A DNA stretch of 64,000 nucleotides from Gemmatimonas sp. (GTDB lineage Bacteria > Gemmatimonadota > Gemmatimonadetes > Gemmatimonadales > Gemmatimonadaceae): positions 57,020 to 121,019 of the forward strand of contig JAABRL010000006.1 in the NCBI GenBank assembly GCA_011390935.1. Reading direction: 5' to 3'. Below are positions 1 to 64,000 of this stretch, in pieces. The stretch's first letter is position 1, and each line of letters opens with the position of its first letter. The translations under genes were made by a program, and so were the position numbers. Below the pieces are notes generated by a model. It was not told where the DNA came from. It did no database searches and was given only the letters and a program-made list of their open reading frames with translations.

Positions 1-818
1 AGCAGCTCGATGCCACCCACATCGATCTGCGCGGCCTGCGCAATCACTTCCACCTGCGCGATGATGTCGTCGCTCGGGCGCGTGCCTTCCACGCGCATAC
101 CGGTCTTCGGCGCGTCAATGGCGCACGCGCCGCGCACGAGTTCCACACCGTTGGTGGTCTGGCACGCATCGGCCGGGCACAAGTCGAACGAACCCACCGC
201 CGGATACACGTTGATCGCGTACAGGTACTTCCCGCCCAGCGTCTCCACGCGCGTGATCCGTCCCTCGCGCAGCGGAGCCGACTCCTGCACGAGCGCCGTG
301 CCGTCCACGCCGAGTTCCACCTCGCCGCGGGCGACCGCGTCACGCAGCGCCTCGGGGGAATCGTACCGCACGATTCCCGCACCACTGCCGCCGATGTTGG
401 CTTTCACCAGCACCGGGTAACGCAGCCCTGCCGCCGCGTCGGATGCGAGCGCGGGGTTGTTGATGACACGACTCTTCGGGAACGGCAGACCGAGTCGGGC
501 GAGCACGCCAAGCTGTGTCGCTTTCGACAGCTCGAGTGCGTAAGCCGCCGCACCGTTCACGACGGGCGTGCCGAGGCGTTCGACGTGGTGGAGCCAGTGC
601 AGCGTGGCGAAGATGCTGTGGCCGTGGCCGCGCAGATACGCGCTCGGGCTGGCCCGATTGACCACGAGCGAGTACGGGAGCGTGGTCTCCGACGGATCGA
701 ACATGTGCGCAGCAGCGTCGAGCCGTTCGTACGGCACACCGCGCCGTTCGAGCTCGGCAAACAGCGGGCGGAACCAGTCGGGGTGCTCGTGGAGCACAGC
801 GATCGGGCGCAAAGACAT
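1..818 (-). CDS. ATP-grasp family ligase (partial, runs off the left edge)
   Basis: The reading frame is open on the minus strand from ATG at 818 to the window edge, about 272 codons, with no stop. It starts MSLRPIAVLHEHPDWFRPL. The N-terminal 90 residues look like a pre-ATP-grasp domain. A nucleotide-binding stretch follows (LVKANIGGSGAGIVRYDS, about residues 140-160), then an acidic part with LVQESAPLREG and the pattern GGKYLYAIN. This is the order seen in RimK/glutathione-synthetase-like ligases, which join an acid to an amine using ATP through an acyl phosphate. The substrate cannot be told. The C-terminus and the downstream neighbour are outside the window. A promoter and a probable attenuator lie upstream (965-994 and 857-889). 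Confidence 0.75.
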   Translation of the reverse strand, partial: MSLRPIAVLHEHPDWFRPLFAELERRGVPYERLDAAAHMFDPSETTLPYSLVVNRASPSAYLRGHGHSIFATLHWLHHVERLGTPVVNGAAAYALELSKATQLGVLARLGLPFPKSRVINNPALASDAAAGLRYPVLVKANIGGSGAGIVRYDSPEALRDAVARGEVELGVDGTALVQESAPLREGRITRVETLGGKYLYAINVYPAVGSFDLCPADACQTTNGVELVRGACAIDAPKTGMRVEGTRPSDDIIAQVEVIAQAAQIDVGGIEL

Positions 819-856
819 CGGAACCTCGGGCGAAAGGGGATTCGCCGACCCACACG

Positions 857-889
857 AAAAAGCCCGGGGATATGAGAAGCCGCCCGGGC
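857..889 (-). terminator. rho-independent hairpin in the leader of the ATP-grasp gene (possible attenuator)
   Basis: Read on the minus strand, GCCCGGG (889-883) pairs with CCCGGGC (868-862) across a 14-nt loop and is followed at once by TTTTT (861-857). It lies about 40 nt before the ATP-grasp start codon, with no minus-strand gene upstream that it could terminate. The leader also holds two GCCGCC blocks (near 913-930) that could pair with the GGCGGC part of the hairpin and so act as an antiterminator. The hairpin is seen; the attenuation role is inferred. Confidence 0.5.
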
Positions 890-964
890 ATTCGCGTTTT
901 AGCGCATTGTTTTACGTGGCGGCAATAGGCGGCAAAAGACCACGGCTTCGATTGTACCTTCAGT

Positions 965-994
965 ATCTTACCACTGGGATACTTGCCGCGTCAA
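965..994 (-). promoter_or_regulatory. candidate sigma-70-type promoter for the ATP-grasp gene
   Basis: On the minus strand TTGACG (994-989) and TAAGAT (970-965) are separated by 18 bp. This predicts a transcript starting near 958 and a leader of about 140 nt before the ATG at 818. The rest of the 819-1115 stretch holds no gene that I can support. It also carries a 12-base direct repeat, ACCGCAGAGACG, at 1001-1012 and 1070-1081, of unknown meaning. Confidence 0.4.
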
Positions 995-1115
995 GCGGTC
1001 ACCGCAGAGACGCCGGTCTCCCGCACGTGACACACCACACAGAGCGGACCGCGGTTGCAGGCATCGGGTACCGCAGAGACGTGTCCATCACACTCCCCCC
1101 TCCCGAGAAGGTTCG

Positions 1116-1820
1116 ATGCCTCGCCACCGCCCACTCGTGTCTCTGCTGTTCGTGCTCCTCGCCTGTAGCGCGTGCACAGGTACCGATGCATCCCGCAGCG
1201 CGACAATTTCCCCCAGTGACTCCGCGACCATGGCCGCGAGTGCCATGCGCGAGGCGGCGACTGCCGACTCGGTCGCCCGACGGACGCGTCTGCGCGCACT
1301 GCAAGCCACGCTCGACGATCTCGCAGCGCGCGATTCGCTCGACGTGCGTGTCGAAGTCGACATCGAGGCACGTCGGGTCCGGATACTCGATGCGGCCTCC
1401 GATACCCTGGCACAGCACGACATCGCGGTGGGTTCCGCGAAGTGGCCGACGCGCCCAGGTGAATGGACGATCAGTCAAGTCGTGCTGAACCCCGAATGGA
1501 TTCCGCCCACTGACGAAGAGTGGGCGGAGGACGCCGACAGCAGCGCCCCCGGCGACCCGGACAATCCACTGGGACAGGCGCAGCTCGTCTACGATCTCCC
1601 GCGCAGCATCCACGGCACCAATGCGCCCGCCTCGATCGGCAAGGCCGTATCACACGGGTCCATTCGCGCGACCAACGAAGCGGTGCTCTCGATGGCGGAG
1701 CTGCTCATGCGCCGAGCGGGCGTGGAGAATGCGGCAGAGCTCGTGCAGGAGGCACAGCGTGATCGCACGGTCAAGCGCATCATCGACCTCCCACAACTGG
1801 TGCCAATCCGCGTGTACTGA
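1116..1820 (+). CDS. YkuD/L,D-transpeptidase-like lipoprotein with Ser in place of the catalytic Cys
   Basis: The protein is 234 residues and begins with a lipoprotein signal (LLFVLLACSAC). Residues 30-80 are a charged, probably helical linker. Residues 78-190 match the YkuD fold: a strand with EVDIEARRVRIL, then IHGTN (His166) and the signature SHGSIR (179-184). In active L,D-transpeptidases this signature is SHGCIR and its Cys attacks the peptidoglycan stem peptide. Here residue 182 is Ser (codon tcc). It could be an inactive, substrate-binding or serine-using variant. A GAGAAGG ribosome site precedes the ATG by 4 nt. It stands alone, upstream of the levansucrase gene. Confidence 0.8.
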   Translation: MPRHRPLVSLLFVLLACSACTGTDASRSATISPSDSATMAASAMREAATADSVARRTRLRALQATLDDLAARDSLDVRVEVDIEARRVRILDAASDTLAQHDIAVGSAKWPTRPGEWTISQVVLNPEWIPPTDEEWAEDADSSAPGDPDNPLGQAQLVYDLPRSIHGTNAPASIGKAVSHGSIRATNEAVLSMAELLMRRAGVENAAELVQEAQRDRTVKRIIDLPQLVPIRVY

Positions 1821-2022
1821 GGCAGGCGCCGTTTGGTGACACGACGCGTGTTGCCGTGCAACACATCGTGCAATGCACGTGCGGTGCGGTTCTCTCAGGT
1901 ACCAGCGAGACAGCCCCCCCATTGCCCCACCTCAAGTTGGCACGTGCGACGAATATCAAAGCTTGCACATTCCCGTCAGGTTGCGGAGAAGCACTTCCTC
2001 AACCCTTTCGCGGATTGTCAAC

Positions 2023-3315
2023 ATGAAGCATGTCACCAGAATCCTTGGTGCACTCGGTGCAGCGGCACTGCTCACTGGCTGTACCGATGACGCTACCTCC
2101 ACACCTGGTGGTGATGTCAGACCGCCGGAGAACTATGAAACGACCCTGTGGACCGCTGAACAGGTTGAGTCGATCCAGCTGAGCAGCGACAAGAGTTTCC
2201 CGGTGATCGATCAGTTGCCTGATGAGAAGATCATGCCGGGTTACTGGGTGTGGGACACGTGGCCCGTGCTCACGCGCGACAATGTGCCAGCGCGCATCAA
2301 TGGGCATTACGTGCTCGTGTCGCTCACCGCTCCGGACAGTGTGTTGCCCGGCAAGCGGCATGACATCGCTCGGTACCGGTACATGATCTCCCAGAATGGT
2401 GCCGACTGGGAGGACATGGGCTACCTGTTCAACGAGGGCGAAGCGCTCGGATCGCGGCAGTGGGCCGGCTCCACCATCTATGATGCGGCGACGCAGCGAC
2501 TGACCGTGTTCTACACCGCGACAGGTTCACGGGGTGAAGAACCGCTGTCGTACACGCAGCGCATTGCGCAGACCTCTGCTCGGCTGGCCAACGCCACGGG
2601 AACGGTGCGCTTCGACTCCTGGGAGCCGCACCGCATTGTCCTTTCACCGGACCTGCGCTGGTATGCCCAGTCCACCGGGACGGACGCTGCAGGCATCGTG
2701 TTCGCATTTCGGGATCCCTCCTATTTTCGCGATCCGGCCACGGGGCTCAGCTACCTGACCTTCACGGGGCGCATTCATGACTCGCCGGACCAAACGTACA
2801 ACGGCAACATCGGCATCGCCGTGGCGACTGACGACGCGCTGTCCAACTGGCGCCTGCTCAAGCCGATCATCGCGGCACCCGGTGTGAACTCCGAGCTGGA
2901 ACGCCCCATCGTCATCACGCGCAACAACCGCTACTACCTGATCATCTCCACGCACACCTTCACGTTCGCGCCACCGCTGACGGGACCGGAAGGCATGTAC
3001 GGCTGGACGTCAACCAGCCTGTTCGGCCCGTGGGAGCCCATGAATGGCAGCGGACTCATGTTGCACAATCCGGCGTCTGCACCCGACCAGACGTATTCGT
3101 ACCAGCTCCTGAACGACCTGTCGGTGCTCAGCTTCGTGAACTTCATCGGTGCCGGGGATATCTGCGGATCGTCATACACCGACTGCGGTGGTGATGAGGA
3201 AGCGGCCGAGCGCGCCAAGCGCTTCGGTGGTACGCTCGCGCGCTCCGTGATCATGAACATCGACGGCGCCACGGCACGGGTTGCGGGCATTCGCGACAAT
3301 CCGATCGCACCGTAA
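2023..3315 (+). CDS. levansucrase-type glycoside hydrolase family 68 lipoprotein
   Basis: The protein is 430 residues. It starts with a lipoprotein signal (LGAAALLTGC, Cys20), so it is likely anchored outside the cytoplasm. All three GH68 active-site residues are visible: nucleophile Asp78 in WVWDTWPV, transition-state stabiliser Asp231 in FRDPSYF, and acid/base Glu293 in ELERP. GH68 enzymes split sucrose and transfer fructose to water or to a growing levan or inulin chain; the product type cannot be read from sequence. An upstream in-frame start at 1873 exists, but the ATG at 2023 places the signal peptide at the N-terminus. The neighbour across a hairpin is a convergent GH32 gene, which fits a synthesis-and-hydrolysis pair for fructan. 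Confidence 0.85.
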   Translation: MKHVTRILGALGAAALLTGCTDDATSTPGGDVRPPENYETTLWTAEQVESIQLSSDKSFPVIDQLPDEKIMPGYWVWDTWPVLTRDNVPARINGHYVLVSLTAPDSVLPGKRHDIARYRYMISQNGADWEDMGYLFNEGEALGSRQWAGSTIYDAATQRLTVFYTATGSRGEEPLSYTQRIAQTSARLANATGTVRFDSWEPHRIVLSPDLRWYAQSTGTDAAGIVFAFRDPSYFRDPATGLSYLTFTGRIHDSPDQTYNGNIGIAVATDDALSNWRLLKPIIAAPGVNSELERPIVITRNNRYYLIISTHTFTFAPPLTGPEGMYGWTSTSLFGPWEPMNGSGLMLHNPASAPDQTYSYQLLNDLSVLSFVNFIGAGDICGSSYTDCGGDEEAAERAKRFGGTLARSVIMNIDGATARVAGIRDNPIAP

Positions 3316-3353
3316 CACACCGTGAACCACCGCACGGATTCACCTGCATGACA

Positions 3354-3387
3354 CAACGGCTCCTCGCATCAGTGCGAGGAGCCGTTG
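3354..3387. terminator. bidirectional hairpin between the GH68 and GH32 genes
   Basis: CAACGGCTCCTCGCA (3354-3368) and TGCGAGGAGCCGTTG (3373-3387) form a perfect 15-bp stem with loop TCAG. It sits between the convergent stop codons at 3315 and 3389. There is no T-tract on either side, so termination may rely on the strong stem or on Rho. Confidence 0.7.
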
Positions 3388-3388
3388 C

Positions 3389-4906
3389 TCATGGCGCGGT
3401 TGGTGAACGCAGTGGCCACACCGACAGATCGACGGATCGCACCGCGCCGCCCTTGGAGAAGATCGCGAGACCCACGCTGCCTGGATCAGGGAAGATCAGA
3501 GCCGTGAGCACGGTCGCGCCGTTGCCGGCAAACAATTCGATGGACGACGCATCGACCACGAGTCGCAACGTTGCAATACGGTCTCGTGGGATCGGCGCCT
3601 CGTAGCGCGCCTCGAACTGCGGATGCACCGACGAGCCGCCGGGCCGCCGATCGATCGCCACGACAGACCGCACCGGATCATAGGAGATCAGCACATGCTG
3701 CTGCGCCGAGTGGCGAAGCAGCAGTCCCACTTCCGTCGCCCCCCCGGCATCGATTCGCCACTCGACTTCGAATGCCCTGCCGGGTTGGATGTCGAGCACC
3801 GTGGGGTCGGCGAGGATCTGATTGCGCGCGGAGAACTGCTGCACCGGCGCGTTGTCCGATGAGCGCACAGGGATCGGCTGCTGCACGAGCATGGCGCGAC
3901 CATCGCGCTCGCGCAACGAGACGGTGCGCGGGAGAGACATCAACCCGCGCCACGGACCGGTTGGAATGTCGGCCGCATATGTCCAGTTGCTCATCCACGC
4001 AATCCAGGTAACGGTGCCGTCCTCGTTGGCGGGCTGCCACGGCTGCGCGCAGTAGAAGTCGGGACCGAAGTCCACCCACTGCGTCGTCGTATCCATCGGG
4101 ACGAACGATCGCCCGTCGAAGTCGCCCACGAAGTACTGCGCGCCGGATCCGCCTGCGACGTGTCCGGGATTGAGGTCGATCTTGAGCATCCAGCGGCGTG
4201 CTCCCGTGGCGTGATCAGGCAGTGCCACAAGCACTGGACACTCCCACACGCCGCCCGTTGCACCCATGCCGCGGAACTCGCTCGCAAGCTCCCACTGGCG
4301 CAGATTCGGCGACCGATACACGCGAATGGCGTGATCCGTGGCCATCGCGATCGTCATGATCCATGCCGCTGACGGCGCGTGCCAGAAGACGAAGGGATCG
4401 CGAAACTCCCGGCTCCCGATATCCAGCACCGGATTGCCGGCGTGCTGCGTCCAGCGCACGCCCCCATCATCGCTGTATGCCAGCGACTGGTTCTGCACTC
4501 GCGTGCCCGCGTGCGCCGCGGTGTAGATCGCCACAAGGCACCGTGGGCCGGAACACAGGCCGGCCGTGCCAAGGCTGTCAATGACCACGCCGCCGGAGAA
4601 GATCATCGTGCTGTCGGTGCGCGGAATCGCGATCGGGTGCTCCGTCCAGCCCAGCAGGTTGTCCGACGTTGTATGCCCCCAGCCGATGTCGCCCCATGTC
4701 GCGGCCGACGGGTTGTACTGAAAGAACAGGTGATAGCGGCCGTCGATGCGCACTGGCCCATTGGGGTCATTCATCCAATGGCGCGCCGGGGCGAAGTGGA
4801 CAAGCGGCCGATAGGGATCGTCGATCCTCGCGGCATCTCCACCCGGCTGACCGCTCGCGCAGGAAAGGGGCAGCAGACAGGCGGAGAGCAGCGCGATCCG
4901 CTTCAC
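3389..4906 (-). CDS. glycoside hydrolase family 32 fructanase/invertase lipoprotein
   Basis: The protein is 505 residues from the GTG at 4906. The N-terminus has a lipobox (LLPLSC, Cys16). GH32 catalytic residues are present: Asp47 in the WMNDPNGP motif, Asp170 in FRDPFVFW and Glu222 in WECPVL. A C-terminal beta-sandwich follows (about residues 350-505). The family hydrolyses beta-fructosides such as levan, inulin or sucrose. The frame is open further upstream, but that part overlaps the DUF2231 gene and encodes no signal. The GTG overlaps the TGA of the DUF2231 gene (GTGA), so the two are probably translated as a coupled pair. It faces the levansucrase gene. Confidence 0.85.
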   Translation of the reverse strand: MKRIALLSACLLPLSCASGQPGGDAARIDDPYRPLVHFAPARHWMNDPNGPVRIDGRYHLFFQYNPSAATWGDIGWGHTTSDNLLGWTEHPIAIPRTDSTMIFSGGVVIDSLGTAGLCSGPRCLVAIYTAAHAGTRVQNQSLAYSDDGGVRWTQHAGNPVLDIGSREFRDPFVFWHAPSAAWIMTIAMATDHAIRVYRSPNLRQWELASEFRGMGATGGVWECPVLVALPDHATGARRWMLKIDLNPGHVAGGSGAQYFVGDFDGRSFVPMDTTTQWVDFGPDFYCAQPWQPANEDGTVTWIAWMSNWTYAADIPTGPWRGLMSLPRTVSLRERDGRAMLVQQPIPVRSSDNAPVQQFSARNQILADPTVLDIQPGRAFEVEWRIDAGGATEVGLLLRHSAQQHVLISYDPVRSVVAIDRRPGGSSVHPQFEARYEAPIPRDRIATLRLVVDASSIELFAGNGATVLTALIFPDPGSVGLAIFSKGGAVRSVDLSVWPLRSPTAP

Positions 4907-5403
4907 CCGACGCTCAGTGCGTGCTTGCGCCTCTCCGTTCGTAGCGAGCTGGGCGCGTTGACGTGCGCGCGAGGGCTCACGCCCACGCCAAGACGTGCCA
5001 CCATTTCTCCGCCGAACCACGTGGTGAGGCTCAGCATGCCGAGCGCGGCCAGCGACAGGAGGCGTGCCGCTAGTGGCGGCGCTTTCGGATCGTGACGGCG
5101 CAGATACCAGCTGCCGGCGAAGAGCGCGAGCGCAGTGAGGGCGGAGGTCCCGTGCATCGCACCGATGCGCTTGGCGCGACTCCCCGGGGGGACGCTCAGC
5201 CAATCGATCGTTCCGAAGGGTGCGGCCGACATCCCGGCGAGTACACCGATGCCCATCATCCGATGCGCGGTCACCGTCCATGACGGATCATCCGTCGACC
5301 AGCCCCAGAGGTCCATGCCGACGGAGCCGATCAGCAACCCGATCGGCAGCGGTACGAGAATCTGGTGCGCCGGATGTCCCAGTACTTTGACTCGACTTTC
5401 CAT
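4903..5403 (-). CDS. DUF2231-type four-helix membrane protein
   Basis: The protein is 166 residues with about four membrane segments. The start (KVLGHPAHQILVPLPIGL) is typical of DUF2231 proteins, whose conserved His and Pro lie in the first helix. Members are inner-membrane proteins of unknown biochemical role, sometimes proposed to bind haem. The gene overlaps the following GH32 gene by 4 nt, which suggests one mRNA. A link to sugar use is not evident from the sequence. Confidence 0.75.
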   Translation of the reverse strand: MESRVKVLGHPAHQILVPLPIGLLIGSVGMDLWGWSTDDPSWTVTAHRMMGIGVLAGMSAAPFGTIDWLSVPPGSRAKRIGAMHGTSALTALALFAGSWYLRRHDPKAPPLAARLLSLAALGMLSLTTWFGGEMVARLGVGVSPRAHVNAPSSLRTERRKHALSVG

Positions 5404-5529
5404 GGTCGGACCGCGCGCTCACGCGCTGCTAGGGGGTGGCACGAGGCCCGAGCGACAGTCAGTTGTCGCCCGGGCCCGCAAACGGCACGGAGGACCGGTC
5501 GCTGTAGCGAACGGTGTCACACTGCGATG

Positions 5530-6165
5530 TCAGAGACCGTAGCTTCCCACGTGAATCTCGTTCGACTGCGTCACGTCGTCCTCGGACTGCCAGGCGCTCT
5601 GTGTGGTGCGGGCAATTCCAGCGAGCTGATCTTCGCGAATCGCGTAGCCTTCGTCGCGCAGGAACCGCATCACGGCCGGCGGAACGATGTTGTGAATGGT
5701 CATGACGCACTTGGCGTGGTTCTCCAGATGCGTCTGCGCGAGCTGCGCCGTCGGTTCGTCGCCGAGCGACTTCGCCGTGGTGTGCAACATCACATACCCG
5801 ATGCAGGCGAGTGACAGGGCCGTGTAGTCATCACGCAGGTTCTTGGGGAGCTTCTCGGAGCGGACCAGATCGACGGCTGCCGCTCCCATGCCGAGCACGG
5901 ATGAGGTGGCCTTCTTGATCGCGCCGGCGATGCCCTGTCCGCTGCCTTCACGTGTGTCGGCCAGTGCTTCAAGCGCGGTAATGTGTGCCTCACACTTGGC
6001 GTGCACGGTTCGCAGCTCGCGCACGAAATCGGGCTCGTCATCACCAAGATCCGCGATCTGTCCACTCACGGCCTTCTCGATGTGCTGTTCCAGCGCCAGC
6101 ATGTCGGTCACGTAGCTGGCGATCGCTTCCTGGGCGTCCTCGGCATTCTTTCGGTCGTCAGACAT
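5530..6165 (-). CDS. DUF892/YciE-like ferritin-fold protein
   Basis: The protein is 211 residues, helical, with no signal peptide. It shows the spaced Glu/His pattern of a di-iron-type four-helix bundle: MLALEQHIEKA near the N-terminus, AKCEAHITALEAL at about 55-67, and HLENHAKCVMTIHN near 146-160. DUF892 (YciE/YciF) proteins are stress-associated ferritin-like proteins. The ribosome site AGAGGAA lies 7 nt before the ATG. It is a single gene flanked by short gene-free stretches (5404-5529 and 6166-6360) in which I see nothing definite. Confidence 0.65.
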   Translation of the reverse strand: MSDDRKNAEDAQEAIASYVTDMLALEQHIEKAVSGQIADLGDDEPDFVRELRTVHAKCEAHITALEALADTREGSGQGIAGAIKKATSSVLGMGAAAVDLVRSEKLPKNLRDDYTALSLACIGYVMLHTTAKSLGDEPTAQLAQTHLENHAKCVMTIHNIVPPAVMRFLRDEGYAIREDQLAGIARTTQSAWQSEDDVTQSNEIHVGSYGL

Positions 6166-6360
6166 GATCGTTCCTCTTGAGCTGTTGATGAGCCTGCGGC
6201 CAGGAACGGGTTCCCGGCGTGTGCGTCACGTGTTGCGCGCCCACCTATCAGCTTCGAACAATCCGCACATACGGGCTATTCACCGCGCGGGGGATCTTGG
6301 CCTACCACCGCCTCTGACGAGCAGCGTGCGCATGTGTTGTCGCCCAGTCAGGCGCTGTGC

Positions 6361-7020
6361 TCATCGCCGTCGACCCGCACCGAAGGTGTATCCCACGCTG
6401 ACATTCGCGAGCACACCGCCCGATCCCGGAAATCCCTGCGTCGCCGCGCGGTGTTCCTCGCGGCGTCCGGTGCGCGCATTGTCATACGTGAGTGCGTCGC
6501 CGTCGAGCGACGTGGAGACGTTGGGCCAGTAGCGCACACTGGGTACGATCACCAGACCGCGCGCAGCGCCCGTCGCCCTCGCGAACGGATAGTATCGGTA
6601 GTAGGCTCCCACCCCCACCGTCGTCGTCTGGTACTCGGCGATGGTGCTGCCGCGAAAATCCTGATCGTCGTAGCGCATGACGAACTGATGCTGCTTGACC
6701 TCGAGGCGAACGTCAAACGCGGCCGTGACACGGTAGCCCGCGCCGAAGCCAGTCGTCCATGGCATGGTGAGCTGTACCTGCTGAGCTTGCGCCTCCTGAC
6801 CAAGCACGCCGCTGCCGAGCTGCAGATTGAAGCCGTGCGAGTACGCCAGACTCAGGCGATTGGTGTACCAGGTGCCTTCCACGTTCCCGCCACCGAGCGC
6901 GAGCTGGCTGAGGCCACCGACAAGCGAGAAACGGTTGGCGTAGGGATCCGTGGACGACTGTGCGACGAGCGGTGCGGCAAGAAGGAGAGCGGTGATGACA
7001 GCGAGGGGGCGTGCGAGCAT
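6361..7020 (-). CDS. small outer-membrane beta-barrel-like protein
   Basis: The protein is 219 residues with a cleavable signal peptide (MLARPLAVITALLLAAPLVAQ). The rest is made of alternating polar/aromatic strands ending in VSVGYTFGAG, as in 8- to 10-stranded outer-membrane barrels. No enzyme motif is seen. The ATG at 7020 was chosen over an upstream in-frame start because CTGGAGGA lies just upstream and the signal peptide then begins at residue 1. The Crp/Fnr gene lies upstream on the same strand; the 123-bp gap means co-transcription is possible but not shown. Confidence 0.6.
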   Translation of the reverse strand: MLARPLAVITALLLAAPLVAQSSTDPYANRFSLVGGLSQLALGGGNVEGTWYTNRLSLAYSHGFNLQLGSGVLGQEAQAQQVQLTMPWTTGFGAGYRVTAAFDVRLEVKQHQFVMRYDDQDFRGSTIAEYQTTTVGVGAYYRYYPFARATGAARGLVIVPSVRYWPNVSTSLDGDALTYDNARTGRREEHRAATQGFPGSGGVLANVSVGYTFGAGRRR

Positions 7021-7143
7021 GGGTTCCTCCAGAGTGTGAAGTGCAGCGTCTGGAGTGAACCGTACCGTGCGGGTGAAGCAGCACGCATTGAACGCGTTCA
7101 ATTGCGTATGCCGTTCACGATGCTGCGCGCGGTGTTTTCGATC

Positions 7144-7764
7144 TCAGCGCACGTCCGGGATCGCACCATCAAGGCGCTTGCGAAGTTTGCTGAGCCCTTC
7201 GGGTGTGAGGCCGAGGTAGGACGCGATCATGTATTGCGGGAAGCGTTCGAACCACGCCGGTCGCTCCTGCCGCAGCGCGAGATAGCGTTCGGTCGGCGAG
7301 TCCATCAGAGTGGACCAGATGCGATTGGCGAAGGTTACCGTGAGTCCCTCGGCCACATGCCGGAGCGCGGTGTTCATCTCCAGCGGATGCGACTGTTCAA
7401 CAGCAGCGAAATCGGCGCGTGTGAGCACACACACCGTACTCGGTTCCGTCGTGATCAGATGAAGCCGCGACGGCGCCGTGGTGACGAACGAGGAATAGTC
7501 GCTGAACAGTTCGTGCTCGAGGTGAAAGTCGCCGATGTGTTCGCGACCGTCCCGGTACCAGCACATGCGGACCGCACCGTGCATGAGCAACCACACGCTC
7601 TGGCACACCTCGCCGGCGCGAAGAAGCTGGGCATCGCGGGGAATCTCAAGGCGGCGGGCGCGCAGCGCCAGCGCTTCCAGTGAGGGTGGCGCCATTCGGG
7701 AGGCAAGTGCCTCGCGCATGACGCGCGCGGCGAGCCCATCGGCGGGCGTGGGGGCGCGTGACAT
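7144..7764 (-). CDS. Crp/Fnr-family transcriptional regulator
   Basis: The protein is 206 residues. Residues 25-140 form a cyclic-nucleotide-binding-type beta-roll (LRAGEVCQSVWLLMHGAVRM, then REHIGDFHLEHELFSDYSS). A C-terminal helix-turn-helix follows (PQYMIASYLGLTPEGLSKLRKRL, in parts). The HTH has the Crp-family layout but is short. No cysteine cluster for an iron-sulphur centre is visible, so it is not a classic Fnr. The ligand is unknown. It may control the downstream barrel gene or the divergent lipoprotein genes at 7838-9234. Confidence 0.8.
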   Translation of the reverse strand: MSRAPTPADGLAARVMREALASRMAPPSLEALALRARRLEIPRDAQLLRAGEVCQSVWLLMHGAVRMCWYRDGREHIGDFHLEHELFSDYSSFVTTAPSRLHLITTEPSTVCVLTRADFAAVEQSHPLEMNTALRHVAEGLTVTFANRIWSTLMDSPTERYLALRQERPAWFERFPQYMIASYLGLTPEGLSKLRKRLDGAIPDVR

Positions 7765-7837
7765 GGTGCCAATATGATGAGCGGAGCCGGTCGGCGCCCG
7801 ACTTGACGACGCCGTACGAAACCGGCAGCATCAGAAC

Positions 7838-7960
7838 ATGCGAAACACGCGTGCAATGCCTGCGGCACGACCTCCGCTGGCAACCGCTGCCTGCCTCGTG
7901 GTGCTGGCATGCGGCAGCGACGCGAATGATGGGCGCGAGGCGCCAGCGACGACACCGTGA
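7838..7960 (+). CDS. 40-residue predicted mini-lipoprotein
   Basis: The frame from ATG 7838 to TGA 7958-7960 encodes 40 residues with a positively charged start, a hydrophobic stretch and a lipobox (CLVVLACGSD), then a short polar tail. The TGA overlaps the GTG start of the next lipoprotein (GTGA), suggesting translational coupling. It could be a real tiny lipoprotein, or the leftover front end of a duplicated propeller-lipoprotein gene. No ribosome site is obvious. Confidence 0.4.
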   Translation: MRNTRAMPAARPPLATAACLVVLACGSDANDGREAPATTP

Positions 7961-9234
7961 GGACAATGCGACACAGAATGTTTCGCGTGTGGGCGCCGCT
8001 CGTACCCGTCACTGCGCTATTGCTCACCGTCACCTCCTGCGCGAGCGATGATCGCTCGGCGAGTGGCCGCGACAGCACCGTTCAGATCGCCGACTCAGCG
8101 GGCGTGCGCCTGGTCACCATCACGAGCGCACCCGTCGAGCTGCCCGAATGGCGCCTCGGCAACGAGCCGTTGTTCACGATCACTGGCGCGACCACCGGCG
8201 ACTCGACCGCACTGTCGCTCGTAGGTCCCGTACGTTGGCTGGCCAGCGGTGGTCTCGTCGCGTTGGACATCGACGCCTCACGCCTCGTGGTGTTCGACTC
8301 CACCGGTCGCTTTGTGCGCGCGTTGGGACGGAGCGGTGCGGGCCCGGGGGAGATGCAATGGCTCGCCTCGATGGCGGTGCAGCGCGGTGACACGATCACC
8401 ACATACGATGGCGCCTTGCGTCGCCTCTCCTTCTGGCACGCGGAACACGGCTACGTGCGGCAGATCTCGCTCAACGAATCGGATGCCGACGACATTTCGC
8501 CGCTGGACGCGTGGGCGTGGCAGGATTCCCTCGTGGTGGTGCTGCGGCTGCGCCTCCCCCCGAGGCCGCCACTGCCGCCCGGTCGCCCGGTCGTGCGCTG
8601 GCAACTGATGATGTCGCTCGCGCTGCGCAACGACAGCGGCCGCACACTCGCGACCTCGCCCGAGTTCGAGGGCACCTATACTGCGCTCGATGCGGGAGGT
8701 GACTCGCGGCTGCCCTTCGCGAACGTCCCGTTCGTCGCCCTCGGCGCGAACGCCACGTACTTCGGATCGGGCGCGGAGTTCCGGCTCCGCCGGCTCGCCC
8801 CCACGTTCGGACTCGACGCGGACATGCGCTGGCCACGGCAGCGGGAACCGCTGACCGAAATGGAAGTCGATGGCGTCCGCGAGGAATCGATCCGCCTGCT
8901 CGCCCAACGCATTCCACTCGAGCGTGCGCAACGCGCCTTCGGCAACTCGTTTCTCCCCGAGCTGCTTCCGGTTGACCGGCCGGCGATCGGGCGCGTGTTC
9001 GTGGACGACCGCGAGCGCCTGTGGGTGGAGCGCTTCGAGGCCGTCCGTCTCGGCTCGCAGCTGCAGACACCCGCAACGCGATGGACCGTCCTCGACGCGC
9101 ATGGCACACCGCTCGCGGCACTGGTGCTGGACCCCTACACGCGACTCGAGGACGTGCGTGGCGATCAGGCCATCGTCGTGAAGCGCGACAGTCTCGATGT
9201 GGAATACATGACCGCGTACCGCTTGCGCGACTAG
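7957..9234 (+). CDS. six-bladed beta-propeller lipoprotein
   Basis: The protein is 425 residues from GTG 7957; ATGs at 7966 and 7978 are alternative starts. A lipoprotein signal ends at LLTVTSCASDD. The body has repeated propeller-blade strands, with a stretch typical of 6-bladed propeller lipoproteins (FVRALGRSGAGPGEMQWL, about residues 120-137). Such proteins are common in Gemmatimonadota and Bacteroidota as surface or periplasmic proteins of unknown ligand. The gene is probably coupled to the mini-lipoprotein before it and ends 2 bp from the convergent isocitrate dehydrogenase stop codon. Confidence 0.65.
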   Translation: MRTMRHRMFRVWAPLVPVTALLLTVTSCASDDRSASGRDSTVQIADSAGVRLVTITSAPVELPEWRLGNEPLFTITGATTGDSTALSLVGPVRWLASGGLVALDIDASRLVVFDSTGRFVRALGRSGAGPGEMQWLASMAVQRGDTITTYDGALRRLSFWHAEHGYVRQISLNESDADDISPLDAWAWQDSLVVVLRLRLPPRPPLPPGRPVVRWQLMMSLALRNDSGRTLATSPEFEGTYTALDAGGDSRLPFANVPFVALGANATYFGSGAEFRLRRLAPTFGLDADMRWPRQREPLTEMEVDGVREESIRLLAQRIPLERAQRAFGNSFLPELLPVDRPAIGRVFVDDRERLWVERFEAVRLGSQLQTPATRWTVLDAHGTPLAALVLDPYTRLEDVRGDQAIVVKRDSLDVEYMTAYRLRD

Positions 9235-9236
9235 CT

Positions 9237-10697
9237 CTACTCCCCCTGTCCCAGCGTGAATCCACGCTCGCCGTCGAACAGATACAGGTTTTCGGTCTTT
9301 ACCGCTTCGACGCCGGCCTCGTGCAACCGTGCCAGCAGCGCCGGAACGGCCGCCACATCGATCGGCTGATAGTTCGGGGTTGGCGCACCGATCTCCACGG
9401 CCGGCGAGACGAAACGGCAGCGCCAGTGATCCGTGCAGAACGTTTCCGGGAAGCCGCCGGGCCACACCTTCACCCCGCGATTGGTCACGAGCTTGAGCTG
9501 CAGCAGCCCGTCGCACGCCGCCTGCAGCTTCGCGGCGAGTTCGTCGGGGGTGGAGTCGGTGTCGCACACGAACACATCCACCCCGCAGCACTCGCGGCGT
9601 ACACTCGGTCGCACGTACTCGGTGCGCGGCATTGCGCCGCCACGCAGATGCACCGGCTGCAGCTGGCGTGGTGCGCGTCCGAGGCGCTCGATCACAGCAT
9701 CGGCAAAGGCGCGCGTACCCACCAGCTCCTCGCTGCCGCCCCCGCGAAAGATATCGCCGGTGTGCATGCCATCCTCAAGCGTGGCGAGCCACGCGTTCTG
9801 GATGGTGGCCGCCTGCGCCGCGAGTCCGAGGTGCGCAAGCATCATGCACGCCGCATTCAACAAGGCACTCGGATTGGCGATATCGCGTCCCGCAATGTCG
9901 GGCGCGCTTCCATGAATGGCCTCGAACATGCTGATGCGGTCACCCACGTTTGCGCTGCCAGCCAACCCCACGCTTCCCGTCAACTCCGCCGTCACGTCAC
10001 TCACGATGTCGCCGTACAGATTCAACGTCACGATCACGTCGTAACGATCGGGCTGTGTGGCTACACGCGCGGTGCCGATATCAATGATCTGCACCTCCTG
10101 CTGCAGCTCCGGGTATTCCACGCCGATGCGTCGAAACACGTCGGCGAAGAGCCCATCGGTGAGCTTCATGATGTTGTCCTTCACCAGACACGTCACCTTG
10201 CGGCGCCCGTTCGCGCGCGCATAGTCGAACGCGTAGCGCACGATCTTCTCGGTGCCGGGAATGGAAATCAGCTTGAGGCACTGGAACACGTCGGTCGTCT
10301 GCCGATGCTCGATGCCCGCGTACAGATCTTCTTCGTTCTCACGCACCACCACGACGTCCATGCCCGGGTGCAGCGTGGGTACGAAGGGGTGAAAGCTGCG
10401 GCACGGACGCACATTGGCGAACAGGCCAAGCGTCTTCCGGATGGTGACGTTGAGACTCTTGTATCCGCCTCCCTGCGGCGTGGTGATCGGTCCCTTGAGA
10501 AACACCGGATTGCGTCGCAACACCTCCCACGCTTCGGCCGGAATGCCGCTGCTGTTGCCCGACCGGTAGACGGCCTCTCCCACCTGAATGTGCTCGTACA
10601 CGAGGCCGCATTCCGCGGCGTCGAGGATGCGCAGGACGGCGTTGGTGATCTCGGGACCAACGCCATCGCCGGCGGCGACGGTGATGCGATGTGACAT
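9237..10697 (-). CDS. icd: isocitrate/isopropylmalate dehydrogenase family; isocitrate dehydrogenase with C-terminal extension
   Basis: The protein is 486 residues. It starts ITVAAGDGVGPEIT, has the substrate loop SLNVTIRKTLGLFANVRP (about residues 84-101), the metal-binding NLYGDIVSDVTAEL (about 258-271), and the GSAPDIAGRDIANPSAL cofactor region. These are hallmarks of decarboxylating dehydrogenases acting on isocitrate. A C-terminal domain of about 150 residues beyond the core resembles the extended isocitrate dehydrogenases of Thermus and Rickettsia type. The enzyme makes 2-oxoglutarate in the TCA cycle; NAD or NADP use is not decided here. The gene is alone, with the start supported by family length. 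Confidence 0.85.
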   Translation of the reverse strand: MSHRITVAAGDGVGPEITNAVLRILDAAECGLVYEHIQVGEAVYRSGNSSGIPAEAWEVLRRNPVFLKGPITTPQGGGYKSLNVTIRKTLGLFANVRPCRSFHPFVPTLHPGMDVVVVRENEEDLYAGIEHRQTTDVFQCLKLISIPGTEKIVRYAFDYARANGRRKVTCLVKDNIMKLTDGLFADVFRRIGVEYPELQQEVQIIDIGTARVATQPDRYDVIVTLNLYGDIVSDVTAELTGSVGLAGSANVGDRISMFEAIHGSAPDIAGRDIANPSALLNAACMMLAHLGLAAQAATIQNAWLATLEDGMHTGDIFRGGGSEELVGTRAFADAVIERLGRAPRQLQPVHLRGGAMPRTEYVRPSVRRECCGVDVFVCDTDSTPDELAAKLQAACDGLLQLKLVTNRGVKVWPGGFPETFCTDHWRCRFVSPAVEIGAPTPNYQPIDVAAVPALLARLHEAGVEAVKTENLYLFDGERGFTLGQGE

Positions 10698-10929
10698 GAC
10701 GGCGGGGGCAGAGGACGCGGAGTCCCCGCGCGGGAGCGCCAGCGGCGCGATCGGGCTGCCTTGACGCTAGGACGCGGGCACGCCGGGGACAAGGGACCTG
10801 TCTCGTCTTGACGGGCCCGGCCTCGTGCCGTTGTTTCGACGTGTCGTCCGGTTCCCCGATCCGTCCGGCGCGCCCCACGATTCGCCGGCGCGCCGTATCG
10901 CTGCTCACACCCCCGACGCCGAGGAATGC

Positions 10930-11187
10930 ATGGCCAGCAAGTCGCTTTCAGAGATGACCACCGAGGAGCTCGAATCGAAGATTCGTGCCTTCAAGGCCCT
11001 CCAGATCACGATCGTTGTCGTGTTCGGCGTGATCATCGCCGCGTGGCTGGTGCTCGGACTTTGGCGAACGAACCTGCCCGTCTTCATCTCGACGGTGGTG
11101 CTCGCCGTTGGCACCTCAGCGTCACAGCTGGCTGTGCGCGGAGGCCTGATCAAGGAGTTGGAGAAGCGCCGGACCGTCACGACCTGA
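10930..11187 (+). CDS. small two-helix membrane protein
   Basis: The protein is 85 residues. A charged N-terminal helix (SEMTTEELESKIRAFKAL) is followed by two membrane segments (about residues 25-47 and 51-68) and a basic tail. GAGGA lies 4 nt upstream of the ATG. No known family is recognised. It ends 21 bp from the convergent NUDIX gene. Confidence 0.55.
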   Translation: MASKSLSEMTTEELESKIRAFKALQITIVVVFGVIIAAWLVLGLWRTNLPVFISTVVLAVGTSASQLAVRGGLIKELEKRRTVTT

Positions 11188-11208
11188 CGAGGCCTCGACA
11201 CCTGGCCG

Positions 11209-11694
11209 CTACCGGCTCATCGTCCACGAGACCGGCCGCCCACCTTCGTACGGCATCACCCCGTGGAAGGGTCGTGGATCCTCGTCGAAGACGAGCGGCA
11301 GGAAATGGCGGTCGCCCTCCCACATGGGCAGTTCGAGTAATCGTTCGCGTGGAACCCATGACAGGGTGCCCTCGGCATTGTGTGCGGGCACGTCGCCCGT
11401 GAACCCGTCGATCACGAACACGAAGCCGAACCAGTCTTCCCCCTGCGCGCCGAAGCCCGGCCACGAGATCGTTCCGCGCAGCCGCATGGCCGTCACCTCG
11501 AGCCTCGCTTCTTCACGCAGCTCGCGTCGCATCCCCGCGGCCACGTCCTCATGCGGTTCGAGCTTGCCCCCGAGCCCGTTGTACTTGCCGAGCTGCTGAT
11601 CATCGGTACGCGCGGTGCGATGCACCATGAGGACGTGGGTGCGGTCAGCGGACAGGACGTAGCCAAGCGTGGCGAGTATCGGGGTGTAGGGCAT
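11209..11694 (-). CDS. NUDIX hydrolase (8-oxo-dGTP diphosphatase-like)
   Basis: The protein is 161 residues from ATG 11694. The Nudix box is complete: GGKLEPHEDVAAGMRREL followed by REEA (about residues 38-61). This sits behind LGKYNGLGGK, typical of MutT/MTH1-like enzymes that cleave oxidised nucleoside triphosphates. An upstream ATG at 11766 would add 24 residues but reaches into the TetR promoter and operator; neither start has a clear ribosome site. It is divergent from the TetR gene, so the operator at 11778-11803 might also affect it if transcription starts beyond 11766. Confidence 0.8.
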   Translation of the reverse strand: MPYTPILATLGYVLSADRTHVLMVHRTARTDDQQLGKYNGLGGKLEPHEDVAAGMRRELREEARLEVTAMRLRGTISWPGFGAQGEDWFGFVFVIDGFTGDVPAHNAEGTLSWVPRERLLELPMWEGDRHFLPLVFDEDPRPFHGVMPYEGGRPVSWTMSR

Positions 11695-11759
11695 ATGGAC
11701 GGGCGGAGACGAGGGATCACCGGTATGGCGATAGGTTAGCGACGGGCGTCCGCCTTGGC

Positions 11760-11788
11760 TTGACATGGGTAGCGATTGAGACAATAAT
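11760..11788 (+). promoter_or_regulatory. near-consensus sigma-70 promoter of the TetR-DUF418 operon
   Basis: TTGACA (11760-11765, a perfect -35) is separated by 17 bp from AATAAT (11783-11788, five of six matches to the -10). The predicted transcript start is about 11795-11796, on or just before the ATG at 11796, so the mRNA may be leaderless. Such a strong AT-rich promoter stands out in this high-GC sequence. Confidence 0.65.
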
Positions 11789-11803
11789 GTCTCTAATGAG
11801 ACA
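11778..11803. promoter_or_regulatory. three-half-site operator overlapping the TetR -10 and start
   Basis: GAGACA (11778-11783), TGTCTC (11788-11793) and GAGACA (11798-11803) alternate in orientation and are each separated by exactly 4 bases (ATAA, TAAT). This gives two overlapping perfect inverted repeats with a 10-bp period. It covers the -10 element and the start codons, as expected for autorepression by the TetR protein encoded right after it. The repeats are seen; the binding protein is inferred. Confidence 0.65.
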
Positions 11804-12368
11804 TATGCGGCCCGCAAAACTAGCTCCCCGTGACCGTCTTCTGCACGCCGCCGCCACGGTCTGGGCCGCCAATCCATCCGCGCCTCTCGAGACCATCGCC
11901 GAGGCGGCCGGCGTCGGACGCGCTACGCTGCACCGGTACTTCCCGTCCCGCCTCGAGCTCATGCGGGCCGCTGCGCTGCACGGCATGGACGCGCTGGCTG
12001 CCGCCATCGATGTCGTCACGCGCGAGCCCCAGCCCCCGGAGCAGGCGCTTGACGCACTCATCGAGATGCTCGTGCCCTTCGGCGATCGCCTGCACTTCCT
12101 GCTGGTGACGGGCGACCTGCTCGGCGACGAGGCGCTGACGGTCGCCGAGCGGGCCGTGGACGCACCGATACGCCGGGTCCTCGACGCAGCCGCGGCAACG
12201 GGCGCACTCCGGTCGGAGGTACCCGCGGGATGGCGTTTCCGCGCGCTCGAGGCGCTGCTCTACGCAGCGTGGACCGCCGTCGCCGAGGGATCGCTCGCGC
12301 GCCAGGACGCGGCACCGCTGGTGCGTGACGCCTTCCGGCGAGGCTTCGCGTCAGGCGCCGAGGCATGA
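11796..12368 (+). CDS. TetR/AcrR-family transcriptional regulator
   Basis: The protein is about 190 residues. The N-terminal helix-turn-helix reads ETIAEAAGVGRATLHRYFPS (about residues 33-52), the TetR signature. The C-terminal helical domain would bind an unknown ligand. In-frame ATGs at 11787, 11796 and 11805 are possible; 11796 fits the predicted transcript start. The gene overlaps the next one by 4 nt (ATGA), so it forms an operon with the DUF418-like membrane protein. An operator lies over its own promoter, so autoregulation is likely. Confidence 0.85.
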   Translation: MRHMRPAKLAPRDRLLHAAATVWAANPSAPLETIAEAAGVGRATLHRYFPSRLELMRAAALHGMDALAAAIDVVTREPQPPEQALDALIEMLVPFGDRLHFLLVTGDLLGDEALTVAERAVDAPIRRVLDAAAATGALRSEVPAGWRFRALEALLYAAWTAVAEGSLARQDAAPLVRDAFRRGFASGAEA

Positions 12369-13444
12369 GCCGTGTCATGCGGCCACGAGATGCCGCCGTG
12401 GACATGGCGCGCGCGCTGGCCATTCTCGGCATGTTCGTGATTCACGCCGTGCTGGTGCTTGGATCGATCGTACCGCGCGATGGTGTCGCGTCATTGATTC
12501 TGTGGTGGTGCGATGGGCGTGCCGCTGCGACCTTCGTCACGCTGGCCGGATTCGGCGTCGCGCGGCTTGCGGCGAAGTATTCGCCCAGCGAAGGCAGCCG
12601 CTTGCTGCGTCGCCGGGCACTGCTGCTCGCGGTGCTCGGCGTCCTCAACCACGCCGTGTGGCCGGGCGACATTCTGCGCGTGTACGGTGTGGCCCTGCTG
12701 CTCGCTCCACTCCTGCTGCAATGGTCGGCCCGAACGCGTGTCGCGCTCGGCCTCGCCCTCGCCGCGATATTCCCGCTGCTCATGTCGGTGATCGACTGGA
12801 CCCACCATTGGGACCTCGAGACGCTCACGTACGTGGGTGCGTGGACCCCATCGGGCTTCGTGCGCTCGCTGTTCTACGACGGGTTTCGGCCGGTGGTCCC
12901 GTGGCTGGGGTTCTTCCTCATGGGAACAGTGCTGGCCGAGCAGCCGCTGCACGAGCCGCGGATGTGGCGGCGGCTGCTGTGGGCGGGGGCGGCGCTCACG
13001 GCGATGGCCGTGGGGGCCTCGGCCGCGCTGAACCAGTGGCTCGTGCGCGTGGCCCCGGCGCTCGATGCGCTGACCCGGGAGGGACTCGTGGGGACCACGT
13101 CGCTGCCGCCGCTGCCGCTCTTTCTGCTGTCGGCCGTGGGTACCACATGGCTCGTGCTCGGCACCATGCTGGCGCTGGTACCGCATCTGTCCACGCGTCT
13201 GATAGAACCGCTGGTCGCCACGGGCCGCCGTGCGCTCACCTGGTATTTGTGGCACATCGTCCTGCTGATGACGCTGTATGTCAGCGGCGCGAAGCAGTCG
13301 CTCCCGCCGGGCGTGGCGATCGGTGTGGGCCTCATGGCGTTCGCGGGCGCGGTGGCCTGGTCGCACACGCATCGGGCCGAGGCGGGGTGGATCGAACGGC
13401 AGATGCGCCGCTGGTCTGAGGGCGGTACGACGCGTATGGTGTGA
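12365..13444 (+). CDS. DUF418-like multi-pass membrane protein
   Basis: The protein is 359 residues with about eight to nine membrane segments. The N-terminus (RDAAVDMARALAILGMFVIH) and C-terminal WYLWHIVLLMTLY fit the DUF418 / acyltransferase-3-like group of membrane proteins, which may acetylate or transport envelope sugars. Its product is unknown. It overlaps the TetR gene by 4 nt and is probably the target of that regulator; it may export or modify the compound that TetR senses. Confidence 0.7.
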   Translation: MSRVMRPRDAAVDMARALAILGMFVIHAVLVLGSIVPRDGVASLILWWCDGRAAATFVTLAGFGVARLAAKYSPSEGSRLLRRRALLLAVLGVLNHAVWPGDILRVYGVALLLAPLLLQWSARTRVALGLALAAIFPLLMSVIDWTHHWDLETLTYVGAWTPSGFVRSLFYDGFRPVVPWLGFFLMGTVLAEQPLHEPRMWRRLLWAGAALTAMAVGASAALNQWLVRVAPALDALTREGLVGTTSLPPLPLFLLSAVGTTWLVLGTMLALVPHLSTRLIEPLVATGRRALTWYLWHIVLLMTLYVSGAKQSLPPGVAIGVGLMAFAGAVAWSHTHRAEAGWIERQMRRWSEGGTTRMV

Positions 13445-13495
13445 CGACGGCCGCCACCGACCCAACGTCCCCGCGATCCGACGCGACCGACGCCC

Positions 13496-13990
13496 ATGAC
13501 CTGGTTCACCCACCGATTCGAAACCAGCATCAGCCGCCACGCCGTGGGCAGCCTGCGTTACACGGTGGTCGTGCTCGACCACACGCTGCACGAGTCGCTG
13601 CCGTTGCGCGACCATCCGCGCCTGCGCATCGAGGCCGATGTGGGCGGCGTGCCGGTGAAGGGCGCCTGGCAACCGTCGCGCGGCACGTGGTACCTCATGC
13701 TGCCGAAAGCCGCACTCAAGGCCGCGGGGCTGGCCGTCGGGGACGACGTCGAGGTCGCGTTCCGCGTCATCGACCAGGATGACGTGGACATCCCGGACGA
13801 ACTCGCGCAGCGGCTCGCGCGAGCGCCGCGCCTGCGACGCGCGTGGGAGCAGCACACATCCGGCACGCAGCGTGGCCTCGCACACTTCATCGAATCCGCG
13901 AAGCGGGCCGAAACGCGTCTCGCGCGACTCGCGCAGGTCGAGGCCGCGCTGCTCGGAACCGCACCCATGCCGTGGGCTCGGCGACGTTGA
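13496..13990 (+). CDS. DUF1905/YdeI family protein
   Basis: The protein is 164 residues. Residues 8-98 form the small beta-barrel DUF1905 domain (RIEADVGGVPVKGAW and WYLMLPKAALKAAG). Residues 100-155 match the YdeI/OmpD-associated helix pair (DIPDELAQRLA and HFIESAKRAETRLARL). The function is unknown; YdeI proteins have been linked to antimicrobial peptide resistance. It has no signal peptide and lies 51 bp after the DUF418 gene on the same strand. Confidence 0.75.
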   Translation: MTWFTHRFETSISRHAVGSLRYTVVVLDHTLHESLPLRDHPRLRIEADVGGVPVKGAWQPSRGTWYLMLPKAALKAAGLAVGDDVEVAFRVIDQDDVDIPDELAQRLARAPRLRRAWEQHTSGTQRGLAHFIESAKRAETRLARLAQVEAALLGTAPMPWARRR

Positions 13991-14112
13991 CGCTGCCGAC
14001 CGAATGGCGCGCGGAACACACTCGCGCCGGCGACGGACCCAAGCGGCCGTCGGCGTTGGCCTGCGTCCCATCACGCCGGCATCACGGAACGCTGCTCTCC
14101 TGCGTGCCCTGA

Positions 14113-17100
14113 ATGCCTACCCACCCACTGGCTGCACGACTGCTTCGCTCCGTGCTCCGTGCATCGTCAGCCTCGCGCTGGCGACCGCGCCCGACGCTGA
14201 CCCGGCTCGCAACCTGCGCGGTACTGTTCGCGGTTGCTGTGCGCACCCCGCTGCACGCGCAGGATGGCCCCATTCCGGCCCTCGCCCCCGCCGGTCGAGC
14301 GGGCGGAGCGTGGATCACGTTCGAAGGCACACACTTTCGCGTGCACGCACGACGAGAGTTCGCCGAGTGGGCGACGCGCAATGCGCGGCAGCTCGACAGT
14401 GTGCGTGGTCGGGTGCTCGCGGCAATCGGCACGCCCGCTACACAGCGCGTGACCGTGCTGGTGGACGATCCGCGCAACGTCGCCAACGGCAACGCCATTT
14501 CGTGGCTGGACGCGCCACAGATCACCCTGTACCCGGTACCGCCCGATCCGCGCTCGCAGATCGGGCGGTCGCGCGACTGGGCCGAGCTGCTGCTGGTGCA
14601 CGAATACGCGCACGTGGCGCACCTCGCGCAGCCACGTCGCGGCCCCGGCGGCTGGTTGCGCTGGATGCCCGGGCGAACGGGGCCCGTGGGCGACACGCCG
14701 CGCTGGGTGAAGGAGGGGTACGCGACGCTCATCGAAGGACGCCTCACCGGCACCGGCCGACCGCATTCGCCCCTGCGCGCGGCGGTACTGCGCGAGTGGG
14801 CCGTGCGGGGACGCCTGCCCACGTACGCCGGCCTCGATGGCGGCCCGGGGTGGCAGGACGGCGGCTTCGCGTATCTGGCCGGCAGTGCGTTTCTCGAATG
14901 CCTGCAGGCGGCGCACGGCGACTCCGCGCTGCCTCAGCTGTGGCGTCGGCTCACGGCGCGGCGCGAACGCGGCTTCGCCACCGCGTTCGAAGAAACGTTC
15001 GGCGTGCGCCCCGATGACGCGTGGGCGCGCTACGCGGCCAATCTGGTCGCTGATGCGATCGCGCTCGAGCGTGCCGTCGATTCGCTCGGACAGGTGGTCG
15101 GTCGCCTCGAAGCGCGTCTGGGACGCGGCACCGACGATCCCGCGATCTCCCCCGACGGCGCGTTCGTCGCGCTCTCACCCGTCACGCCGTCAAGTGCTGT
15201 CCGTCCGCTCGTGGTGTGGTCCACCGACACGAGCTCCGACGCCGAGCGCGACAGCGCACGTCGCGTGGCCGACGAGCGCCGCCTGCGGCGTGACTCGCTC
15301 GATCCGCCGTCGGTGCCGCGGATTGCGCGTGGTCGCGAGGCGCGCTTCACACTCAAGCCCACGGCGGGCGCACCGTACACGCGCCCGCGCTGGTTCGCGT
15401 CGGGCGAGCAGCTGCTGGTCATTCGCGCCGATGTGCTCGCCGACGGTGCCGTTCGCCCCGACGTGTTCGCCTGGACACCGCGCACCGGTGACGTACGGCG
15501 CATTACACACGGGGCGTCCGTTCGCGAAGCCGAACCGCTCGCGGGCGACTCGATCGCCGTGGGCACCCGCTGCCTGGCCGGTCAGTGTGATCTGGTCCGC
15601 ATTCGCCTGCAGGACGGTGCCGTGACCACGCTGCTCGCCGGTGATGCGGTCACGCAGTACGCGCGTCCGCGGGGCGCGCCCGACGGACGGACCGTGGTGG
15701 CCGCCGAACAGTGGAACGGGCGCTGGCGACCGGTCCTCGTGGATGTGGCCAGCGGCGCGCGGCGTACCCTCGGCGATGACGTGTCGTACGACCGATACGA
15801 CGCGACCTTCTCGCGGGATGGGCGGGCCCTGTTGTACGTGAGCGAAGCCGATGGTACGCCGCAGCTGGTGCGGCATGCGCTCGACGATCACCGCGTCACG
15901 ACACTGACGCGCACCTTTTCGGCGGCCTTTGCTCCGGAGCCGTTTCCGGGCGACTCGGCGCTGTATTTCGTGCGCCTCGATGCCGCGGGCGAAGAGCTGC
16001 GACGTCTGCCCATCGCGGCCAGTGGGGTAGCAGCCCTGCCCGACGCCCTCGCGCGCCGGCTGGCCGATGCGGGACTGGGCGCGATCATCACGCAGCCGTT
16101 TCTCGGCGCGGCGCCACCTCTCTCACCGAACACCCCGGTCACACCGCGCCGATTCGGCCTCGGCACACAACGCGTCTCACTGCTGCCGCTCGGGGTCGCG
16201 TCGCTCGATGGCGGCAGCGTGGGCGGCAGCATCGGCACGTCCGATGCGGTTGGACGCTTCGGCTGGCTGGCCATGGGGCTGGCGAGCACCGACGCGCGCA
16301 GCGAGCGCGGCGGCTCGTTGCGTACGACATGGCGCGGTCCGGTGCTGGGCATCGGCAGCGTGATCGAAGCCGAGGCCGTGCGCGCGAGCATGGCCATGGG
16401 GACGGCCCGCGCCCCGGCGCGCGGCGAGGGACTCACACGCCGGGACGTGCACGCCGAGACGCAGGCCCGCTTCAGTGGCGGCACACTCGCGCTCACCATG
16501 GCGCGCGACGGATTGCGCGGCCGCAGTGCCGTTCGCGTGGGGGCCGCACTTCATGAGGTGCACCTGAACGCCCCGATGCGCGGTGCGCTTCGCCCGGCCA
16601 TCGGCATCAACATTGCACCCGAGGTGCTGGCCGCGGCCGAACGCACGCACCTGTTCGTGGATGTGCAGCGCACGCACACGCTGCGGCGCGGTACGCGGAC
16701 GCTCGCGCTCGATCTGCGGGGCCACAGCTCGCGCAGCGCGGGCGGGCCGACTCTTGGCACCGGCACCTACGGCATGGCGCCCGATGTGATCGATGTTCGC
16801 GTGCCGGCCGCCGATCCGGTGCGGCGCCACGTGGGACGCGCGGAGGTGACGCTGCGGTTGGGCGGACCGCTGCAGCTGTCGTGGCACGGCATTGCCGGAA
16901 CGGTAGACCGCACCGCATCGCCCGGTGAGGCGTTTGCGCTGGGCGGCATGCCCTCGCTGCTCGTGGGCGGCACCGCCCTGCCGCAACGCGTGCCCGTGCC
17001 GTGGCTGGCCGCCGGCGAGTTGCTCGCGCACGATGTGGTGCTGCACACGGTGCGGGTGCCGGCGTTCGGGACGGGCGGCAACCTCTTCGCATCGGCCGTG

Positions 17101-17274
17101 CGCGGCGGCGATCGCTGCCAGCGGGCAGCCGGCATCGACGTGCGCATCGCGACGCTGGCCGAGCCCTTCTACCGCCTGCCCGGCATCGATGCGTCAGGGG
17201 GCGTGGCGTATCTGCTTGATGGACCGGACCGTGATCGTGTACGCGTGTGGGCGGGCGTGAGCTTTCGGCCGTAG
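14113..17274 (+). CDS. secreted gluzincin metallopeptidase with WD40-like propeller and C-terminal barrel
   Basis: The protein is 1,053 residues with an N-terminal hydrophobic export signal ending near residue 50 (PLHAQ). A zinc site is clear: HEYAH (163-167) with the third ligand Glu201 in WVKEGYATLIEG. Residues of about 300-640 are repetitive PD40/TolB-like propeller strands (for example SYDRYDATFSRDGRALLYVSE, in parts). The last 370 residues look like an outer-membrane barrel. This three-part layout is typical of Gemmatimonadota surface proteins. The peptidase substrate is unknown. It is transcribed alone. Confidence 0.75.
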   Translation: MPTHPLAARLLRSVLRASSASRWRPRPTLTRLATCAVLFAVAVRTPLHAQDGPIPALAPAGRAGGAWITFEGTHFRVHARREFAEWATRNARQLDSVRGRVLAAIGTPATQRVTVLVDDPRNVANGNAISWLDAPQITLYPVPPDPRSQIGRSRDWAELLLVHEYAHVAHLAQPRRGPGGWLRWMPGRTGPVGDTPRWVKEGYATLIEGRLTGTGRPHSPLRAAVLREWAVRGRLPTYAGLDGGPGWQDGGFAYLAGSAFLECLQAAHGDSALPQLWRRLTARRERGFATAFEETFGVRPDDAWARYAANLVADAIALERAVDSLGQVVGRLEARLGRGTDDPAISPDGAFVALSPVTPSSAVRPLVVWSTDTSSDAERDSARRVADERRLRRDSLDPPSVPRIARGREARFTLKPTAGAPYTRPRWFASGEQLLVIRADVLADGAVRPDVFAWTPRTGDVRRITHGASVREAEPLAGDSIAVGTRCLAGQCDLVRIRLQDGAVTTLLAGDAVTQYARPRGAPDGRTVVAAEQWNGRWRPVLVDVASGARRTLGDDVSYDRYDATFSRDGRALLYVSEADGTPQLVRHALDDHRVTTLTRTFSAAFAPEPFPGDSALYFVRLDAAGEELRRLPIAASGVAALPDALARRLADAGLGAIITQPFLGAAPPLSPNTPVTPRRFGLGTQRVSLLPLGVASLDGGSVGGSIGTSDAVGRFGWLAMGLASTDARSERGGSLRTTWRGPVLGIGSVIEAEAVRASMAMGTARAPARGEGLTRRDVHAETQARFSGGTLALTMARDGLRGRSAVRVGAALHEVHLNAPMRGALRPAIGINIAPEVLAAAERTHLFVDVQRTHTLRRGTRTLALDLRGHSSRSAGGPTLGTGTYGMAPDVIDVRVPAADPVRRHVGRAEVTLRLGGPLQLSWHGIAGTVDRTASPGEAFALGGMPSLLVGGTALPQRVPVPWLAAGELLAHDVVLHTVRVPAFGTGGNLFASAVRGGDRCQRAAGIDVRIATLAEPFYRLPGIDASGGVAYLLDGPDRDRVRVWAGVSFRP

Positions 17275-17315
17275 CGCCCAGGCCCGGGGGCGTTGCCGGC
17301 CGGACCGCGCACCGT

Positions 17316-17915
17316 TCAGAAGCGCGCGATCACGTGGACGCCCGCGCGCGATGTGCCGCGCCCAGTCGGCAACACGTGTGGCGTCACGGTGACCCGGCGC
17401 AGCGGCTGCTCCAATCGCACGCGGGTCCATCGTTCCCGACGCCCCACGGCGCCGAGCAGTCCGCCGGCCACGGTGCCGGCCAGTGCACCAACGACGGTCG
17501 AGACCGTGACCACGGCCGCCGGTGGGAAGTACTCGCCGCCATCGTTGGCCGTGCGGCCGCCGTACAACGCTCCAACGATCGCGCCGCCGATGAAACCGTA
17601 GGCCATGCCGGGCCGGACCGCGTTGCCACGACCGTCGCTGACTTCGAGCCGAGACACGCGATGCAGTGGGATCGTCTCGAGCGTGCCACTCGCCCACTCC
17701 ACGGTCACGCTGTCACGCAACACCCGCTGCAGCACGCCAACGTGACGCGCGCCCGAGGACGCCATCTGGTAGGTGGTCACGCGTACGCGGTCACCAGAGC
17801 GCACGAAGGCGTCGGCGAGCGGTTGGGCCGGTAGCGTACCGGCGCACGGCAGCAGCACGCAGCCCGAAAGGATGCCACGCATCGCCAACGCACGAAGTCG
17901 CTCCAGGCACGGCAT
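17316..17915 (-). CDS. secreted protein with glycine-zipper segments
   Basis: The protein is 199 residues from ATG 17915; ATG 17882 is an alternative. It has a signal-like N-terminus (ILSGCVLLPCAGTLPAQ), a small beta domain that resembles an SH3-like barrel (SGDRVRVTTYQ to RLEVSDG), then two glycine-rich hydrophobic stretches (YGFIGGAIVGALYGG and VVGALAGTVAGGLLGA) that could insert in a membrane. No family is firmly recognised. It is divergent from the D12 methyltransferase gene, 45 bp away, and convergent with the metallopeptidase gene. Confidence 0.55.
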   Translation of the reverse strand: MPCLERLRALAMRGILSGCVLLPCAGTLPAQPLADAFVRSGDRVRVTTYQMASSGARHVGVLQRVLRDSVTVEWASGTLETIPLHRVSRLEVSDGRGNAVRPGMAYGFIGGAIVGALYGGRTANDGGEYFPPAAVVTVSTVVGALAGTVAGGLLGAVGRRERWTRVRLEQPLRRVTVTPHVLPTGRGTSRAGVHVIARF

Positions 17916-17960
17916 GCCGCATGGTACGACGAGGGCCACCCGCCCCGCTACCTTCCCCGC

Positions 17961-19007
17961 ATGATCAAGTATCTCGGCTCCAAGCGTCGCCTGCTCGACG
18001 AGATCACGGCCGTGTCCTGCGCGGTTCCAGGTGCCAGCACCGCCGTGGACCTCTTCTCCGGCACGGCGCGCGTGGGCCACGCGCTCAAGCACGCGGGATT
18101 CGCGGTGCAGGCCAACGACTATGCCGCGTACGCGCACGTCCTCGCCACCTGCTACGTGCAAGCCGACGCCGAACGGTGGACGCACGAAGCCGAGGCGCTG
18201 CTCGCCGAGCTGCAGGCGGTCTCCCCCGCACCGGGCTACGTCACGCGCACCTTCTGCGAGGAGGCGCGCTACTTCACGCCGGAGAACGGCGCGCGCATCG
18301 ACGCCATGCGCGAGGCCATTACCGCCCGCGCCCTGCCGCCGGAGCTTGAAGCCATTGCGCTCACGTCACTGCTCGAAGCGGCCGATCGGGTGGACAGCAC
18401 CACCGGCGTGCAGATGGCCTATCTCAAGCAGTGGGCACCGCGGGCCCACAAGCCGCTCACGCTCCGACTGCCGGCGCTGCTGCCGCGTGCGGCAGGTGGC
18501 CGCAGCGCCGCGCATCACCTCGATGCACTCAAGGCCGCCGCCGCACTCACCGGCCACATCGCCTACCTCGACCCGCCGTACAATCAGCACTCCTATCTGG
18601 GCAACTACCACGTGTGGGAGACCATCGTGCGCTGGGACACACCCGAGGCCTACGGCGTTGCGCGCAAACGTCGTGACACACGCGCACGCGCGAGCATCTT
18701 CAACAGCCGGCCACGTCACGCCGATGCGTTTCGGCGTGTGGTGGAGACGATCGACGCCCGTGTGCTGATCGTGAGCTTCAGCAACGAAGGCTGGCTCTCC
18801 CGCGACACGCTGCTCGAAATGCTGGCCCCCCGCGGCGAGGTGCTGGTGCTCGACCATGACTACAAGCGATACGTCGGCGCGCAGATCGGCATTCACAATC
18901 GGCGCGGCGAGCGCGTCGGCGCCGTGAGTCACCTGCGCAATACCGAATCGCTCTACGTGGCCGGCTCGGCCGTGGACGTAGATGCGGTGCGTCGCACAAA
19001 GCAGTAG
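17961..19007 (+). CDS. orphan D12-class DNA N6-adenine methyltransferase
   Basis: The protein is 348 residues. It begins MIKYLGSKRRLLDEI, the S-adenosylmethionine-binding start of D12 enzymes, with motif I as DLFSGTARVG (30-39) and the catalytic motif IV as DPPYN (204-208). This predicts transfer of a methyl group to the N6 of adenine in a short DNA site, unknown here. No restriction endonuclease is next to it, so it is solitary in this window, which suggests a regulatory or housekeeping role or a remnant. Its last 55 nt overlap the convergent FkbM gene. Confidence 0.8.
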   Translation: MIKYLGSKRRLLDEITAVSCAVPGASTAVDLFSGTARVGHALKHAGFAVQANDYAAYAHVLATCYVQADAERWTHEAEALLAELQAVSPAPGYVTRTFCEEARYFTPENGARIDAMREAITARALPPELEAIALTSLLEAADRVDSTTGVQMAYLKQWAPRAHKPLTLRLPALLPRAAGGRSAAHHLDALKAAAALTGHIAYLDPPYNQHSYLGNYHVWETIVRWDTPEAYGVARKRRDTRARASIFNSRPRHADAFRRVVETIDARVLIVSFSNEGWLSRDTLLEMLAPRGEVLVLDHDYKRYVGAQIGIHNRRGERVGAVSHLRNTESLYVAGSAVDVDAVRRTKQ

Positions 19008-19786
19008 TTGAGCACGATCTCCGAGCGCACCACCTCACCCGGCGGCAGCGGCAACAGCATCGGCTGCGTGGGATGAAAGAAGTTGGTGTCGTAGCCCTGT
19101 TCATCCATGAAGGCGCGCAGCGCATGCTCATCGGTGCCGAAACGTTCCAGGCACGCATGATTGATCTCGGCAATCACCGCCGACACCTGATGTCGGGCGA
19201 GGAAATCCTGTGCGCCGCGCAGAACCTCGAGTTCAAGGCCCTCGACATCGATTTTCATCGCACGGACCGTGCCGAGTGTACGATCGCCGAAGAACGCATC
19301 GAGTGACGTACACCACGTCGGTTGCAGCGCGAAGTCCCTCGGCAATCGCGCCGCGTCGTCCGCGTCGGGACTGACGGCGTGTCCCCCATCGTGGGTCGCG
19401 TGAACGTGCAGCGTGACGATACCACACGTCGAGCCGACCGCCGCCTGCACCGGACGAACGTGCGCATAGCCGTTGAGCGCTATCTGGTCCACGAGCTGTG
19501 CATGATTGGCTCGGCCGGGCTCGAAGCTCCACACCTGCCCCGTGGGGCCCACCAGCGACGCCGCGAACAGGCTGAACCACCCGACATGCGCCCCGACGTC
19601 GACGAACACGTCGCCGTCGCGTAGGATGGCCGCCAGGTAGGTGCACGTTTCCTGCTCGTACAGCCGCCCCGCATCGAGGTACTCGAGCATGACGCGCTGC
19701 GTCTCGAATGCGGGATCCAACGCCAGGCGGACGTGCCGAGGACCGTCCGGACGGGAGAGAGCGAAGGTGCGGGTTTCTCGAGACAT
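18953..19786 (-). CDS. FkbM-family SAM-dependent methyltransferase
   Basis: The protein is 277 residues. It carries FkbM features: VFVDVGAHVGWFSLFA (SAM-binding motif I, about residues 59-74), SFEPGRANHAQL (motif II), and KIDVEGLELEVLRGA near the C-terminal half. Members O-methylate sugars or other metabolites; the acceptor cannot be inferred. No glycan gene cluster is nearby. It overlaps the end of the D12 methyltransferase gene by 55 nt in the opposite direction. Confidence 0.8.
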   Translation of the reverse strand: MSRETRTFALSRPDGPRHVRLALDPAFETQRVMLEYLDAGRLYEQETCTYLAAILRDGDVFVDVGAHVGWFSLFAASLVGPTGQVWSFEPGRANHAQLVDQIALNGYAHVRPVQAAVGSTCGIVTLHVHATHDGGHAVSPDADDAARLPRDFALQPTWCTSLDAFFGDRTLGTVRAMKIDVEGLELEVLRGAQDFLARHQVSAVIAEINHACLERFGTDEHALRAFMDEQGYDTNFFHPTQPMLLPLPPGEVVRSEIVLNYCFVRRTASTSTAEPAT

Positions 19787-19934
19787 GGGGACGCGGAAAG
19801 CAGGCCGGTCGTTCGGCGCACATCACGCCGGGAGCGTCGAAAGGTACGCCCACAATAGATCCGCCGCGCTGGCCCCGTGCGCTCCGGCACGCTAATCTGT
19901 ACAAATTACTCGCTTCCCCCATCCCCGTCCGACC

Positions 19935-20264
19935 GTGGATCTGATCGACGACGACCTGCTCTCCGAGCTCGGCGACATGCTCGGCCCCCGCCTCGACACC
20001 GTGATCGAGACGTTCGTGGGGCACCTGTCCACCTACCTTGGCGACATTCAACAGGCGGTGGCGAGTGGTGACCTCGTCGCGATTCGCGCCGTGGCGCATA
20101 AGCTCAAGGGTGGGGCGGGAGCCATTGGGGCCACGCGACTGGGTGATGCCGCTGCCGCCCTGGAACGTGCTGCCGCCGATGGCGACGCGGCCATCGTGGC
20201 GACGTTGGCCGCGCCGATCCCCGCGCTGGCGCAGGAAACCGTCGCCGCACTGCGCGCACGCTGA
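19935..20264 (+). CDS. histidine-containing phosphotransfer (HPt) protein
   Basis: The protein is 109 residues, helical, starting at GTG. The phosphotransfer motif is AHKLKGGAGAIGA with phospho-accepting His55. It carries no other domain, so it is a free-standing relay protein. It lies convergent to, and 42 bp from, the hybrid kinase gene (20307-22745), which has two receiver domains but no HPt of its own. It is therefore the best candidate to move phosphate from the kinase to the REC-GGDEF-EAL protein. Confidence 0.8.
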   Translation: MDLIDDDLLSELGDMLGPRLDTVIETFVGHLSTYLGDIQQAVASGDLVAIRAVAHKLKGGAGAIGATRLGDAAAALERAAADGDAAIVATLAAPIPALAQETVAALRAR

Positions 20265-20298
20265 GGCTGCCCGCCTCGCGCACGCGAGCGGGACAGCC
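20265..20298. terminator. imperfect hairpin between HPt and hybrid kinase genes
   Basis: GGCTG and CTCGCG on the left pair with CGCGAG and CAGCC on the right, with internal mismatches, in the 42-bp gap between the two convergent stops. There is no T-tract. It may serve both directions weakly. Confidence 0.35.
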
Positions 20299-20306
20299 CC
20301 TGAGGA

Positions 20307-22745
<2,439 letters not shown>

Positions 22746-22763
22746 GCGATCAGCTCCGACGCA

Positions 22764-23882
22764 TCACGGTGCGGCGAACAGCCCGACGACGACCGTCTTG
22801 TTGTACAGCTCCAGGAAGTCGCGGCCGCTGTTGGCAATTTCGCCGAGCGTCAACGCACCCACCATCGGCAATCCGTCGTCGAGCGCCGCCAGTTCGTGCG
22901 AGAACTGTTCACCCTGAAAGAGCGCGCGCGAGATGCAGTCCACCACAAGACGCAGTTGCGGCGGTCGATCCCCAAGATCCTGCGCGGCGAGCGCGCTGGC
23001 CTCGCGAGCGGCGTCCACCAGGCGCGTCGGAATCCCCTGCAGAATGTGCACGAACGAGCCCTCGGGCACTTCGCCCACGCACACGAGTCCCCCCTGCTCG
23101 GTGAGCAGCAGGGGATCGCGCACCACCACCTCGGTGTCGATCTTGCGAATGCCGAAGGGGAATGCCATGGCATCCTGAAAGAACGACTCCCGCGTGATCG
23201 CCACACCTGCGCGCCCGCCAACCACGCGTTGATACACACTGAACGCGGGCTCGTAGTTGAGCTCTTCGATCGTGGTGTGATTCGCGCGCGTGACCTTCAT
23301 CGGTTCGGAGATCACCTGCCAGCCATGCGCCACCCCCACACCGCTCGGCCAGGAAAGCTGCAGCAGGATGGCGGCGTCCTCGAGCATGCCCGCATTCGTG
23401 AACAGGCACGGCTTCTGCTGCATGGAGAGCGACCCCGCACCGCCACCCAGATAGTTGATCGTGAGACCGTGCTCGTCGAACAGCGCGCGCACCAGGGCCG
23501 CCAGTCGGCGTGCAAAGCCATCGACCAGCACGATCAGCAGCGAGTCGGGACGGTCCGGGTCGACGGCCTCCCGCACACACGTCTCGAGGTCCTGTGTCTC
23601 GTCGCTGACGCGGGGCACGATCGTGGCGTGCAGCGGTTCGGTGATGCCGAGCACCACGGTGCCGCGCGCGAAGTGCTCGCGACCGGCGATCACCTGCGGG
23701 AACACCCCGCCGTACAGCGGCTTGGCAATGGCCCGCAGGACGGGATCGGTGGTATCGGGGCGATGATCATTGTCATCGCCCGCAAGCACCAGCAACGTGG
23801 CAACGTCCGCACGCGCGGCCATTTCCGCGATGGTGTCGCGAAATCCGTCGAGCGTACCCGTTCGATCAATGGCAACGTACAT
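22764..23882 (-). CDS. FIST-domain sensory protein
   Basis: The protein is 372 residues without a signal. The N-terminal half (about 1-210) matches the FIST_N domain, with a central LLIVLVDGFARRLAAL and the glycine-rich YLGGGAGSLSMQQKPCLF. The C-terminal half (about 215-355) matches FIST_C with CISRALFQG and PMVGALTLGEI. FIST proteins are believed to bind small ligands such as amino acids and to act as sensors upstream of kinases and cyclic di-GMP proteins. It lies between exactly those two types of gene. Its ligand is unknown. Confidence 0.85.
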   Translation of the reverse strand: MYVAIDRTGTLDGFRDTIAEMAARADVATLLVLAGDDNDHRPDTTDPVLRAIAKPLYGGVFPQVIAGREHFARGTVVLGITEPLHATIVPRVSDETQDLETCVREAVDPDRPDSLLIVLVDGFARRLAALVRALFDEHGLTINYLGGGAGSLSMQQKPCLFTNAGMLEDAAILLQLSWPSGVGVAHGWQVISEPMKVTRANHTTIEELNYEPAFSVYQRVVGGRAGVAITRESFFQDAMAFPFGIRKIDTEVVVRDPLLLTEQGGLVCVGEVPEGSFVHILQGIPTRLVDAAREASALAAQDLGDRPPQLRLVVDCISRALFQGEQFSHELAALDDGLPMVGALTLGEIANSGRDFLELYNKTVVVGLFAAP

Positions 23883-23899
23883 GTGCAGAGTGTTGAGGA

Positions 23900-26023
23900 T
23901 CAGAGCGTGTCGAAGCCGGGCCGTTGGAACGCGTGCAGGAACGCCCCCAATCGCTCGGGAGGCATCGCGTGCCCCACGAGATAGCCCTGCAACTCATTGA
24001 CGCCGAGCGCGTCGAGGAAGTCCACTTGACGAAGCGTTTCCACACCTTCGGCGATCGTGGTGATCCCCAGGCTCTGCGCCATCACCACCGCGGCGCGCAC
24101 GATGGCCAAGGTGGAGCGCGAGGTCGTGATGTCCGTGATGAAGGCGCGATCGAGCTTGATGGTGTCGATCGGGAAACGCAGCAGGTACGACAGGGAGGAA
24201 TGCCCAACCCCGAAATCATCCACCGCCACGAGCACCCCCTGCTCGCGCAGGGTGGTGAGCACCTGCACGGTATGTTCCGGGCGCTGCATCGCGAGGCTCT
24301 CGGTGAGCTCGAGTTCGATACGCCCACGCGGCACCTCGTGCGCCTGCAGAATCGAGGTGAAGCGATCGAGCAACATGGGATCGACGAACTGCCGAGGTGA
24401 CAGGTTCACCGCCACGCGCAGGTCCCACCCCTCGCGGGCCCAGGCGCGCTGCAGCCGGCATGCCTCGCCAAGCGCCCACGCTCCCACCTCGACAATGAGG
24501 CCACTCTCTTCGAGCATGGGCACAAACTCCGACGGCGGCACCTCCTTGCCCGTCTCCGGCTGCCAGCGCAGCAGACACTCGACGCCAACCACGTGGCCGC
24601 TGCGCAAATCCATTTGCGGTTGCACAGCGAGCCGAAACTGCGATTCCTGCAGCGCTGAGCGCAGCGCACGCTCCAGATTGAGCGCGTCCGAGGCGGATCG
24701 CCCCGACTCCGGGGCTCGCCGCGCAACTCCCACGCTCACCCCCTGCGTACGCGCCACACGCTGCGCGTCTTCCGCCAGCGTGACGAGCCCCTCGGCGTCC
24801 GTGGCATCCACGTCCGAGCAGGCCACGCCCGCCGTGAGGGTGAGCACCGCATCGTCACCATCCAGCGGATACGGCTCCTGCGCGTGGCGCAGCAGCGCGT
24901 CGAGCAGCAGCCGAGCGAGCGTCAAGTCCGAGCTCAGCAGCGCTACGGCGAACTCGTCGCCACCGACGCGCGCCACGAGGTGCGGTGAGGCCAGAAATCC
25001 CTGCATGCGACGGCCGATGCGGCGCAGCAGCAGGTCGCCGCGCGGTGCACCCAGTGCGTCGTTGTGGCGCTGAAAGCGCGTGATGTCGACCCACGCCACC
25101 AGCACGACCTTCTGCTCGGTGTCGGCGACGGCGAGCAGCTCGCGCAAGCCGGCGAGAAAGTGCCGGCGGTTGCCCAGTCCGGTGAGATCATCGTGTAGCG
25201 CGAGGTAGCTCGCGAGCTCCTCCGATTTGCGCTGCGCGGTGATGTCCTGCAGCGCCCCTGACACGGTGCGGCGGTCACGGCCCAGTTCGCCGGGTTCGCC
25301 CAGCACGCGCACGAGGCGCTCACCTTCGTCCACCCGGAGCCGCAGCTCGAGCTCGATCGGGTCCCCGGTATCGGCGGTATGCGCCATCGCACGCCCCAGG
25401 CGCTCCACGTCGTCCGGGTGCACCAGCTGCATGAAGCGCGCGGTGTCTGGCGGCGCCACGGTGGGAGCGCCCTCGAGCGGCAGGATCGGATCAGACCAGG
25501 TGACCGAATCATCGTCGAGGTGCCACTCCCAGAACGCCAGCCGCGCGATGCGCAGTGCCGCGGCCTGACGCAGGCGGCTCTGCCGCACCTCGCGATAGAG
25601 ACCACCGGTACGCAGGGCGTATCGCACCCGCTGGAGCAACAGCTTCCACTTGAAGGGCTTGGTGAGGAAATCGGTGGCCCGTGCCTGAAAGGCCCGATCG
25701 ATGGCCGCGAAATCGTCAGCACCCGTCAACATGATGATGGGGACGTCTTCGAGCGGATCGAGACGACGCATCCGCTCACACGTCTCGAACCCGTCGATGC
25801 CGGGCATCATGACATCGAGCAACACGAGGTTCGGGACACGCTTGGCAAACTGCTCGAGCGCCTCTTCGCCGGTCGTGGCGACGGCGACGTCGTAGCCATC
25901 GCGGCCGAGGATATCGCCAAGCAGGACCCGGGTCGTCGGGTCGTCGTCGACAATCAGAATGCGCGGCAGAGCCGGCAGCGCAGCGGCGGTCGGGTGGGAC
26001 ACGACGGATGATGGAGGCGACAA
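23900..26023 (-). CDS. REC-PAS-GGDEF-EAL cyclic di-GMP regulator
   Basis: The protein is 707 residues from TTG 26023; GTG 26002 is an alternative start. Domains: REC (about 20-140, Asp70 in LLDVMMPG), PAS (about 160-265), GGDEF (intact GGDEF at 354-358) and EAL (signature ECLLRW at 482-487; later key groups NLSPRQF, ELTES, DDFGVGHSS at 602-610 and AEGVET near 658). All EAL catalytic residues expected for phosphodiesterase activity appear present, and the GGDEF motif is canonical, so both making and breaking of cyclic di-GMP are possible. It is the first gene of the operon with FIST and the hybrid kinase, and probably receives their phosphate. Confidence 0.85.
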   Translation of the reverse strand: MSPPSSVVSHPTAAALPALPRILIVDDDPTTRVLLGDILGRDGYDVAVATTGEEALEQFAKRVPNLVLLDVMMPGIDGFETCERMRRLDPLEDVPIIMLTGADDFAAIDRAFQARATDFLTKPFKWKLLLQRVRYALRTGGLYREVRQSRLRQAAALRIARLAFWEWHLDDDSVTWSDPILPLEGAPTVAPPDTARFMQLVHPDDVERLGRAMAHTADTGDPIELELRLRVDEGERLVRVLGEPGELGRDRRTVSGALQDITAQRKSEELASYLALHDDLTGLGNRRHFLAGLRELLAVADTEQKVVLVAWVDITRFQRHNDALGAPRGDLLLRRIGRRMQGFLASPHLVARVGGDEFAVALLSSDLTLARLLLDALLRHAQEPYPLDGDDAVLTLTAGVACSDVDATDAEGLVTLAEDAQRVARTQGVSVGVARRAPESGRSASDALNLERALRSALQESQFRLAVQPQMDLRSGHVVGVECLLRWQPETGKEVPPSEFVPMLEESGLIVEVGAWALGEACRLQRAWAREGWDLRVAVNLSPRQFVDPMLLDRFTSILQAHEVPRGRIELELTESLAMQRPEHTVQVLTTLREQGVLVAVDDFGVGHSSLSYLLRFPIDTIKLDRAFITDITTSRSTLAIVRAAVVMAQSLGITTIAEGVETLRQVDFLDALGVNELQGYLVGHAMPPERLGAFLHAFQRPGFDTL

Positions 26024-26225
26024 CGGAAGGGCGGCAGGCGAGACGACAGGCGAGAATCGAACGCCATCAACGAGTATCGGTCGATTGGGACTCGGACGTG
26101 AGCCACCGGATACGTGGTGTAGACGCGCGGCCGTGTGTCCGTGTCACACCGACGGCGTTCCCGTTTCACGGCAGGCCCCACCCGTTCCGCTCGCGCCCCA
26201 TGCCGCCGCCCGATAAGCTTGGGGC

Positions 26226-27932
26226 ATGAAGACCGTCGGCTCTCATTTGGCCTCCTTCCTCGCGGGCCGCAACTCGCTGCGCCGCGAGCTGGCCCCGTTC
26301 GTACGCTTTCTGGCCCTGCTCGCGGCCGTGGTTGCCGTGTACGCGTGGATCTTCCACCTGATCATGGAGCGGGAGGGTCAGAGCCATTCCCTCTTCACCG
26401 GCGTCTACTGGACGCTCACGGTGATGACCACGCTGGGCTTCGGCGACATCACGTTTCAGAGCGATCTCGGTCGCCTCTTCAGTGTGGTCGTGCTGGTCTC
26501 GGGCGTGTTCATGCTGCTCATCGTGATGCCCTTCGTCTTTGTGCGGGCCGTGTACGAACCGTGGGTCGAGCAGCGCAATCGCGCGCGCATGAAGAGCATT
26601 CGAGCGCTGCCGGACAACGTGCGCACGCACGTCCTCATCTGCAGCAATGACCCGATCGCGTTCGCCCTGGTCCGACGCCTCGAGCTGGCCAACATCCCGG
26701 CATGGATCATCGAGCCCGATGAGGAGATCGCGCTGCGTCTGCGCGATGCGGGCTTGTCGGTGATCGCTGGCGACCTGGAAGACGCCAAGACCTACAAGGC
26801 GGCCGGCGTGGAGCGTGCACGGCTGGTGTTCGCCAACAGCCGGGATCAGGAGAACTCCAACGTCGTGCTCACCGTCCGCGAGCTCAACCCCACGGTGCCA
26901 ATCGTGGCACTGGTCGAGTCCGAGGACTCCATCGACGTGCTCGAGCTGTCCGGCGCCTCGCACGTGCTGCCGCTCACGCAGCAGCTGGGCGAGCATCTGG
27001 CCAATCGGGTCAGCGCCGGCGTGATGCACGCCAACGTGATCGGGCGCATTCGCCACCTGGTGCTGGCCGAGTTTCCGGTGGTGGGATCACCTTTCGAGGA
27101 TCGCGCCATTCGCGACCTGTCGCTCCGCGAGGAGCTGGGACTCACGGTGGTGGGCGTGTGGCGACAGGGGCGTCTCCTCTCGGCGCGCCCCGAGTTCGTG
27201 CTCTCCGCGCAGTGCGTGCTGATGGTGATCGGCACCGAGGAACAGCTCGACGAGCTGAACGAGGTGCTGGTCATCTACAACGCCAACACGCATCCGGTCA
27301 TTGTCCTCGGCGGCGGCAAGGTGGGGCGCGCGGCCGCCCACGCGCTGACCGAGCGCGGGGTGCGTGTACACATGGTGGAAAAGGATCCAGTCTACGCCGA
27401 GCGTGGCGAAGGACTTGTCGAACGGATCTTCGTCGGGGACGCGGCCGACCGTCGGGTGCTCGATGCGGCCGGTATCGCCGACGCACCGTCGATCCTGCTC
27501 ACCACGCACGATGACGCCATGAACGTGTATCTCACGGTGTACTGTCGGCGACTGAATCCCAACGCCCGCATTCTCACGCGCGTCACGCACGAGCGCAACG
27601 TCGAGGCCATCCAGCGAGCGGGGGCAGACTTCGTGCTCAGCTACGCCTCGCTGGGTATGCACAGCGTGCTGGCCATCGTACAACAGCGTGAGCTCGTGGT
27701 TCTCGGTGAAGGCGTGGACCTCTTCCATGTCCCCGCACCGCCGTCGTTGCACGGGCGCTCGCTCGCGGAAGCGGCGATCTTCACGAAAACGGGGCTGAAC
27801 GTGATCGCGATGCTGGATGCGTCGGACGCCGTGTCGCTGCCGAGCGCCGACACGCGCGTGCTCTCCGGCATGACGCTGATCGCCGTGGGTGCCGCCGCGG
27901 ACCGCGAGCGATTTGGCGCAACGTTTCGCTGA
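26226..27932 (+). CDS. two-TM potassium channel with two RCK domains
   Basis: The protein is 568 residues. Two membrane helices (about 26-47 and 83-107) flank a pore loop with selectivity filter TLGFGD (69-74). Two RCK/TrkA-N NAD-type domains follow: THVLICSNDPIAFALVRRL from about 133 and HPVIVLGGGKVGRAAAHAL from about 357, each with a TrkA-C region (VVGSPFEDRAIRDL near 286, LHGRSLAEAAIF near 510). This is the layout of MthK- and GsuK-type ligand-gated channels, but with both RCK domains in one chain. GFG in place of GYG occurs in some K+ channels. It is divergent from the GGDEF-EAL gene, 202 bp apart, with nothing clear between. Confidence 0.85.
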   Translation: MKTVGSHLASFLAGRNSLRRELAPFVRFLALLAAVVAVYAWIFHLIMEREGQSHSLFTGVYWTLTVMTTLGFGDITFQSDLGRLFSVVVLVSGVFMLLIVMPFVFVRAVYEPWVEQRNRARMKSIRALPDNVRTHVLICSNDPIAFALVRRLELANIPAWIIEPDEEIALRLRDAGLSVIAGDLEDAKTYKAAGVERARLVFANSRDQENSNVVLTVRELNPTVPIVALVESEDSIDVLELSGASHVLPLTQQLGEHLANRVSAGVMHANVIGRIRHLVLAEFPVVGSPFEDRAIRDLSLREELGLTVVGVWRQGRLLSARPEFVLSAQCVLMVIGTEEQLDELNEVLVIYNANTHPVIVLGGGKVGRAAAHALTERGVRVHMVEKDPVYAERGEGLVERIFVGDAADRRVLDAAGIADAPSILLTTHDDAMNVYLTVYCRRLNPNARILTRVTHERNVEAIQRAGADFVLSYASLGMHSVLAIVQQRELVVLGEGVDLFHVPAPPSLHGRSLAEAAIFTKTGLNVIAMLDASDAVSLPSADTRVLSGMTLIAVGAAADRERFGATFR

Positions 27933-27944
27933 CGTCGCCAGATC

Positions 27945-28352
27945 TCAACGCGCTCCCCGCACCACCACCCGCCACACCCACCACAGCAGCAGTGCCTGCA
28001 GCGGCAGCCGTACCGTGAGCGCCGCCAGCCACCACATCGACGATCCGTGCGCCAGCGCCTCTTGCAGCATGTGCACATTCGCAGGGAACACCGCGACCAG
28101 CAGCGCCAGCAGCCCCCAGCCGGCGACCACACGCACCGATGGCACCAGCACGCCCAGCCCGCCCGCGAGTTCGGCGACACCGCTCAGATACACGAGCGCG
28201 CGCGGTGACGGCATCCAGTGTGGAAGCCACGGGGGCACGATCGCTTCGAAGAAGGTCGGCATCACGAAGTGCGCAACGCCGGCGACGACGAACAACGTCG
28301 CAATGAGTCGACGCTGTCCGGTCAACGGATCGGGTGCAGCCGCGGAGTGCAC
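27945..28352 (-). CDS. DoxX-like four-helix membrane protein
   Basis: The protein is 135 residues from GTG 28352 with four hydrophobic segments. The pattern VVAGVAHFVMPTFFEAIVPP and YLSGVAELAGGLGVL fits DoxX/DoxD-like membrane proteins. The biochemical role of this group is poorly known. It lies 10 bp after the hemolysin III gene and is the last gene of a probable three-gene operon. Confidence 0.7.
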   Translation of the reverse strand: MHSAAAPDPLTGQRRLIATLFVVAGVAHFVMPTFFEAIVPPWLPHWMPSPRALVYLSGVAELAGGLGVLVPSVRVVAGWGLLALLVAVFPANVHMLQEALAHGSSMWWLAALTVRLPLQALLLWWVWRVVVRGAR

Positions 28353-28362
28353 GCCTGCAGAC

Positions 28363-29031
28363 CTACGCGGCGTAGTGCAACACCGAGAAGAAATGACAGG
28401 CGCTTCCCGCCATCACGAACAGATGCCACACGGCATGCATGTAGCGCGGTGAGGTGCGCACATAGAAGAACACGCCCGCCGTGTAACACAGTCCGCCCCC
28501 TACCAGCAGCCAGAACCCAGCGCTGGGCATCGCCTGCGCGAGTGGCTTGATGGCCACGATCGCCACCCATCCCATGCCCACGTAAAACGCGGTGGACAGC
28601 CGCTCGAAGCGCGTGCGAAAGGCGACCTTGAACACGATGCCGAGCACCGCGAGCGTCCAGATCACGCCAAGCAGCGACCAGCCGAGTGTCCCGCGCAATA
28701 CGCCGAGCGAAAACGGCGTGTACGTGCCAGCAATGAGCAGGTAGATCGCGACGTGATCCGCGACCTGCAGCAGCTGCTTCGTGCGGGACGGTCGCACCGC
28801 GTGATACAGGGTACTCGACGCGTACACCGCCACCAGCGCCGCGCCGAACACGCTCATGCCGACCACGACCAGCGCGTCACCGCGCGAGAGGGAGTGCAGC
28901 ACCAGCAGCGGCACGCCCACCAGACTGAGCAGCAGGCCGATCCCGTGGGTGATGGCGTTGGCCAACTCCTCTCCGGGCGTATAGTGAGCCGCGAAGGGCG
29001 TCAGCGTGGCGGGTGTGGACACGGCAGGCAC
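28363..29031 (-). CDS. hemolysin III / YqfA-family membrane protein (PAQR-like)
   Basis: The protein is 222 residues with about seven membrane helices. It has the family pattern ELANAITHGIG (about 21-31), the STLYHAV motif (about 73-79) and the closing HAVWHLFVMAGSACHFFSV with its His residues, as in PAQR zinc-site proteins. The family is linked to membrane lipid homeostasis; the name hemolysin is historical. The start is GTG 29031. Gaps of 16 and 10 bp to its neighbours indicate an operon. Confidence 0.8.
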   Translation of the reverse strand: MPAVSTPATLTPFAAHYTPGEELANAITHGIGLLLSLVGVPLLVLHSLSRGDALVVVGMSVFGAALVAVYASSTLYHAVRPSRTKQLLQVADHVAIYLLIAGTYTPFSLGVLRGTLGWSLLGVIWTLAVLGIVFKVAFRTRFERLSTAFYVGMGWVAIVAIKPLAQAMPSAGFWLLVGGGLCYTAGVFFYVRTSPRYMHAVWHLFVMAGSACHFFSVLHYAA

Positions 29032-29047
29032 CTCGCGAGAGCCAAGA

Positions 29048-29983
29048 TCAGTTGCGACGGACGTTCCAGAACTCCACGCGCGCCGACTCGAACAGCGGAA
29101 CCGCGATGATGGCAGACCGTTCGTCCAGCCCGAGATCGGCCGGTGCAGGCAGGCCGCTGATCAGCGGTGTCAGCGCGCCGTTGGCGAGCACATGAACCGT
29201 GGAATCGGCCCAGCTGCTCACGAGAATCCGGCCATCGGCGAGACGCACCGCCCCGTCGAAGCTGCCGGGACCCGACGCAATCGAATCGGCGAATGCCGCG
29301 CCCGGGGTCCACTCAAAAATCGTGTTTGAGGCAAACGGAAGAATGAGCAGCCGCCCGAACGATTCGTCGAAGAGCAGCCCGTTGGGCCCAGGCGCTCCCT
29401 CGAAGCGCAGCGCTTCGGTCACGGTGCGCCCCGCGAGCTGGAAGATGCGATCGGGACCCGGGTGCGTCATGCCATCGGCACCAAAGCGAATACCGGTGTC
29501 GCTGATGTACAACGTACCCTGCGCACCCACCACGACATCGTTGAGAAACACGGCGCCGTCCACGGCAACGCTCGCCACCGGTGCACCCGTGGTTACATGG
29601 AACGCGCGCACGTTGCTGATGTCGGCCACCCACAGCGTGTCGCCCACGAGCGCCATGCCCTTGGGCGCGTCCAACGTGACGCCACCAACGCCACCCGCGA
29701 TGAACATGGTGTCTACGGTGGCGAGATCCGCGCTCACGCGCGTGATGAACCCGTTGTTGTCGGCATCGTTGGGGACGCCGTTGATGTTGCTGATGTACCA
29801 CACGCCGCGGATCGCATCGAAGATGGCGCTCTCGGGCGTGGACAAGCCGCTCACCTCACCCACTTTCGTGGGCGCGACGACGGCCGCCATCGAGTCGGCG
29901 GTGTCAGCGGCTGGCTGGTCTCCCCCACCGCACGCGGCGAGCAGCACGAGGGTGGCGAGAGCACCGAAAGCGTAGCGCGTCAT
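29048..29983 (-). CDS. SMP-30/NHL-like beta-propeller lipoprotein
   Basis: The protein is 311 residues from ATG 29983; GTG 29986 just before it is an alternative. AAGGAG lies upstream. It has a lipobox (LVLLAACGGG) and a propeller body with repeated strand motifs such as LYISDTGIRF and LDAPKGMALVGDTLWVADI, typical of SMP-30/gluconolactonase and NHL-type six-bladed propellers. No catalytic metal set is clear. It is the first gene of an operon with hemolysin III and DoxX-like genes. Confidence 0.7.
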   Translation of the reverse strand: MTRYAFGALATLVLLAACGGGDQPAADTADSMAAVVAPTKVGEVSGLSTPESAIFDAIRGVWYISNINGVPNDADNNGFITRVSADLATVDTMFIAGGVGGVTLDAPKGMALVGDTLWVADISNVRAFHVTTGAPVASVAVDGAVFLNDVVVGAQGTLYISDTGIRFGADGMTHPGPDRIFQLAGRTVTEALRFEGAPGPNGLLFDESFGRLLILPFASNTIFEWTPGAAFADSIASGPGSFDGAVRLADGRILVSSWADSTVHVLANGALTPLISGLPAPADLGLDERSAIIAVPLFESARVEFWNVRRN

Positions 29984-30040
29984 CACGAAGGGGCTCCTTG
30001 CCGTGTAAAGAGAAAACGAACGAGCAGCGACGTGCGCCGC

Positions 30041-31840
30041 TTACCCCACACGATCGCGACGCACCGGCACGCGACGTCCCTTGATGTGCGCCGCACCGAG
30101 TGCGTCCACGATCAGGTCGGCCTTTCCCGCCGGCACTTCGACCGTGCAGTGCCGATCACTCACCACGATCGAGCCGATCTCGCTCGCGGGCACGCCCGTT
30201 TCGTTCACGATGGCGCCCACGAGATCACCAGGACGGATCTTGGCCTTGCGACCACCGCCCACGAAGATCTTGACCACTGCACCACCCGAACTGCGCGGCT
30301 TGGCGGCACGGGCCTCGCTGTCGCCACCACGAGCCGCCACACGGCCCGCAGCACCCGAGGGGCGCTCGCTGCGCGCACCGCGCGACGGCGCGCCACGACC
30401 GGACGGGCCCGACGACGCCGGACGCTCCGAGCGCACCGGCGCGGCCGGAATCTCGGGCTCTTCCGTTCCCTGCCGACCGGCATCGAGCAACCGCACCGCG
30501 GCCGCGGCGATATCGAAAATGTCGAACTCTTCCGCGAGCGAGGCCACCACTTCGTGGCCGGCCTCGGTGTTGCCCTGCTCCTGCGCTTCGAGAATGGCTT
30601 CGCGAAGCGTGGTGCGCGTGAGTTCGAGACGACGCGCCCGCAGATCGTTCACCGTGGGCACGGCTTCGACGGCAATCGGCTGGCCCGTGAGCCGCTCGAT
30701 GTTGCGCAGCAGGCGATGCTCACGCGGCTCGGCCAACGTGATGGCCACGCCTTCACGGCCGGCACGACCGGTACGGCCAATGCGATGCACGTACGTCTCG
30801 GCGTCCGACGGCACGTCGAAGTTCACCACGTGCGTCACATGCGTCACATCGAGGCCACGCGCGGCCACGTCGGTCGCAATGAGCAGGTCGGTCTTCTTGG
30901 CGCGGAAGCGCTTCATGACGCGATCGCGCTGATCCTGGCTCAGTCCGCCGTGCAGCGCTTCGGCGCGCAGCCCGCGGGCTGTGAGCGTTTCGTTGAGTTC
31001 GTCCACTTCCGTGCGCGTGCGGCAGAACACGATCGCTGCCGTGGGACTCTCGATGTCGAGCACGCGCCCCAGCGCGGCCATCTTGTGGAAGCGTGTGACC
31101 ACGTACGCCACCTGCCGCACGCGCGCCGTCTCCCCAGCCGCCACGATTTCACGATCGATCTTCACGCGCACCGGATTCTTCAGGTGCCCGTTGGCGATCG
31201 AGTTGATGCGGGGCGGCAGCGTGGCCGAAAACAGCGCGGTCTGCCGCGTGTCGGGCGTCTGCTCGAGGATGGCTTCGAGGTCGTCGGCGAAGCCCATGTC
31301 GAGCATTTCGTCGGCTTCATCGAGCACCACGGTGCGCACATGCGCCAGCGAGAGCGAGTTGCGGCGCAGATGATCGAGCGCGCGACCGGGCGTGGCGATG
31401 ACCACATCGACACCACGCTTGAGGGCGCGCAGCTGCGGCTCCATGGGGGCGCCGCCGTAGATCGGGAGCGCGTGCACCCCGAGGGCCTTGCCATAGCGGT
31501 GCACGGCCTCGGCCACCTGCATGGCCAGCTCGCGCGTGGGGACGAGTACCAGGGCGGCGACGCGCTCCGCGGGGCGGGCGCCATCGTTCAGCCGATGCAG
31601 CAGGGGAAGGGCGAACGCGGCCGTCTTGCCGGTGCCGGTGGCGGCCATGGCGAGCACATCGCGACCCTCGAGCAGCGCCGGAATCGCGGCGCGCTGGATC
31701 GGGGTGGGCTCTTCGTAGCCGAGTTCAGTAAGGGAAGCGAGCAGCCGCGCATCCATGCCGAGCGCGGCAAAGCCGGTGTCGAGCGTTTCGGGCGTGCTGT
31801 CGGTCGGGTCGAGCTCAGAAGCAGTTGCAGTAGTTGACAT
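30041..31840 (-). CDS. deaD: DEAD-box RNA helicase (DeaD/CsdA-like)
   Basis: The protein is 599 residues. It has the Q-motif (GYEEPTPIQRAAIP, 41-54), Walker A AATGTGKT (66-73), DEAD at 174-177, SAT at 205-207 and HRIGRTGRAGREG in the second RecA domain. A low-complexity linker rich in Ser, Arg and Gly (about 460-525) leads to a C-terminal DbpA-type RNA-binding domain (about 527-599, IFVGGGRKAKIRPGDLVGAI). It unwinds RNA with ATP, as in ribosome assembly and cold adaptation. The gene stands alone, with a short leader of unclear content. AGGA directly precedes the ATG. Confidence 0.9.
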   Translation of the reverse strand: MSTTATASELDPTDSTPETLDTGFAALGMDARLLASLTELGYEEPTPIQRAAIPALLEGRDVLAMAATGTGKTAAFALPLLHRLNDGARPAERVAALVLVPTRELAMQVAEAVHRYGKALGVHALPIYGGAPMEPQLRALKRGVDVVIATPGRALDHLRRNSLSLAHVRTVVLDEADEMLDMGFADDLEAILEQTPDTRQTALFSATLPPRINSIANGHLKNPVRVKIDREIVAAGETARVRQVAYVVTRFHKMAALGRVLDIESPTAAIVFCRTRTEVDELNETLTARGLRAEALHGGLSQDQRDRVMKRFRAKKTDLLIATDVAARGLDVTHVTHVVNFDVPSDAETYVHRIGRTGRAGREGVAITLAEPREHRLLRNIERLTGQPIAVEAVPTVNDLRARRLELTRTTLREAILEAQEQGNTEAGHEVVASLAEEFDIFDIAAAAVRLLDAGRQGTEEPEIPAAPVRSERPASSGPSGRGAPSRGARSERPSGAAGRVAARGGDSEARAAKPRSSGGAVVKIFVGGGRKAKIRPGDLVGAIVNETGVPASEIGSIVVSDRHCTVEVPAGKADLIVDALGAAHIKGRRVPVRRDRVG

Positions 31841-31929
31841 CCTGAAAGATACACGTTTCGGGAGCCAAACGGCGGATCGCCGGCCGACCCGAGGGCGTCA
31901 CCTCGTCCAGCGACCCGCGGGCGCCGCGG

Positions 31930-33360
31930 TCACGGGCGCAGCCCGAACTGCGTCCAGAAGAGCAGCATGACACACTCCGATTCCGCAAAGGCCGCGTAGC
32001 GATCGGGCGCGTACGCGACCGACCGATAGATCTCCACCGCAGCCAGCTGGTCGACCGCCACGGAGTGCAGCTCCTCGAGCGTGGCCGGGAAGCCATCGAG
32101 CAGGATGGTCGCCTGACAGCTGGTGACCCCCAGCGACCGGCCGCGGCCGGAGACCGCGAATTTGGCCGCGTCCGTCTCGCCCGACGGGGTGGTGATCTCC
32201 AGGCCCGGCACCATCTCGAGCGCGGCGCGCAGCGAACCCGCCTCGCGGATCTGGACGGTGTCCACAAATGTGGCAAGCCCTTCGCGGCGGCGCAGCTCGA
32301 ACTCTTCCCGGTCGCGCCGAAGGACACGCCGTTCCGTAACGGCGAAGCCTTCGAGCCCCGCGATCGAGAGCCCACGCTCCAGCGGGACGACCACGTCGGG
32401 CGTGCTGGCGAAGAGCACATCCACCTGCTGCATCCCGCTCACATACCCCCCCGCTTCCGCGCTCAGCATGCGCGACCCGGGCGGCACCTGCGGCATCGTG
32501 AAGCGGCCGGCGCTGTCGGTGACGGCCGCGCTATCCACACCATCGATGTTCACCACGGCCCCGGCGATCGGCTGCAGGTCCGGGGCGATCACACGTCCGG
32601 TAAGCGTGGGCCAGCGGTCGATCGGGCCATCCGCAGGGGCCATGACCACATCCACTCGGCGCAAGGGCCGGTCGGTGAGCGAGACGCGAAGCGCACTCGA
32701 GGCGTATTCGGTGGAGAGCGCGATCATGGCCAGCTCCCCCACGTTCGGCACGCCGCAAATGGCGAAGCTGCCCGTGGAGTCGGTCACGGCGTCGCGCTCC
32801 TCGAGCTGCAGCAGGCGGGTTCGCGGCAGGATCGCCTCCCACTGCACGCGAATGCCGGCCCCGCCCACCCGCGTACGGTCGTCGGGGAGACGCGTGGACC
32901 CGATCAGCACGCCGCCGTTCTCGCCGGCCGGTCGCGGCTCGCCGCACACCGCGTCCCAGATCGTTTCCATGGACGGAATCGCCACGGTGAAGCCGTCCCA
33001 ACGGGTGGCATCGGCAGGGCGTTCGGCCACCAGGGCGCCAAAGCCGATCTCGTCGAGCGCCTCGTGATACACGGTGACCTTGGTGATACGACCGTCGGCC
33101 ACGACGGTGAAGCGCCCGAGCGAGTCGGTGCTCACGTTGGCGCCACCCGGTTCCGCGAGTACGAAGGCCTCCACGAGTGGCACATTGGAGACGCTGTCAA
33201 ACACCACGCCGCGCACGGTGTCTGGAGCGGCGCGCAGCGCCACCGTGCGCGGCGTCGAGCCGGCGGCGGCGGTGGCACGGCCGATCTGGGGCGCGGCGAG
33301 CGCAATGACGCCCAGCAGCAGGGCGGCGCGGCGGGCGCGCACGAAGGGGGGCAGAGTCAT
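31930..33360 (-). CDS. secreted carboxypeptidase-regulatory-like plus TonB-plug protein without a barrel (paralogue A)
   Basis: The protein is 476 residues from ATG 33360, with a signal-like N-terminus. Two or three carboxypeptidase-regulatory-like modules are visible (about 45-95, 160-220, 255-320; for example GVVFDSVSNVPLVEAFVLA). A TonB-dependent-receptor plug follows (about 370-476) with CQATILLDG and the closing CVMLLFWT at the very end. The membrane barrel that normally follows the plug is absent: the chain stops seven residues after the WT. It is a tandem duplicate of the gene at 33426-34802 and a relative of the gene at 48266-49063. The function is unknown. Confidence 0.7.
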   Translation of the reverse strand: MTLPPFVRARRAALLLGVIALAAPQIGRATAAAGSTPRTVALRAAPDTVRGVVFDSVSNVPLVEAFVLAEPGGANVSTDSLGRFTVVADGRITKVTVYHEALDEIGFGALVAERPADATRWDGFTVAIPSMETIWDAVCGEPRPAGENGGVLIGSTRLPDDRTRVGGAGIRVQWEAILPRTRLLQLEERDAVTDSTGSFAICGVPNVGELAMIALSTEYASSALRVSLTDRPLRRVDVVMAPADGPIDRWPTLTGRVIAPDLQPIAGAVVNIDGVDSAAVTDSAGRFTMPQVPPGSRMLSAEAGGYVSGMQQVDVLFASTPDVVVPLERGLSIAGLEGFAVTERRVLRRDREEFELRRREGLATFVDTVQIREAGSLRAALEMVPGLEITTPSGETDAAKFAVSGRGRSLGVTSCQATILLDGFPATLEELHSVAVDQLAAVEIYRSVAYAPDRYAAFAESECVMLLFWTQFGLRP

Positions 33361-33425
33361 CCCGGAAAGATTGCCATAACGGCGTGCTGGCGGCACCGGG
33401 GACGCCGTGATTTGCGGCTCGCCAC

Positions 33426-34802
33426 CTATGGACGCAGCCCGTTCTTGGTCCAGAAGAGGACGACCGCGCAGTCGTTGCCCCCAATGGGGATGTAGCGCGC
33501 CGGGGCCAGAGCGGTGGATGCGAAGAACTCGATGGCCGCAAGGTTGCGCGGCGGAATGACATTCACGTCGTCGATGGTGGCCAGCGTCCCGTCGAGGTAG
33601 ACGTAGGCGGCGCAGCCGCGTCGCCCCCGAATCACGAACTCACTCGTGCCCCGTCGCCCCTGCTCCACGTTGATCCCCTGCGTCATCTGCATCGCGGCTC
33701 GCAGGTTGGGCGCCCGCATGATCGTGGTGGAATCGAGCGTGCGCCCCATGCCGGTGCGCTTGCGCAGTTCGAACTCCCCGCGCTCACGCGTCACGTTCAC
33801 GCGTTCCGTGATCGTGACCCCCTCGATCTGCACGACCTTTTCGAAGGGGATCGTGATCGGCGGATTCTCGCCGGCCATGACCTCCACCAGCTGCCCCACG
33901 GGTTGATACCCGACGGCGCGCACGTACAGCATGCGCGAGCCCGTGGGTACGTCGGGAAACACGAACCGACCGTCAGTGCCGGTGACCTGCGCATCGGTCA
34001 CGCCCTCGAGCGCGAGCTGCACGTTGGAGAGCGGGGTGCCATCGTTGTCGCGCACGAGGCCCCGCACGGCGCCCCGCTCGTCGGCTGCGCCGAGTACGAG
34101 GTCGATCCGTCGAAGCGGCCGAATGTCGCTGGTGACGGTGACGACCCCCGATTGCATCTCCTGCGACAGCGCGAGAAAGGAGATGTCAACGAACTCCTCC
34201 ACGCCGCAAATGAGGAAGTTGCCCAGCGAGTCGGTGAGGGTCTCCTCGGATCGCAGGTCGGGGCCACCGGTGGCGTAGTCGGGCTTGGGCCACTGGACGA
34301 TCACCTTGGCGCCGGCCACGCGCGTACGACCATCGGCGGCGCGGGCCGTGCCCGTCACGATCACGGATCGCCCACCCAGCGGGCGGCGCGAGTCGCACAG
34401 TTGGGGCCAGACCGTGAGCAGCGAGGGGGTGCTGATGGTCACGGCGCGGCGACGGTCGTCCGGGCGTTCCGCCACGAGCGCGCCCAAGCCGATGCGGTCG
34501 AGCACTTCGTGGTAGACAGTGATGCGCGTGGTGATGGTATCCGAGAGCAGCTCGAAGGAGCCGGTCGAATCGGTCACGGTGGTGGCACCGCTGGGCATGG
34601 CGACGACGAGCGCGCCCGCCAACGGCTCCGCGGCCAGACTGTCGAACACGATACCGCGTGCGGTATCCGCGGCGCTGCGCGCGCGCACGGTATCGAGCAC
34701 CGGCGGCGGCGGGTCCTGGGCACGAACCGTGTTCGGCAGCGCCACCGCGCCCGCCAGGCAGCACAGGGCCCGAAGCAGGACGCGCAATGGAGAGGTGGTC
34801 AT
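33426..34802 (-). CDS. secreted carboxypeptidase-regulatory-like plus TonB-plug protein without a barrel (paralogue B)
   Basis: The protein is 458 residues from ATG 34802 with a cleavable signal (ALPNTVRAQ). It is collinear with paralogue A: GIVFDSLAAEPLAGALVVA, the ITVYHEVLDRIGLGALVAER block shared almost word for word, ICGVEEF, then a plug domain. It ends with CAAYVYLDG and CAVVLFWTKNGLRP. As in paralogue A, no barrel follows. The two genes share direction and are 65 bp apart, so they probably form an operon. A plug alone cannot form a channel, so a role as periplasmic binding or decoy protein is a guess. Confidence 0.7.
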   Translation of the reverse strand: MTTSPLRVLLRALCCLAGAVALPNTVRAQDPPPPVLDTVRARSAADTARGIVFDSLAAEPLAGALVVAMPSGATTVTDSTGSFELLSDTITTRITVYHEVLDRIGLGALVAERPDDRRRAVTISTPSLLTVWPQLCDSRRPLGGRSVIVTGTARAADGRTRVAGAKVIVQWPKPDYATGGPDLRSEETLTDSLGNFLICGVEEFVDISFLALSQEMQSGVVTVTSDIRPLRRIDLVLGAADERGAVRGLVRDNDGTPLSNVQLALEGVTDAQVTGTDGRFVFPDVPTGSRMLYVRAVGYQPVGQLVEVMAGENPPITIPFEKVVQIEGVTITERVNVTRERGEFELRKRTGMGRTLDSTTIMRAPNLRAAMQMTQGINVEQGRRGTSEFVIRGRRGCAAYVYLDGTLATIDDVNVIPPRNLAAIEFFASTALAPARYIPIGGNDCAVVLFWTKNGLRP

Positions 34803-34909
34803 GGCGGGATGGGCGAGGCAGGAAGGTCGGGCGCTGCGGCTGGTACTCGTGACATGGATCACGAGTTCCGTTGCTCCCCCCAACAGTACGGCGCCCGTTA
34901 CGTTGTCGC

Positions 34910-36160
34910 ATGACCGAAGGCACGCTACCGTCATCGTTTCGTTTCCGAACCGCGCACGCGGACGGTTCTGCCCGTCTCGGGTGGTTCGACACCCCGCACG
35001 GTGAGGTGCACACACCGGCGTTCATGCCGGTGGGCACACACGGCGCAGTGCGTGGACTCACGGTCCACGATGTCGAGCGCGCGGGCGGGCGCATGCTGCT
35101 CGCGAATGCGTACCACCTGTACCTGCGCCCCGGCGATGAGGCGGTGCGCGCCCTGGGCGGCCTGCACGCGTTCACGCGCTGGAACGGCCCCATGCTCACC
35201 GATTCGGGGGGCTTTCAGGTGTTCTCGCTGGCCAAGCTGCGGGCCGTGCGTGAAGAGGGTGTGGAGTTTCGCAGCCACCTCGACGGATCGCTGCACCAGT
35301 ACACGCCCGAGGGCGTGATGCGCATCGAGCGCAACCTCGGCGCGGACGTGATCATGCAGCTCGACGAGCTCATCGCGGGTGGCGCGGACGTGTCTGCATC
35401 GCGAGCGGCCATGGAGCGCAGTCTGCGCTGGCTCGAACGCTGTCGCGTGGAGTTCGAGCGCTTGTCGCACCAAGGGCGAGCACCGGTCGCGCCGATCGCG
35501 CACGAGGACAGTCTGCCACCGCTCGCCACGCACGATGTGGTGCGTGATCTGATCGCGCCGCCACAGGCGCTGTTTCCGATTGTGCAGGGCGGCACGCACG
35601 ACGACCTGCGCCGCGCCTCGGTGCGCGGCATCCTCGACACGGGCGACTGGGTGGGGATCGCAGTGGGCGGACTGTCGGTAGGTGAGGCCAAGCCGGCGAT
35701 GTATCACACCGTGGCGGTCTGTGACGCCGACCTCCCGCGTGATCGCCCGCGCTATCTCATGGGCGTGGGCTTCCCGGACGACCTCGTGGAATGCGTGGCC
35801 CGTGGCGTGGACCTGTTCGATTGCGTGGCGCCATCACGCATGGGCCGTGATGGCACGGCGTTCACCCCCGACGGCAAGGTGCAGATCCGGCTCGGCGCGT
35901 TCCGCTACGATCGGCGTCCGCTGGTGGAGGAGTGCCCCTGCGAAGCGTGCACGCATTACGACCGCGCGTTTCTGCGGCACCTGTTCGTGTCGCATGAACC
36001 GTTGGGCCCTCGCCTGCTCGCGCTGCACAATGTGGCCTTTGTACTCGAGCTCATGCGCCAGGCGCGCGAACAGCTGCGCGCGGGTACGTTCGCCGCATGG
36101 AGCGCAGCGTGGCTTACGCGCTATCGCGCCCTCGCGACGAAGCGCGAGTCGGTGGTGTAG
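34910..36160 (+). CDS. tgt: tRNA-guanine transglycosylase
   Basis: The protein is 416 residues from ATG 34910. It swaps guanine at the wobble position of certain tRNAs for the queuine precursor preQ1. Key residues are visible: Asp98 in LTDSGGFQ, the loop GGLSVGE (254-260), nucleophile Asp304 in FDCVAPSRMGRDG, and zinc ligands Cys342, Cys344 and Cys347 with His373 (the Cys-to-His spacing of 26 matches E. coli). Length is slightly longer than E. coli Tgt. It overlaps the convergent MscS gene by 47 nt. No queF, queC or yajC neighbour is visible. Confidence 0.9.
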   Translation: MTEGTLPSSFRFRTAHADGSARLGWFDTPHGEVHTPAFMPVGTHGAVRGLTVHDVERAGGRMLLANAYHLYLRPGDEAVRALGGLHAFTRWNGPMLTDSGGFQVFSLAKLRAVREEGVEFRSHLDGSLHQYTPEGVMRIERNLGADVIMQLDELIAGGADVSASRAAMERSLRWLERCRVEFERLSHQGRAPVAPIAHEDSLPPLATHDVVRDLIAPPQALFPIVQGGTHDDLRRASVRGILDTGDWVGIAVGGLSVGEAKPAMYHTVAVCDADLPRDRPRYLMGVGFPDDLVECVARGVDLFDCVAPSRMGRDGTAFTPDGKVQIRLGAFRYDRRPLVEECPCEACTHYDRAFLRHLFVSHEPLGPRLLALHNVAFVLELMRQAREQLRAGTFAAWSAAWLTRYRALATKRESVV

Positions 36161-37532
36161 GCGTGGTGTCGAGCAGGTTGGCCTCATCGTCATGCCGACG
36201 GTCGGCCTCGATCTGCTCGTCGAGCGTCCGATCGACCGAGACATCCGACGCCGTTCGTGTGTGGGGCGACGTCGGCGGCCGCGCTGGCCCCAACTGGGTC
36301 GCCGCCGCGATCTCTCCACGCATCTCCACCCCGAACTCGGGCGAGGGCATGGTGAGCCCCGCATCCTCGAGGTGCGCCTTCACCATGCGAATCGCTTCAC
36401 TGCGCACGCGCAGGTACTCGGTCTGATGCTGATCGAGCCAGCCGGCGAAGCTCATGGTCACCGTCGAATCGCCGAGCGCGGTCACGAGCACCTCCGGCGG
36501 CGGTGAGCGCAGCACGCCATCGGTGGCCAGCAGCGCCGTCACGCCCACGTCCCGCGCGCGAATGAGATCGTCGCCGGTCCCGATGCCGGCCTCGAACTCG
36601 AAACGACGTAGCGGATTGCGCGTGAAGTTCACGAGCGGGCTGCGAAAGATCATCGCGTTGGGCAGGCGCACATGATTGCCGTCGGCGCGCATGAGGATCG
36701 TCTCGCGCGGGGTGAGCCGCACCACCTTTCCTTCGAACGTGTCCACACGAATCTGGTCGTTCTGCGCGAAGGGCTGCCGCAGCGCGAGCAGCACACCGGC
36801 AAGATAGTTCTCGGCGATATCCCGGAACGCGAGGCCGACCGCGAGGCCGGCCAGTCCCGCGGTGCCGACCACCGCGCCCACCAGCGCGGTTGCCCCGAGC
36901 AGGTCGAGCGCCAGCACCAGGCCCAGCACCACGAGCACCGCCTGAAGTGCGCGACGAATCAGTCCCTGCAGGAACGGATTGCGTGTCTGCAGGATGGACG
37001 GGCCGCGCCAGCGCGCGAGCAGGGAGCCGGCCACGATCGAGAGCGTCAGAATGACGAGCGACACCGCGAGCAATGGCAGTTTGGCCACGGCGCCGTACGC
37101 CAACTCGCGCAACCGCGCCCAGGTGGGCCGCAACTGCTCCTCGAGCGACGTGGATTCATCGATCCGATTGTCGACAAATCGCACATCTTCCATCGACGAC
37201 ACCAGCTCGACGGCCCGGCGACGGATCTCGGCATTGGCCACGATGCCCTCCAGTCGCACCACGCCCGCATCCACGTGCACGGTGAGGTCACTCAATGACG
37301 GGACCCGATCGAACAGGGCTTGCAGATCACTGCGAATGCGCTCGTCGATGACAGCGCGTTCTTCACTGACCGGCTCCGGGACGTCGAGCACCTGCATACC
37401 ACTCGTATCCGTGCGCAGGCTATCCGGCGGTTCGGTCTCTTGCGACGACACGACGACCTGCGCATCGACGACGGCACCCGAGGTCGCCATCGACAACAGC
37501 ACCACCAGCACACACGTCACGAAGCGTCGCAT
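36114..37532 (-). CDS. MscS-family mechanosensitive channel with N-terminal BON domain
   Basis: The protein is 472 residues. A signal peptide ends near VVDAQ, a BON-type domain follows (about 60-125, VHVDAGVVRLEGIVANAE), then three or so membrane helices (about 150-240), and the MscS core (GLAVGLAFRDIAENYLAGVL, then RQPFAQNDQIRVD). BON domains are known to bind membranes or lipoproteins, so this channel may sense the periplasm as well as tension. The tail after about residue 410 is polar and probably cytoplasmic. It lies 8 bp after the fusion gene at 37541-41401, so the two form an operon. Confidence 0.8.
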   Translation of the reverse strand: MRRFVTCVLVVLLSMATSGAVVDAQVVVSSQETEPPDSLRTDTSGMQVLDVPEPVSEERAVIDERIRSDLQALFDRVPSLSDLTVHVDAGVVRLEGIVANAEIRRRAVELVSSMEDVRFVDNRIDESTSLEEQLRPTWARLRELAYGAVAKLPLLAVSLVILTLSIVAGSLLARWRGPSILQTRNPFLQGLIRRALQAVLVVLGLVLALDLLGATALVGAVVGTAGLAGLAVGLAFRDIAENYLAGVLLALRQPFAQNDQIRVDTFEGKVVRLTPRETILMRADGNHVRLPNAMIFRSPLVNFTRNPLRRFEFEAGIGTGDDLIRARDVGVTALLATDGVLRSPPPEVLVTALGDSTVTMSFAGWLDQHQTEYLRVRSEAIRMVKAHLEDAGLTMPSPEFGVEMRGEIAAATQLGPARPPTSPHTRTASDVSVDRTLDEQIEADRRHDDEANLLDTTPTPPTRASSRGRDSA

Positions 37533-37540
37533 GCTGCAAG

Positions 37541-40500
37541 CTACCGTGCGACTGGCCGGAACGTGAGGTAGTCGAGCAGCACGCGCGTCTCCCCGCGCGA
37601 GTCGTCGGAATCGGACTGCATGGTGATACCGATCACTTCGAACGACTCCAGTGCGGCATCCGGGAAGGCGCGCTGGACGTCGGCGGCGAAATCACGAGAC
37701 AGGGCATGCCACGCGCCATCCGCATCAGGCGCGCCCACGTTCACGAGCCACGCCTCCGGCAATCGCGTGACGAACACATTGCGACGGGACGCGGAGGCTT
37801 CGAGCAGCGCGCCATCCGCCGGCACGCGACCGTCACGATCGGGGGCGGCCCACGTGTAGCCGAACAGTCGCGTCGCTCCGTTCTCGCGCTCGCGCAGCAC
37901 GAACCACAGCTTGAACGCGGCATCGTTCGCGCCCCGTCGTTGCCGACCGGGGTCCACGCCCCGCACATTCTCGAGCACGCGCAAGCGCAGATCGACCGCG
38001 CGGAACTCCTCGGGACGAAAGCGATAGCCGATCGTGGTCATCTTGATCGCGCTGCGCTGCGTTGCGAATTGACAGGCGCGACCGCTGCTCGATCCGTCGG
38101 CGGCGGTGAGGGCGATGCCATCGTCCGGATGCCCTTCCTGCCCCCCGTTGCTGGCGTCGTAGAGAAACTCGTACTCCCGTCGAAACCCCACGATGTCCTG
38201 CTGATCGCAGCGCAGACTGAAGCCGTCCGGATGCGTCTGTCGCGTTATCGGGCGCACGTGCACACGCGCAAACGCATCAGCGGACCCCATGCGAAATGTC
38301 GTCGTGGGCGTCCAGCCGGTACTGCCGCCCGGCATCGGCTCGGGCATACGTAGCGCGGTCGCAAACGGAGGAACGCGCACCTGCTCGCGTCGGCGCGTCG
38401 CATGTTTGCGACGCCAGCCCTGCTGCGCCGCACGCCAGCGATCGGCGCTGGCAGGTTCGAGCACTCCCAGTTCGCCAAGCGTGAGGACCACGGCCTCAAG
38501 GAACGCCTCCTGCGGGAACGACGACGCCGCGATCCCGGCGATATGGTCCGCGGCGACCGTGCCGAGGTCTACCGCTGGCATCGACGCGGGGAAGCGCGAG
38601 GCGCTCAGGGCGACCACGCCATCGTTGGGCTCGGTGAACTGTCCGATGCGCTTGGTCACCTTCATGAAGGGGTGCGCCACACGCGCATCACTCGTGAACG
38701 ATAGCGAGAAGTACGGCACGCGCGCCGCCAACGCCTCTTCGTGTTCCGCCCAGAACGATGCGCGCGCGGCGGGCCAGAGCGACGAGGCTGCGGGCGATGC
38801 GTCGCAGGCCGTCGGCGTCGGTGAGGTCACCGCATTCGACAGCAGTTCCCGAGGCAGCGGCGCACGCTCCGCCACCGGCGAGCCGAGATGCGGCGTGGCG
38901 ATGGTGACCAGTGCAACGATGTGATCAGCGGCCATCGACGAGTCCGCGAGCAGTGCATGCGTGGCGTCAACGCCCCCTTTGGAGTAGCCGAGCAGCAGGT
39001 AGCGAGGTGATGCGTACCCCCGGGTCAACCGGCGCTGTGTGTCAGTCCGTAGCGCCTGCAACAGCTGTGGAGCGTTGTACTCGGCGCTGCAGCGTCCATC
39101 GACGGGCACGGTGAGCGTGCGCGTACCCAGGCGATCGCGCACGGCCTTCAGACCGCGTTGCCACAGCTCGCCGTCGAACAGTTCACCATAAATCCCGGGC
39201 ACCAGCACCACGGTCACATCCGACAGATCGGGCGTGTACAGCATGGGCGGTGTGGCAGGCTCGATGTCGCGCCACAGGCGACGTTCCGCGAACACCTCGC
39301 GAAACAGTGAGGCCGCGATGGCAGGTTGTTCGAGCACGCGGCGGGGCTCGCTTCGCACGCGGTGGCGATCGCGTGAGAACCACCGCTCCGCCGCTCGCCC
39401 GTCACGCGGGTCGGTCACGCTATCGGTTTCGGGCTCATACAGCGCGGCATCGAGGAAGTACGGAAGCGTCCACGCAGCCATCGTTGCCCGACGCAGCGGA
39501 GCCGCGCGACCCGGATCGCGCTCGATCTGCGTGCTGTCACTCGGCGTCCATGCGGCGCGCAGCTCTGCCAGCGGCGCTAGCGCGGGCACGTCGCGCAACC
39601 GTGATTCCGCAACGCGGAGGCGCGCATCGACACGGTCGGTGTCCAGTCCGTCGGCAAGCGCGAGCAGTGAATCCACGCCACTTCCGAGGCCGAGCAGCAC
39701 ATCGGCCTCGGCGATGAGCGACCGGGACGTGCGCACGCGGTCGGTGAGCGATTCGGAGTGATTCGAGGGCATCGTGTCGCGCCACCCCCCGATGAAATCA
39801 CGCAGCGCGTCGAACGTGAAATAGCCCATCGATTCCACGATCGGACGGGCGCGACGCAGAAACGCGGCGTCGTGCGACGTTTCGGTGCGTCCCGTCGGCA
39901 GCATGGCGGTCGATCGACGCAACTGTCGCGCTCGTACCACGGCATTGGACGCCGTAAGCGCCTGCGCGTGCGGAAACAGCGCGTGAGGGTCCACACCCAT
40001 CACCTGCGTGACTTCATCCGCGCGTACCGTCGATGGCAGCGGCGCGCTGTTCGATGCCAGCACCCCCAGCGTGGCCCGCGCCGACAGCGAACCGTGGGTC
40101 CGCACCATGCGCACGACGCGGCCGAAGTCGCCGGCATGCGCGTAGCCATCGGCGAGATTCACGATGAGATCCGGCGCGTTGGCCACCTGCTTTTCGGCGC
40201 TTTGCACCAACCGGTACGGGGCATCGGGATAGGCCCCACGCTCTGTCGCAGCGCGCAGGACCGCATCGGAGACCCACTGCGCGGCGGTCGGTGCGGCGTG
40301 CAGCGAATCCTCCACACCCAGCGGGTTGCCGTGAATCGGTGTGTAGGCAAAGGCGTACGTGTCATCGGCTGTGCGCCGCCACCGCAACTCGGCCTCGGCG
40401 CCATCTCGGCCGAGCACCACGATCACACGATCTCGATCGCGTACCTCGAGCCATGTGGCGAGCGTCACGCCCGTCTCGCGCAGCGCCTCCCGCGCGAAAC

Positions 40501-41401
40501 GCCGACGCCGCGAGAGATCGGGAAAGTACGTGTTCACCATGGACGCGAGTGCAATGGTCACCACCGCCACCTCGTTCGCCCCGGTCACCGTCCCCGTGTC
40601 GCGTCGCACGAGACCCGCCCGGACGATCGCGCTGTCCAGCGAGACCGGCGTGAGATACGACTCGGTGTCTCCCTCCGCGAACGCGCCGGCGTTGCCGTGA
40701 TCGGAGACGAGCCATACATCCGGATGCACGCCGCGCGCCGCCAGCGCAGCGAGCACGCGCGTGAGCATGCGGTCGAATTGCTCCAGAAACGGATGGAGTT
40801 CCTCGAGATGCGTATGCGCCATTGCGTCGGTGCCGCTCACGTACGCGGCATAGTGATCGCCCGTAAACCCCGCGACGATATCCCGCTCGATTTCGGCCAG
40901 CTCGTCGGTGAAGAGCCGCTGACCGGGGAAGTACATGAGCGGCTCGATCAGTGGATCGAAGTACGTGTCGAACGCACGCATGTAGTTGTAGGGCCCCGCC
41001 TGACGCTCGATGACCTGCCGCGGGTCGTCGGCCACCCGCATCGCATCGAGATCGAACCACCGCGCTTCGACGGTGCGAATGTTGCCCCGCGCACCAAACA
41101 CGCGTGACGTGCCAAGGATCTCCGCCCACGCCGGGTGACTCATGCTCGGATACGGCGCGATCATGGGCGCCGCATGGCGAAACTGCGGCAACAGCCCGCG
41201 CGATTGTGCGAACACGAACGCGTCCCAGCTCAGCCCATCCACCGCGAGCAAGAGGCGTGGTGGCGCAGCGGACGACTGCGAGTCGCGCGGCGTCGATGCG
41301 CCAACAACCATGCCAGCGAGCGCGACTCGCGGACTCGGCATCATCAGCCCGAGCACGAGGAGCGCGCGTAGCAGCAACCATCGGCGAGTGAGAGACCGCA
41401 T
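37541..41401 (-). CDS. AlkP-superfamily phosphodiesterase fused to a GXSXG serine hydrolase and a DUF3047-like domain
   Basis: The protein is 1,286 residues with a signal peptide (about 1-35). N-terminal domain (45-445): metal and nucleophile residues of the alkaline phosphatase / nucleotide pyrophosphatase superfamily, with Asp55 (AVDGL), Ser88 (PSMSHP) as likely nucleophile, Asp192/His196 (GTDAMAH), Asp234/His235 (SDHG) and His436. A linker region follows (450-725). An alpha/beta hydrolase comes next (about 728-960): VVLVPGIYGELF, nucleophile elbow GYSKG (Ser807), Asp927 in NDGVV and His953. The tail (about 1060-1286) resembles DUF3047. Predicted to act on phosphodiesters and esters of the envelope. 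ATG 41401 chosen as a signal peptide follows directly. MscS is next in the operon. Confidence 0.75.
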   Translation of the reverse strand: MRSLTRRWLLLRALLVLGLMMPSPRVALAGMVVGASTPRDSQSSAAPPRLLLAVDGLSWDAFVFAQSRGLLPQFRHAAPMIAPYPSMSHPAWAEILGTSRVFGARGNIRTVEARWFDLDAMRVADDPRQVIERQAGPYNYMRAFDTYFDPLIEPLMYFPGQRLFTDELAEIERDIVAGFTGDHYAAYVSGTDAMAHTHLEELHPFLEQFDRMLTRVLAALAARGVHPDVWLVSDHGNAGAFAEGDTESYLTPVSLDSAIVRAGLVRRDTGTVTGANEVAVVTIALASMVNTYFPDLSRRRRFAREALRETGVTLATWLEVRDRDRVIVVLGRDGAEAELRWRRTADDTYAFAYTPIHGNPLGVEDSLHAAPTAAQWVSDAVLRAATERGAYPDAPYRLVQSAEKQVANAPDLIVNLADGYAHAGDFGRVVRMVRTHGSLSARATLGVLASNSAPLPSTVRADEVTQVMGVDPHALFPHAQALTASNAVVRARQLRRSTAMLPTGRTETSHDAAFLRRARPIVESMGYFTFDALRDFIGGWRDTMPSNHSESLTDRVRTSRSLIAEADVLLGLGSGVDSLLALADGLDTDRVDARLRVAESRLRDVPALAPLAELRAAWTPSDSTQIERDPGRAAPLRRATMAAWTLPYFLDAALYEPETDSVTDPRDGRAAERWFSRDRHRVRSEPRRVLEQPAIAASLFREVFAERRLWRDIEPATPPMLYTPDLSDVTVVLVPGIYGELFDGELWQRGLKAVRDRLGTRTLTVPVDGRCSAEYNAPQLLQALRTDTQRRLTRGYASPRYLLLGYSKGGVDATHALLADSSMAADHIVALVTIATPHLGSPVAERAPLPRELLSNAVTSPTPTACDASPAASSLWPAARASFWAEHEEALAARVPYFSLSFTSDARVAHPFMKVTKRIGQFTEPNDGVVALSASRFPASMPAVDLGTVAADHIAGIAASSFPQEAFLEAVVLTLGELGVLEPASADRWRAAQQGWRRKHATRRREQVRVPPFATALRMPEPMPGGSTGWTPTTTFRMGSADAFARVHVRPITRQTHPDGFSLRCDQQDIVGFRREYEFLYDASNGGQEGHPDDGIALTAADGSSSGRACQFATQRSAIKMTTIGYRFRPEEFRAVDLRLRVLENVRGVDPGRQRRGANDAAFKLWFVLRERENGATRLFGYTWAAPDRDGRVPADGALLEASASRRNVFVTRLPEAWLVNVGAPDADGAWHALSRDFAADVQRAFPDAALESFEVIGITMQSDSDDSRGETRVLLDYLTFRPVAR

Positions 41402-41474
41402 GGCGGCACGGTGCACCGCCGCGCCGCCGAGGGCAAGCGCCGGCGGCCTGCCTGGCGCAAATTGCACGCCGCAT

Positions 41475-42107
41475 ATGGCTGATCTCCTCTCCCCCTACCT
41501 TCCATTGCTGCGCGCCGCGGCGGAGCGCGCCAGTCGTGTCCCCGATGAGGCCGAGGACCTGCTGCAGGATGCGTTGCTCGAAGCGTTGCGTGTGGGGCGC
41601 GGCGATCTCTCTCAAGCGGCGAACCAGCGCTGGCTGCTTGGCACCATTCGCAACCTGGGGCACATGACCGCCCGTGGCGCGGCGCGACGGCGGCGGCGCG
41701 ACACGCACTACGCGCTGGAGCAGTCGCTGCAGCAATCGGGATCGACGCTGCCTGCGCACGAGGCGCATCGCCCGCTGCGCGCGTGGCTCGAGGCGCTGCC
41801 GCCGTCGCTCCGGCGCGTGGCCGAGCTGGCACTGGCGGGGCACGATCGACAGGAGATCGCCTGGCTGCTCGGCATCGGCCAAGTGACGCTCCGCCAACGG
41901 ATTGTCGCCCTTCGCAAGCGCGTGGTCGCGTGCGAGACGGGGCTGCCCGGGGTCGCCGCGGAGCGGGAGCCGGCCGAACTCTCGTTGCGCCTCGGCCTCA
42001 TTCGGCGCGCGCTGCTCCCGGTGGTCCGTGCGCGGGACGCGGCCGGCGTGCACGATCCGGACGGCCACCTGATCCTCCTCGCGGGACGCCCGCGGAAGGC
42101 CACGTGA
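41475..42107 (+). CDS. ECF-type sigma-70 family factor
   Basis: The protein is 210 residues from ATG 41475. Region 2 reads VPDEAEDLLQDALLEALR (about 22-39), and region 4 is the HTH HDRQEIAWLLGIGQVTLRQR (about 133-152). The C-terminal 45 residues after region 4 are an extension not needed in a standard ECF factor. No anti-sigma gene with a zinc or membrane domain follows directly; the next gene is a VOC protein. It is divergent from the fusion gene by 73 bp and could control it. Confidence 0.75.
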   Translation: MADLLSPYLPLLRAAAERASRVPDEAEDLLQDALLEALRVGRGDLSQAANQRWLLGTIRNLGHMTARGAARRRRRDTHYALEQSLQQSGSTLPAHEAHRPLRAWLEALPPSLRRVAELALAGHDRQEIAWLLGIGQVTLRQRIVALRKRVVACETGLPGVAAEREPAELSLRLGLIRRALLPVVRARDAAGVHDPDGHLILLAGRPRKAT

Positions 42108-42192
42108 TCCCGACCTCACGTTTCGACGCGCGGCGGCAACTGTATCGGTCCACCAGATGCTGTTCTCCCCTTTCAGACCTCAGGAGCCTCCC

Positions 42193-42573
42193 ATGATTCC
42201 CTCGCCCCGCATCGGCAATATCTTCTTCTTCGTCTCGGACGTGGACCGCACCGAGCGGTTCTATCGCGACGTGATCGGGCTGGCCGTCGAGCGCATGCCC
42301 GACGACGGCAGCGGCAACGCGTGGCTCAACGCCCCGATCCCCGGCAACGTGGATCTGATCTTCTTTCAGGGAGACGTGCAGGCGGGCAACTCGCCGATTC
42401 TGGTCTTCGACCTGGCTGAGGGGGGCATCGATGGCGTGGTGGACGCACTGGCGAAGGCTGGCACCACGATCGTCACGCCGGTGAGCCATGCCCCCGGCGG
42501 CTGGTCCTCGGAGTTCGCCGATCCGGACGGGTATATGCTCTCGCTGTACCAGACGAACACCGTACCGCGGTGA
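42193..42573 (+). CDS. VOC-fold (glyoxalase/bleomycin-resistance-type) protein
   Basis: The protein is 126 residues from ATG 42193, with AGGAG 6 nt upstream. It has the two beta-alpha-beta-beta-beta repeats of the vicinal-oxygen-chelate fold: IGNIFFFVSDVDRTERFYRD at the N-terminus and EFADPDGYMLSLYQ at the C-terminus, which normally carries the last metal ligand. VOC members include glyoxalases, resistance proteins and dioxygenases; the substrate is unknown. Confidence 0.75.
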   Translation: MIPSPRIGNIFFFVSDVDRTERFYRDVIGLAVERMPDDGSGNAWLNAPIPGNVDLIFFQGDVQAGNSPILVFDLAEGGIDGVVDALAKAGTTIVTPVSHAPGGWSSEFADPDGYMLSLYQTNTVPR

Positions 42574-42618
42574 CCGACTCGCGCTCCGGGCGGGTGAGAG
42601 GATAGCTTCTGACGGTGC

Positions 42619-42637
42619 CGCGGCCGGAGAGGCCGCG
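42619..42637. terminator. short hairpin after the VOC gene
   Basis: CGCGGCC (42619-42625) and GGCCGCG (42631-42637) form a 7-bp stem with loop GGAGA. No T-run follows, so its efficiency is doubtful. It lies in the 96-bp gap before the hypothetical gene at 42670. Confidence 0.35.
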
Positions 42638-42669
42638 CGCCTTCCTTCCTCCCACCCTTCCGGACCACG

Positions 42670-43077
42670 ATGCGACACGCCCTCATGTACATCGGTGCTT
42701 TCGAACGCAACTTCGCGAACCTCACGCCCGAGACGGACTCGTTCGAAGGCACTGATGGGGCGCAGCACGCCTATCCGGCCTGGCCGTCGAGCGCCGACGG
42801 CCTGCGCATCGGCTACATGGAGAAGACGGGCAAGAAGTTCGTCGCCGTGCGGGTGGCCGACTCGGTGAACAATGTGATCCTCGAGAACGAACAGATCCTC
42901 ATCCCGGGTCAGCACTTCGGATTTGGCGCGCGCCTCAGCGCCGAGCCGACGTCGGTAGAAGACAGCACCGCGATCCTGCAGCTGCTCGAGGACATCATGA
43001 AGAAGAACAAGAGCAAGGGCGAAGAGCTCATGCTGATCCGTACGCGCCTGAAGGCATCCATGGCGAGCAAGCGTTGA
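42670..43077 (+). CDS. hypothetical protein, 135 residues
   Basis: I do not recognise a family. There is no signal peptide or membrane segment. It contains an internal stretch GYMEKTGKKFVAVRVADS (about 49-66) and a lysine-rich helical end (MKKNKSKGEELMLIRTRLKA). The repeated Val-Asn/Glu strand pattern suggests a small mixed fold. It is bounded by hairpins at 42619-42637 and 43105-43135, so it is probably a single-gene transcript. Confidence 0.5.
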   Translation: MRHALMYIGAFERNFANLTPETDSFEGTDGAQHAYPAWPSSADGLRIGYMEKTGKKFVAVRVADSVNNVILENEQILIPGQHFGFGARLSAEPTSVEDSTAILQLLEDIMKKNKSKGEELMLIRTRLKASMASKR

Positions 43078-43104
43078 TCGCGTAGCGACGGCGAGTGGCA
43101 CCGG

Positions 43105-43135
43105 CCGCAGAGTCAGGGAATGACTGACTCTGCGG
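43105..43135. terminator. perfect 12-bp hairpin after the hypothetical gene
   Basis: CCGCAGAGTCAG (43105-43116) and CTGACTCTGCGG (43124-43135) pair perfectly with a 7-nt loop (GGAATGA). There is no T-tract on either side. It lies between the hypothetical gene and the second histidine kinase, both on the plus strand. Confidence 0.6.
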
Positions 43136-43186
43136 TGGTGCATTCCGCTTTGCGAAGCGTCGTGCCGTGACCGATACTCCCCTTCC

Positions 43187-45259
43187 ATGCGCGCATCGGC
43201 CTTTTCGCTTTCCACGACCGAAGCACTCTCCCCCGAGTCATTTCGCCGGTGGGCTGTCGCGGGTGCGACGCTGGCTGCCGTCGCGTACTCGCTCGTGGCG
43301 GCGGTGGCCTTCTGGCAAGCTGGTGGTGTGGGCGCGTTTTCCCCGTACACGCAGCTGATCGCAGCGATCGCGTGCTGGGGCGCGGCGTTGGTGGCCACCA
43401 CCGGCCAGGCGCGACTGGGCGTGATGCTTACGCTCGCCGCCGTCTGGCTCGAGGTGCACGCGGGGTTCGTGATGGCGCCGGCGTTTCCCGCTCCCGGCTT
43501 GCTCGTCGCGCCCGTACTGGTGACCGCGAGCGGGTTGCTGCTTGGTCAACGCGCGGCACTGCTGGTTGCCCTGTCGTCTGTCGCGGCTGCGACGCCCCTG
43601 TACCTCTGGGGCCTGGAGCGTTCTGCCGCGACGGTCTCGCGCGGTGACCTGTACTGGCTCACGGTGCACGGCACGGTCACGCTCGCCGCATGGGGGCTGA
43701 TCGCGATCAGTCTCGCGGCGCTGCAGCGCGTGGTGCGCGCCGTACGGCACCATGAAGGCGAGCTCTCCGACATGATCGAGTTCGCCCCCGATGGCATCGT
43801 CGTGGTCGGCGGCGATCATCGGGTCCGCCTCGTGAATCCGGCCGCAGAACGATTGCTCGGACTCACGGCGCGCGACTGCGTCGGACAGTCGATCGAGGAC
43901 ACTCTCACGAAGGCCGGTGGGGTCGCGCACGCGGCGGATGCCGACGTGGGCACACGGGGCGCCGACACGACCTGCGCGTACACGTTTACCCGCCCCGCGC
44001 AGACGGCCTGCTACGTCGATATTGCCTGGCGCACGCTCGGTCCCGATCGGCGGCAGCTGGTGCTGCGCGATGTGAGCGAACGGGTGCGAGCCGAGCAGGC
44101 GCGACGCGATGCGGAGGCACAGCTCGCGCACACGCAGCGACTGGAAGCGATCGGGATGCTCGCGGGCGGCGTGGCGCATGACTTCAACAACGTGCTCACC
44201 ACCATCGGTGGCTCGGCCCATCTGTTGCGCGACGAATCCGATGAGGAGCACCGCGTCACGCTGCTCGACGAGATTGAAGTGGCGCAGGAGCGGGGGGCGA
44301 CGCTCACGCGACAACTGCTGGCGTTTGCGCGCCGTGATGTGGTGTCGCCCGAAGTACTCGATCTCGGCACGCTGGTCACCGAATCGCAGCGACTGCTGCA
44401 GCGGCTGGCCGGTGAGCGCATTCCAATCTCATGTGATGTGGCACCCGACGTGCGCGTGCGCGCCGATGTCTCGCAGCTCGAGCAGGTGCTGGCCAACCTG
44501 ATCACGAACGCGCGCGATGCGATGCCCGACGGTGGTACGTGCACGCTGTCCGTGCGTGCGCACACCGATGCGGACGGCACCCGCTGGGCCCGCTTGCGTG
44601 TGTCCGACACCGGCATCGGCATGAACGCGCGCACGGCCGCGCGCGCGTTCGAACCGTTTTTCACCACCAAGGACCGAGGACAAGGGACCGGTCTCGGCCT
44701 CGCCTCGGTGCACGGCATCGTGCTGCAGAGCAGTGGTCGCGCACACATCGAATCCGCCCCGGGCGCAGGCTCGAGCATCGTACTCGATTTTCCTCGTGTG
44801 GATGCGCCGCTTGATACACCGCGTCACCGCCATTCGACAACCCCGTACGAAACGCGCGGCGTTGGAACCGTGCTCGTGGCCGATGATGATGACGGCACGC
44901 GCGCCGTCGTCGGTCGCATTCTGCAGCGTGCCGGGTACCGAGTACATCTCGTACCCGATGGCATGCAGGCCTTGCGTCAACTGGAGTCCGATCCGTCGGC
45001 CTTCGACCTGCTCGTAACCGACGTGGTGATGCCGGGACTCACCGGACCACAGCTCGCGGCACGCGTGCGCGAGAGGCAGCCCACGCTGCCGATTCTGTTC
45101 ATGTCGGGCTACCCGGAAGACGCTCTTGATGAGCTCGAACGGCTCGGCGACAGCACGGGGTTTCTCAGCAAGCCCTTTTCCGGATCAGAGTTGACGCAGC
45201 GCGTCGCCCAGCAGCTGCGTGGCCTGGACACGTCGAGGGGAACACGCGACTGCCCGTAG
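43187..45259 (+). CDS. membrane hybrid histidine kinase with PAS and receiver domains
   Basis: The protein is 690 residues. Five or so membrane helices (about 23-180) form an unknown sensor. A PAS domain follows (about 190-295, FAPDGIVVVGGDHRV), then the phospho-acceptor His331 in GGVAHDFNN, an HATPase with GQGTGLGLASVHG (about 498-510), and a receiver (Asp612 in VTDVVMPG, Lys662). This is the layout of PAS hybrid kinases with an AHDFNN-type HisKA. No separate response regulator is adjacent, and the phosphate acceptor beyond its own receiver is unknown. The next gene is a barrel protein on the same strand. Confidence 0.85.
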   Translation: MRASAFSLSTTEALSPESFRRWAVAGATLAAVAYSLVAAVAFWQAGGVGAFSPYTQLIAAIACWGAALVATTGQARLGVMLTLAAVWLEVHAGFVMAPAFPAPGLLVAPVLVTASGLLLGQRAALLVALSSVAAATPLYLWGLERSAATVSRGDLYWLTVHGTVTLAAWGLIAISLAALQRVVRAVRHHEGELSDMIEFAPDGIVVVGGDHRVRLVNPAAERLLGLTARDCVGQSIEDTLTKAGGVAHAADADVGTRGADTTCAYTFTRPAQTACYVDIAWRTLGPDRRQLVLRDVSERVRAEQARRDAEAQLAHTQRLEAIGMLAGGVAHDFNNVLTTIGGSAHLLRDESDEEHRVTLLDEIEVAQERGATLTRQLLAFARRDVVSPEVLDLGTLVTESQRLLQRLAGERIPISCDVAPDVRVRADVSQLEQVLANLITNARDAMPDGGTCTLSVRAHTDADGTRWARLRVSDTGIGMNARTAARAFEPFFTTKDRGQGTGLGLASVHGIVLQSSGRAHIESAPGAGSSIVLDFPRVDAPLDTPRHRHSTTPYETRGVGTVLVADDDDGTRAVVGRILQRAGYRVHLVPDGMQALRQLESDPSAFDLLVTDVVMPGLTGPQLAARVRERQPTLPILFMSGYPEDALDELERLGDSTGFLSKPFSGSELTQRVAQQLRGLDTSRGTRDCP

Positions 45260-45356
45260 GGTAAAACGCGACATGTCACGTCAAGCGCCCTGTCGCGACG
45301 TGTCGTGTCCTTCCGTGTGCGTACTCCGCGGAATCGTTTCCTTACACCCGATCTCC

Positions 45357-47471
45357 ATGACATTCCGACTTTTTTCGCCCCCGCGCATGCGGCTGGCGCG
45401 CTCCGTGGCGTTCGCTTGCGTGGCGTCACTCGTGAGCACAGCGCTCTCGGCGCAGACCGTGGGCATTTCGCTCGTCCCGTCGGCGCAACGTGTCGATTGG
45501 AACGACGAGCTGCCGTTTGCGACCGACTGGCTTTATGGTGGCCGCGTGGCGCTGCAATTCGGGAAGTTTGTCGAGTTGCAGCCGTTCTACTTCATGCGCA
45601 ACGGATTCGGTCTCGACTCCACGAAGATCGCATCGCGATTCGGCCCCGCCGCACTGGGACGCACGCTCGACCTGCAGCACTACGGCACGAGCGTGCAGTT
45701 CAACCTGGGCGATGGCGGTGTCGTGCCATTCGTGCGAGCGGGAGCGGGCGTGCTTCGGCTGGAGCCGGAAGACAGTGAACGACAGGATCGCATCACCGTG
45801 AGCGCCGGTGGAGGGTTCCGCTTTGGTATCGCGGGGCTCAACGCCGAACTGTTCGCCGAACAGATGTCGTTCCGCATGAATCCGCAGTCGCTGTTCGGTC
45901 CGGACACCTCGGCCGGTGCATCGCTGCCCACATTGCGCAACTTCGTGTATGGCGCGGCCGTCACGTTGCCCATCTCGACGCCGAGCAATCTCGACCGCGA
46001 CAGCGACGGATTGCGCGGCACCACGTCGCCGATTGAGCCGTTCGTTGGCGTGCTGCGCTATGCCGGCGCGCACAACCTGCCGAATCAGGAGCTCGCTGGC
46101 GTGCGCGCGGGCATCGATTTTTCGCCGGTGTTCGGCGTGCGCGGCTTCTACTGGCGCGGTGTGAACGATGATCGCAATGGTCCGGCCGATGTCGCGGGCT
46201 ATGGTGGTGAGGCGCAGTTCAACCTCAACACGGGCCCCGGCATTTCGCCGTTTCTCGTGGTCGGCGCCGGTCAGCTGGATTACAACGCCAACTTCCGCGA
46301 TTCGCTCGGCAACACGCGCGATGACAAGACCGCGTTCATCATTGGCGGCGGCGCCAGCGTACAGTTGTCCGATCGCGTGCGTCTCAACGGTGCCATTCGC
46401 GATTACATCATGACCACCGACGAGTCGCTCGACAACGTGGCCACCACTGGTGACCTCACGCACAACACCATGATCACCGCGGGTCTCACGATCAGCTTTG
46501 GTGGTCGCACGCAGGCGAGCGATCGCCGCGGCATGGCAACGCGCGATGATCGACGCACCAGCGCGCGAGAGACGCCGATCGAACGCGAGCTTCGCGAAGT
46601 CGAAGCGCTGCGCGAGGAGCGTCTGATGCGCGCCATTCGGGCCGAGCGTGAGGCGCTGGAACGCGAGGCGCGAGCCGAACGCGCGACGCCGGACGACGCC
46701 CGTCGCCGGCTGGACGACGCCCGCGTGGTGCCGCGCACCATCACCGGCAGCGACTCGGTGCGCTACATCACGGTGCCCGTGCCCACGCAGGGCGAGATCA
46801 TCCTGCGCTACGGGCTGCCGGCGCGCGACAGCGGGGTGGTTCGCCGCGATAGCGTGGTGGTGACCCCCGGCACCCCTGCTGGCGACATGCTCGCCCGCCT
46901 GGCGGAAATCGAGCGCCGTCTCACGGCACGCCTCGACGCGATCGAACGCCAGCAGGCCGGTACGCCGGGCGCGCAGGCGCCCGTGGTGAACATGGTCACG
47001 CCGAGTGGTGAGCCCGTGGTGGTCGATCGTGCAAACCGCCCCGTGTTCCAGCGCTTTGGCCAGGTACGCTCTCGTGACCTGCAGCCGTACGCCGGTTTCG
47101 GCATTCGCGATGGGGACGCGCAGATCATTCTGGGCGCGCGTGCCGACCTGGGCCCGATCAATCCCGGCAGCGGTCTGCACTTCGTGCCGGAGCTGGCCGT
47201 GGGCTTCGGCAGCGGTCCGTTCTCGGTGCTGGCGCTGGCCAACGTGCAGTACGCGTTCGGTGCCATGGGTGGCAATCGCAGCATTCGCCCGTACGTCACG
47301 CTCGGCGGCGGCGTGTACTCGCCCACCGTGCTCGGCATCAACACGGCGATCGGTTCGTCGTTCCGATTGCAGCCGCAGGCGGCACGTCCGCTGTTCCTGA
47401 ACGTGGAGCTGCAGAGCATCAACCTCGGCGGGCAGACCCGCCTACTGTTCGGTCTGAGCCGTTCGCAGTAA
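45357..47471 (+). CDS. outer-membrane protein with two barrel-like domains joined by a coiled coil
   Basis: The protein is 704 residues from ATG 45357, with a signal peptide ending ALSAQ. Residues of about 30-380 form a barrel-like region with OmpA-like strands (VQFNLGDGGVVPFVRAGAG, in parts), including a calcium-type acidic loop DRDSDG. A highly charged helical segment lies at about 400-500 (IERELREVEALREERLMRA and so on). The C-terminal region (about 570-704) has further barrel strands (DLQPYAGFGIRDGDAQIILGA, in parts). Paired barrels around a coiled coil are unusual. It is followed by a strong terminator. Confidence 0.65.
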   Translation: MTFRLFSPPRMRLARSVAFACVASLVSTALSAQTVGISLVPSAQRVDWNDELPFATDWLYGGRVALQFGKFVELQPFYFMRNGFGLDSTKIASRFGPAALGRTLDLQHYGTSVQFNLGDGGVVPFVRAGAGVLRLEPEDSERQDRITVSAGGGFRFGIAGLNAELFAEQMSFRMNPQSLFGPDTSAGASLPTLRNFVYGAAVTLPISTPSNLDRDSDGLRGTTSPIEPFVGVLRYAGAHNLPNQELAGVRAGIDFSPVFGVRGFYWRGVNDDRNGPADVAGYGGEAQFNLNTGPGISPFLVVGAGQLDYNANFRDSLGNTRDDKTAFIIGGGASVQLSDRVRLNGAIRDYIMTTDESLDNVATTGDLTHNTMITAGLTISFGGRTQASDRRGMATRDDRRTSARETPIERELREVEALREERLMRAIRAEREALEREARAERATPDDARRRLDDARVVPRTITGSDSVRYITVPVPTQGEIILRYGLPARDSGVVRRDSVVVTPGTPAGDMLARLAEIERRLTARLDAIERQQAGTPGAQAPVVNMVTPSGEPVVVDRANRPVFQRFGQVRSRDLQPYAGFGIRDGDAQIILGARADLGPINPGSGLHFVPELAVGFGSGPFSVLALANVQYAFGAMGGNRSIRPYVTLGGGVYSPTVLGINTAIGSSFRLQPQAARPLFLNVELQSINLGGQTRLLFGLSRSQ

Positions 47472-47526
47472 GGGCAGTACGAACGGGAATGCCTGACTGC
47501 TGACGCCGTCAGGTCACCGCATGTTC

Positions 47527-47575
47527 AAGGAGCGCGCACACCGGCAGGATGGTGTGCGCGCTCCTTGCCGTTTTT
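47527..47575 (+). terminator. strong rho-independent terminator after the two-barrel gene
   Basis: AAGGAGCGCGCACACC (47527-47542) and GGTGTGCGCGCTCCTT (47551-47566) make a perfect 16-bp stem with an 8-nt loop, followed by GCCGTTTTT. It sits between the barrel gene and the next gene. Because it lies before 47597, it argues for the later start of that gene. Confidence 0.85.
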
Positions 47576-47596
47576 CCAGTCGCCCACGAGCCGCTC

Positions 47597-48175
47597 ATGT
47601 CTGCGCCGTTCAGCCCCGAGTCGTTTCGCACGTTCGCCGCGGTTGCCTTGCGCCCTGTGCTGCCCGGGCTGCTGCTGGGGGTGTGCACTCTGGCCTTCGG
47701 CTTCGGCATGGGTGCGGTGTTCGGACTCAACGAAGCGCTCATCAGGGATCGGCTGGCGGGTTCGGCCGCGGCGGTGGCCGCCACGGTATATCAGGGCGAC
47801 GCGGCGGCTTCAAAGGCCGTGGTGGACAAATCGTGGACGTACATGCAGCGCGCGCACCTGCATGCGGGCAGTCTCGGGGCCGTGGCGGTGGTGCTCTCGC
47901 TCGTGCTCGTGCTGCTCGGCACGGGGCCGGCGCTCGCGCGCACACTCAGCGTGGGACTCGGCGCCGGCGGGCTCGGCTACTCCGTGTTCTGGATGTGGGC
48001 GGGGTTCATCGCACCGGGGCTGGGCAGCACGGGGGCGGCTAAGGAGTCGCTCAAGCTGCTGGCGATGCCGGCGTCGGGGGCGGTCTCGATCTCCACGGTG
48101 ATCGTGGCGGTGCTGGTGGCGCGGGCCTGGTTGTCGCCGTCTTCCAACGCGATCCCGGCGGTCGGCCGGATCTAG
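47597..48175 (+). CDS. four-helix membrane protein
   Basis: The protein is 192 residues from ATG 47597. Four hydrophobic stretches are visible (about 17-44, 91-111, 120-139 and 160-180). No family is recognised. An upstream in-frame start at 47549 lies inside the terminator hairpin at 47527-47566, so the later ATG is preferred. It is followed by a plug protein gene 90 bp on. Confidence 0.5.
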   Translation: MSAPFSPESFRTFAAVALRPVLPGLLLGVCTLAFGFGMGAVFGLNEALIRDRLAGSAAAVAATVYQGDAAASKAVVDKSWTYMQRAHLHAGSLGAVAVVLSLVLVLLGTGPALARTLSVGLGAGGLGYSVFWMWAGFIAPGLGSTGAAKESLKLLAMPASGAVSISTVIVAVLVARAWLSPSSNAIPAVGRI

Positions 48176-48265
48176 CCGCGCATCCACAGACGCTGCATAT
48201 TTTTTGAATACCCCGCCCGGGCATCCCCGCCCGGACTCCGTGCCGCGGGTCGGCGGGAGGTCGCC

Positions 48266-49063
48266 GTGAACACGCGCCGCATCATGCTGCCGCTGTCCGT
48301 CGCCGTCGCGCTCAGTGCGCTGACGGCATCCGCGCACGCCCAATCCATCGTGCGCGTGCTCGACCGGGACAGCCTCCCAATCCCGTTTGCCCTCGTGCAG
48401 GTTGGCGGCGGCGCGGAGCGAGTGGCCGATTCGCTCGGACGCGCACGCTTTGCGAAGGAGCTCGGTACGGCGGCGTCCCTGACGGTGCGACGCATCGGAT
48501 ACGCGCCGTTCCACGGACGCGCCACCACGTCAGCGCAGGGGGAGTTGGTGGTGCTGCTCGAGCCGATGGTGCGCGAACTCGAGGCGGTGCAGACCGTGGC
48601 GCTGCGCAGTACCCCGCTCTCACGCACCGGCTTCTACGATCGCATGCAACGCGTGCACGACGGGGCGATCGTGGGACGCTTCATCACGCCCGAGGAGCTC
48701 GAGCAGCGCCGACCGACGCTGGTGTCCCAAGTGCTGCAGGGGCTGCCATCGGTTCGCGTGCAGCGGGCCCCTGACGGGAGAGCCGTGGTGCTCGGCCGAG
48801 GAGGTTGCCCGATGACCGTGCTGCTCGACGGGCAGCGCCTCAACGGCCTGCTGCAAGACAATGCTCGGTTCCGAAGCACGAGCATCAATCCGCAGGGGCA
48901 ACGGGACGGCGGAGACCTGAGTCTCGATGAGGCCACCAACGCGAGCGAGGTCATGGCGATCGAGGTCTACAACTCCACCGCCAACGCACCAAGCGAACTG
49001 ATTCCAACCACCGGCGGTGGATCCTGCGGTCTCATCGCAATCTGGACGGGACCGCGGCGGTAA
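48266..49063 (+). CDS. secreted carboxypeptidase-regulatory-like plus TonB-plug protein without a barrel (paralogue C)
   Basis: The protein is 265 residues from GTG 48266 with GGGAGG 5 nt upstream and a signal peptide ending SAHAQ. One carboxypeptidase-regulatory-like module (about 27-100) is followed by a plug domain. It shares the endings of the two genes at 31930-34802: CPMTVLLDG, then IEVYNSTANAP and the C-terminal CGLIAIWTGPRR. The spacing C-x5-LDG and C-x5-WT is identical in all three. No barrel follows. It is single and divergent in location, so the family is dispersed in the genome. Confidence 0.7.
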   Translation: MNTRRIMLPLSVAVALSALTASAHAQSIVRVLDRDSLPIPFALVQVGGGAERVADSLGRARFAKELGTAASLTVRRIGYAPFHGRATTSAQGELVVLLEPMVRELEAVQTVALRSTPLSRTGFYDRMQRVHDGAIVGRFITPEELEQRRPTLVSQVLQGLPSVRVQRAPDGRAVVLGRGGCPMTVLLDGQRLNGLLQDNARFRSTSINPQGQRDGGDLSLDEATNASEVMAIEVYNSTANAPSELIPTTGGGSCGLIAIWTGPRR

Positions 49064-49090
49064 ACCCGAGCAGCGGTCACGATCGCGTGA

Positions 49091-50173
49091 TCAGCGCGGC
49101 CGCTGCTCTACCGCCACCCCGCTCACCACGTCCGGGTGATCGGCAAACACACCGTCCACACCGGCCGCCCGAAACGCCGCTACCTCCGCGGCCACATCGC
49201 CGCCGAAGCGCGCACCCACGAACTGCGCTTCACGGCGAATCGTCCAGATGTGCACCTTGAGCCCCGCGGCGTGCGCGTCGGCGACGAGCGACGTCGCGCT
49301 GCCGGACGCCGGCATCACGAGCCGCTTCTCCGGCCCGATGCCGTACACGTACTTCGCAAGCGCGCGCAGCCCTTCGGGCGCCAGCAGCTGCGCGTACGTG
49401 GGGATCGACGCATCACGCGCCCGATCCGGCGGAGAGCCCGCGGACACGAGCTGGATCAACCGCACCTTCGTGCGTTCGGCGAGCCAGCGCAGGTTGCCCA
49501 CCTCGAACGATTGAATGAAGACGGGCGCCTGCGCCGTGTTCCACCCCACACGCGAGAGCGCGTCGAGCATCGGCTCCTCGAGCGGTAGCCCGATCGCGCG
49601 AAAGTGCGACGGATGCTTGGTCTCCGGATACACGCCCACCACGCGCCCCCGCGCCCGACCGAGCGAATCGGCCAGCGCGAGGACTTCGTCGAACGTGGGC
49701 ACGAGAAACCGCCCGTTGAACGACTGATCACGAAACGCCAGCCGCTCCTTCGCGCGCAACGTGCGCAGCTCGGCGAGGGTGAAGTCCTCGGTGAACCAGC
49801 CGGTCACGTTGGCGCCGTCCATCTGCTTCGTGGTGCGTCGATCGGGAAACTTCTCCGCCACATCGGTGGTGCCCCCGATCTCGTTTTCGTGGCGCGCCAC
49901 CAGCACACCGTCCTTCGTGATCACGAGATCCGGCTCGATGTAGTCCGCGCCCAGCTCCACCGCGCGTGTGTAGGCCTCGAGCGTGTGCTCGGGGCGATGT
50001 CCGCTCGCACCGCGGTGCGCCACGAGCAGGAACGGCGGGTCATCGGCCATCAGCGGGGCGGCCATGGACGCTCTCGGGGTAGAAGACGGGGCGCTCACGC
50101 CGCACCCGACCAGCATCGTGGCGGCGAGCAGTAGCCGCGACGCGCGAGACACCACCAGCAACGAACGGAACAT
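49091..50173 (-). CDS. glpQ: glycerophosphodiester phosphodiesterase lipoprotein
   Basis: The protein is 360 residues from ATG 50173. A lipobox (LAATMLVGCG) puts it outside the cytoplasm. The GDPD fold shows its HRG-E-D-H set: VAHRGASGHRPEHT, then YIEPDLVITKDG and ARHENEI. It hydrolyses glycerophosphodiesters, freeing glycerol-3-phosphate and alcohol, for lipid breakdown products. It is divergent from the kinase gene, with a 233-bp gap. Confidence 0.85.
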   Translation of the reverse strand: MFRSLLVVSRASRLLLAATMLVGCGVSAPSSTPRASMAAPLMADDPPFLLVAHRGASGHRPEHTLEAYTRAVELGADYIEPDLVITKDGVLVARHENEIGGTTDVAEKFPDRRTTKQMDGANVTGWFTEDFTLAELRTLRAKERLAFRDQSFNGRFLVPTFDEVLALADSLGRARGRVVGVYPETKHPSHFRAIGLPLEEPMLDALSRVGWNTAQAPVFIQSFEVGNLRWLAERTKVRLIQLVSAGSPPDRARDASIPTYAQLLAPEGLRALAKYVYGIGPEKRLVMPASGSATSLVADAHAAGLKVHIWTIRREAQFVGARFGGDVAAEVAAFRAAGVDGVFADHPDVVSGVAVEQRPR

Positions 50174-50406
50174 CGGGGCATCCCCTGAAAATGTCGAGCC
50201 GACACGCATCGCGTCCTGCGAACCCGCGCCGTCCCAGCGGGTAGCAGAACCGTCGCGCCAATGAGCCGTGCAGTGTGCGAAGGTAACGTCGCGTCTCGTC
50301 CCAGTCAGTTGCGGTCTGCACACCGTGACGGCGTTGCGACATACGGTCACGTGAGCGAACGTTCAGCAGGGCCCTGTCTCCCTGGTGATTCCCCCTACCC
50401 TGACGC

Positions 50407-53400
50407 ATGACCTCCCCGTCCCAGGCATTGCAGGACCGACTCTCCGCTGCACTGGCGGGACAATACACGATCGAGCGCGTGCTCGGCGTGGGCGGCATGG
50501 GGACAGTCTTTCTGGGGCGCGACGTCACGCTCGATCGTCCGGTCGCAATCAAGGTCATCTCCCCAGACGTGACGGGCAGCGCCGAACTCCGGCAGCGCTT
50601 CCTGCTCGAAGCGCGCACGGTGGCGCGCCTGCGGCACCCCAACATTGTGTCCGTGTATTCGGCGGGCGAATCCGGCGATCTGCTGTGGTTCGCCATGGAG
50701 TTCGTGCCCGGCGAAAGTCTGCGCGATCGGCAGCTGCGGGAACCGGTCCTGCCGGCCGACGATGTGATCGCCATCATGCACGATCTCGCGCTCGCGCTCG
50801 ACGACGCACACGCCGCCGGCATCGTGCACCGTGATGTGAAGCCCGAGAACATCCTGCTCGACCGGGACACCGGCCGCGCCATGCTCACCGACTTCGGCGT
50901 GGCCCGCGCGCTCTCGGCGGGCGATGGACGCCTCACCGGCGTGGGCTTCGTACTCGGCTCGCCGCGCTACATGAGCCCCGAGCAGGCGGCCGGTGACGCC
51001 ACCATCGACGGGCGCAGCGACCTCTACTCGCTCGGCCTCGTGGCCTACGAGCTGCTGGCGGGACACCCCGTGGTGCAGGCCGAAACACCCACGGCGATTC
51101 TGGTAAAGCACCTCACCGAAGAGGCCACGCCGATCACGCAGGTAAAAGCCGACGTGCCGCCGGTGCTGGCGAGCGCGATCATGCGCACGCTGGCCAAGAA
51201 GCCAGACGAACGGTTCACGCGCGGGCGCGCGCTCGCGGCAGCGCTCGAGGGGCGTGATCCGGATGATCCGTCGGCGGTTGGCGGCCGCCGATCGCTGGGC
51301 GGCTCGAAGGCGACACCTGCAGCGCCCACCTCCTCCGCTCGCAAGCGCCTTGCCGTGACCGCGGTGGTGGCCACCGTGGCCGCCGCTGGTCTCTGGTTTG
51401 CCACCGGGCGTGAAGCGGGTGCAGAGCGATCGGCGAACGCCAACACCTGGCTCGTGGCACCGTTCGAGCTGCAAACCTCGAACACCTCGCTGGACTGGCT
51501 GCGCGAAGGCGCGGTGAACATGCTCGGCCTCACGCTCTCGCAGTGGAACGACCTGAGCGTGGTGGACTACGAGCGCACCCTCGACCTGCTGTCGGCCATG
51601 GGCGAGGACGACGCACGTCGCGTGGGACTCGATGCCGCCCGCCAGATGGCGCGCCGCGCGAAGGCCGGCGCCGTGATCATGGGACAGATCACCACCGCCA
51701 ACGATTCGCTGTTCGTGGTGGCGCGGCGCTACGATGTGGCGAGCGGTACGCGCATTGACGAGGCCACCGTGGGCGCCCCGCTCAATGGCGACCCGCGCCT
51801 GGTGTTCGAGCGCCTCTCACGCGAGCTGCTCGATCTGGCGGGCGGTCCGGCACTGTCGCTCGAACTCGCCAGGCAGACCACCGAGTCGATCGAGGCGTAT
51901 CGACTGTATCTCGACGGGTTGCGCGCGCTGAATCGCTTCCGCCTGCCCGAAGCCGACTCGCTGTTCGCACGAGCGACCACACTCGATAGCACTTTCGCCC
52001 TGGCGTACTACAAACGCGCCCTGGGTCTCGGGTGGAGCAACCGCCTCGATTCGCTGTACGAAAACACGGCGCAGCGCGCCGTGCAGCACGGCAGCCGTGT
52101 GCCGCCGCGCATGCGCGAGGTGTTCGCCGGCAACCTCGACCTGGCTCGCGGTTTTCTCGCGTCCACGAGCGGATCGACCGATGCGGCCCGTACCTACTGG
52201 GACGCGGCGCAGCAGCGGTTCCAGACGCTGGCCGCGAGCGACTCCACCGACCTCGATGCCTGGTATGGCCTCGCCGATGCGGACTTCCACGCCGCCACCG
52301 GCACCGGGCTCGTCGATCCGGACTCGATCACCCTGTTGCTCAACCGCTCGATGCGGGCCTTCGAGCGCACCATCGCGATCGATTCGTCGTTCCATCTCGC
52401 GTATCAGCATCTGGTGAGTCTGTATCAGTTTGCGGCCAACGAACGCGGCGGTCTGGTGCTCGACAGCGGCGTGTTGCGGGTGCGAACCGCCAGCATGGAC
52501 AGCGCCCGTGTCGCGCAACTGCATCGCGACGCGCAGGATCGCAGCAAGCGCTTTGCCGAACGCTGGATCGCCGAGGACCCGGACAGCCCACAGGCGTGGC
52601 AGTCGCTGCTTGATACGTATGGCGTGATGCGGCAGTTCGATTCGGCCGTGGCGCTCATTGGCCGAGCCCGGACTCGTCCCGCCATCTACTCGCCGTCGCT
52701 GGCGATTTTCCGCGGCATGTTCCGACTGCTGCAGGACAACCCCGACAGCCTGCGCGCCGACTTGAACGAGATGCTGCAGCGCTTTCCCGCCGAGTCGCTG
52801 GGCGTGCGCACCACGACGCCCGGCGCGCTCATGCCATTCGTGAGCATGACGACCGCGGGCGCCGTGGGGGCCGTCGGTCTGCTCGACTCCCTCGTTGCGC
52901 GGTCCGTGGAACACAGCCCCACGTTTCCCGTGCTCGGTGGGTCCACGCGCGAGATCGCCGACATGTACAGCACCGCCGTCGCGGTGGCGGCCGGCGTCCC
53001 GATGAGCCCGGCCATGCGCACACGGCTCACCACAGGCATTGCGCGACTCTCCGGCACCGGCAGCGCCGGTCCGATCATGACTCAGTTCCGTACGCAGGCG
53101 CTGGGCGTTCCGTACAGTGTGTATCTCACGACTCGGGACACGACGTTCGCGCGCACCGCCCTCACCTGGGCAACCGAACGCGGCGCCGATTTTTTCGAGT
53201 TGGAGGCGCTGCTGGCACTCGAGCGCGGCGACAGCGCGGTTGCGCGCGCCAAGCGGGCACAGATCGCCGACACCGTCGGCTTGCGCGGGGCCACCCTGAG
53301 CATGGGCGGTGTGCGCGCGCTCACACGAGCGGAGCTGCTCACACGACTGGGCGATACGCGCCGAGCGATTGCGATCTACGAGATCATGCGCCCCGAGAAC

Positions 53401-53643
53401 CTGCAGATGAGCATGGGCGAGCCTGGCATCGCCCTGTACGTGCGCAGCCGACTCGCGCTGGGGCGCCTGTTGGAACAGGAGGGCGAACGCGAGCGTGCGC
53501 TGGCCGCCTACGAGTCATTCGAGCGCTACTGGCGCCACGCCGACCCGGTGCTGCAGGACGAGCTGCGCGAGGCACGGGCCTCGATGCAGCGACTGCGCGA
53601 TGCCGGCACCACGACAACGATCCGACCGCGCGCTGGGTCCTGA
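50407..53643 (+). CDS. Ser/Thr protein kinase with one membrane segment and a large C-terminal TPR-rich region
   Basis: The protein is 1,078 residues. The Hanks-type kinase domain (about 20-280) has GVGGMGTVF, catalytic Lys49 (VAIK), HRDVKPEN (141-148, Asp143) and DFG (162-164). A single membrane helix (about 314-334) separates it from the outer side. There, residues of about 346-470 resemble the FlgO/TolB-N-like domain seen in bacterial kinases, and the rest is helical repeat sequence with TPR-like character (for example LYLDGLRALNRFRLPEADSL). It may phosphorylate cytoplasmic targets in response to an envelope signal. Substrate and ligand are unknown. This very large kinase type is common in Gemmatimonadota. 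Confidence 0.85.
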   Translation: MTSPSQALQDRLSAALAGQYTIERVLGVGGMGTVFLGRDVTLDRPVAIKVISPDVTGSAELRQRFLLEARTVARLRHPNIVSVYSAGESGDLLWFAMEFVPGESLRDRQLREPVLPADDVIAIMHDLALALDDAHAAGIVHRDVKPENILLDRDTGRAMLTDFGVARALSAGDGRLTGVGFVLGSPRYMSPEQAAGDATIDGRSDLYSLGLVAYELLAGHPVVQAETPTAILVKHLTEEATPITQVKADVPPVLASAIMRTLAKKPDERFTRGRALAAALEGRDPDDPSAVGGRRSLGGSKATPAAPTSSARKRLAVTAVVATVAAAGLWFATGREAGAERSANANTWLVAPFELQTSNTSLDWLREGAVNMLGLTLSQWNDLSVVDYERTLDLLSAMGEDDARRVGLDAARQMARRAKAGAVIMGQITTANDSLFVVARRYDVASGTRIDEATVGAPLNGDPRLVFERLSRELLDLAGGPALSLELARQTTESIEAYRLYLDGLRALNRFRLPEADSLFARATTLDSTFALAYYKRALGLGWSNRLDSLYENTAQRAVQHGSRVPPRMREVFAGNLDLARGFLASTSGSTDAARTYWDAAQQRFQTLAASDSTDLDAWYGLADADFHAATGTGLVDPDSITLLLNRSMRAFERTIAIDSSFHLAYQHLVSLYQFAANERGGLVLDSGVLRVRTASMDSARVAQLHRDAQDRSKRFAERWIAEDPDSPQAWQSLLDTYGVMRQFDSAVALIGRARTRPAIYSPSLAIFRGMFRLLQDNPDSLRADLNEMLQRFPAESLGVRTTTPGALMPFVSMTTAGAVGAVGLLDSLVARSVEHSPTFPVLGGSTREIADMYSTAVAVAAGVPMSPAMRTRLTTGIARLSGTGSAGPIMTQFRTQALGVPYSVYLTTRDTTFARTALTWATERGADFFELEALLALERGDSAVARAKRAQIADTVGLRGATLSMGGVRALTRAELLTRLGDTRRAIAIYEIMRPENLQMSMGEPGIALYVRSRLALGRLLEQEGERERALAAYESFERYWRHADPVLQDELREARASMQRLRDAGTTTTIRPRAGS

Positions 53644-53690
53644 GGCGGTAATCGGTCAGACCAGCGCGCATCCCCTTTCCGGAGTGTGCC

Positions 53691-54194
53691 ATGTCGAGCG
53701 AGTCGCCACGCAGTCGCGCCGTGCAAGCGGTCATCGATGGTCATGCCGCTGCGCTTGAACAGGCGCTCACCGACGATAACACCGCCGTGCAGCACGTCAC
53801 GCCGGAGGGGTGGTCGCTGCTGCATCTGGCCGCGTACTACGGCCACACCGCGCTGGTGAAGACACTGCTCGTGCACGGCGCCGATGCCTTTGCACGCTCG
53901 GTCAACAGCACGGCGAACACTCCGCTGCACGCGGCAATCGCCGGCGCGGCCGATGTCGACTGCGTGAAGCTGCTGCTCGCCGGTGGCGCCGGCGTCAACG
54001 CCACCGGCGCGCAGGACATCACACCGCTGCACCTCGCCGCGTCGCGCAACGATCGGGCGTTGTGTGAACTCCTGCTCGCCCTCGGCGCCGATCCACGCGC
54101 GCGCATGGAGGACGGGTCGATGCCGCACCATGTGGCGAGTGAACGCGAGCATCACGAACTCGCGCTGTGGCTCGAGGGTCACGCGGCGCCCTAG
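53691..54194 (+). CDS. ankyrin-repeat protein
   Basis: The protein is 167 residues. About four ankyrin repeats are visible, with typical TPLHLAA and GADPRAR stretches, for example GWSLLHLAAYYGHTALVKTL (about 37-56) and ITPLHLAASRNDRALCELLL. There is no signal peptide, so it is probably cytoplasmic and protein-binding. GGAG precedes the ATG. It ends 4 bp inside the convergent DUF4332 gene. Confidence 0.8.
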   Translation: MSSESPRSRAVQAVIDGHAAALEQALTDDNTAVQHVTPEGWSLLHLAAYYGHTALVKTLLVHGADAFARSVNSTANTPLHAAIAGAADVDCVKLLLAGGAGVNATGAQDITPLHLAASRNDRALCELLLALGADPRARMEDGSMPHHVASEREHHELALWLEGHAAP

Positions 54195-54628
54195 AAGGCT
54201 GACCGCAACCCGGATCGCGACTCGGCCACGACGACCGGTTGCATCTCGCGTGCCCGGCGCACCCATCGGGACACCGTGCTGAGTGAGGGGACGGCGCGCG
54301 TGAGTTTGCGCTCCGCGTTTACGCGATGCAGCAGGTTCACGATGTTCTCCGGCTCCCGCTGACCGAGCTCCTGCACCGACTGGACGCCGCTGACTTCGAG
54401 CAGCCGACCGAAGCCGCCGCCAATGCCGCTCACGCGCATGAGGTCGGCCTGCCGGGCCCACGTTTCCAGCTGATGGGTGGTCACGGCAGCGTACGCCGAC
54501 AGCTGTCGACGCCCTTCGGCGGTGGCACAGCGCTCGATCAGCGCTTCCGAGTCGGCCACGCCGGCGCGAACGAGGCGGTCGGCGAAAAAGGGGCCGATGC
54601 CGTCAATCTCTTCGAGTTTGTAGGTCAT
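54191..54628 (-). CDS. DUF4332-like helix-hairpin-helix protein
   Basis: The protein is 145 residues. It starts YKLEEIDGIGPFFADRLVRAG, a helix-hairpin-helix, and has a second hairpin MRVSGIGGGFGRLLEVSGV (about 65-83), matching the DUF4332 pattern of two helix-hairpin-helix motifs that bind DNA non-specifically. A strong ribosome site AGGAGGA lies 5 nt before the ATG. Its stop shares a CTAG with the stop of the convergent ankyrin gene. Confidence 0.7.
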   Translation of the reverse strand: MTYKLEEIDGIGPFFADRLVRAGVADSEALIERCATAEGRRQLSAYAAVTTHQLETWARQADLMRVSGIGGGFGRLLEVSGVQSVQELGQREPENIVNLLHRVNAERKLTRAVPSLSTVSRWVRRAREMQPVVVAESRSGLRSAF

Positions 54629-55068
54629 GTGTTCCTCCTGATGATCCGGCGCGCCGACTGCAAGCGCGAGGACCGATTCGAGTGAGGCGGGGCGCGAAGA
54701 GCGACCGTGGAGTGAGAGTGGCCGTGCAGAACAGCGCGCCGCACCGATGCCGGACTCCGTTCGCCCGGGCCTGTTGGACTGCCATCGCAGCGCCGATCGA
54801 GCGATTCGCTCGATGCGGACCGGGGCAGTCCCCTTCGATTCACATAAAGTAAGGTAACCGATTCGGGCACGAAAAACAAGTGCAAATCATTGCCGCACAT
54901 ACGTTTACGTCATTTTCTGACCGTTGTGGCGCACGTTTGACGCATATCTGCTTACCCGGGCGGAGCACATCGATGGTCCGGTGCCGCCCAAACATCCACG
55001 GCCCCGGCGCACGTGTCGCGGTGCGCCGAGGCCGTGAGAGCCGATCGCCTGCTGATTGCCGAACGCGC
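54629..55068. other. gene-free stretch upstream of the DUF4332 gene
   Basis: This 440-bp stretch holds no gene that I can support. It contains an AT-richer block at about 54841-54920 and a 19-bp palindrome at 54796-54814. Promoters of the DUF4332 gene are probably here, but I see no convincing -35 and -10 pair. Confidence 0.4.
54796..54814. promoter_or_regulatory. 19-bp palindrome upstream of the DUF4332 gene
   Basis: ATCGAGCGA and TCGCTCGAT flank a single central T as a perfect inverted repeat. Its length and place, 170 bp before the DUF4332 start, suit an operator. No binding protein is suggested by the neighbours. Confidence 0.3.
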
Positions 55069-58000
55069 TTACCGCGCCGACTGCAGCCAGCGCTCGAACT
55101 GACGCGCCAGTGCGTCCTCATCTTCAAAGCCGAACCCGCCACCGTCGCCCGTGTTGGCCAGCTTCTCCACGCGCAGCACCTGCGTCATCGTGCGGCCACC
55201 TGCGGTGAGCGTGACCCGGTAGTCACCGCTTTCAACGAACGGTGCCTGACCTCCGCCGCCACCGCGACCACCACGACGGCCGCCGCCACCCATCGGGTTG
55301 AAGCCGGGGATCGCCTCGCGCAGTGCGCCGAAGACCTCCTGCAGACCGCCCATGTCGGGCGCGCCGCCGCCCGCACCGCGTCCGCCCGCAGCCGCTCCCG
55401 CCGTGGGGAAGCTCGGTGTGGCCGGCGTCTCGCCGGGACGATCGTTGCGCGCACCACCGGCGCCACCACCACCGCCGCCCCCGAAGGCACCCATCATGGC
55501 CTGCATGCCGGCCGGCCCGCGCGTAAGCGCATTGCGTGCCATGCCGATCACGTTCGCGGCCATGCCGCCCTTCTCGAGTGAATCGAGCACGGCGATCACA
55601 CGCTGCGCGTTCCGGATGCTGTCACGCAGTGCCGCCGGAGAAAGCGGCGCCTGCGGAACCGGGCGGCCGCGGAAGTTCCACGACACACGATGCAGCCCCG
55701 GGCCACCGGGGCCGGACAGCGTCGTCAGCGTATCCCCCTTGGCGTCCTGAATCACCAGACGCGCCTGTCCCGTGCCCTGCCCCACGCGATACCAGAGATC
55801 GGCCCCGTACTGCGGGCTCGGCGCCTGAAACACCTTGTGTCCCGGGTTGCCACCGTTGATGGGCGGCTCGCCCCACTGGAACGCAATGCGTGGTGCGAAG
55901 AGGTGCGCAGACGCCTGCGCGACCTCGGCGGTAAACTGCTGCAGCGGCGCGACGTCCACGATCCAGATGGACCGCCCGTGCGTGCCGGCCACGAGTTCGC
56001 GATCACGCGGGTGCACCACGAGATCGTGCACCGGTACCGTGGGCAGATCCGTCATGAAACGCTGCCACGACCCGCCGCGATTCACCGACACATACAACCC
56101 CACATCCGTGCCGAGGTACAGCAGGTTGGGGTTGGTGGGGTCTTCACGGATCACATGCACGAAATCGGCATGCCCCGTGGGCAGGTTGCTCGCGATGCTC
56201 TTGAACGTGCGACCGAAGTCGGTGGTCATGAACACGTACGGCGTGTAGTCGTCGCGGCGATGATCATCGAACGTGACGTAGAATGTGCCCTCGGCTTCGT
56301 ACGACGGCTCGAGACGCGAGACGTACGCACCGGCCGGTACGCCCGTGATGTTCTTCGTGACCTCTTCCCACGCGCCCCCATCATTGCGCGTGAGCCACAC
56401 GCGCCCGTCATCGGTACCGGCCAGCAGCAGCCCCGGACGGATCGGCGATTCATTGAGCGACACCACCGTGCCGAACGTTTCGGCACCCGTGACGTCGGGC
56501 GTGATGCCACCCGTGGTGCGCAGCGCCACATCGAGCTTGGCCGGATCGGCGTACGACAGGTCGCTCGAAATGGCGAACATCTCGTCGCCGTGCTTCACGC
56601 TCTTGAGCACCTTGTTGGCGCCGAAGTACAGCGTGCCCGGATTGTGCTTCGAGATGATGTACGGCGTGTTCCAGTTCCAGCGCAGCTGACCATCAGCGGA
56701 GTCCTTCACCTGCTGCGCACGGAAGGCGGCAATACGCCGACGCATCTCGGCCGTCTCCGGACGTGATTCGTCGCCACGCACAACCGCGATGGAATCGTTC
56801 CAGGCGTTGTAATCGTCACGCCAGTTCGGCTTGGCGAGCGCCGTGCGCTGTCCCGCCTCCCAGTTGTAGCGGCCCATGTTGCCGCCCTGACTCGTGGAGT
56901 AGAGAATGTTCGAGTCGGTCCAATCCTGCTGCGTGACGAAGCCGTCGCCGCCGCCCACGTTGTGCCACATGGCGTTCGTGATCGGCCCCTGCTTGCGACG
57001 ACTCGGCCCGCACCATGAGCCGTTGTCCTGCAGACCGCCGCACACGCGATACGGCACCTGCATGTCCACCGAGATGTTGTAGAACTGGCCGAGGGCGAAG
57101 GTGTTGGGGAACTCCCACGAGCCACCGCCGTCGAGCGAGATGCCAAGGCCACCGTCGTTGCCCACGATGATGCGCTGCGCATCGGCCGGATCGAACCACA
57201 TGGCGTGGTGGTCCACGTGCAGCCCCACGGTGGTGTTGCCGGCCGTCTTGCCGCCGTCACGCGAGTACTTCACCGGTGTGGATGAGAAGAACACCACCTC
57301 GGGATCGACCGGGCTCACGCGCACCTGCGAGTAGTAGAACGGGCGCACGTTGGTGGGGTTGCGATACTCCCACGTGCGGCCGCCGTCGGCGCTGCGATAC
57401 AATCCGCTCGGGCGACGCTGCGCCGCCGTGCCGCGCGTGGGGCGAGCGTTGGGCGCCGTGTCCGCCTCCACCATGGTGTACATGATGTCGGGGTTGCTGG
57501 CCGCGATGGCGATCTCGATGCGTCCCTTCATCGTTTCCGGGAAGCCGCCGCCCTTCACTTCAGTCCACGTCGCGCCGGCGTCGGTGCTCTTCCAGAGCGC
57601 CGAGCCCGGGCCGCCCGAGTTCAGGAAGTACGGGCCGCGCACGCGCTGATAGCTGGACGCAAAAATGATGTCCGGGTTCTTCGGGTGGATCTGCACATCC
57701 ACGAAGCCGGTCTTGTCGTCAATGAACTTGATCAGGTTCCACGTATCGCCACCATCGGTGGTCTTGTAGAGACCACGCTCCTTGTTGGGCCCCCACACAT
57801 GGCCGAGCGCCGCGACATACACCACGTTCGCGTTGCGCGGGTCCACCTGGATGCGCGCGATCTGCCGCGTCTCGGCGAGGCCGAGAAAACGCCAGCTCTT
57901 GCCGCCATCGGTGGTTTTGTAAATGCCGCCACCGGGGGAGATGGAGTTGCGCGAATTCGGCTCGCCGGTGCCCCAGTACACGACGTTCGTGTCGGAGGGG

Positions 58001-58314
58001 GCGATGGCGAGATCACCACCCGAGGCCACACGGGCCGTGTCGAGCACGGGGAAGAAGGTCGTGCCGCCGTTGATCGTCTTCCAGACGCCGCCGGCGGCGG
58101 TGGACACATAGAAGGTGCGCGACGGCGAGGCGATGCCTTCGACGTCCACGATGCGGCCGGCCATGTTGGCGGGACCGATGTTGCGCCAACTCAAGCCGTT
58201 GATGATCTGGGCGGCGGCCGCGTCTTCTGGCGGCGCGGCCATGGGCCCCTGCGCGGCGACCGGCGCGGCGAGCGCGGCCAGCGACAGGGTGGCGAGGGAG
58301 AGGGTGCGTCTCAT
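55069..58314 (-). CDS. sortilin/VPS10-like multi-repeat propeller protein
   Basis: The protein is 1,081 residues with a signal peptide (LAALAAPVAAQ). Bacterial neuraminidase-repeat motifs are frequent (for example YKTTDGGKSW, WKSTDAGATW, YVSVNRGGSW), giving two seven- to ten-bladed propellers of the VPS10 type. It starts ITNIGPANMAGR-like (WRNIGPANMAGRIVDVEG). A low-complexity segment rich in Gly lies at about 915-1015 (AFGGGGGGGAGG and RRGGRGGGGGQ), followed by a short final domain. Members are found in Gemmatimonadota and Bacteroidota; the substrate is unknown. The ATG at 58314 gives the signal peptide. Confidence 0.8.
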   Translation of the reverse strand: MRRTLSLATLSLAALAAPVAAQGPMAAPPEDAAAAQIINGLSWRNIGPANMAGRIVDVEGIASPSRTFYVSTAAGGVWKTINGGTTFFPVLDTARVASGGDLAIAPSDTNVVYWGTGEPNSRNSISPGGGIYKTTDGGKSWRFLGLAETRQIARIQVDPRNANVVYVAALGHVWGPNKERGLYKTTDGGDTWNLIKFIDDKTGFVDVQIHPKNPDIIFASSYQRVRGPYFLNSGGPGSALWKSTDAGATWTEVKGGGFPETMKGRIEIAIAASNPDIMYTMVEADTAPNARPTRGTAAQRRPSGLYRSADGGRTWEYRNPTNVRPFYYSQVRVSPVDPEVVFFSSTPVKYSRDGGKTAGNTTVGLHVDHHAMWFDPADAQRIIVGNDGGLGISLDGGGSWEFPNTFALGQFYNISVDMQVPYRVCGGLQDNGSWCGPSRRKQGPITNAMWHNVGGGDGFVTQQDWTDSNILYSTSQGGNMGRYNWEAGQRTALAKPNWRDDYNAWNDSIAVVRGDESRPETAEMRRRIAAFRAQQVKDSADGQLRWNWNTPYIISKHNPGTLYFGANKVLKSVKHGDEMFAISSDLSYADPAKLDVALRTTGGITPDVTGAETFGTVVSLNESPIRPGLLLAGTDDGRVWLTRNDGGAWEEVTKNITGVPAGAYVSRLEPSYEAEGTFYVTFDDHRRDDYTPYVFMTTDFGRTFKSIASNLPTGHADFVHVIREDPTNPNLLYLGTDVGLYVSVNRGGSWQRFMTDLPTVPVHDLVVHPRDRELVAGTHGRSIWIVDVAPLQQFTAEVAQASAHLFAPRIAFQWGEPPINGGNPGHKVFQAPSPQYGADLWYRVGQGTGQARLVIQDAKGDTLTTLSGPGGPGLHRVSWNFRGRPVPQAPLSPAALRDSIRNAQRVIAVLDSLEKGGMAANVIGMARNALTRGPAGMQAMMGAFGGGGGGGAGGARNDRPGETPATPSFPTAGAAAGGRGAGGGAPDMGGLQEVFGALREAIPGFNPMGGGGRRGGRGGGGGQAPFVESGDYRVTLTAGGRTMTQVLRVEKLANTGDGGGFGFEDEDALARQFERWLQSAR

Positions 58315-58498
58315 GGGACAGATGGGTCGAAATGGAGAACTGGGGCCGACGCGACGCGCGGCCTTCCCAACGTGGCGCTACGCCAGGCGCTTGGCCAGCG
58401 TTGACCGGCGCCCCCTGTTGGCGGGGGCACCATTCCGCGATACTTCAGGGGTGCGGGTGACGCATCCGGTCGCCCGACCTCCCGCGCGGAGCTCCGCC

Positions 58499-59245
58499 GT
58501 GCCAGCCAGTCCAGACCCTCCCCGCCTTCGACCCGCCAAGCGCCGGTCGCTCACGCTGCTCGAATCCGGGCGCGGCCACTCCGGCGCCGGTGCGCTGCAG
58601 ACCGCGCTGGGCATGCTGTTGTACGGTGCGGTGGTAACCACAGCGGTCGTGGCCGGAGCTCGCGATGCCACCGAAGCGTTCGAAGAGGCACAGCGGTCGG
58701 CGGAGTATCTCGCGCCGGAGCCCAAGCCGGTGGGGCGCGCCACCGAAGAGCGACTGCAGTACCTGGGCATGCGGGCGGGGACGGTGTCCTCAGGCGTTGA
58801 GACCGAAGGCGACGGCGATGCGGGTGCCGTGGTCGCGGTTCCCGGCATGGGCGAGAACACCGAATCGAGCGAGCTCGTCGAGGAGGTCGCCGACGAGTTC
58901 GTGCTCAGCGAAATCGATGTGGACTCGGCGGTGGTCCCCGACCCCACCAGCGGTGGCCCCGAGTACCCCGCTGGCCTGCTGGAGCTGCGCGTGGAGGGTA
59001 TCGTGCTGGCGAAGTTCGTGGTCGATTCCTTCGGCCTGGTCACGCCGGGGAGCTTCGTCTCGCTCGAGTCCACGCACCCCGCGTTCACGCGTGCGGTGGA
59101 TGAAGCGATGGCGCGCATGAAGTTCCGGCCGGCCTACGTGGGGAACAAGCGTGTACCGCAGCTGGTGGTGCAGAGCTTTGCGTTCCGGATCGCGAAACCC
59201 GTCGCCGACACCACGGGCAGGCCGCCGGCGATCGTTCCGCCGTAG
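58499..59245 (+). CDS. TonB-like C-terminal domain protein with one membrane segment
   Basis: The protein is about 248 residues from GTG 58499, with GGAG 7 nt upstream. One hydrophobic segment (about 40-58, [18 protein letters not shown]) is followed by a linker and a C-terminal TonB-type domain (about 155-238) with a repeated strand-helix pattern and [20 protein letters not shown]. Such proteins link inner-membrane energy to outer-membrane transporters, but the region lacks the Pro-rich span of TonB itself. It is followed by a terminator. An upstream in-frame start further into the sortilin gene is less likely. Confidence 0.65.
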
Positions 59246-59279
59246 GCGCAATCCGATTCCTCCCTTCGTGTCGTACTTC

Positions 59280-59310
59280 GGACACTCACGCGTGAGTGCC
59301 CGATTTTTTT
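59280..59310 (+). terminator. rho-independent terminator after the TonB-like gene
   Basis: The palindrome CACTCACGCGTGAGTG (stem about 6 bp plus neighbours GG/CC) is followed by CCGATTTTTTT. It lies 35 bp after the stop and 80 bp before the next gene start. Confidence 0.65.
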
Positions 59311-59392
59311 CGTGCGCCTCACGCTCGCGCGCCCGCGGTTCGCCGGCGCGCTTCGATGCGACTTGCCGTCCTGCGGCACGGAGGAACTCTCA

Positions 59393-60346
59393 ATGCAACG
59401 AACGTCTCTGTCAGTCCGGGCCCTCATGATCGCGCTGTGCGCCCTCACCGCCGCGTGTGAGGGCGAGACGGGGCCGGCCGGTCCAACCGGGCCCCAGGGC
59501 GGCGATGGGCCGAGTGGCCCCGCCGGTCCGCAGGGGCCGACCGGTCCCGCCGGCCCCATGGGCCCGCGCGGCGATGCGGGGAGCAACAACGGGCGCCTCA
59601 TCTACGCGGTGGACACGGCCAACATGCTCGTCACCTTCGGCGCGCTGCGCCCCGATCAGGTGATGCGTCGCATTCCCATCACCGGATTGCAGGCCGATGA
59701 ACGCGTGGAGGGCATCGACTTCGGCCCCGTGGACGGTCGGCTGTACGCGGTGGGTTCGTCGAGTCGCATCTACACCGTGGACACGATGACCGCCGCAGCG
59801 ACGGCGGTGGGGTCGGCGGCGTTCACCCCGATGCTCATGGGTCCGCATGTGGGCTTCGACTTCAATCCGGTCCCCAACCGCATTCGCGTACACGGCGGCA
59901 TGGCGCAGAATCTGCGCCTGGTGCCGCAGCTTGGCGGCGCGAGCGATGGCACGGTGGCGGTGGTGGACGGCACGCTGGCGTACGCGGCCGATGATGCGGG
60001 CGCCGGCATGACACCGATGCTCTCCGGGACGGCGTACACGAACAGCGTGGCAAATGCGATGTCCACGGTGCTCTACGCGATCGACTACGAGCGGGATGCG
60101 CTCGTGATGTTGCCCGATCCGAACGCGGGCGTGGTACGCACCATGGCCATGCTCGGCGTGAACACCAACGGACACGTGGGCTTCGACATCGCGGGCAACA
60201 CCGGCACCGCGTATGTGTCGCTCACCGTGGGCGGTGGTTTCAGCGGTTCAATGTTCTACGTGCTCAACCTCGGCAACGGCGCGCTCTTTCCGGTGGGCGG
60301 CGTGGCCAACTCGGCGCCGCTGCGCGGACTCGCAGTCGCGCCGTGA
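59393..60346 (+). CDS. lipoprotein with collagen-like repeats and a DUF4394 domain
   Basis: The protein is 317 residues from ATG 59393, with GGAGGA 7 nt upstream. It has a lipobox ([10 protein letters not shown]), then about ten Gly-X-Y triplets ([19 protein letters not shown], about 26-62), then a DUF4394 domain (about 65-317): [30 protein letters not shown] and [14 protein letters not shown]4394 is a propeller-like secreted domain of unknown role. A collagen stalk would hold the domain away from the cell surface. No hydroxylase is needed in bacteria for such repeats. Confidence 0.8.
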
Positions 60347-60408
60347 TCGACTCGGCGACTGCGCGCAACGGCGCGCGTGCCGAGCGCATGCACGGATCGT
60401 TGCGCACG

Positions 60409-61968
60409 TCAGGGTGAACGACGTGCCCCACCGACCGCGGGCATGATGAGCTCCACCGAGCCCATCGTGCCCGTGCTCGGTAGCCGTAGTTGCGTGACGC
60501 GCGTGCGCGTGGCCTCGGTGAGGGCTTGCACGGACACGCGCGCGTCGCGGGGCAGGTCGCACAGCTGAAAGGTGCCATCGGGGCCGGTCGTGGAGGCGGC
60601 GTTCGCCAGCTCCCATGACCACGACGTGATGCTCCCCAGGTTTCGGAATCGCGTGCGCCATTCGGCTTCCACCCGCGCCCCCACCACGGGCGAGCCGTCG
60701 GGGCGACGCACCACACCGGCCACGTGCGCATTCGCGGCGTCGGTTCCGGTGCACGAGGGCGTGCTGGTCCACTCGGCGACCGCCGAGGCGGCGGCCGCGC
60801 GGTCGAAGGCGTTATCGAGCCGCGTGCCGATCGTGCGTTCCGCCGCCGGTCCGCCCACGGAATAGAGCAGCGCATCGCGAAGTCGCGCCTCCAGCACCAT
60901 GCCCCCGATCTCCTGCACACCGGTGGCACGCGTCCGCGGTACGCGCATGGCACCACTCACTTCGGTCGCGAGCAGCGGCATGCGCAACGACCAGCGATCG
61001 ATGATCCAACGCCCATCGGCGAGCTGCGTGTATTCCACCGTGCCGCCCGGATTCGCCGCGGCCTCTGGTGCGGCCTGTCCGTCGTAGCCGAACTCCAGTC
61101 GCTGCAGCGCGCGTGACGGCAGCTCGAGCCACAGCGTGCCACGCACATCCACGCGCGAACGCGCCGTGCGTTGCGGAGCGAACGCGATCCCCACGAGTCC
61201 ATCCGACTCGCGCGAGAGATCGAGCGAGAGGCAGTAGCGTGCCAGAAATGCATCGGAGGTGAGCACCTGCGCGTCCGGGGCCCGATACGTCACACTGCCA
61301 TCGCGCTCCTCCACCACGAACCCTTCGCGCAGCAGCGACGACACCGGCACGCTCCGAAACGGCTGCGTGCTGCTGCCGGTACGCACGACCGGTGCAGAGA
61401 CGCGCTGCACATTGCCACGCAGATCGCGAAACTCTTCGGTGAGCACGGTGCGAACAACGAGCGCTTCACCCTGCGCGCTGCCGATCGACGCGCTGAGCGC
61501 CGTGAGCGCGTCGGCGAACAGCGTTCGCGTCACGCTCGACTCGTCGTCCGATGCGGCGCCACAGCGCGCGCGCTCCTGCACGCGCAACGTGGTGATGGAC
61601 ACCGGCACATCGGGGAGCGTACGCCCGATGTCGCGACTCTCGCCCACCAGCACGCGACCGCGCCACAGCTCGACGGGGCGCTGTCCGATGCGCAGCGCCA
61701 GCACGATCACCGAATCCTGGCCGAGCCCGAGGCGAAACGATCCGGTCGCCGAACTCAACGCACGCCCCACGATGGCGCGATCGGCGGCGCGCATGGCGGT
61801 GACCACCACGCCTTCCATGGGAGCGCCGCTGATCTCGGCGCGCAGCACACCGCGCACGTCCTGAGCCGCGCCGCGCGATGGCAGGAGCAGCGCCGCTGCG
61901 AGACACGCGAGCCGAGTCCCGCAATCGACGAGCCGGATCATGCGCTGAGTGCGAGTTGTCGGGTTCAT
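60409..61968 (-). CDS. secreted protein with carboxypeptidase-regulatory-like domains
   Basis: The protein is 519 residues with a signal peptide (LACLAAALLLPSRGAAQ). N-terminal (about 37-115, VRGVLRAEISGAPMEGVVVTA) and C-terminal (about 415-500, VAGVVRRPDGSPVVGARVE) segments resemble carboxypeptidase-regulatory-like modules. The middle is beta-rich and cysteine-containing (ARCGA, RYCLSL, SCTGTD, QLCDLP). There is no plug or catalytic set. It is related in style, not in motif, to the three barrel-less plug proteins. Convergent with the DUF4394 gene. Confidence 0.6.
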   Translation of the reverse strand: MNPTTRTQRMIRLVDCGTRLACLAAALLLPSRGAAQDVRGVLRAEISGAPMEGVVVTAMRAADRAIVGRALSSATGSFRLGLGQDSVIVLALRIGQRPVELWRGRVLVGESRDIGRTLPDVPVSITTLRVQERARCGAASDDESSVTRTLFADALTALSASIGSAQGEALVVRTVLTEEFRDLRGNVQRVSAPVVRTGSSTQPFRSVPVSSLLREGFVVEERDGSVTYRAPDAQVLTSDAFLARYCLSLDLSRESDGLVGIAFAPQRTARSRVDVRGTLWLELPSRALQRLEFGYDGQAAPEAAANPGGTVEYTQLADGRWIIDRWSLRMPLLATEVSGAMRVPRTRATGVQEIGGMVLEARLRDALLYSVGGPAAERTIGTRLDNAFDRAAAASAVAEWTSTPSCTGTDAANAHVAGVVRRPDGSPVVGARVEAEWRTRFRNLGSITSWSWELANAASTTGPDGTFQLCDLPRDARVSVQALTEATRTRVTQLRLPSTGTMGSVELIMPAVGGARRSP

Positions 61969-62293
61969 CAGTCACGCCTCGTCAACATGGGACCCGTCGC
62001 CAGCGGCGTCCATTCACACGCGGCGGCATTCACCACGTACTGATCGAGAATGTACAGTCGACGCAGGCGCGTCGCCGCTCGATATCAATGACGGTCACGT
62101 GGTGGCTTCCGTTCTCCCCAGCACGACACGGTGCGCCCGAACTCCACCGCGCGGCCCGGAGCGCGCGCGTACGGCAGTGGACACCCTCATCCGCAAAGCC
62201 ACCGGCGCGGTTGCGGTCGCGCCGAAGCATGTTCGCCGGTACTCGAGAGTCAGCGGACCGGGGCCGACACTCCCGCCACCGCGATTGACCTTC
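61969..62293. other. gene-free stretch
   Basis: This 325-bp stretch between two minus-strand genes holds no supported gene, hairpin terminator or promoter. It presumably contains the promoter of the carboxypeptidase-regulatory-like gene. Confidence 0.5.
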
Positions 62294-62959
62294 CTATTGG
62301 GGCGCCTCCGACGCCGACAGCAGCGCTCCCACCACCAGCCGCTGCATGTTGCTGAGCGACTGCTCCGCGAACGACCGCTGCAGGCGCCGCCCGACCAGCC
62401 GGAACCCGATGCGATAGAACCAGTTCGCGATGTGCCCCGTCTGCGAGAACGAGTGCACGCGAAACACCACCGCGCCCGTGGCAAGATGCTTGGCGATTTC
62501 GAAAGTGATCTCCCCGCGTTCGAGATGCCCGGCGAGCGTGTGATAGCTGTAGCCCCACACATACTCCTGCCCGTCGCGACCCTCTCGCGCTTCTTCGATC
62601 ACGCGACTCACTCGTACCCCGAGCTCGAAGCGCATCCAGAGAAAACGCGCCGTGAGCAGCATGGGCCGATCGAGCAGCGGCGCCTCGGGATCGAAGGAAC
62701 CGCGAATCAGGCGCGTGGGCGTGAACGAGTACGCCCGCAGGATCTCGGTGGCGATCACGAAGGATCCGCGCGGTTCCGGCTCGCCGGGCGCCTCGTCGGG
62801 CAGTCCGATTTCGCGCGCATCGACATTCCACCCGGCGGCTTCGACGTACGTATCGCGCTTGGTGAGATCGATCGTGGGCTCGAGTGTCGCAATCTCCGCC
62901 AGTCTCGCACGTTCCCGCTGGTCGAGCACTCGATCGGCCGCGGCGTGCCGTGATTTCAC
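62294..62959 (-). CDS. DUF1990-like protein (paralogue 2)
   Basis: The protein is 221 residues from GTG 62959, which overlaps the TGA of the upstream gene (GTGA), so it is translationally coupled. The DUF1990 pattern is visible in its second half: YSYHTLAGHLERGEITFEI then RVHSFSQTGHIANW. There is no signal peptide. Function unknown; the family is thought to be a small lipocalin- or START-like domain. Confidence 0.65.
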   Translation of the reverse strand: MKSRHAAADRVLDQRERARLAEIATLEPTIDLTKRDTYVEAAGWNVDAREIGLPDEAPGEPEPRGSFVIATEILRAYSFTPTRLIRGSFDPEAPLLDRPMLLTARFLWMRFELGVRVSRVIEEAREGRDGQEYVWGYSYHTLAGHLERGEITFEIAKHLATGAVVFRVHSFSQTGHIANWFYRIGFRLVGRRLQRSFAEQSLSNMQRLVVGALLSASEAPQ

Positions 62960-63678
62960 TCGGTGAGCTCCTCGGACCTGATGTCCACTTCGGGGACCTC
63001 CGTGCAGCCGACGCGCTCGGCCACGCGCTGCAGAAATGTCACCCACACTTCGGTTTGCACGGATCGCCCCACGGCGAGCGTTTCGTACGCGAGTTGCACC
63101 GCGCGATCGCGCACGCGCGCCCATGACTCGATGACCACGTCGAAACGATCGGGGGCGCGCGGAAGATTCACAACCGAGAACGTAATGTGCCCGGCTTCAG
63201 GATGCCCGTGCAGCGTGACGAGAGTGAAGCAGTCATCGAGCACTTCGGCCACGCGCACACGACCGTTCCATGGGCCGAGCATGGTGATGTCGTACTCATC
63301 ACCGACTGCCATCCAGGCCACATCACCAGCGGCTTTTTCGAACGCGGCCAAACTCGCCGGCGACAGCTCCTGCATACTGCGCTGAATCTCCTGCAACAAT
63401 GAGCGCGTGGTGAACGACGCCCGTGGCACGTTGACGGCATACCGACGGTGTGTAAGTTCGCCCACCCCCGAATGCTCCGCTTGCAGGTCGGAGCCGTAGT
63501 CGTCAGGCGCGCGCGGTGCGCCAGCGGAGGCGCGCGTACGTGACTGTCGCTGCTCGAATCGCGGCGCGAGCGCACGGCGCAGTGCGTGTGCGAGCAGGGC
63601 GGCGGCCACGATCGAACCACCGGCCAACAGGACCGCGGGTACGTACGTGCGACGAGCGCGGGACCAGGGCATAGACAT
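62956..63678 (-). CDS. DUF1990-like membrane-anchored protein (paralogue 1)
   Basis: The protein is 240 residues from ATG 63678; ATG 63672 is an alternative. It has one N-terminal membrane helix (about 12-30, VPAVLLAGGSIVAAALLAHAL), then a DUF1990-like domain (about 85-235) with GPWNGRVRVAEVLDDCF and TLHGHPEAGHITFSV. Paralogous to the gene that follows it, with which it overlaps by 4 nt. The 150-bp gap upstream of it, up to the RND gene, has no clear signal. Confidence 0.65.
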   Translation of the reverse strand: MSMPWSRARRTYVPAVLLAGGSIVAAALLAHALRRALAPRFEQRQSRTRASAGAPRAPDDYGSDLQAEHSGVGELTHRRYAVNVPRASFTTRSLLQEIQRSMQELSPASLAAFEKAAGDVAWMAVGDEYDITMLGPWNGRVRVAEVLDDCFTLVTLHGHPEAGHITFSVVNLPRAPDRFDVVIESWARVRDRAVQLAYETLAVGRSVQTEVWVTFLQRVAERVGCTEVPEVDIRSEELTE

Positions 63679-63829
63679 GCGTAAAGCTGGCCGGTGCGGA
63701 GGCGCGGCGCGATGTCTCCTCGGGGCGAACTGCTGTTGGCTCCGGAGAGCGAGTGCGCCGGTCCCGCCGCCAAGACATCGAGCCGCGTTCGTTCCATCGC
63801 CCGCACATCGCGCCGGAGGACGTGTCGGG

Positions 63830-64000
63830 TCACCCCATCGCCGGCACCACCACCGTCCCCGGCACCACCGCCTCCTGCTCCATCGGCCCCGCCAGCAGCT
63901 TGTACAGCACCGGCGTGACCAGCCGCGCAATGAACGTACTCGAGACCAACCCGCCGATGATCACCCACGCCAGCGGCGAATACAGCGCCGATTCCTGAAT
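63830..64000 (-). CDS. RND efflux pump, C-terminal end (partial)
   Basis: The frame is open from the right edge to the TGA at 63830-63832 and encodes the last 56 residues. The stretch ALYSPLAWVIIGGLVSST and the following TPVLYKLL match the final membrane helix of heavy-metal or multidrug RND pumps. The rest is outside the window. The type (metal or drug) cannot be told from this end. Confidence 0.75.
   Translation of the reverse strand: MQESALYSPLAWVIIGGLVSSTFIARLVTPVLYKLLAGPMEQEAVVPGTVVVPAMG

Follow-up and report, generated by a model that had tools for sequence, protein, structure and literature searches.

Gemmatimonadota encode a family of exported, barrel-less proteins in which TTR-like modules precede a domain that, judging from profile matches and structural models, is a homolog of the plug of TonB-dependent receptors, with a predicted plug fold and an invariant pair of cysteines. 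Three members, P1 to P3, are encoded in the window, that is, the whole stretch of 64,000 nucleotides of Gemmatimonas sp. DNA that we analyzed:

31930..33360, minus strand: P1, exported protein of 476 aa, with a signal peptide, three TTR-like modules and a barrel-less plug
33426..34802, minus strand: P2, exported protein of 458 aa, in tandem with P1
33429..33839, minus strand: C-terminal residues 322-458 of P2, a TonB-box-like linker and the plug domain (AlphaFold, Foldseek)
48266..49063, plus strand: P3, exported short form of 265 aa, with one weak TTR-like module and a plug

P1, which starts 65 nt from the stop codon of P2, is a tandem paralog of the latter (39% identity over the full length), and P3, a shorter relative, aligns with P2 over the region that comprises the last TTR-like module and the plug. 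The preliminary description of this DNA, made by reading the sequence alone, portrayed the three proteins as carboxypeptidase-regulatory-like modules joined to a plug and terminating soon after it, and this portrayal withstood the Pfam searches and the inspection of the downstream genes. CarboxypepD_reg (PF13620/PF13715) matches P1 and P2 with E-values of 1e-21 and 3e-20, respectively, and P3 weakly (E 0.004); Plug (PF07715) is matched in all three up to profile position 82-94 of 107, with scores that exceed the curated cut-off in P2 and P3 and fall slightly under it in P1. The three sequence motifs that it listed, C-x5-LDG, E-hydrophobic-aromatic-x-S-x-A-x-A-P and C-x5-WT, are indeed present in exact form in P1, P2 and P3, leaving 6, 6 and 4 residues, respectively, after the WT. 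In P1-P3, the Pfam scans detected neither the TonB_dep_Rec barrel (PF00593) nor the STN domain, the TonB_C domain is absent, and no surface anchor or export signal was seen besides the Sec-type signal peptide. Elsewhere in the window, a TonB_C domain (approximately 58958-59191, E 3e-5) lies in the frame 58115-59245 (plus strand).

The absence of the barrel is a property of the family as a whole: among 215 distinct members, 208 stop within 45 residues beyond the plug domain, seven carry about 125 more, and none more than 200. Thus, the homolog with the same cysteines and a barrel, which the preliminary description had named as a case against a separate family, did not turn up among these 215. 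P2 is followed by P1, P1 by an RhlE-like helicase gene (30041-31840, minus strand) and P3 by a GDPD-like gene on the opposite strand; no barrel gene or fragment follows any of the three within the window, where the next genes are unrelated, and there is no receptor gene near them. A barrel in another frame or in a downstream gene was ruled out, and so was one concealed in the long open frames (up to 1121 aa), whose extra length precedes the gene itself, the encoded proteins stopping just past the plug.

Genomes of the same genus carry one to three copies at the same locus, and on the two contigs that span the whole locus, the array lies between tgt and the RhlE-like helicase gene. P1 and P2 share about 65% identity with their same-genus orthologs, at a dN/dS of about 0.30-0.33, compared with 86-89% identity for the flanking housekeeping proteins RhlE and Tgt. 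P1 and P2 are intact, subject to purifying selection and faster to change than their neighbors; the second case raised against the family, stops arising from recent frameshifts, is ruled out by the intact orthologs together with the dN/dS. In one same-genus genome (L211), the interval between tgt and the RhlE-like gene contains three tandem copies, the middle paralog being missing from the genome that includes the window.

The family is far larger than the three members originally assigned to it: a profile built from P1-P3 finds about 13 in the same genome, which stop just past the second plug cysteine except for frameshift-broken copies. A profile of twelve members, its weakest few matches being ordinary receptor plugs, identified the family in 219 of the 249 sampled Gemmatimonadota genomes and in 97 of 112 genera, and one finished genome encodes 18 copies. 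When 84,980 species were scanned with the pattern CG[VT][VI][ALV][IV]WT[RK]R, which covers one branch of the family only, such that rare members could exist elsewhere, 102 of the 105 matches were relatives, and 75 of the 76 loci listed carry the Gemmatimonadota label. The apparent member outside the phylum, on a short Acidobacteria MAG contig (L149), was rejected as most likely mis-binned because it is near-identical to the member on a Gemmatimonadetes contig (L151) from the same sampling project, a single residue distinguishing the two over the displayed portion. Elsewhere in the window's genome, two tandem members (C22:44490-45421 and 47269-47511) have a TonB_C gene on the opposite strand at a distance of about 2 kb.

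The cysteines of P1-P3 map as follows:

32116..32118, minus strand: first plug cysteine of P1 (C415)
31972..31974, minus strand: second plug cysteine of P1 (C463)
32944..32946, minus strand: N-terminal cysteine of P1 (C139)
32755..32757, minus strand: N-terminal cysteine of P1 (C202)
33612..33614, minus strand: first plug cysteine of P2 (C397), preceding the LDG strand
33468..33470, minus strand: second plug cysteine of P2 (C445), taking the place of the leading Gly in the GG motif of receptors
34395..34397, minus strand: N-terminal cysteine of P2 (C136), first of the second invariant pair of the long forms
34206..34208, minus strand: N-terminal cysteine of P2 (C199), second of the second invariant pair of the long forms
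48806..48808, plus strand: first plug cysteine of P3 (C181)
49025..49027, plus strand: second plug cysteine of P3 (C254)

Both plug cysteines are present in all 215 distinct members and their conservation is therefore not a matter of chance, although these members were collected with profiles of cysteine-bearing sequences, which a cysteine-less sister group could escape. The data thus support the proposal that these exported plug proteins, which lack a barrel and share an invariant pair of cysteines, form a family of their own. In a set of 85 members, no substitution occurs at either cysteine or at the Pro that follows IEVY, whereas E is found in 83, W in 82, and the Gly following the last plug cysteine in 81. 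The plug pair of P1-P3 had been recognized from the outset, but a second pair (C139/C202 in P1, C136/C199 in P2), invariant in 26 long forms, had gone unmentioned; the mature P1-P3 contain no cysteines outside these pairs. In a profile alignment to CirA, the first plug cysteine is aligned with the residue directly ahead of the strand that enters the conserved DG, and the second with the first Gly of LGGVVNIITKK, so that the last cysteine does replace a receptor-plug glycine, as had been surmised. None of the alignable barrel-bearing receptors of the same genome has a cysteine at either position; when the genome was searched independently with Pfam Plug, the matches were long-frame receptors, the cysteine-paired members and two short frames. 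We infer that the two plug cysteines form a disulfide, which would link the strand ahead of LDG with the final one. The genome encodes a homolog of VKOR, a known disulfide catalyst.

The assignment of the C-terminal domain draws on several comparisons. Pfam Plug matches 57 of 64 members, and the family profile matches CirA (E 7.6e-8). The structure prediction that the preliminary description called for yielded a receptor plug fold: the AlphaFold model of the P2 plug region (322-458) has a pLDDT of 87.4 and a pTM of 0.79, and all 50 of the PDB matches listed by Foldseek are TonB-dependent outer-membrane receptors, including Cir, PfeA, FepA, RagA and SusC. The model of full-length P2 (pLDDT 83.6) consists of three beta-sandwich modules and the plug, with predicted modules that resemble the TTR domain of carboxypeptidase D and domains of Gram-positive pilins.

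Several observations connect the family with the Ton system, in which the TonB protein powers nutrient-import receptors. Seven sampled members have a C-terminal extension; Pfam TonB_C was recognized in both of those that were tested (3e-15 and 4e-10), and the others align with these two; a profile of the plug plus the extension retrieved about 60 full-length plug-TonB_C fusions from about 50 genomes, all within Gemmatimonadaceae and none in the sampled genomes of the window's genus. In Oar/SusC-type receptors, the TonB box follows the TTR module and precedes the plug, and at the same place 155 of 193 family members contain L-x-x-[VILF]-x-[VILT], compared with 48 expected by shuffling; the L-x-x-V-x-V strand ahead of the plug could be a structural remnant. 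Across nine finished or near-finished genomes, with the 140 strongest receptors considered, a receptor lies within 5 kb of 9 of the 64 member loci (2.7 expected under rotation, p=0.003); about 86% of the member loci in finished genomes are located away from receptors, which is an upper bound given the same choice of 140 receptors. At some loci, the genes are arranged on one strand in the order member-SusC-SusD-like or SusC-SusD-like-member, and in a third group of loci, the member is convergent with the SusC/SusD-like pair. The SusD-like neighbors are designated as such from where they lie, how long they are and a start resembling that of lipoproteins, and their partial sequences gave no Pfam match. 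Apparent 'SusC' neighbors in L129, L132, L137 and others were disregarded as shadow ORFs of a different gene.

We tentatively favor the reading that these proteins, exported and soluble, correspond to the 'front half' of an Oar/SusC-type receptor and serve the Ton system as periplasmic adaptors or binding modules. The TonB-box-like strand and the TonB_C fusions make a soluble Ton-system adaptor the best reading. According to a review, the isolated plug of FepA behaved as unfolded, and engineered disulfides within the FepA plug blocked transport (PMC11658791); by analogy, the disulfide in the detached plugs would replace the support of the barrel and make the plug unsuitable for transport. The disulfide, then, would let the plug fold without the usual barrel, the locked plug could not make the internal rearrangement required for transport, and the protein itself would not transport. 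Such an adaptor would contact TonB via the TonB-box-like strand, and a ligand or a receptor via the plug face and the TTR modules; the TonB C-terminal domain carried by the fusion subfamily would provide a receptor contact of its own. The broader proposal that the family represents phylum-specific soluble Ton components, disulfide-locked detached plugs of which one subfamily is joined to TonB_C and which regulate or extend the periplasmic coupling of TonB to receptors, is rather unlikely.

The possibility that the members have no contact with TonB and are secreted or surface structural or binding proteins, in which the TTR-like stack is combined with a disulfide-stabilized plug that acts as a general binding domain, appears somewhat unlikely. 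In its favor, the full-length P2 model resembles stacked beta-sandwich pilins and the TTR domain of carboxypeptidase D, most member loci are far from receptors, P1 and P2 are only about 65% identical to their orthologs compared with 86-89% for RhlE and Tgt, and the isolated FepA plug still weakly bound ferric enterobactin (PMC11658791). However, the TonB_C fusions and the operon-like loci beside receptors point to the Ton system, and a Sec-type signal peptide is accompanied by neither a surface anchor nor another export signal. A plug that acts in trans, occluding a partner beta-barrel that has no plug of its own, would be compatible with the predicted complete plug fold and with the outer-membrane barrel encoded near some loci, but the one neighboring SusC-like receptor that was scanned has its own plug, and a locked plug would be a poor gate when it lacks the RGP-x-S-x-x-YG loop seen in receptor plugs, which makes this scenario improbable.

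As to the cysteines, the invariance of both, and nothing else, would suit a metal-binding or redox-active site; no further invariant Cys or His is found there, whereas an extracytoplasmic pair in mature proteins that, like P1-P3, have no cysteines beyond the described pairs fits a structural disulfide, so that we regard a metal or redox role as quite improbable. Finally, derivation from receptor parts is what one would expect if these genes were decaying or truncated receptor genes that are turning into pseudogenes, but the intact frames, the residues invariant in 215 members, the tgt-rhlE synteny and the dN/dS of about 0.3 render this explanation hardly credible.

The plug is usually understood only as a part of a barrel receptor. 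The cysteine-paired family, which reaches 18 copies in a genome and is present in nearly 90% of the sampled genomes of the phylum, would make a plug accessible to solution studies and allow one to test whether a rigid plug can no longer support transport, and the plug-TonB_C fusion suggests an undescribed arrangement of Ton-system parts. A literature search, in which subscription journals were thinly covered, found no description of a cysteine-paired detached plug family or of its TonB_C fusion; both are apparently new, whereas the parts (TTR-like extension, plug and TonB_C) were already known.

Other plug-only proteins occur in databases, in Bacteroidota. A second barrel-less group that we observed (L217:1-6501, L218:1-6501, L220, L221, L222) consists of SusC-type plug lipoproteins of about 150-190 aa, two of which are encoded directly upstream of a SusC-like receptor. 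These resemble the cysteine-paired family in consisting of a barrel-less plug alone but differ in having a lipobox, no cysteine pair and a receptor-type loop ending in x-x-YG. L219 encodes a 270-aa protein that combines TTR and plug parts, and in the window's genome, a 203-aa frame upstream of a receptor (L030, contig C93) is plug-like, with a CIRTTRTGRC motif, no barrel and the terminus YGALAIYTR. A third group comprises mini-plug-like short lipoproteins ending in GAIIVxTR, for example, L185:5449-5997 (minus strand), with similar ones in L134, L145, L147, L152, L153, L156, L159, L161, L165, L170, L182 and L191; at many loci, they adjoin an outer-membrane barrel protein and a SusC/SusD-like pair. 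Their match to the plug profile is weak (E 5.5e-4, probability 30%), and the one tested had no Pfam match.

The closest known systems include the Oar-type receptors, in which the same front half is followed by a barrel and which are well described (PMC6434023). Like the Oar/SusC/RagA-type receptors (CarboxypepD_reg, Plug and TonB_dep_Rec), the cysteine-paired family starts with a signal peptide, continues with a TTR-like extension and a TonB-box-like strand, and then has a plug, for which the same fold is predicted; unlike them, it is presumably soluble and has no barrel, carries the invariant cysteine pair, with a Cys at the first Gly of the GG motif, and has A-x-x-P as the loop after IEVY. 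The signal-transducing receptors of the FecA type similarly place periplasmic N-terminal modules ahead of the plug, but the family has TTR-like modules rather than an STN domain, and again no barrel. The likeness to the TonB energy transducers (PF03544) is that one subfamily of relatives ends in TonB_C; in contrast to these transducers, the relatives have a plug in front and no N-terminal membrane anchor that we could see, and P1-P3 themselves are without TonB_C.

Follow-up and report, generated by a model that had tools for sequence, protein, structure and literature searches.

The window, a 64,000-nucleotide stretch of a Gemmatimonas sp. genome, carries on its minus strand a complete gene (37541..41401; 1286 codons plus stop) that encodes a NPP-type two-metal Ser phosphodiesterase domain, a MGS0156-type lipase/esterase domain and a DUF3047-like β-sandwich tail in one continuous, conserved chain, as assigned from sequence and predicted structures. 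The protein thus has three recognizable parts along with a helical middle. The parts themselves are of known kinds; their combination is genuine, recurs in related species and appears undescribed. The initial annotation knew of no described enzyme with this domain order, and our search of open-access PMC papers likewise found no description of the fused protein. In the leading reading, to which we give an about even chance, the protein is a self-contained bifunctional hydrolase, exported or anchored at the surface, that scavenges lipids and phosphodiesters.

The frame runs uninterrupted from an ATG at 41401 to a stop at 37541-37543 and yields a product of 1286 aa; a second, longer in-frame start, a GTG at 41467, would yield 1308 aa. 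The coordinates and length had been given correctly in the initial annotation, which left the strand unstated. A plus-strand reading of 37541-41401 was rejected as it holds many stops. Residues 1-29 (41315..41401, minus strand) form a hydrophobic segment with an AxA before residue 30, a putative signal peptide, and each of the 10 proteins checked has, in its first ~45 residues, a hydrophobic 13-mer with a mean Kyte-Doolittle value of at least 2.0. Between the two catalytic domains lies a middle region (39335..39976, minus strand; residues 476-689) that is predicted with low confidence to be helical and matches no family; its PDB profile search returned short, chance-like matches only (best E 0.053). 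NCBIfam and PHROGs gave no match.

The fused gene was found in 11 of 179 family genomes, and eight of the proteins are full length with the same domain order, so the order proposed at first for the window alone recurs in independent genomes. In total, 18 of the 179 genomes were matched, 11 by the fusion or its fragments and seven by an AlkP-only relative alone. In the phylum, 13 of 298 genomes were matched: eight with fusions, three with AlkP-only proteins, one with another AlkP-like protein (G097) and one with an esterase-like protein (G037). With the esterase part alone as query, nine of 249 phylum genomes were matched, seven by the fusion and two weakly, inside other large proteins. A global scan of 84,980 species found three loci encoding close relatives, though the scan used peptide patterns of one sequence and distant fusions elsewhere may escape it. 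The coordinates and identities of these loci equal those of the G326, G218 and G243 loci, so each pair was taken to be one genome and entered the counts a single time; one of them (L003) is labelled 'Kuenenia' yet coincides with G218, which is placed in the window's family. A tblastn search of a plasmid collection gave no match. The fused gene is an accessory gene, absent from the same locus in two genomes of the same genus. The host of the gene is a soil-type bacterium.

Given this distribution, it is exceedingly improbable that the open reading frame arose by the joining of separate genes in assembly or sequencing, or that it is a pseudogene in decay. In two relatives (G055 and G269) the fusion is broken over contigs, and in a third the AlkP core has been lost, as such an artefact or decay might produce. 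However, the eight full-length, one-frame orthologs, among them that of the single-contig genome G039, are counted as refuting it. Internal stops are absent, third-position G+C is level along the gene (0.72-0.80), and dN/dS is well below 1 in the AlkP (0.11-0.17), esterase (0.10-0.19) and DUF3047 (0.06-0.24) parts over four pairs. By this comparison of coding sequences, both active sites are under purifying selection. A sequencing fusion, or regions without a fold match, had been named at the outset as grounds for giving up the assignment; the fused frame recurs, and both the hydrolase and the tail region find matches.

The NPP-type alkaline-phosphatase-superfamily domain spans residues 46-475 (39977..41266, minus strand), with D55, S88, D192, H196, D234, H235 and H436 as its catalytic set and Ser88 (codon 41138..41140, minus strand) as the predicted nucleophile. 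The window protein passes PF01663 with 26 bits against a Pfam gathering cut-off of 23, and PF01663 is listed at E≤1 for three of 12 fusion-family members; the fold and metal set agree with the AlkP-type assignment made initially. Asp55 and Ser88 are kept in 11 of 12 aligned rows and the other five residues in 10 of 12. Catalytic residues are missing only where a row is a fragment cut off at a contig end (two rows) or has a natural deletion (one row), and no substitutions were seen. In every row holding the region, the two-metal ligand set (D, D-x3-H, D-H, H) is invariant and in order. While a PDB profile search with the AlkP part alone had no matches, its predicted structure best fits ENPP6 (Z 20.3), the bacterial Xanthomonas NPP (Xac NPP, 2gsn; Z 19.8) and autotaxin (Z 19.6), which are tied; Xac NPP and the nucleotide ENPPs fall within 1.5 Z of ENPP6.

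Xac NPP is a two-metal phosphodiesterase with a Thr nucleophile, whereas the fusion has Ser in its place. The position is Ser in all 11 rows holding it, a departure from the Thr rule of the NPP family proper. ENPP6 and autotaxin act on glycerophosphocholine or lysolipids. Within the ENPP family, the nucleophile is Ser in ENPP6 alone, according to PMC4757880. The fusion's AlkP part shares with ENPP6, a choline-specific glycerophosphodiester phosphodiesterase (5ege/5egh), the fold (rmsd 3.6-4.0 over ~297 residues), the metal-ligand order, the D-x3-H spacing and the Ser nucleophile. However, identity is ~15%, the AlkP part is joined to an esterase and has a longer stretch ahead of the last His, and the disulfide of the ENPP6 insertion (pocket) loop is absent, the first Cys of the window protein not occurring before residue 771. 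ENPP6 Tyr72, Tyr75, Tyr188 and Glu190 correspond, by offset only, to window His89, the invariant Trp92, Tyr/Phe187 and Ser/Gly189; the Glu three positions ahead of the metal Asp, the offset equivalent of Glu190, is absent from the AlkP part. The AlkP-only lipoproteins of Gemmatimonadaceae (~600 aa) are 28% identical, carry all seven AlkP catalytic residues and match PF01663 in 11 of 11 cases, but lack an esterase or DUF3047 part and have a lipobox-like Cys close to the N-terminus.

The second catalytic part is a MGS0156-like α/β-hydrolase (38447..39334, minus strand; residues 690-985), with the predicted nucleophile Ser807 (codon 38981..38983, minus strand) in a GYSKG motif. The fusion-family profile matches the metagenomic carboxylesterase MGS0156 (5d8m) with an E of 5e-13, and the predicted fold of the hydrolase part matches the same structure with a Z of 22.4 over 259 residues (rmsd 3.7). 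Ser807, Asp927 and His953 align to the MGS0156 motifs and are kept in 11 of 12 rows, which bears out the GXSXG hydrolase with this triad proposed from the sequence alone; all ten catalytic residues named at that stage are present and, wherever the region exists, invariant in the orthologs. In PMC5341072 and PMC11236915, MGS0156 is described as a lipase with a Ser-Asp-His triad whose activity extends to polyesters, PLA and PCL among them, and as a tetramer (PMC11236915). Identity to MGS0156 is 26-27% across the entire hydrolase, with the same triad order. The solved structure of MGS0156 is that of an enzyme of ~330 residues, whereas the fusion's hydrolase sits between the phosphodiesterase and the β tail; the MGS0156 lid is stabilized by a disulfide, and the fusion's hydrolase has two invariant Cys, 771 and 866. 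Each catalytic part of the fusion, then, has a structural relative of known activity.

After a variable linker (38330..38446, minus strand; residues 986-1024) comes the DUF3047-like β domain (37544..38329, minus strand; residues 1025-1286, profile match 1125-1284). The initial annotation rightly called this part 'DUF3047-like', since in the window protein it scores 15.2 bits for PF11249, below the Pfam cut-off of 27. The ortholog in G243 reaches 27.7 bits, neighbouring pieces included, and the match is listed for 10 of 12 fusion-family members (best E 2.5e-5). Homology to bona fide members is supported by hhalign, in which the tail and stand-alone DUF3047 proteins align with 97.6% probability (E 2.7e-12, ~140 columns). 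The signature W...RD..AD...AF and a DSD/DTD are common to the family and the tail, which differs in forming the C-terminal domain of a larger protein and in having insertions and two invariant Cys. Among the alignments, the DUF3047 alignment A3 excludes the truncated L009, A7 excludes L025 and L030, and A8 and A9 take eight and 10, respectively, of the 30 DUF3047 loci L033-L062. DUF3047 was found in 39 of 296 phylum genomes, fusions reaching E 0.001 included, and for the most part it stands in short frames (~200-300 aa). To our knowledge, no activity has been assigned to members of the family. A PDB profile search with this part gave a single chance-level match (E 4).

By Foldseek, a moderate-confidence model of the tail resembles the jelly rolls of GH11/GH12 and CBM11, a likeness that would fit an enzyme trimming ester and phosphodiester decorations off a surface or extracellular glycan or glycolipid, with the β tail binding sugar. 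A polysaccharide deacetylase gene does adjoin the fusion in two different contexts: in G016, with GT4 and LPG_synthase_TM, and in G039, G325 and G331, where a single frame also encodes GH18 and GT2 domains (domains scanned in G039 only). However, jelly-roll likeness is generic, and the deacetylases of the two contexts have only 36% identity. Around the fused gene of the window, G243, G218, G079 and G055, no homolog in common with these neighbours turned up. We regard glycan trimming as quite unlikely.

No gene partner is common to all contexts of the fusion. The next gene downstream in the window, on the same strand, encodes a MscS-type channel with a BON domain (36117..37532, minus strand) and is not kept beside the orthologs. 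The conserved flanks of the locus in the genus are a queuine tRNA-ribosyltransferase (34871..36157, plus strand) and, on the other side, a glycerophosphodiester phosphodiesterase (GDPD; 49094..50350, minus strand). In the sister genome G243, the GDPD gene precedes the fused gene on the same strand with a gap of 51 bp, and GDPD is close to the fusion in the window's genus only.

A single lipid as the substrate of both enzymes is plausible by analogy with the nearest folds (ENPP6, autotaxin and the lipase MGS0156), and the GDPD gene beside the fusion in G243 points the same way. The Ser807-Asp927-His953 esterase would strip a lipid of its acyl chains, or would break down other carboxyl-ester polymers. 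Two metals, probably zinc, would be bound by D55/S88/D234/H235 and D192/H196/H436, and the NPP domain may cleave a phosphodiester via a phospho-Ser88 intermediate, for example that in the leftover lysolipid or glycerophosphodiester; the β tail may keep the enzyme on its substrate or on a glycan surface. The missing ENPP6 choline-pocket features, the lack of a universal gene partner, the restriction of a nearby GDPD to the window's genus and the core loss in G016 speak against lipid scavenging. In G016, residues ~112-437, the phosphodiesterase core, are lost in frame while the esterase and tail are retained; unless this is an assembly error, the activities are separable and need not be coupled.

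Two unrelated exported hydrolases may instead be tethered merely for co-export or co-localization, with esters or polyesters as the targets of the esterase, nucleotides, pyrophosphates or sugar-phosphodiesters as those of the NPP domain, and neither a common substrate nor a sequential reaction. The G016 protein, the polyester activity of MGS0156 and the nearly equal fit of Xac NPP and the nucleotide ENPPs agree with such tethering. However, the parts remain fused and co-diverge in all eight full-length proteins (r 0.89-0.97, eight of 12 rows), and the Ser nucleophile is the one that sets ENPP6 apart from other ENPPs, making tethering alone somewhat unlikely. The most specific form of the lipid-scavenging reading, in which a single exported chain fully dismantles a glycerophospholipid by MGS0156-like deacylation followed by ENPP6-like head-group cleavage, the intermediate being handed between sites while the DUF3047-like tail is docked on a membrane or aggregate, is itself unlikely. 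If true, such a two-step chain would be a bacterial one-chain counterpart of the animal extracellular phospholipase and ENPP6 route. As the fusion links DUF3047 to esterase and phosphodiesterase chemistry, it offers a lead on that family that can be put to the test. Were the two activities coupled, the protein would be a single-chain phospholipid-dismantling enzyme, with a bearing on polyester-degrading enzymes through its relation to MGS0156 and on phosphorus and choline recycling by Gemmatimonadota.

The gene at 37541-41401 of the window is a single open frame of 1,286 codons on the minus strand, opening with an ATG at 41401 and closing with a stop codon at 37541-37543, and a genome search located it uniquely in the window's own assembly. 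A plus-strand reading was rejected, its translation being riddled with stops. The encoded protein is real, and its architecture, a NPP-type AlkP part (residues 46-475), a helical middle (476-689), a MGS0156-like esterase (690-985) and a DUF3047-like part (1025-1286), is conserved. The initial annotation had proposed the order AlkP, hydrolase and DUF3047-like domain in one chain; Pfam, profiles, fold matches and orthologs in other genomes bear this out. It had also considered a sequencing fusion of two genes, which is not the case given eight full-length, one-frame copies among the family genomes. In total, 11 of 179 family genomes carry the gene: full-length in the window's genome, G326, G218, G243, G039 (a single-contig assembly), G079, G331 and G325, broken at contig ends in G055 and G269, and with an in-frame loss in G016. 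A contig titled 'Candidatus Kuenenia stuttgartiensis' (L003, CALQGY020000069.1) has a match coinciding with the Gemmatimonadaceae-type G218, and the title looks mislabelled.

In the window protein, PF01663 scores 26 bits, above its Pfam cut-off of 23; three other families stay below theirs, namely DUF3047 (15.2 bits), DUF676 (14.8) and PGAP1 (13.7). When the 12 rows of the ortholog alignment were each scanned singly against Pfam at E<=1, PGAP1 was listed for 11 rows, DUF3047 for 10 (best E 2.5e-5) and PF01663 for three. The family profile matches the solved esterase MGS0156 (5d8m; E 5.4e-13, profile positions 723-952) and BlEst2 (E 8.7e-5), while the tail profile matches DUF3047 proteins (97.6% probability, E 2.7e-12, 141 columns). 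The AlkP profile matches a set of AlkP-only proteins from the same bacterial family (99.9%, E 6.5e-37). These proteins (~600 aa; L012, L013, L014, L020, L026-L029, L031 and L032) have a lipobox-like Cys, all seven AlkP residues and a C-terminal part without an assigned family.

The AlphaFold2 model of residues 38-985 has a mean pLDDT of 69.3, with values mostly of 80-95 in the AlkP core, partly of 80-90 in the esterase, where other stretches are weaker, and low in the helical middle (residues ~479-662); for residues 690-1286 the mean is 75.2. With Foldseek and VIA-align, ENPP6 (Z 20.3), Xac NPP (19.8) and autotaxin (19.6) are all tied as matches to the AlkP part. The esterase matches 5d8m with Z 20.7 in the first model and Z 22.4 in the second (rmsd 3.7, 259 residues), followed by other bacterial lipases (Z ~17.9). 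Using Foldseek alone, the DUF3047-like part draws the jelly-roll proteins GH11, GH12 and CBM11 at E about 1e-5, a generic resemblance.

All ten catalytic residues named in the initial annotation were found at their positions in the window protein. D55 and S88, the esterase S807, D927 and H953, and C771, C866, C1065 and C1110 are invariant in 11 of the 12 aligned rows, and D192, H196, D234, H235 and H436 in 10; the rows missing from these counts come from fragments at contig ends or from the deletion in G016. According to a study of ENPP6 (PMC4757880), its zinc ligands are Asp32, Ser71 and His241, and Asp193, His197 and His354, and ENPP6 alone among ENPPs has a Ser nucleophile. Like the ENPP6 described there, the window protein has a Ser (Ser88), the same ligand order and the same four-residue D192-H196 spacing. 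Of the ENPP6 choline pocket, comparison by offset matches no more than two aromatics, at nucleophile+4 (the invariant Trp92) and five before the metal Asp (Tyr/Phe187). Unlike in ENPP6, the pocket Glu position, again by offset, is Ser or Gly, and the AlkP part of the window protein has no Cys. Judged from its residues, the AlkP part therefore looks built to work as a NPP-type phosphodiesterase sharing its Ser with ENPP6, yet it cannot be classed as an ENPP6-type choline enzyme.

In G016 (L010; L077:5908-8880), one 991-codon frame keeps residues 49-111 and ~438 onward but has lost residues ~112-437 in frame, and with them the core of the phosphodiesterase, including D192, H196, D234, H235 and H436; the esterase triad and tail are intact. 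The loss may be an assembly error; if real, the esterase half can be retained alone. Across four pairs, dN/dS is 0.11-0.17 for AlkP, 0.10-0.19 for the esterase, 0.06-0.24 for DUF3047 and 0.19-0.28 for the middle; for the N-terminal segment, computable in two pairs, it is near 0.9. When identity between pairs of eight proteins is taken for each of the four parts, the values are correlated from part to part (r 0.89-0.97; 0-2 of 2000 permutations as high), as one old fusion passed on as a unit would give, although identities of separate genes would also correlate through common ancestry alone.

Among 298 sampled genomes of the phylum, the fusion is confined to the window's family (8 genomes). As its presence is patchy even inside genera and its neighbours differ between genera, the fused gene is self-contained accessory cargo. 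In the window's genus the locus is bounded by two conserved genes, encoding a queuine tRNA-ribosyltransferase at one end and the glycerophosphodiester phosphodiesterase GDPD at the opposite end; both flanks are present without the fused gene in G145 and G217. In the sister genome G243 GDPD and the fused gene share a strand, with the fused gene 51 bp downstream, and in the window GDPD is also on the strand of the fused gene but ~7.7 kb away. Contexts in other genera are M20 peptidase/HTTM with a GH18-deacetylase-GT2 protein, fumarase, NhaA with IlvD, and GT4 with a deacetylase and LPG_synthase_TM. The GDPD proximity in one genus weakly supports glycerophospholipid breakdown, and the deacetylase in two other contexts hints faintly at a glycan substrate.

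In the window, the variable locus between these flanks (34871-50350) also contains genes for a hybrid histidine kinase and for an outer-membrane barrel; the fused gene and the MscS, sigma factor and glyoxalase genes are variably present there among same-genus genomes. In the window, and there only, the fused gene is followed after 9 bp by a co-directional gene for a MscS-type channel with a BON domain (36117-37532); G145 has MscS without the fused gene, separated from the flank by ~4 kb of other DNA. The fused gene and a gene with a sigma-70 region 2 (41475-42104) point away from each other across ~75 bp; G217, although without the fused gene, has a homolog of the sigma-70 region 2 gene in the equivalent position. 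Two adjoining genes at 31933-35015 have Pfam matches to carboxypeptidase-regulatory and TonB plug-like domains, and within the scanned frames Pfam found no complete receptor barrel. In G039, the frame adjoining the fused gene (L072:9817-13317) encodes GH18, polysaccharide deacetylase and glycosyltransferase 2 in 1,167 aa, with relatives in G325 and G331.

The likeliest role, held with middling confidence, is that of an exported hydrolase scavenging lipid or phosphodiester. The bolder reading, a two-step reaction on one lipid by the fused protein, we consider rather improbable. No description of the fused protein was found in the literature searched, and what is new about it is how parts of known kinds are combined; it is not a new kind of system.
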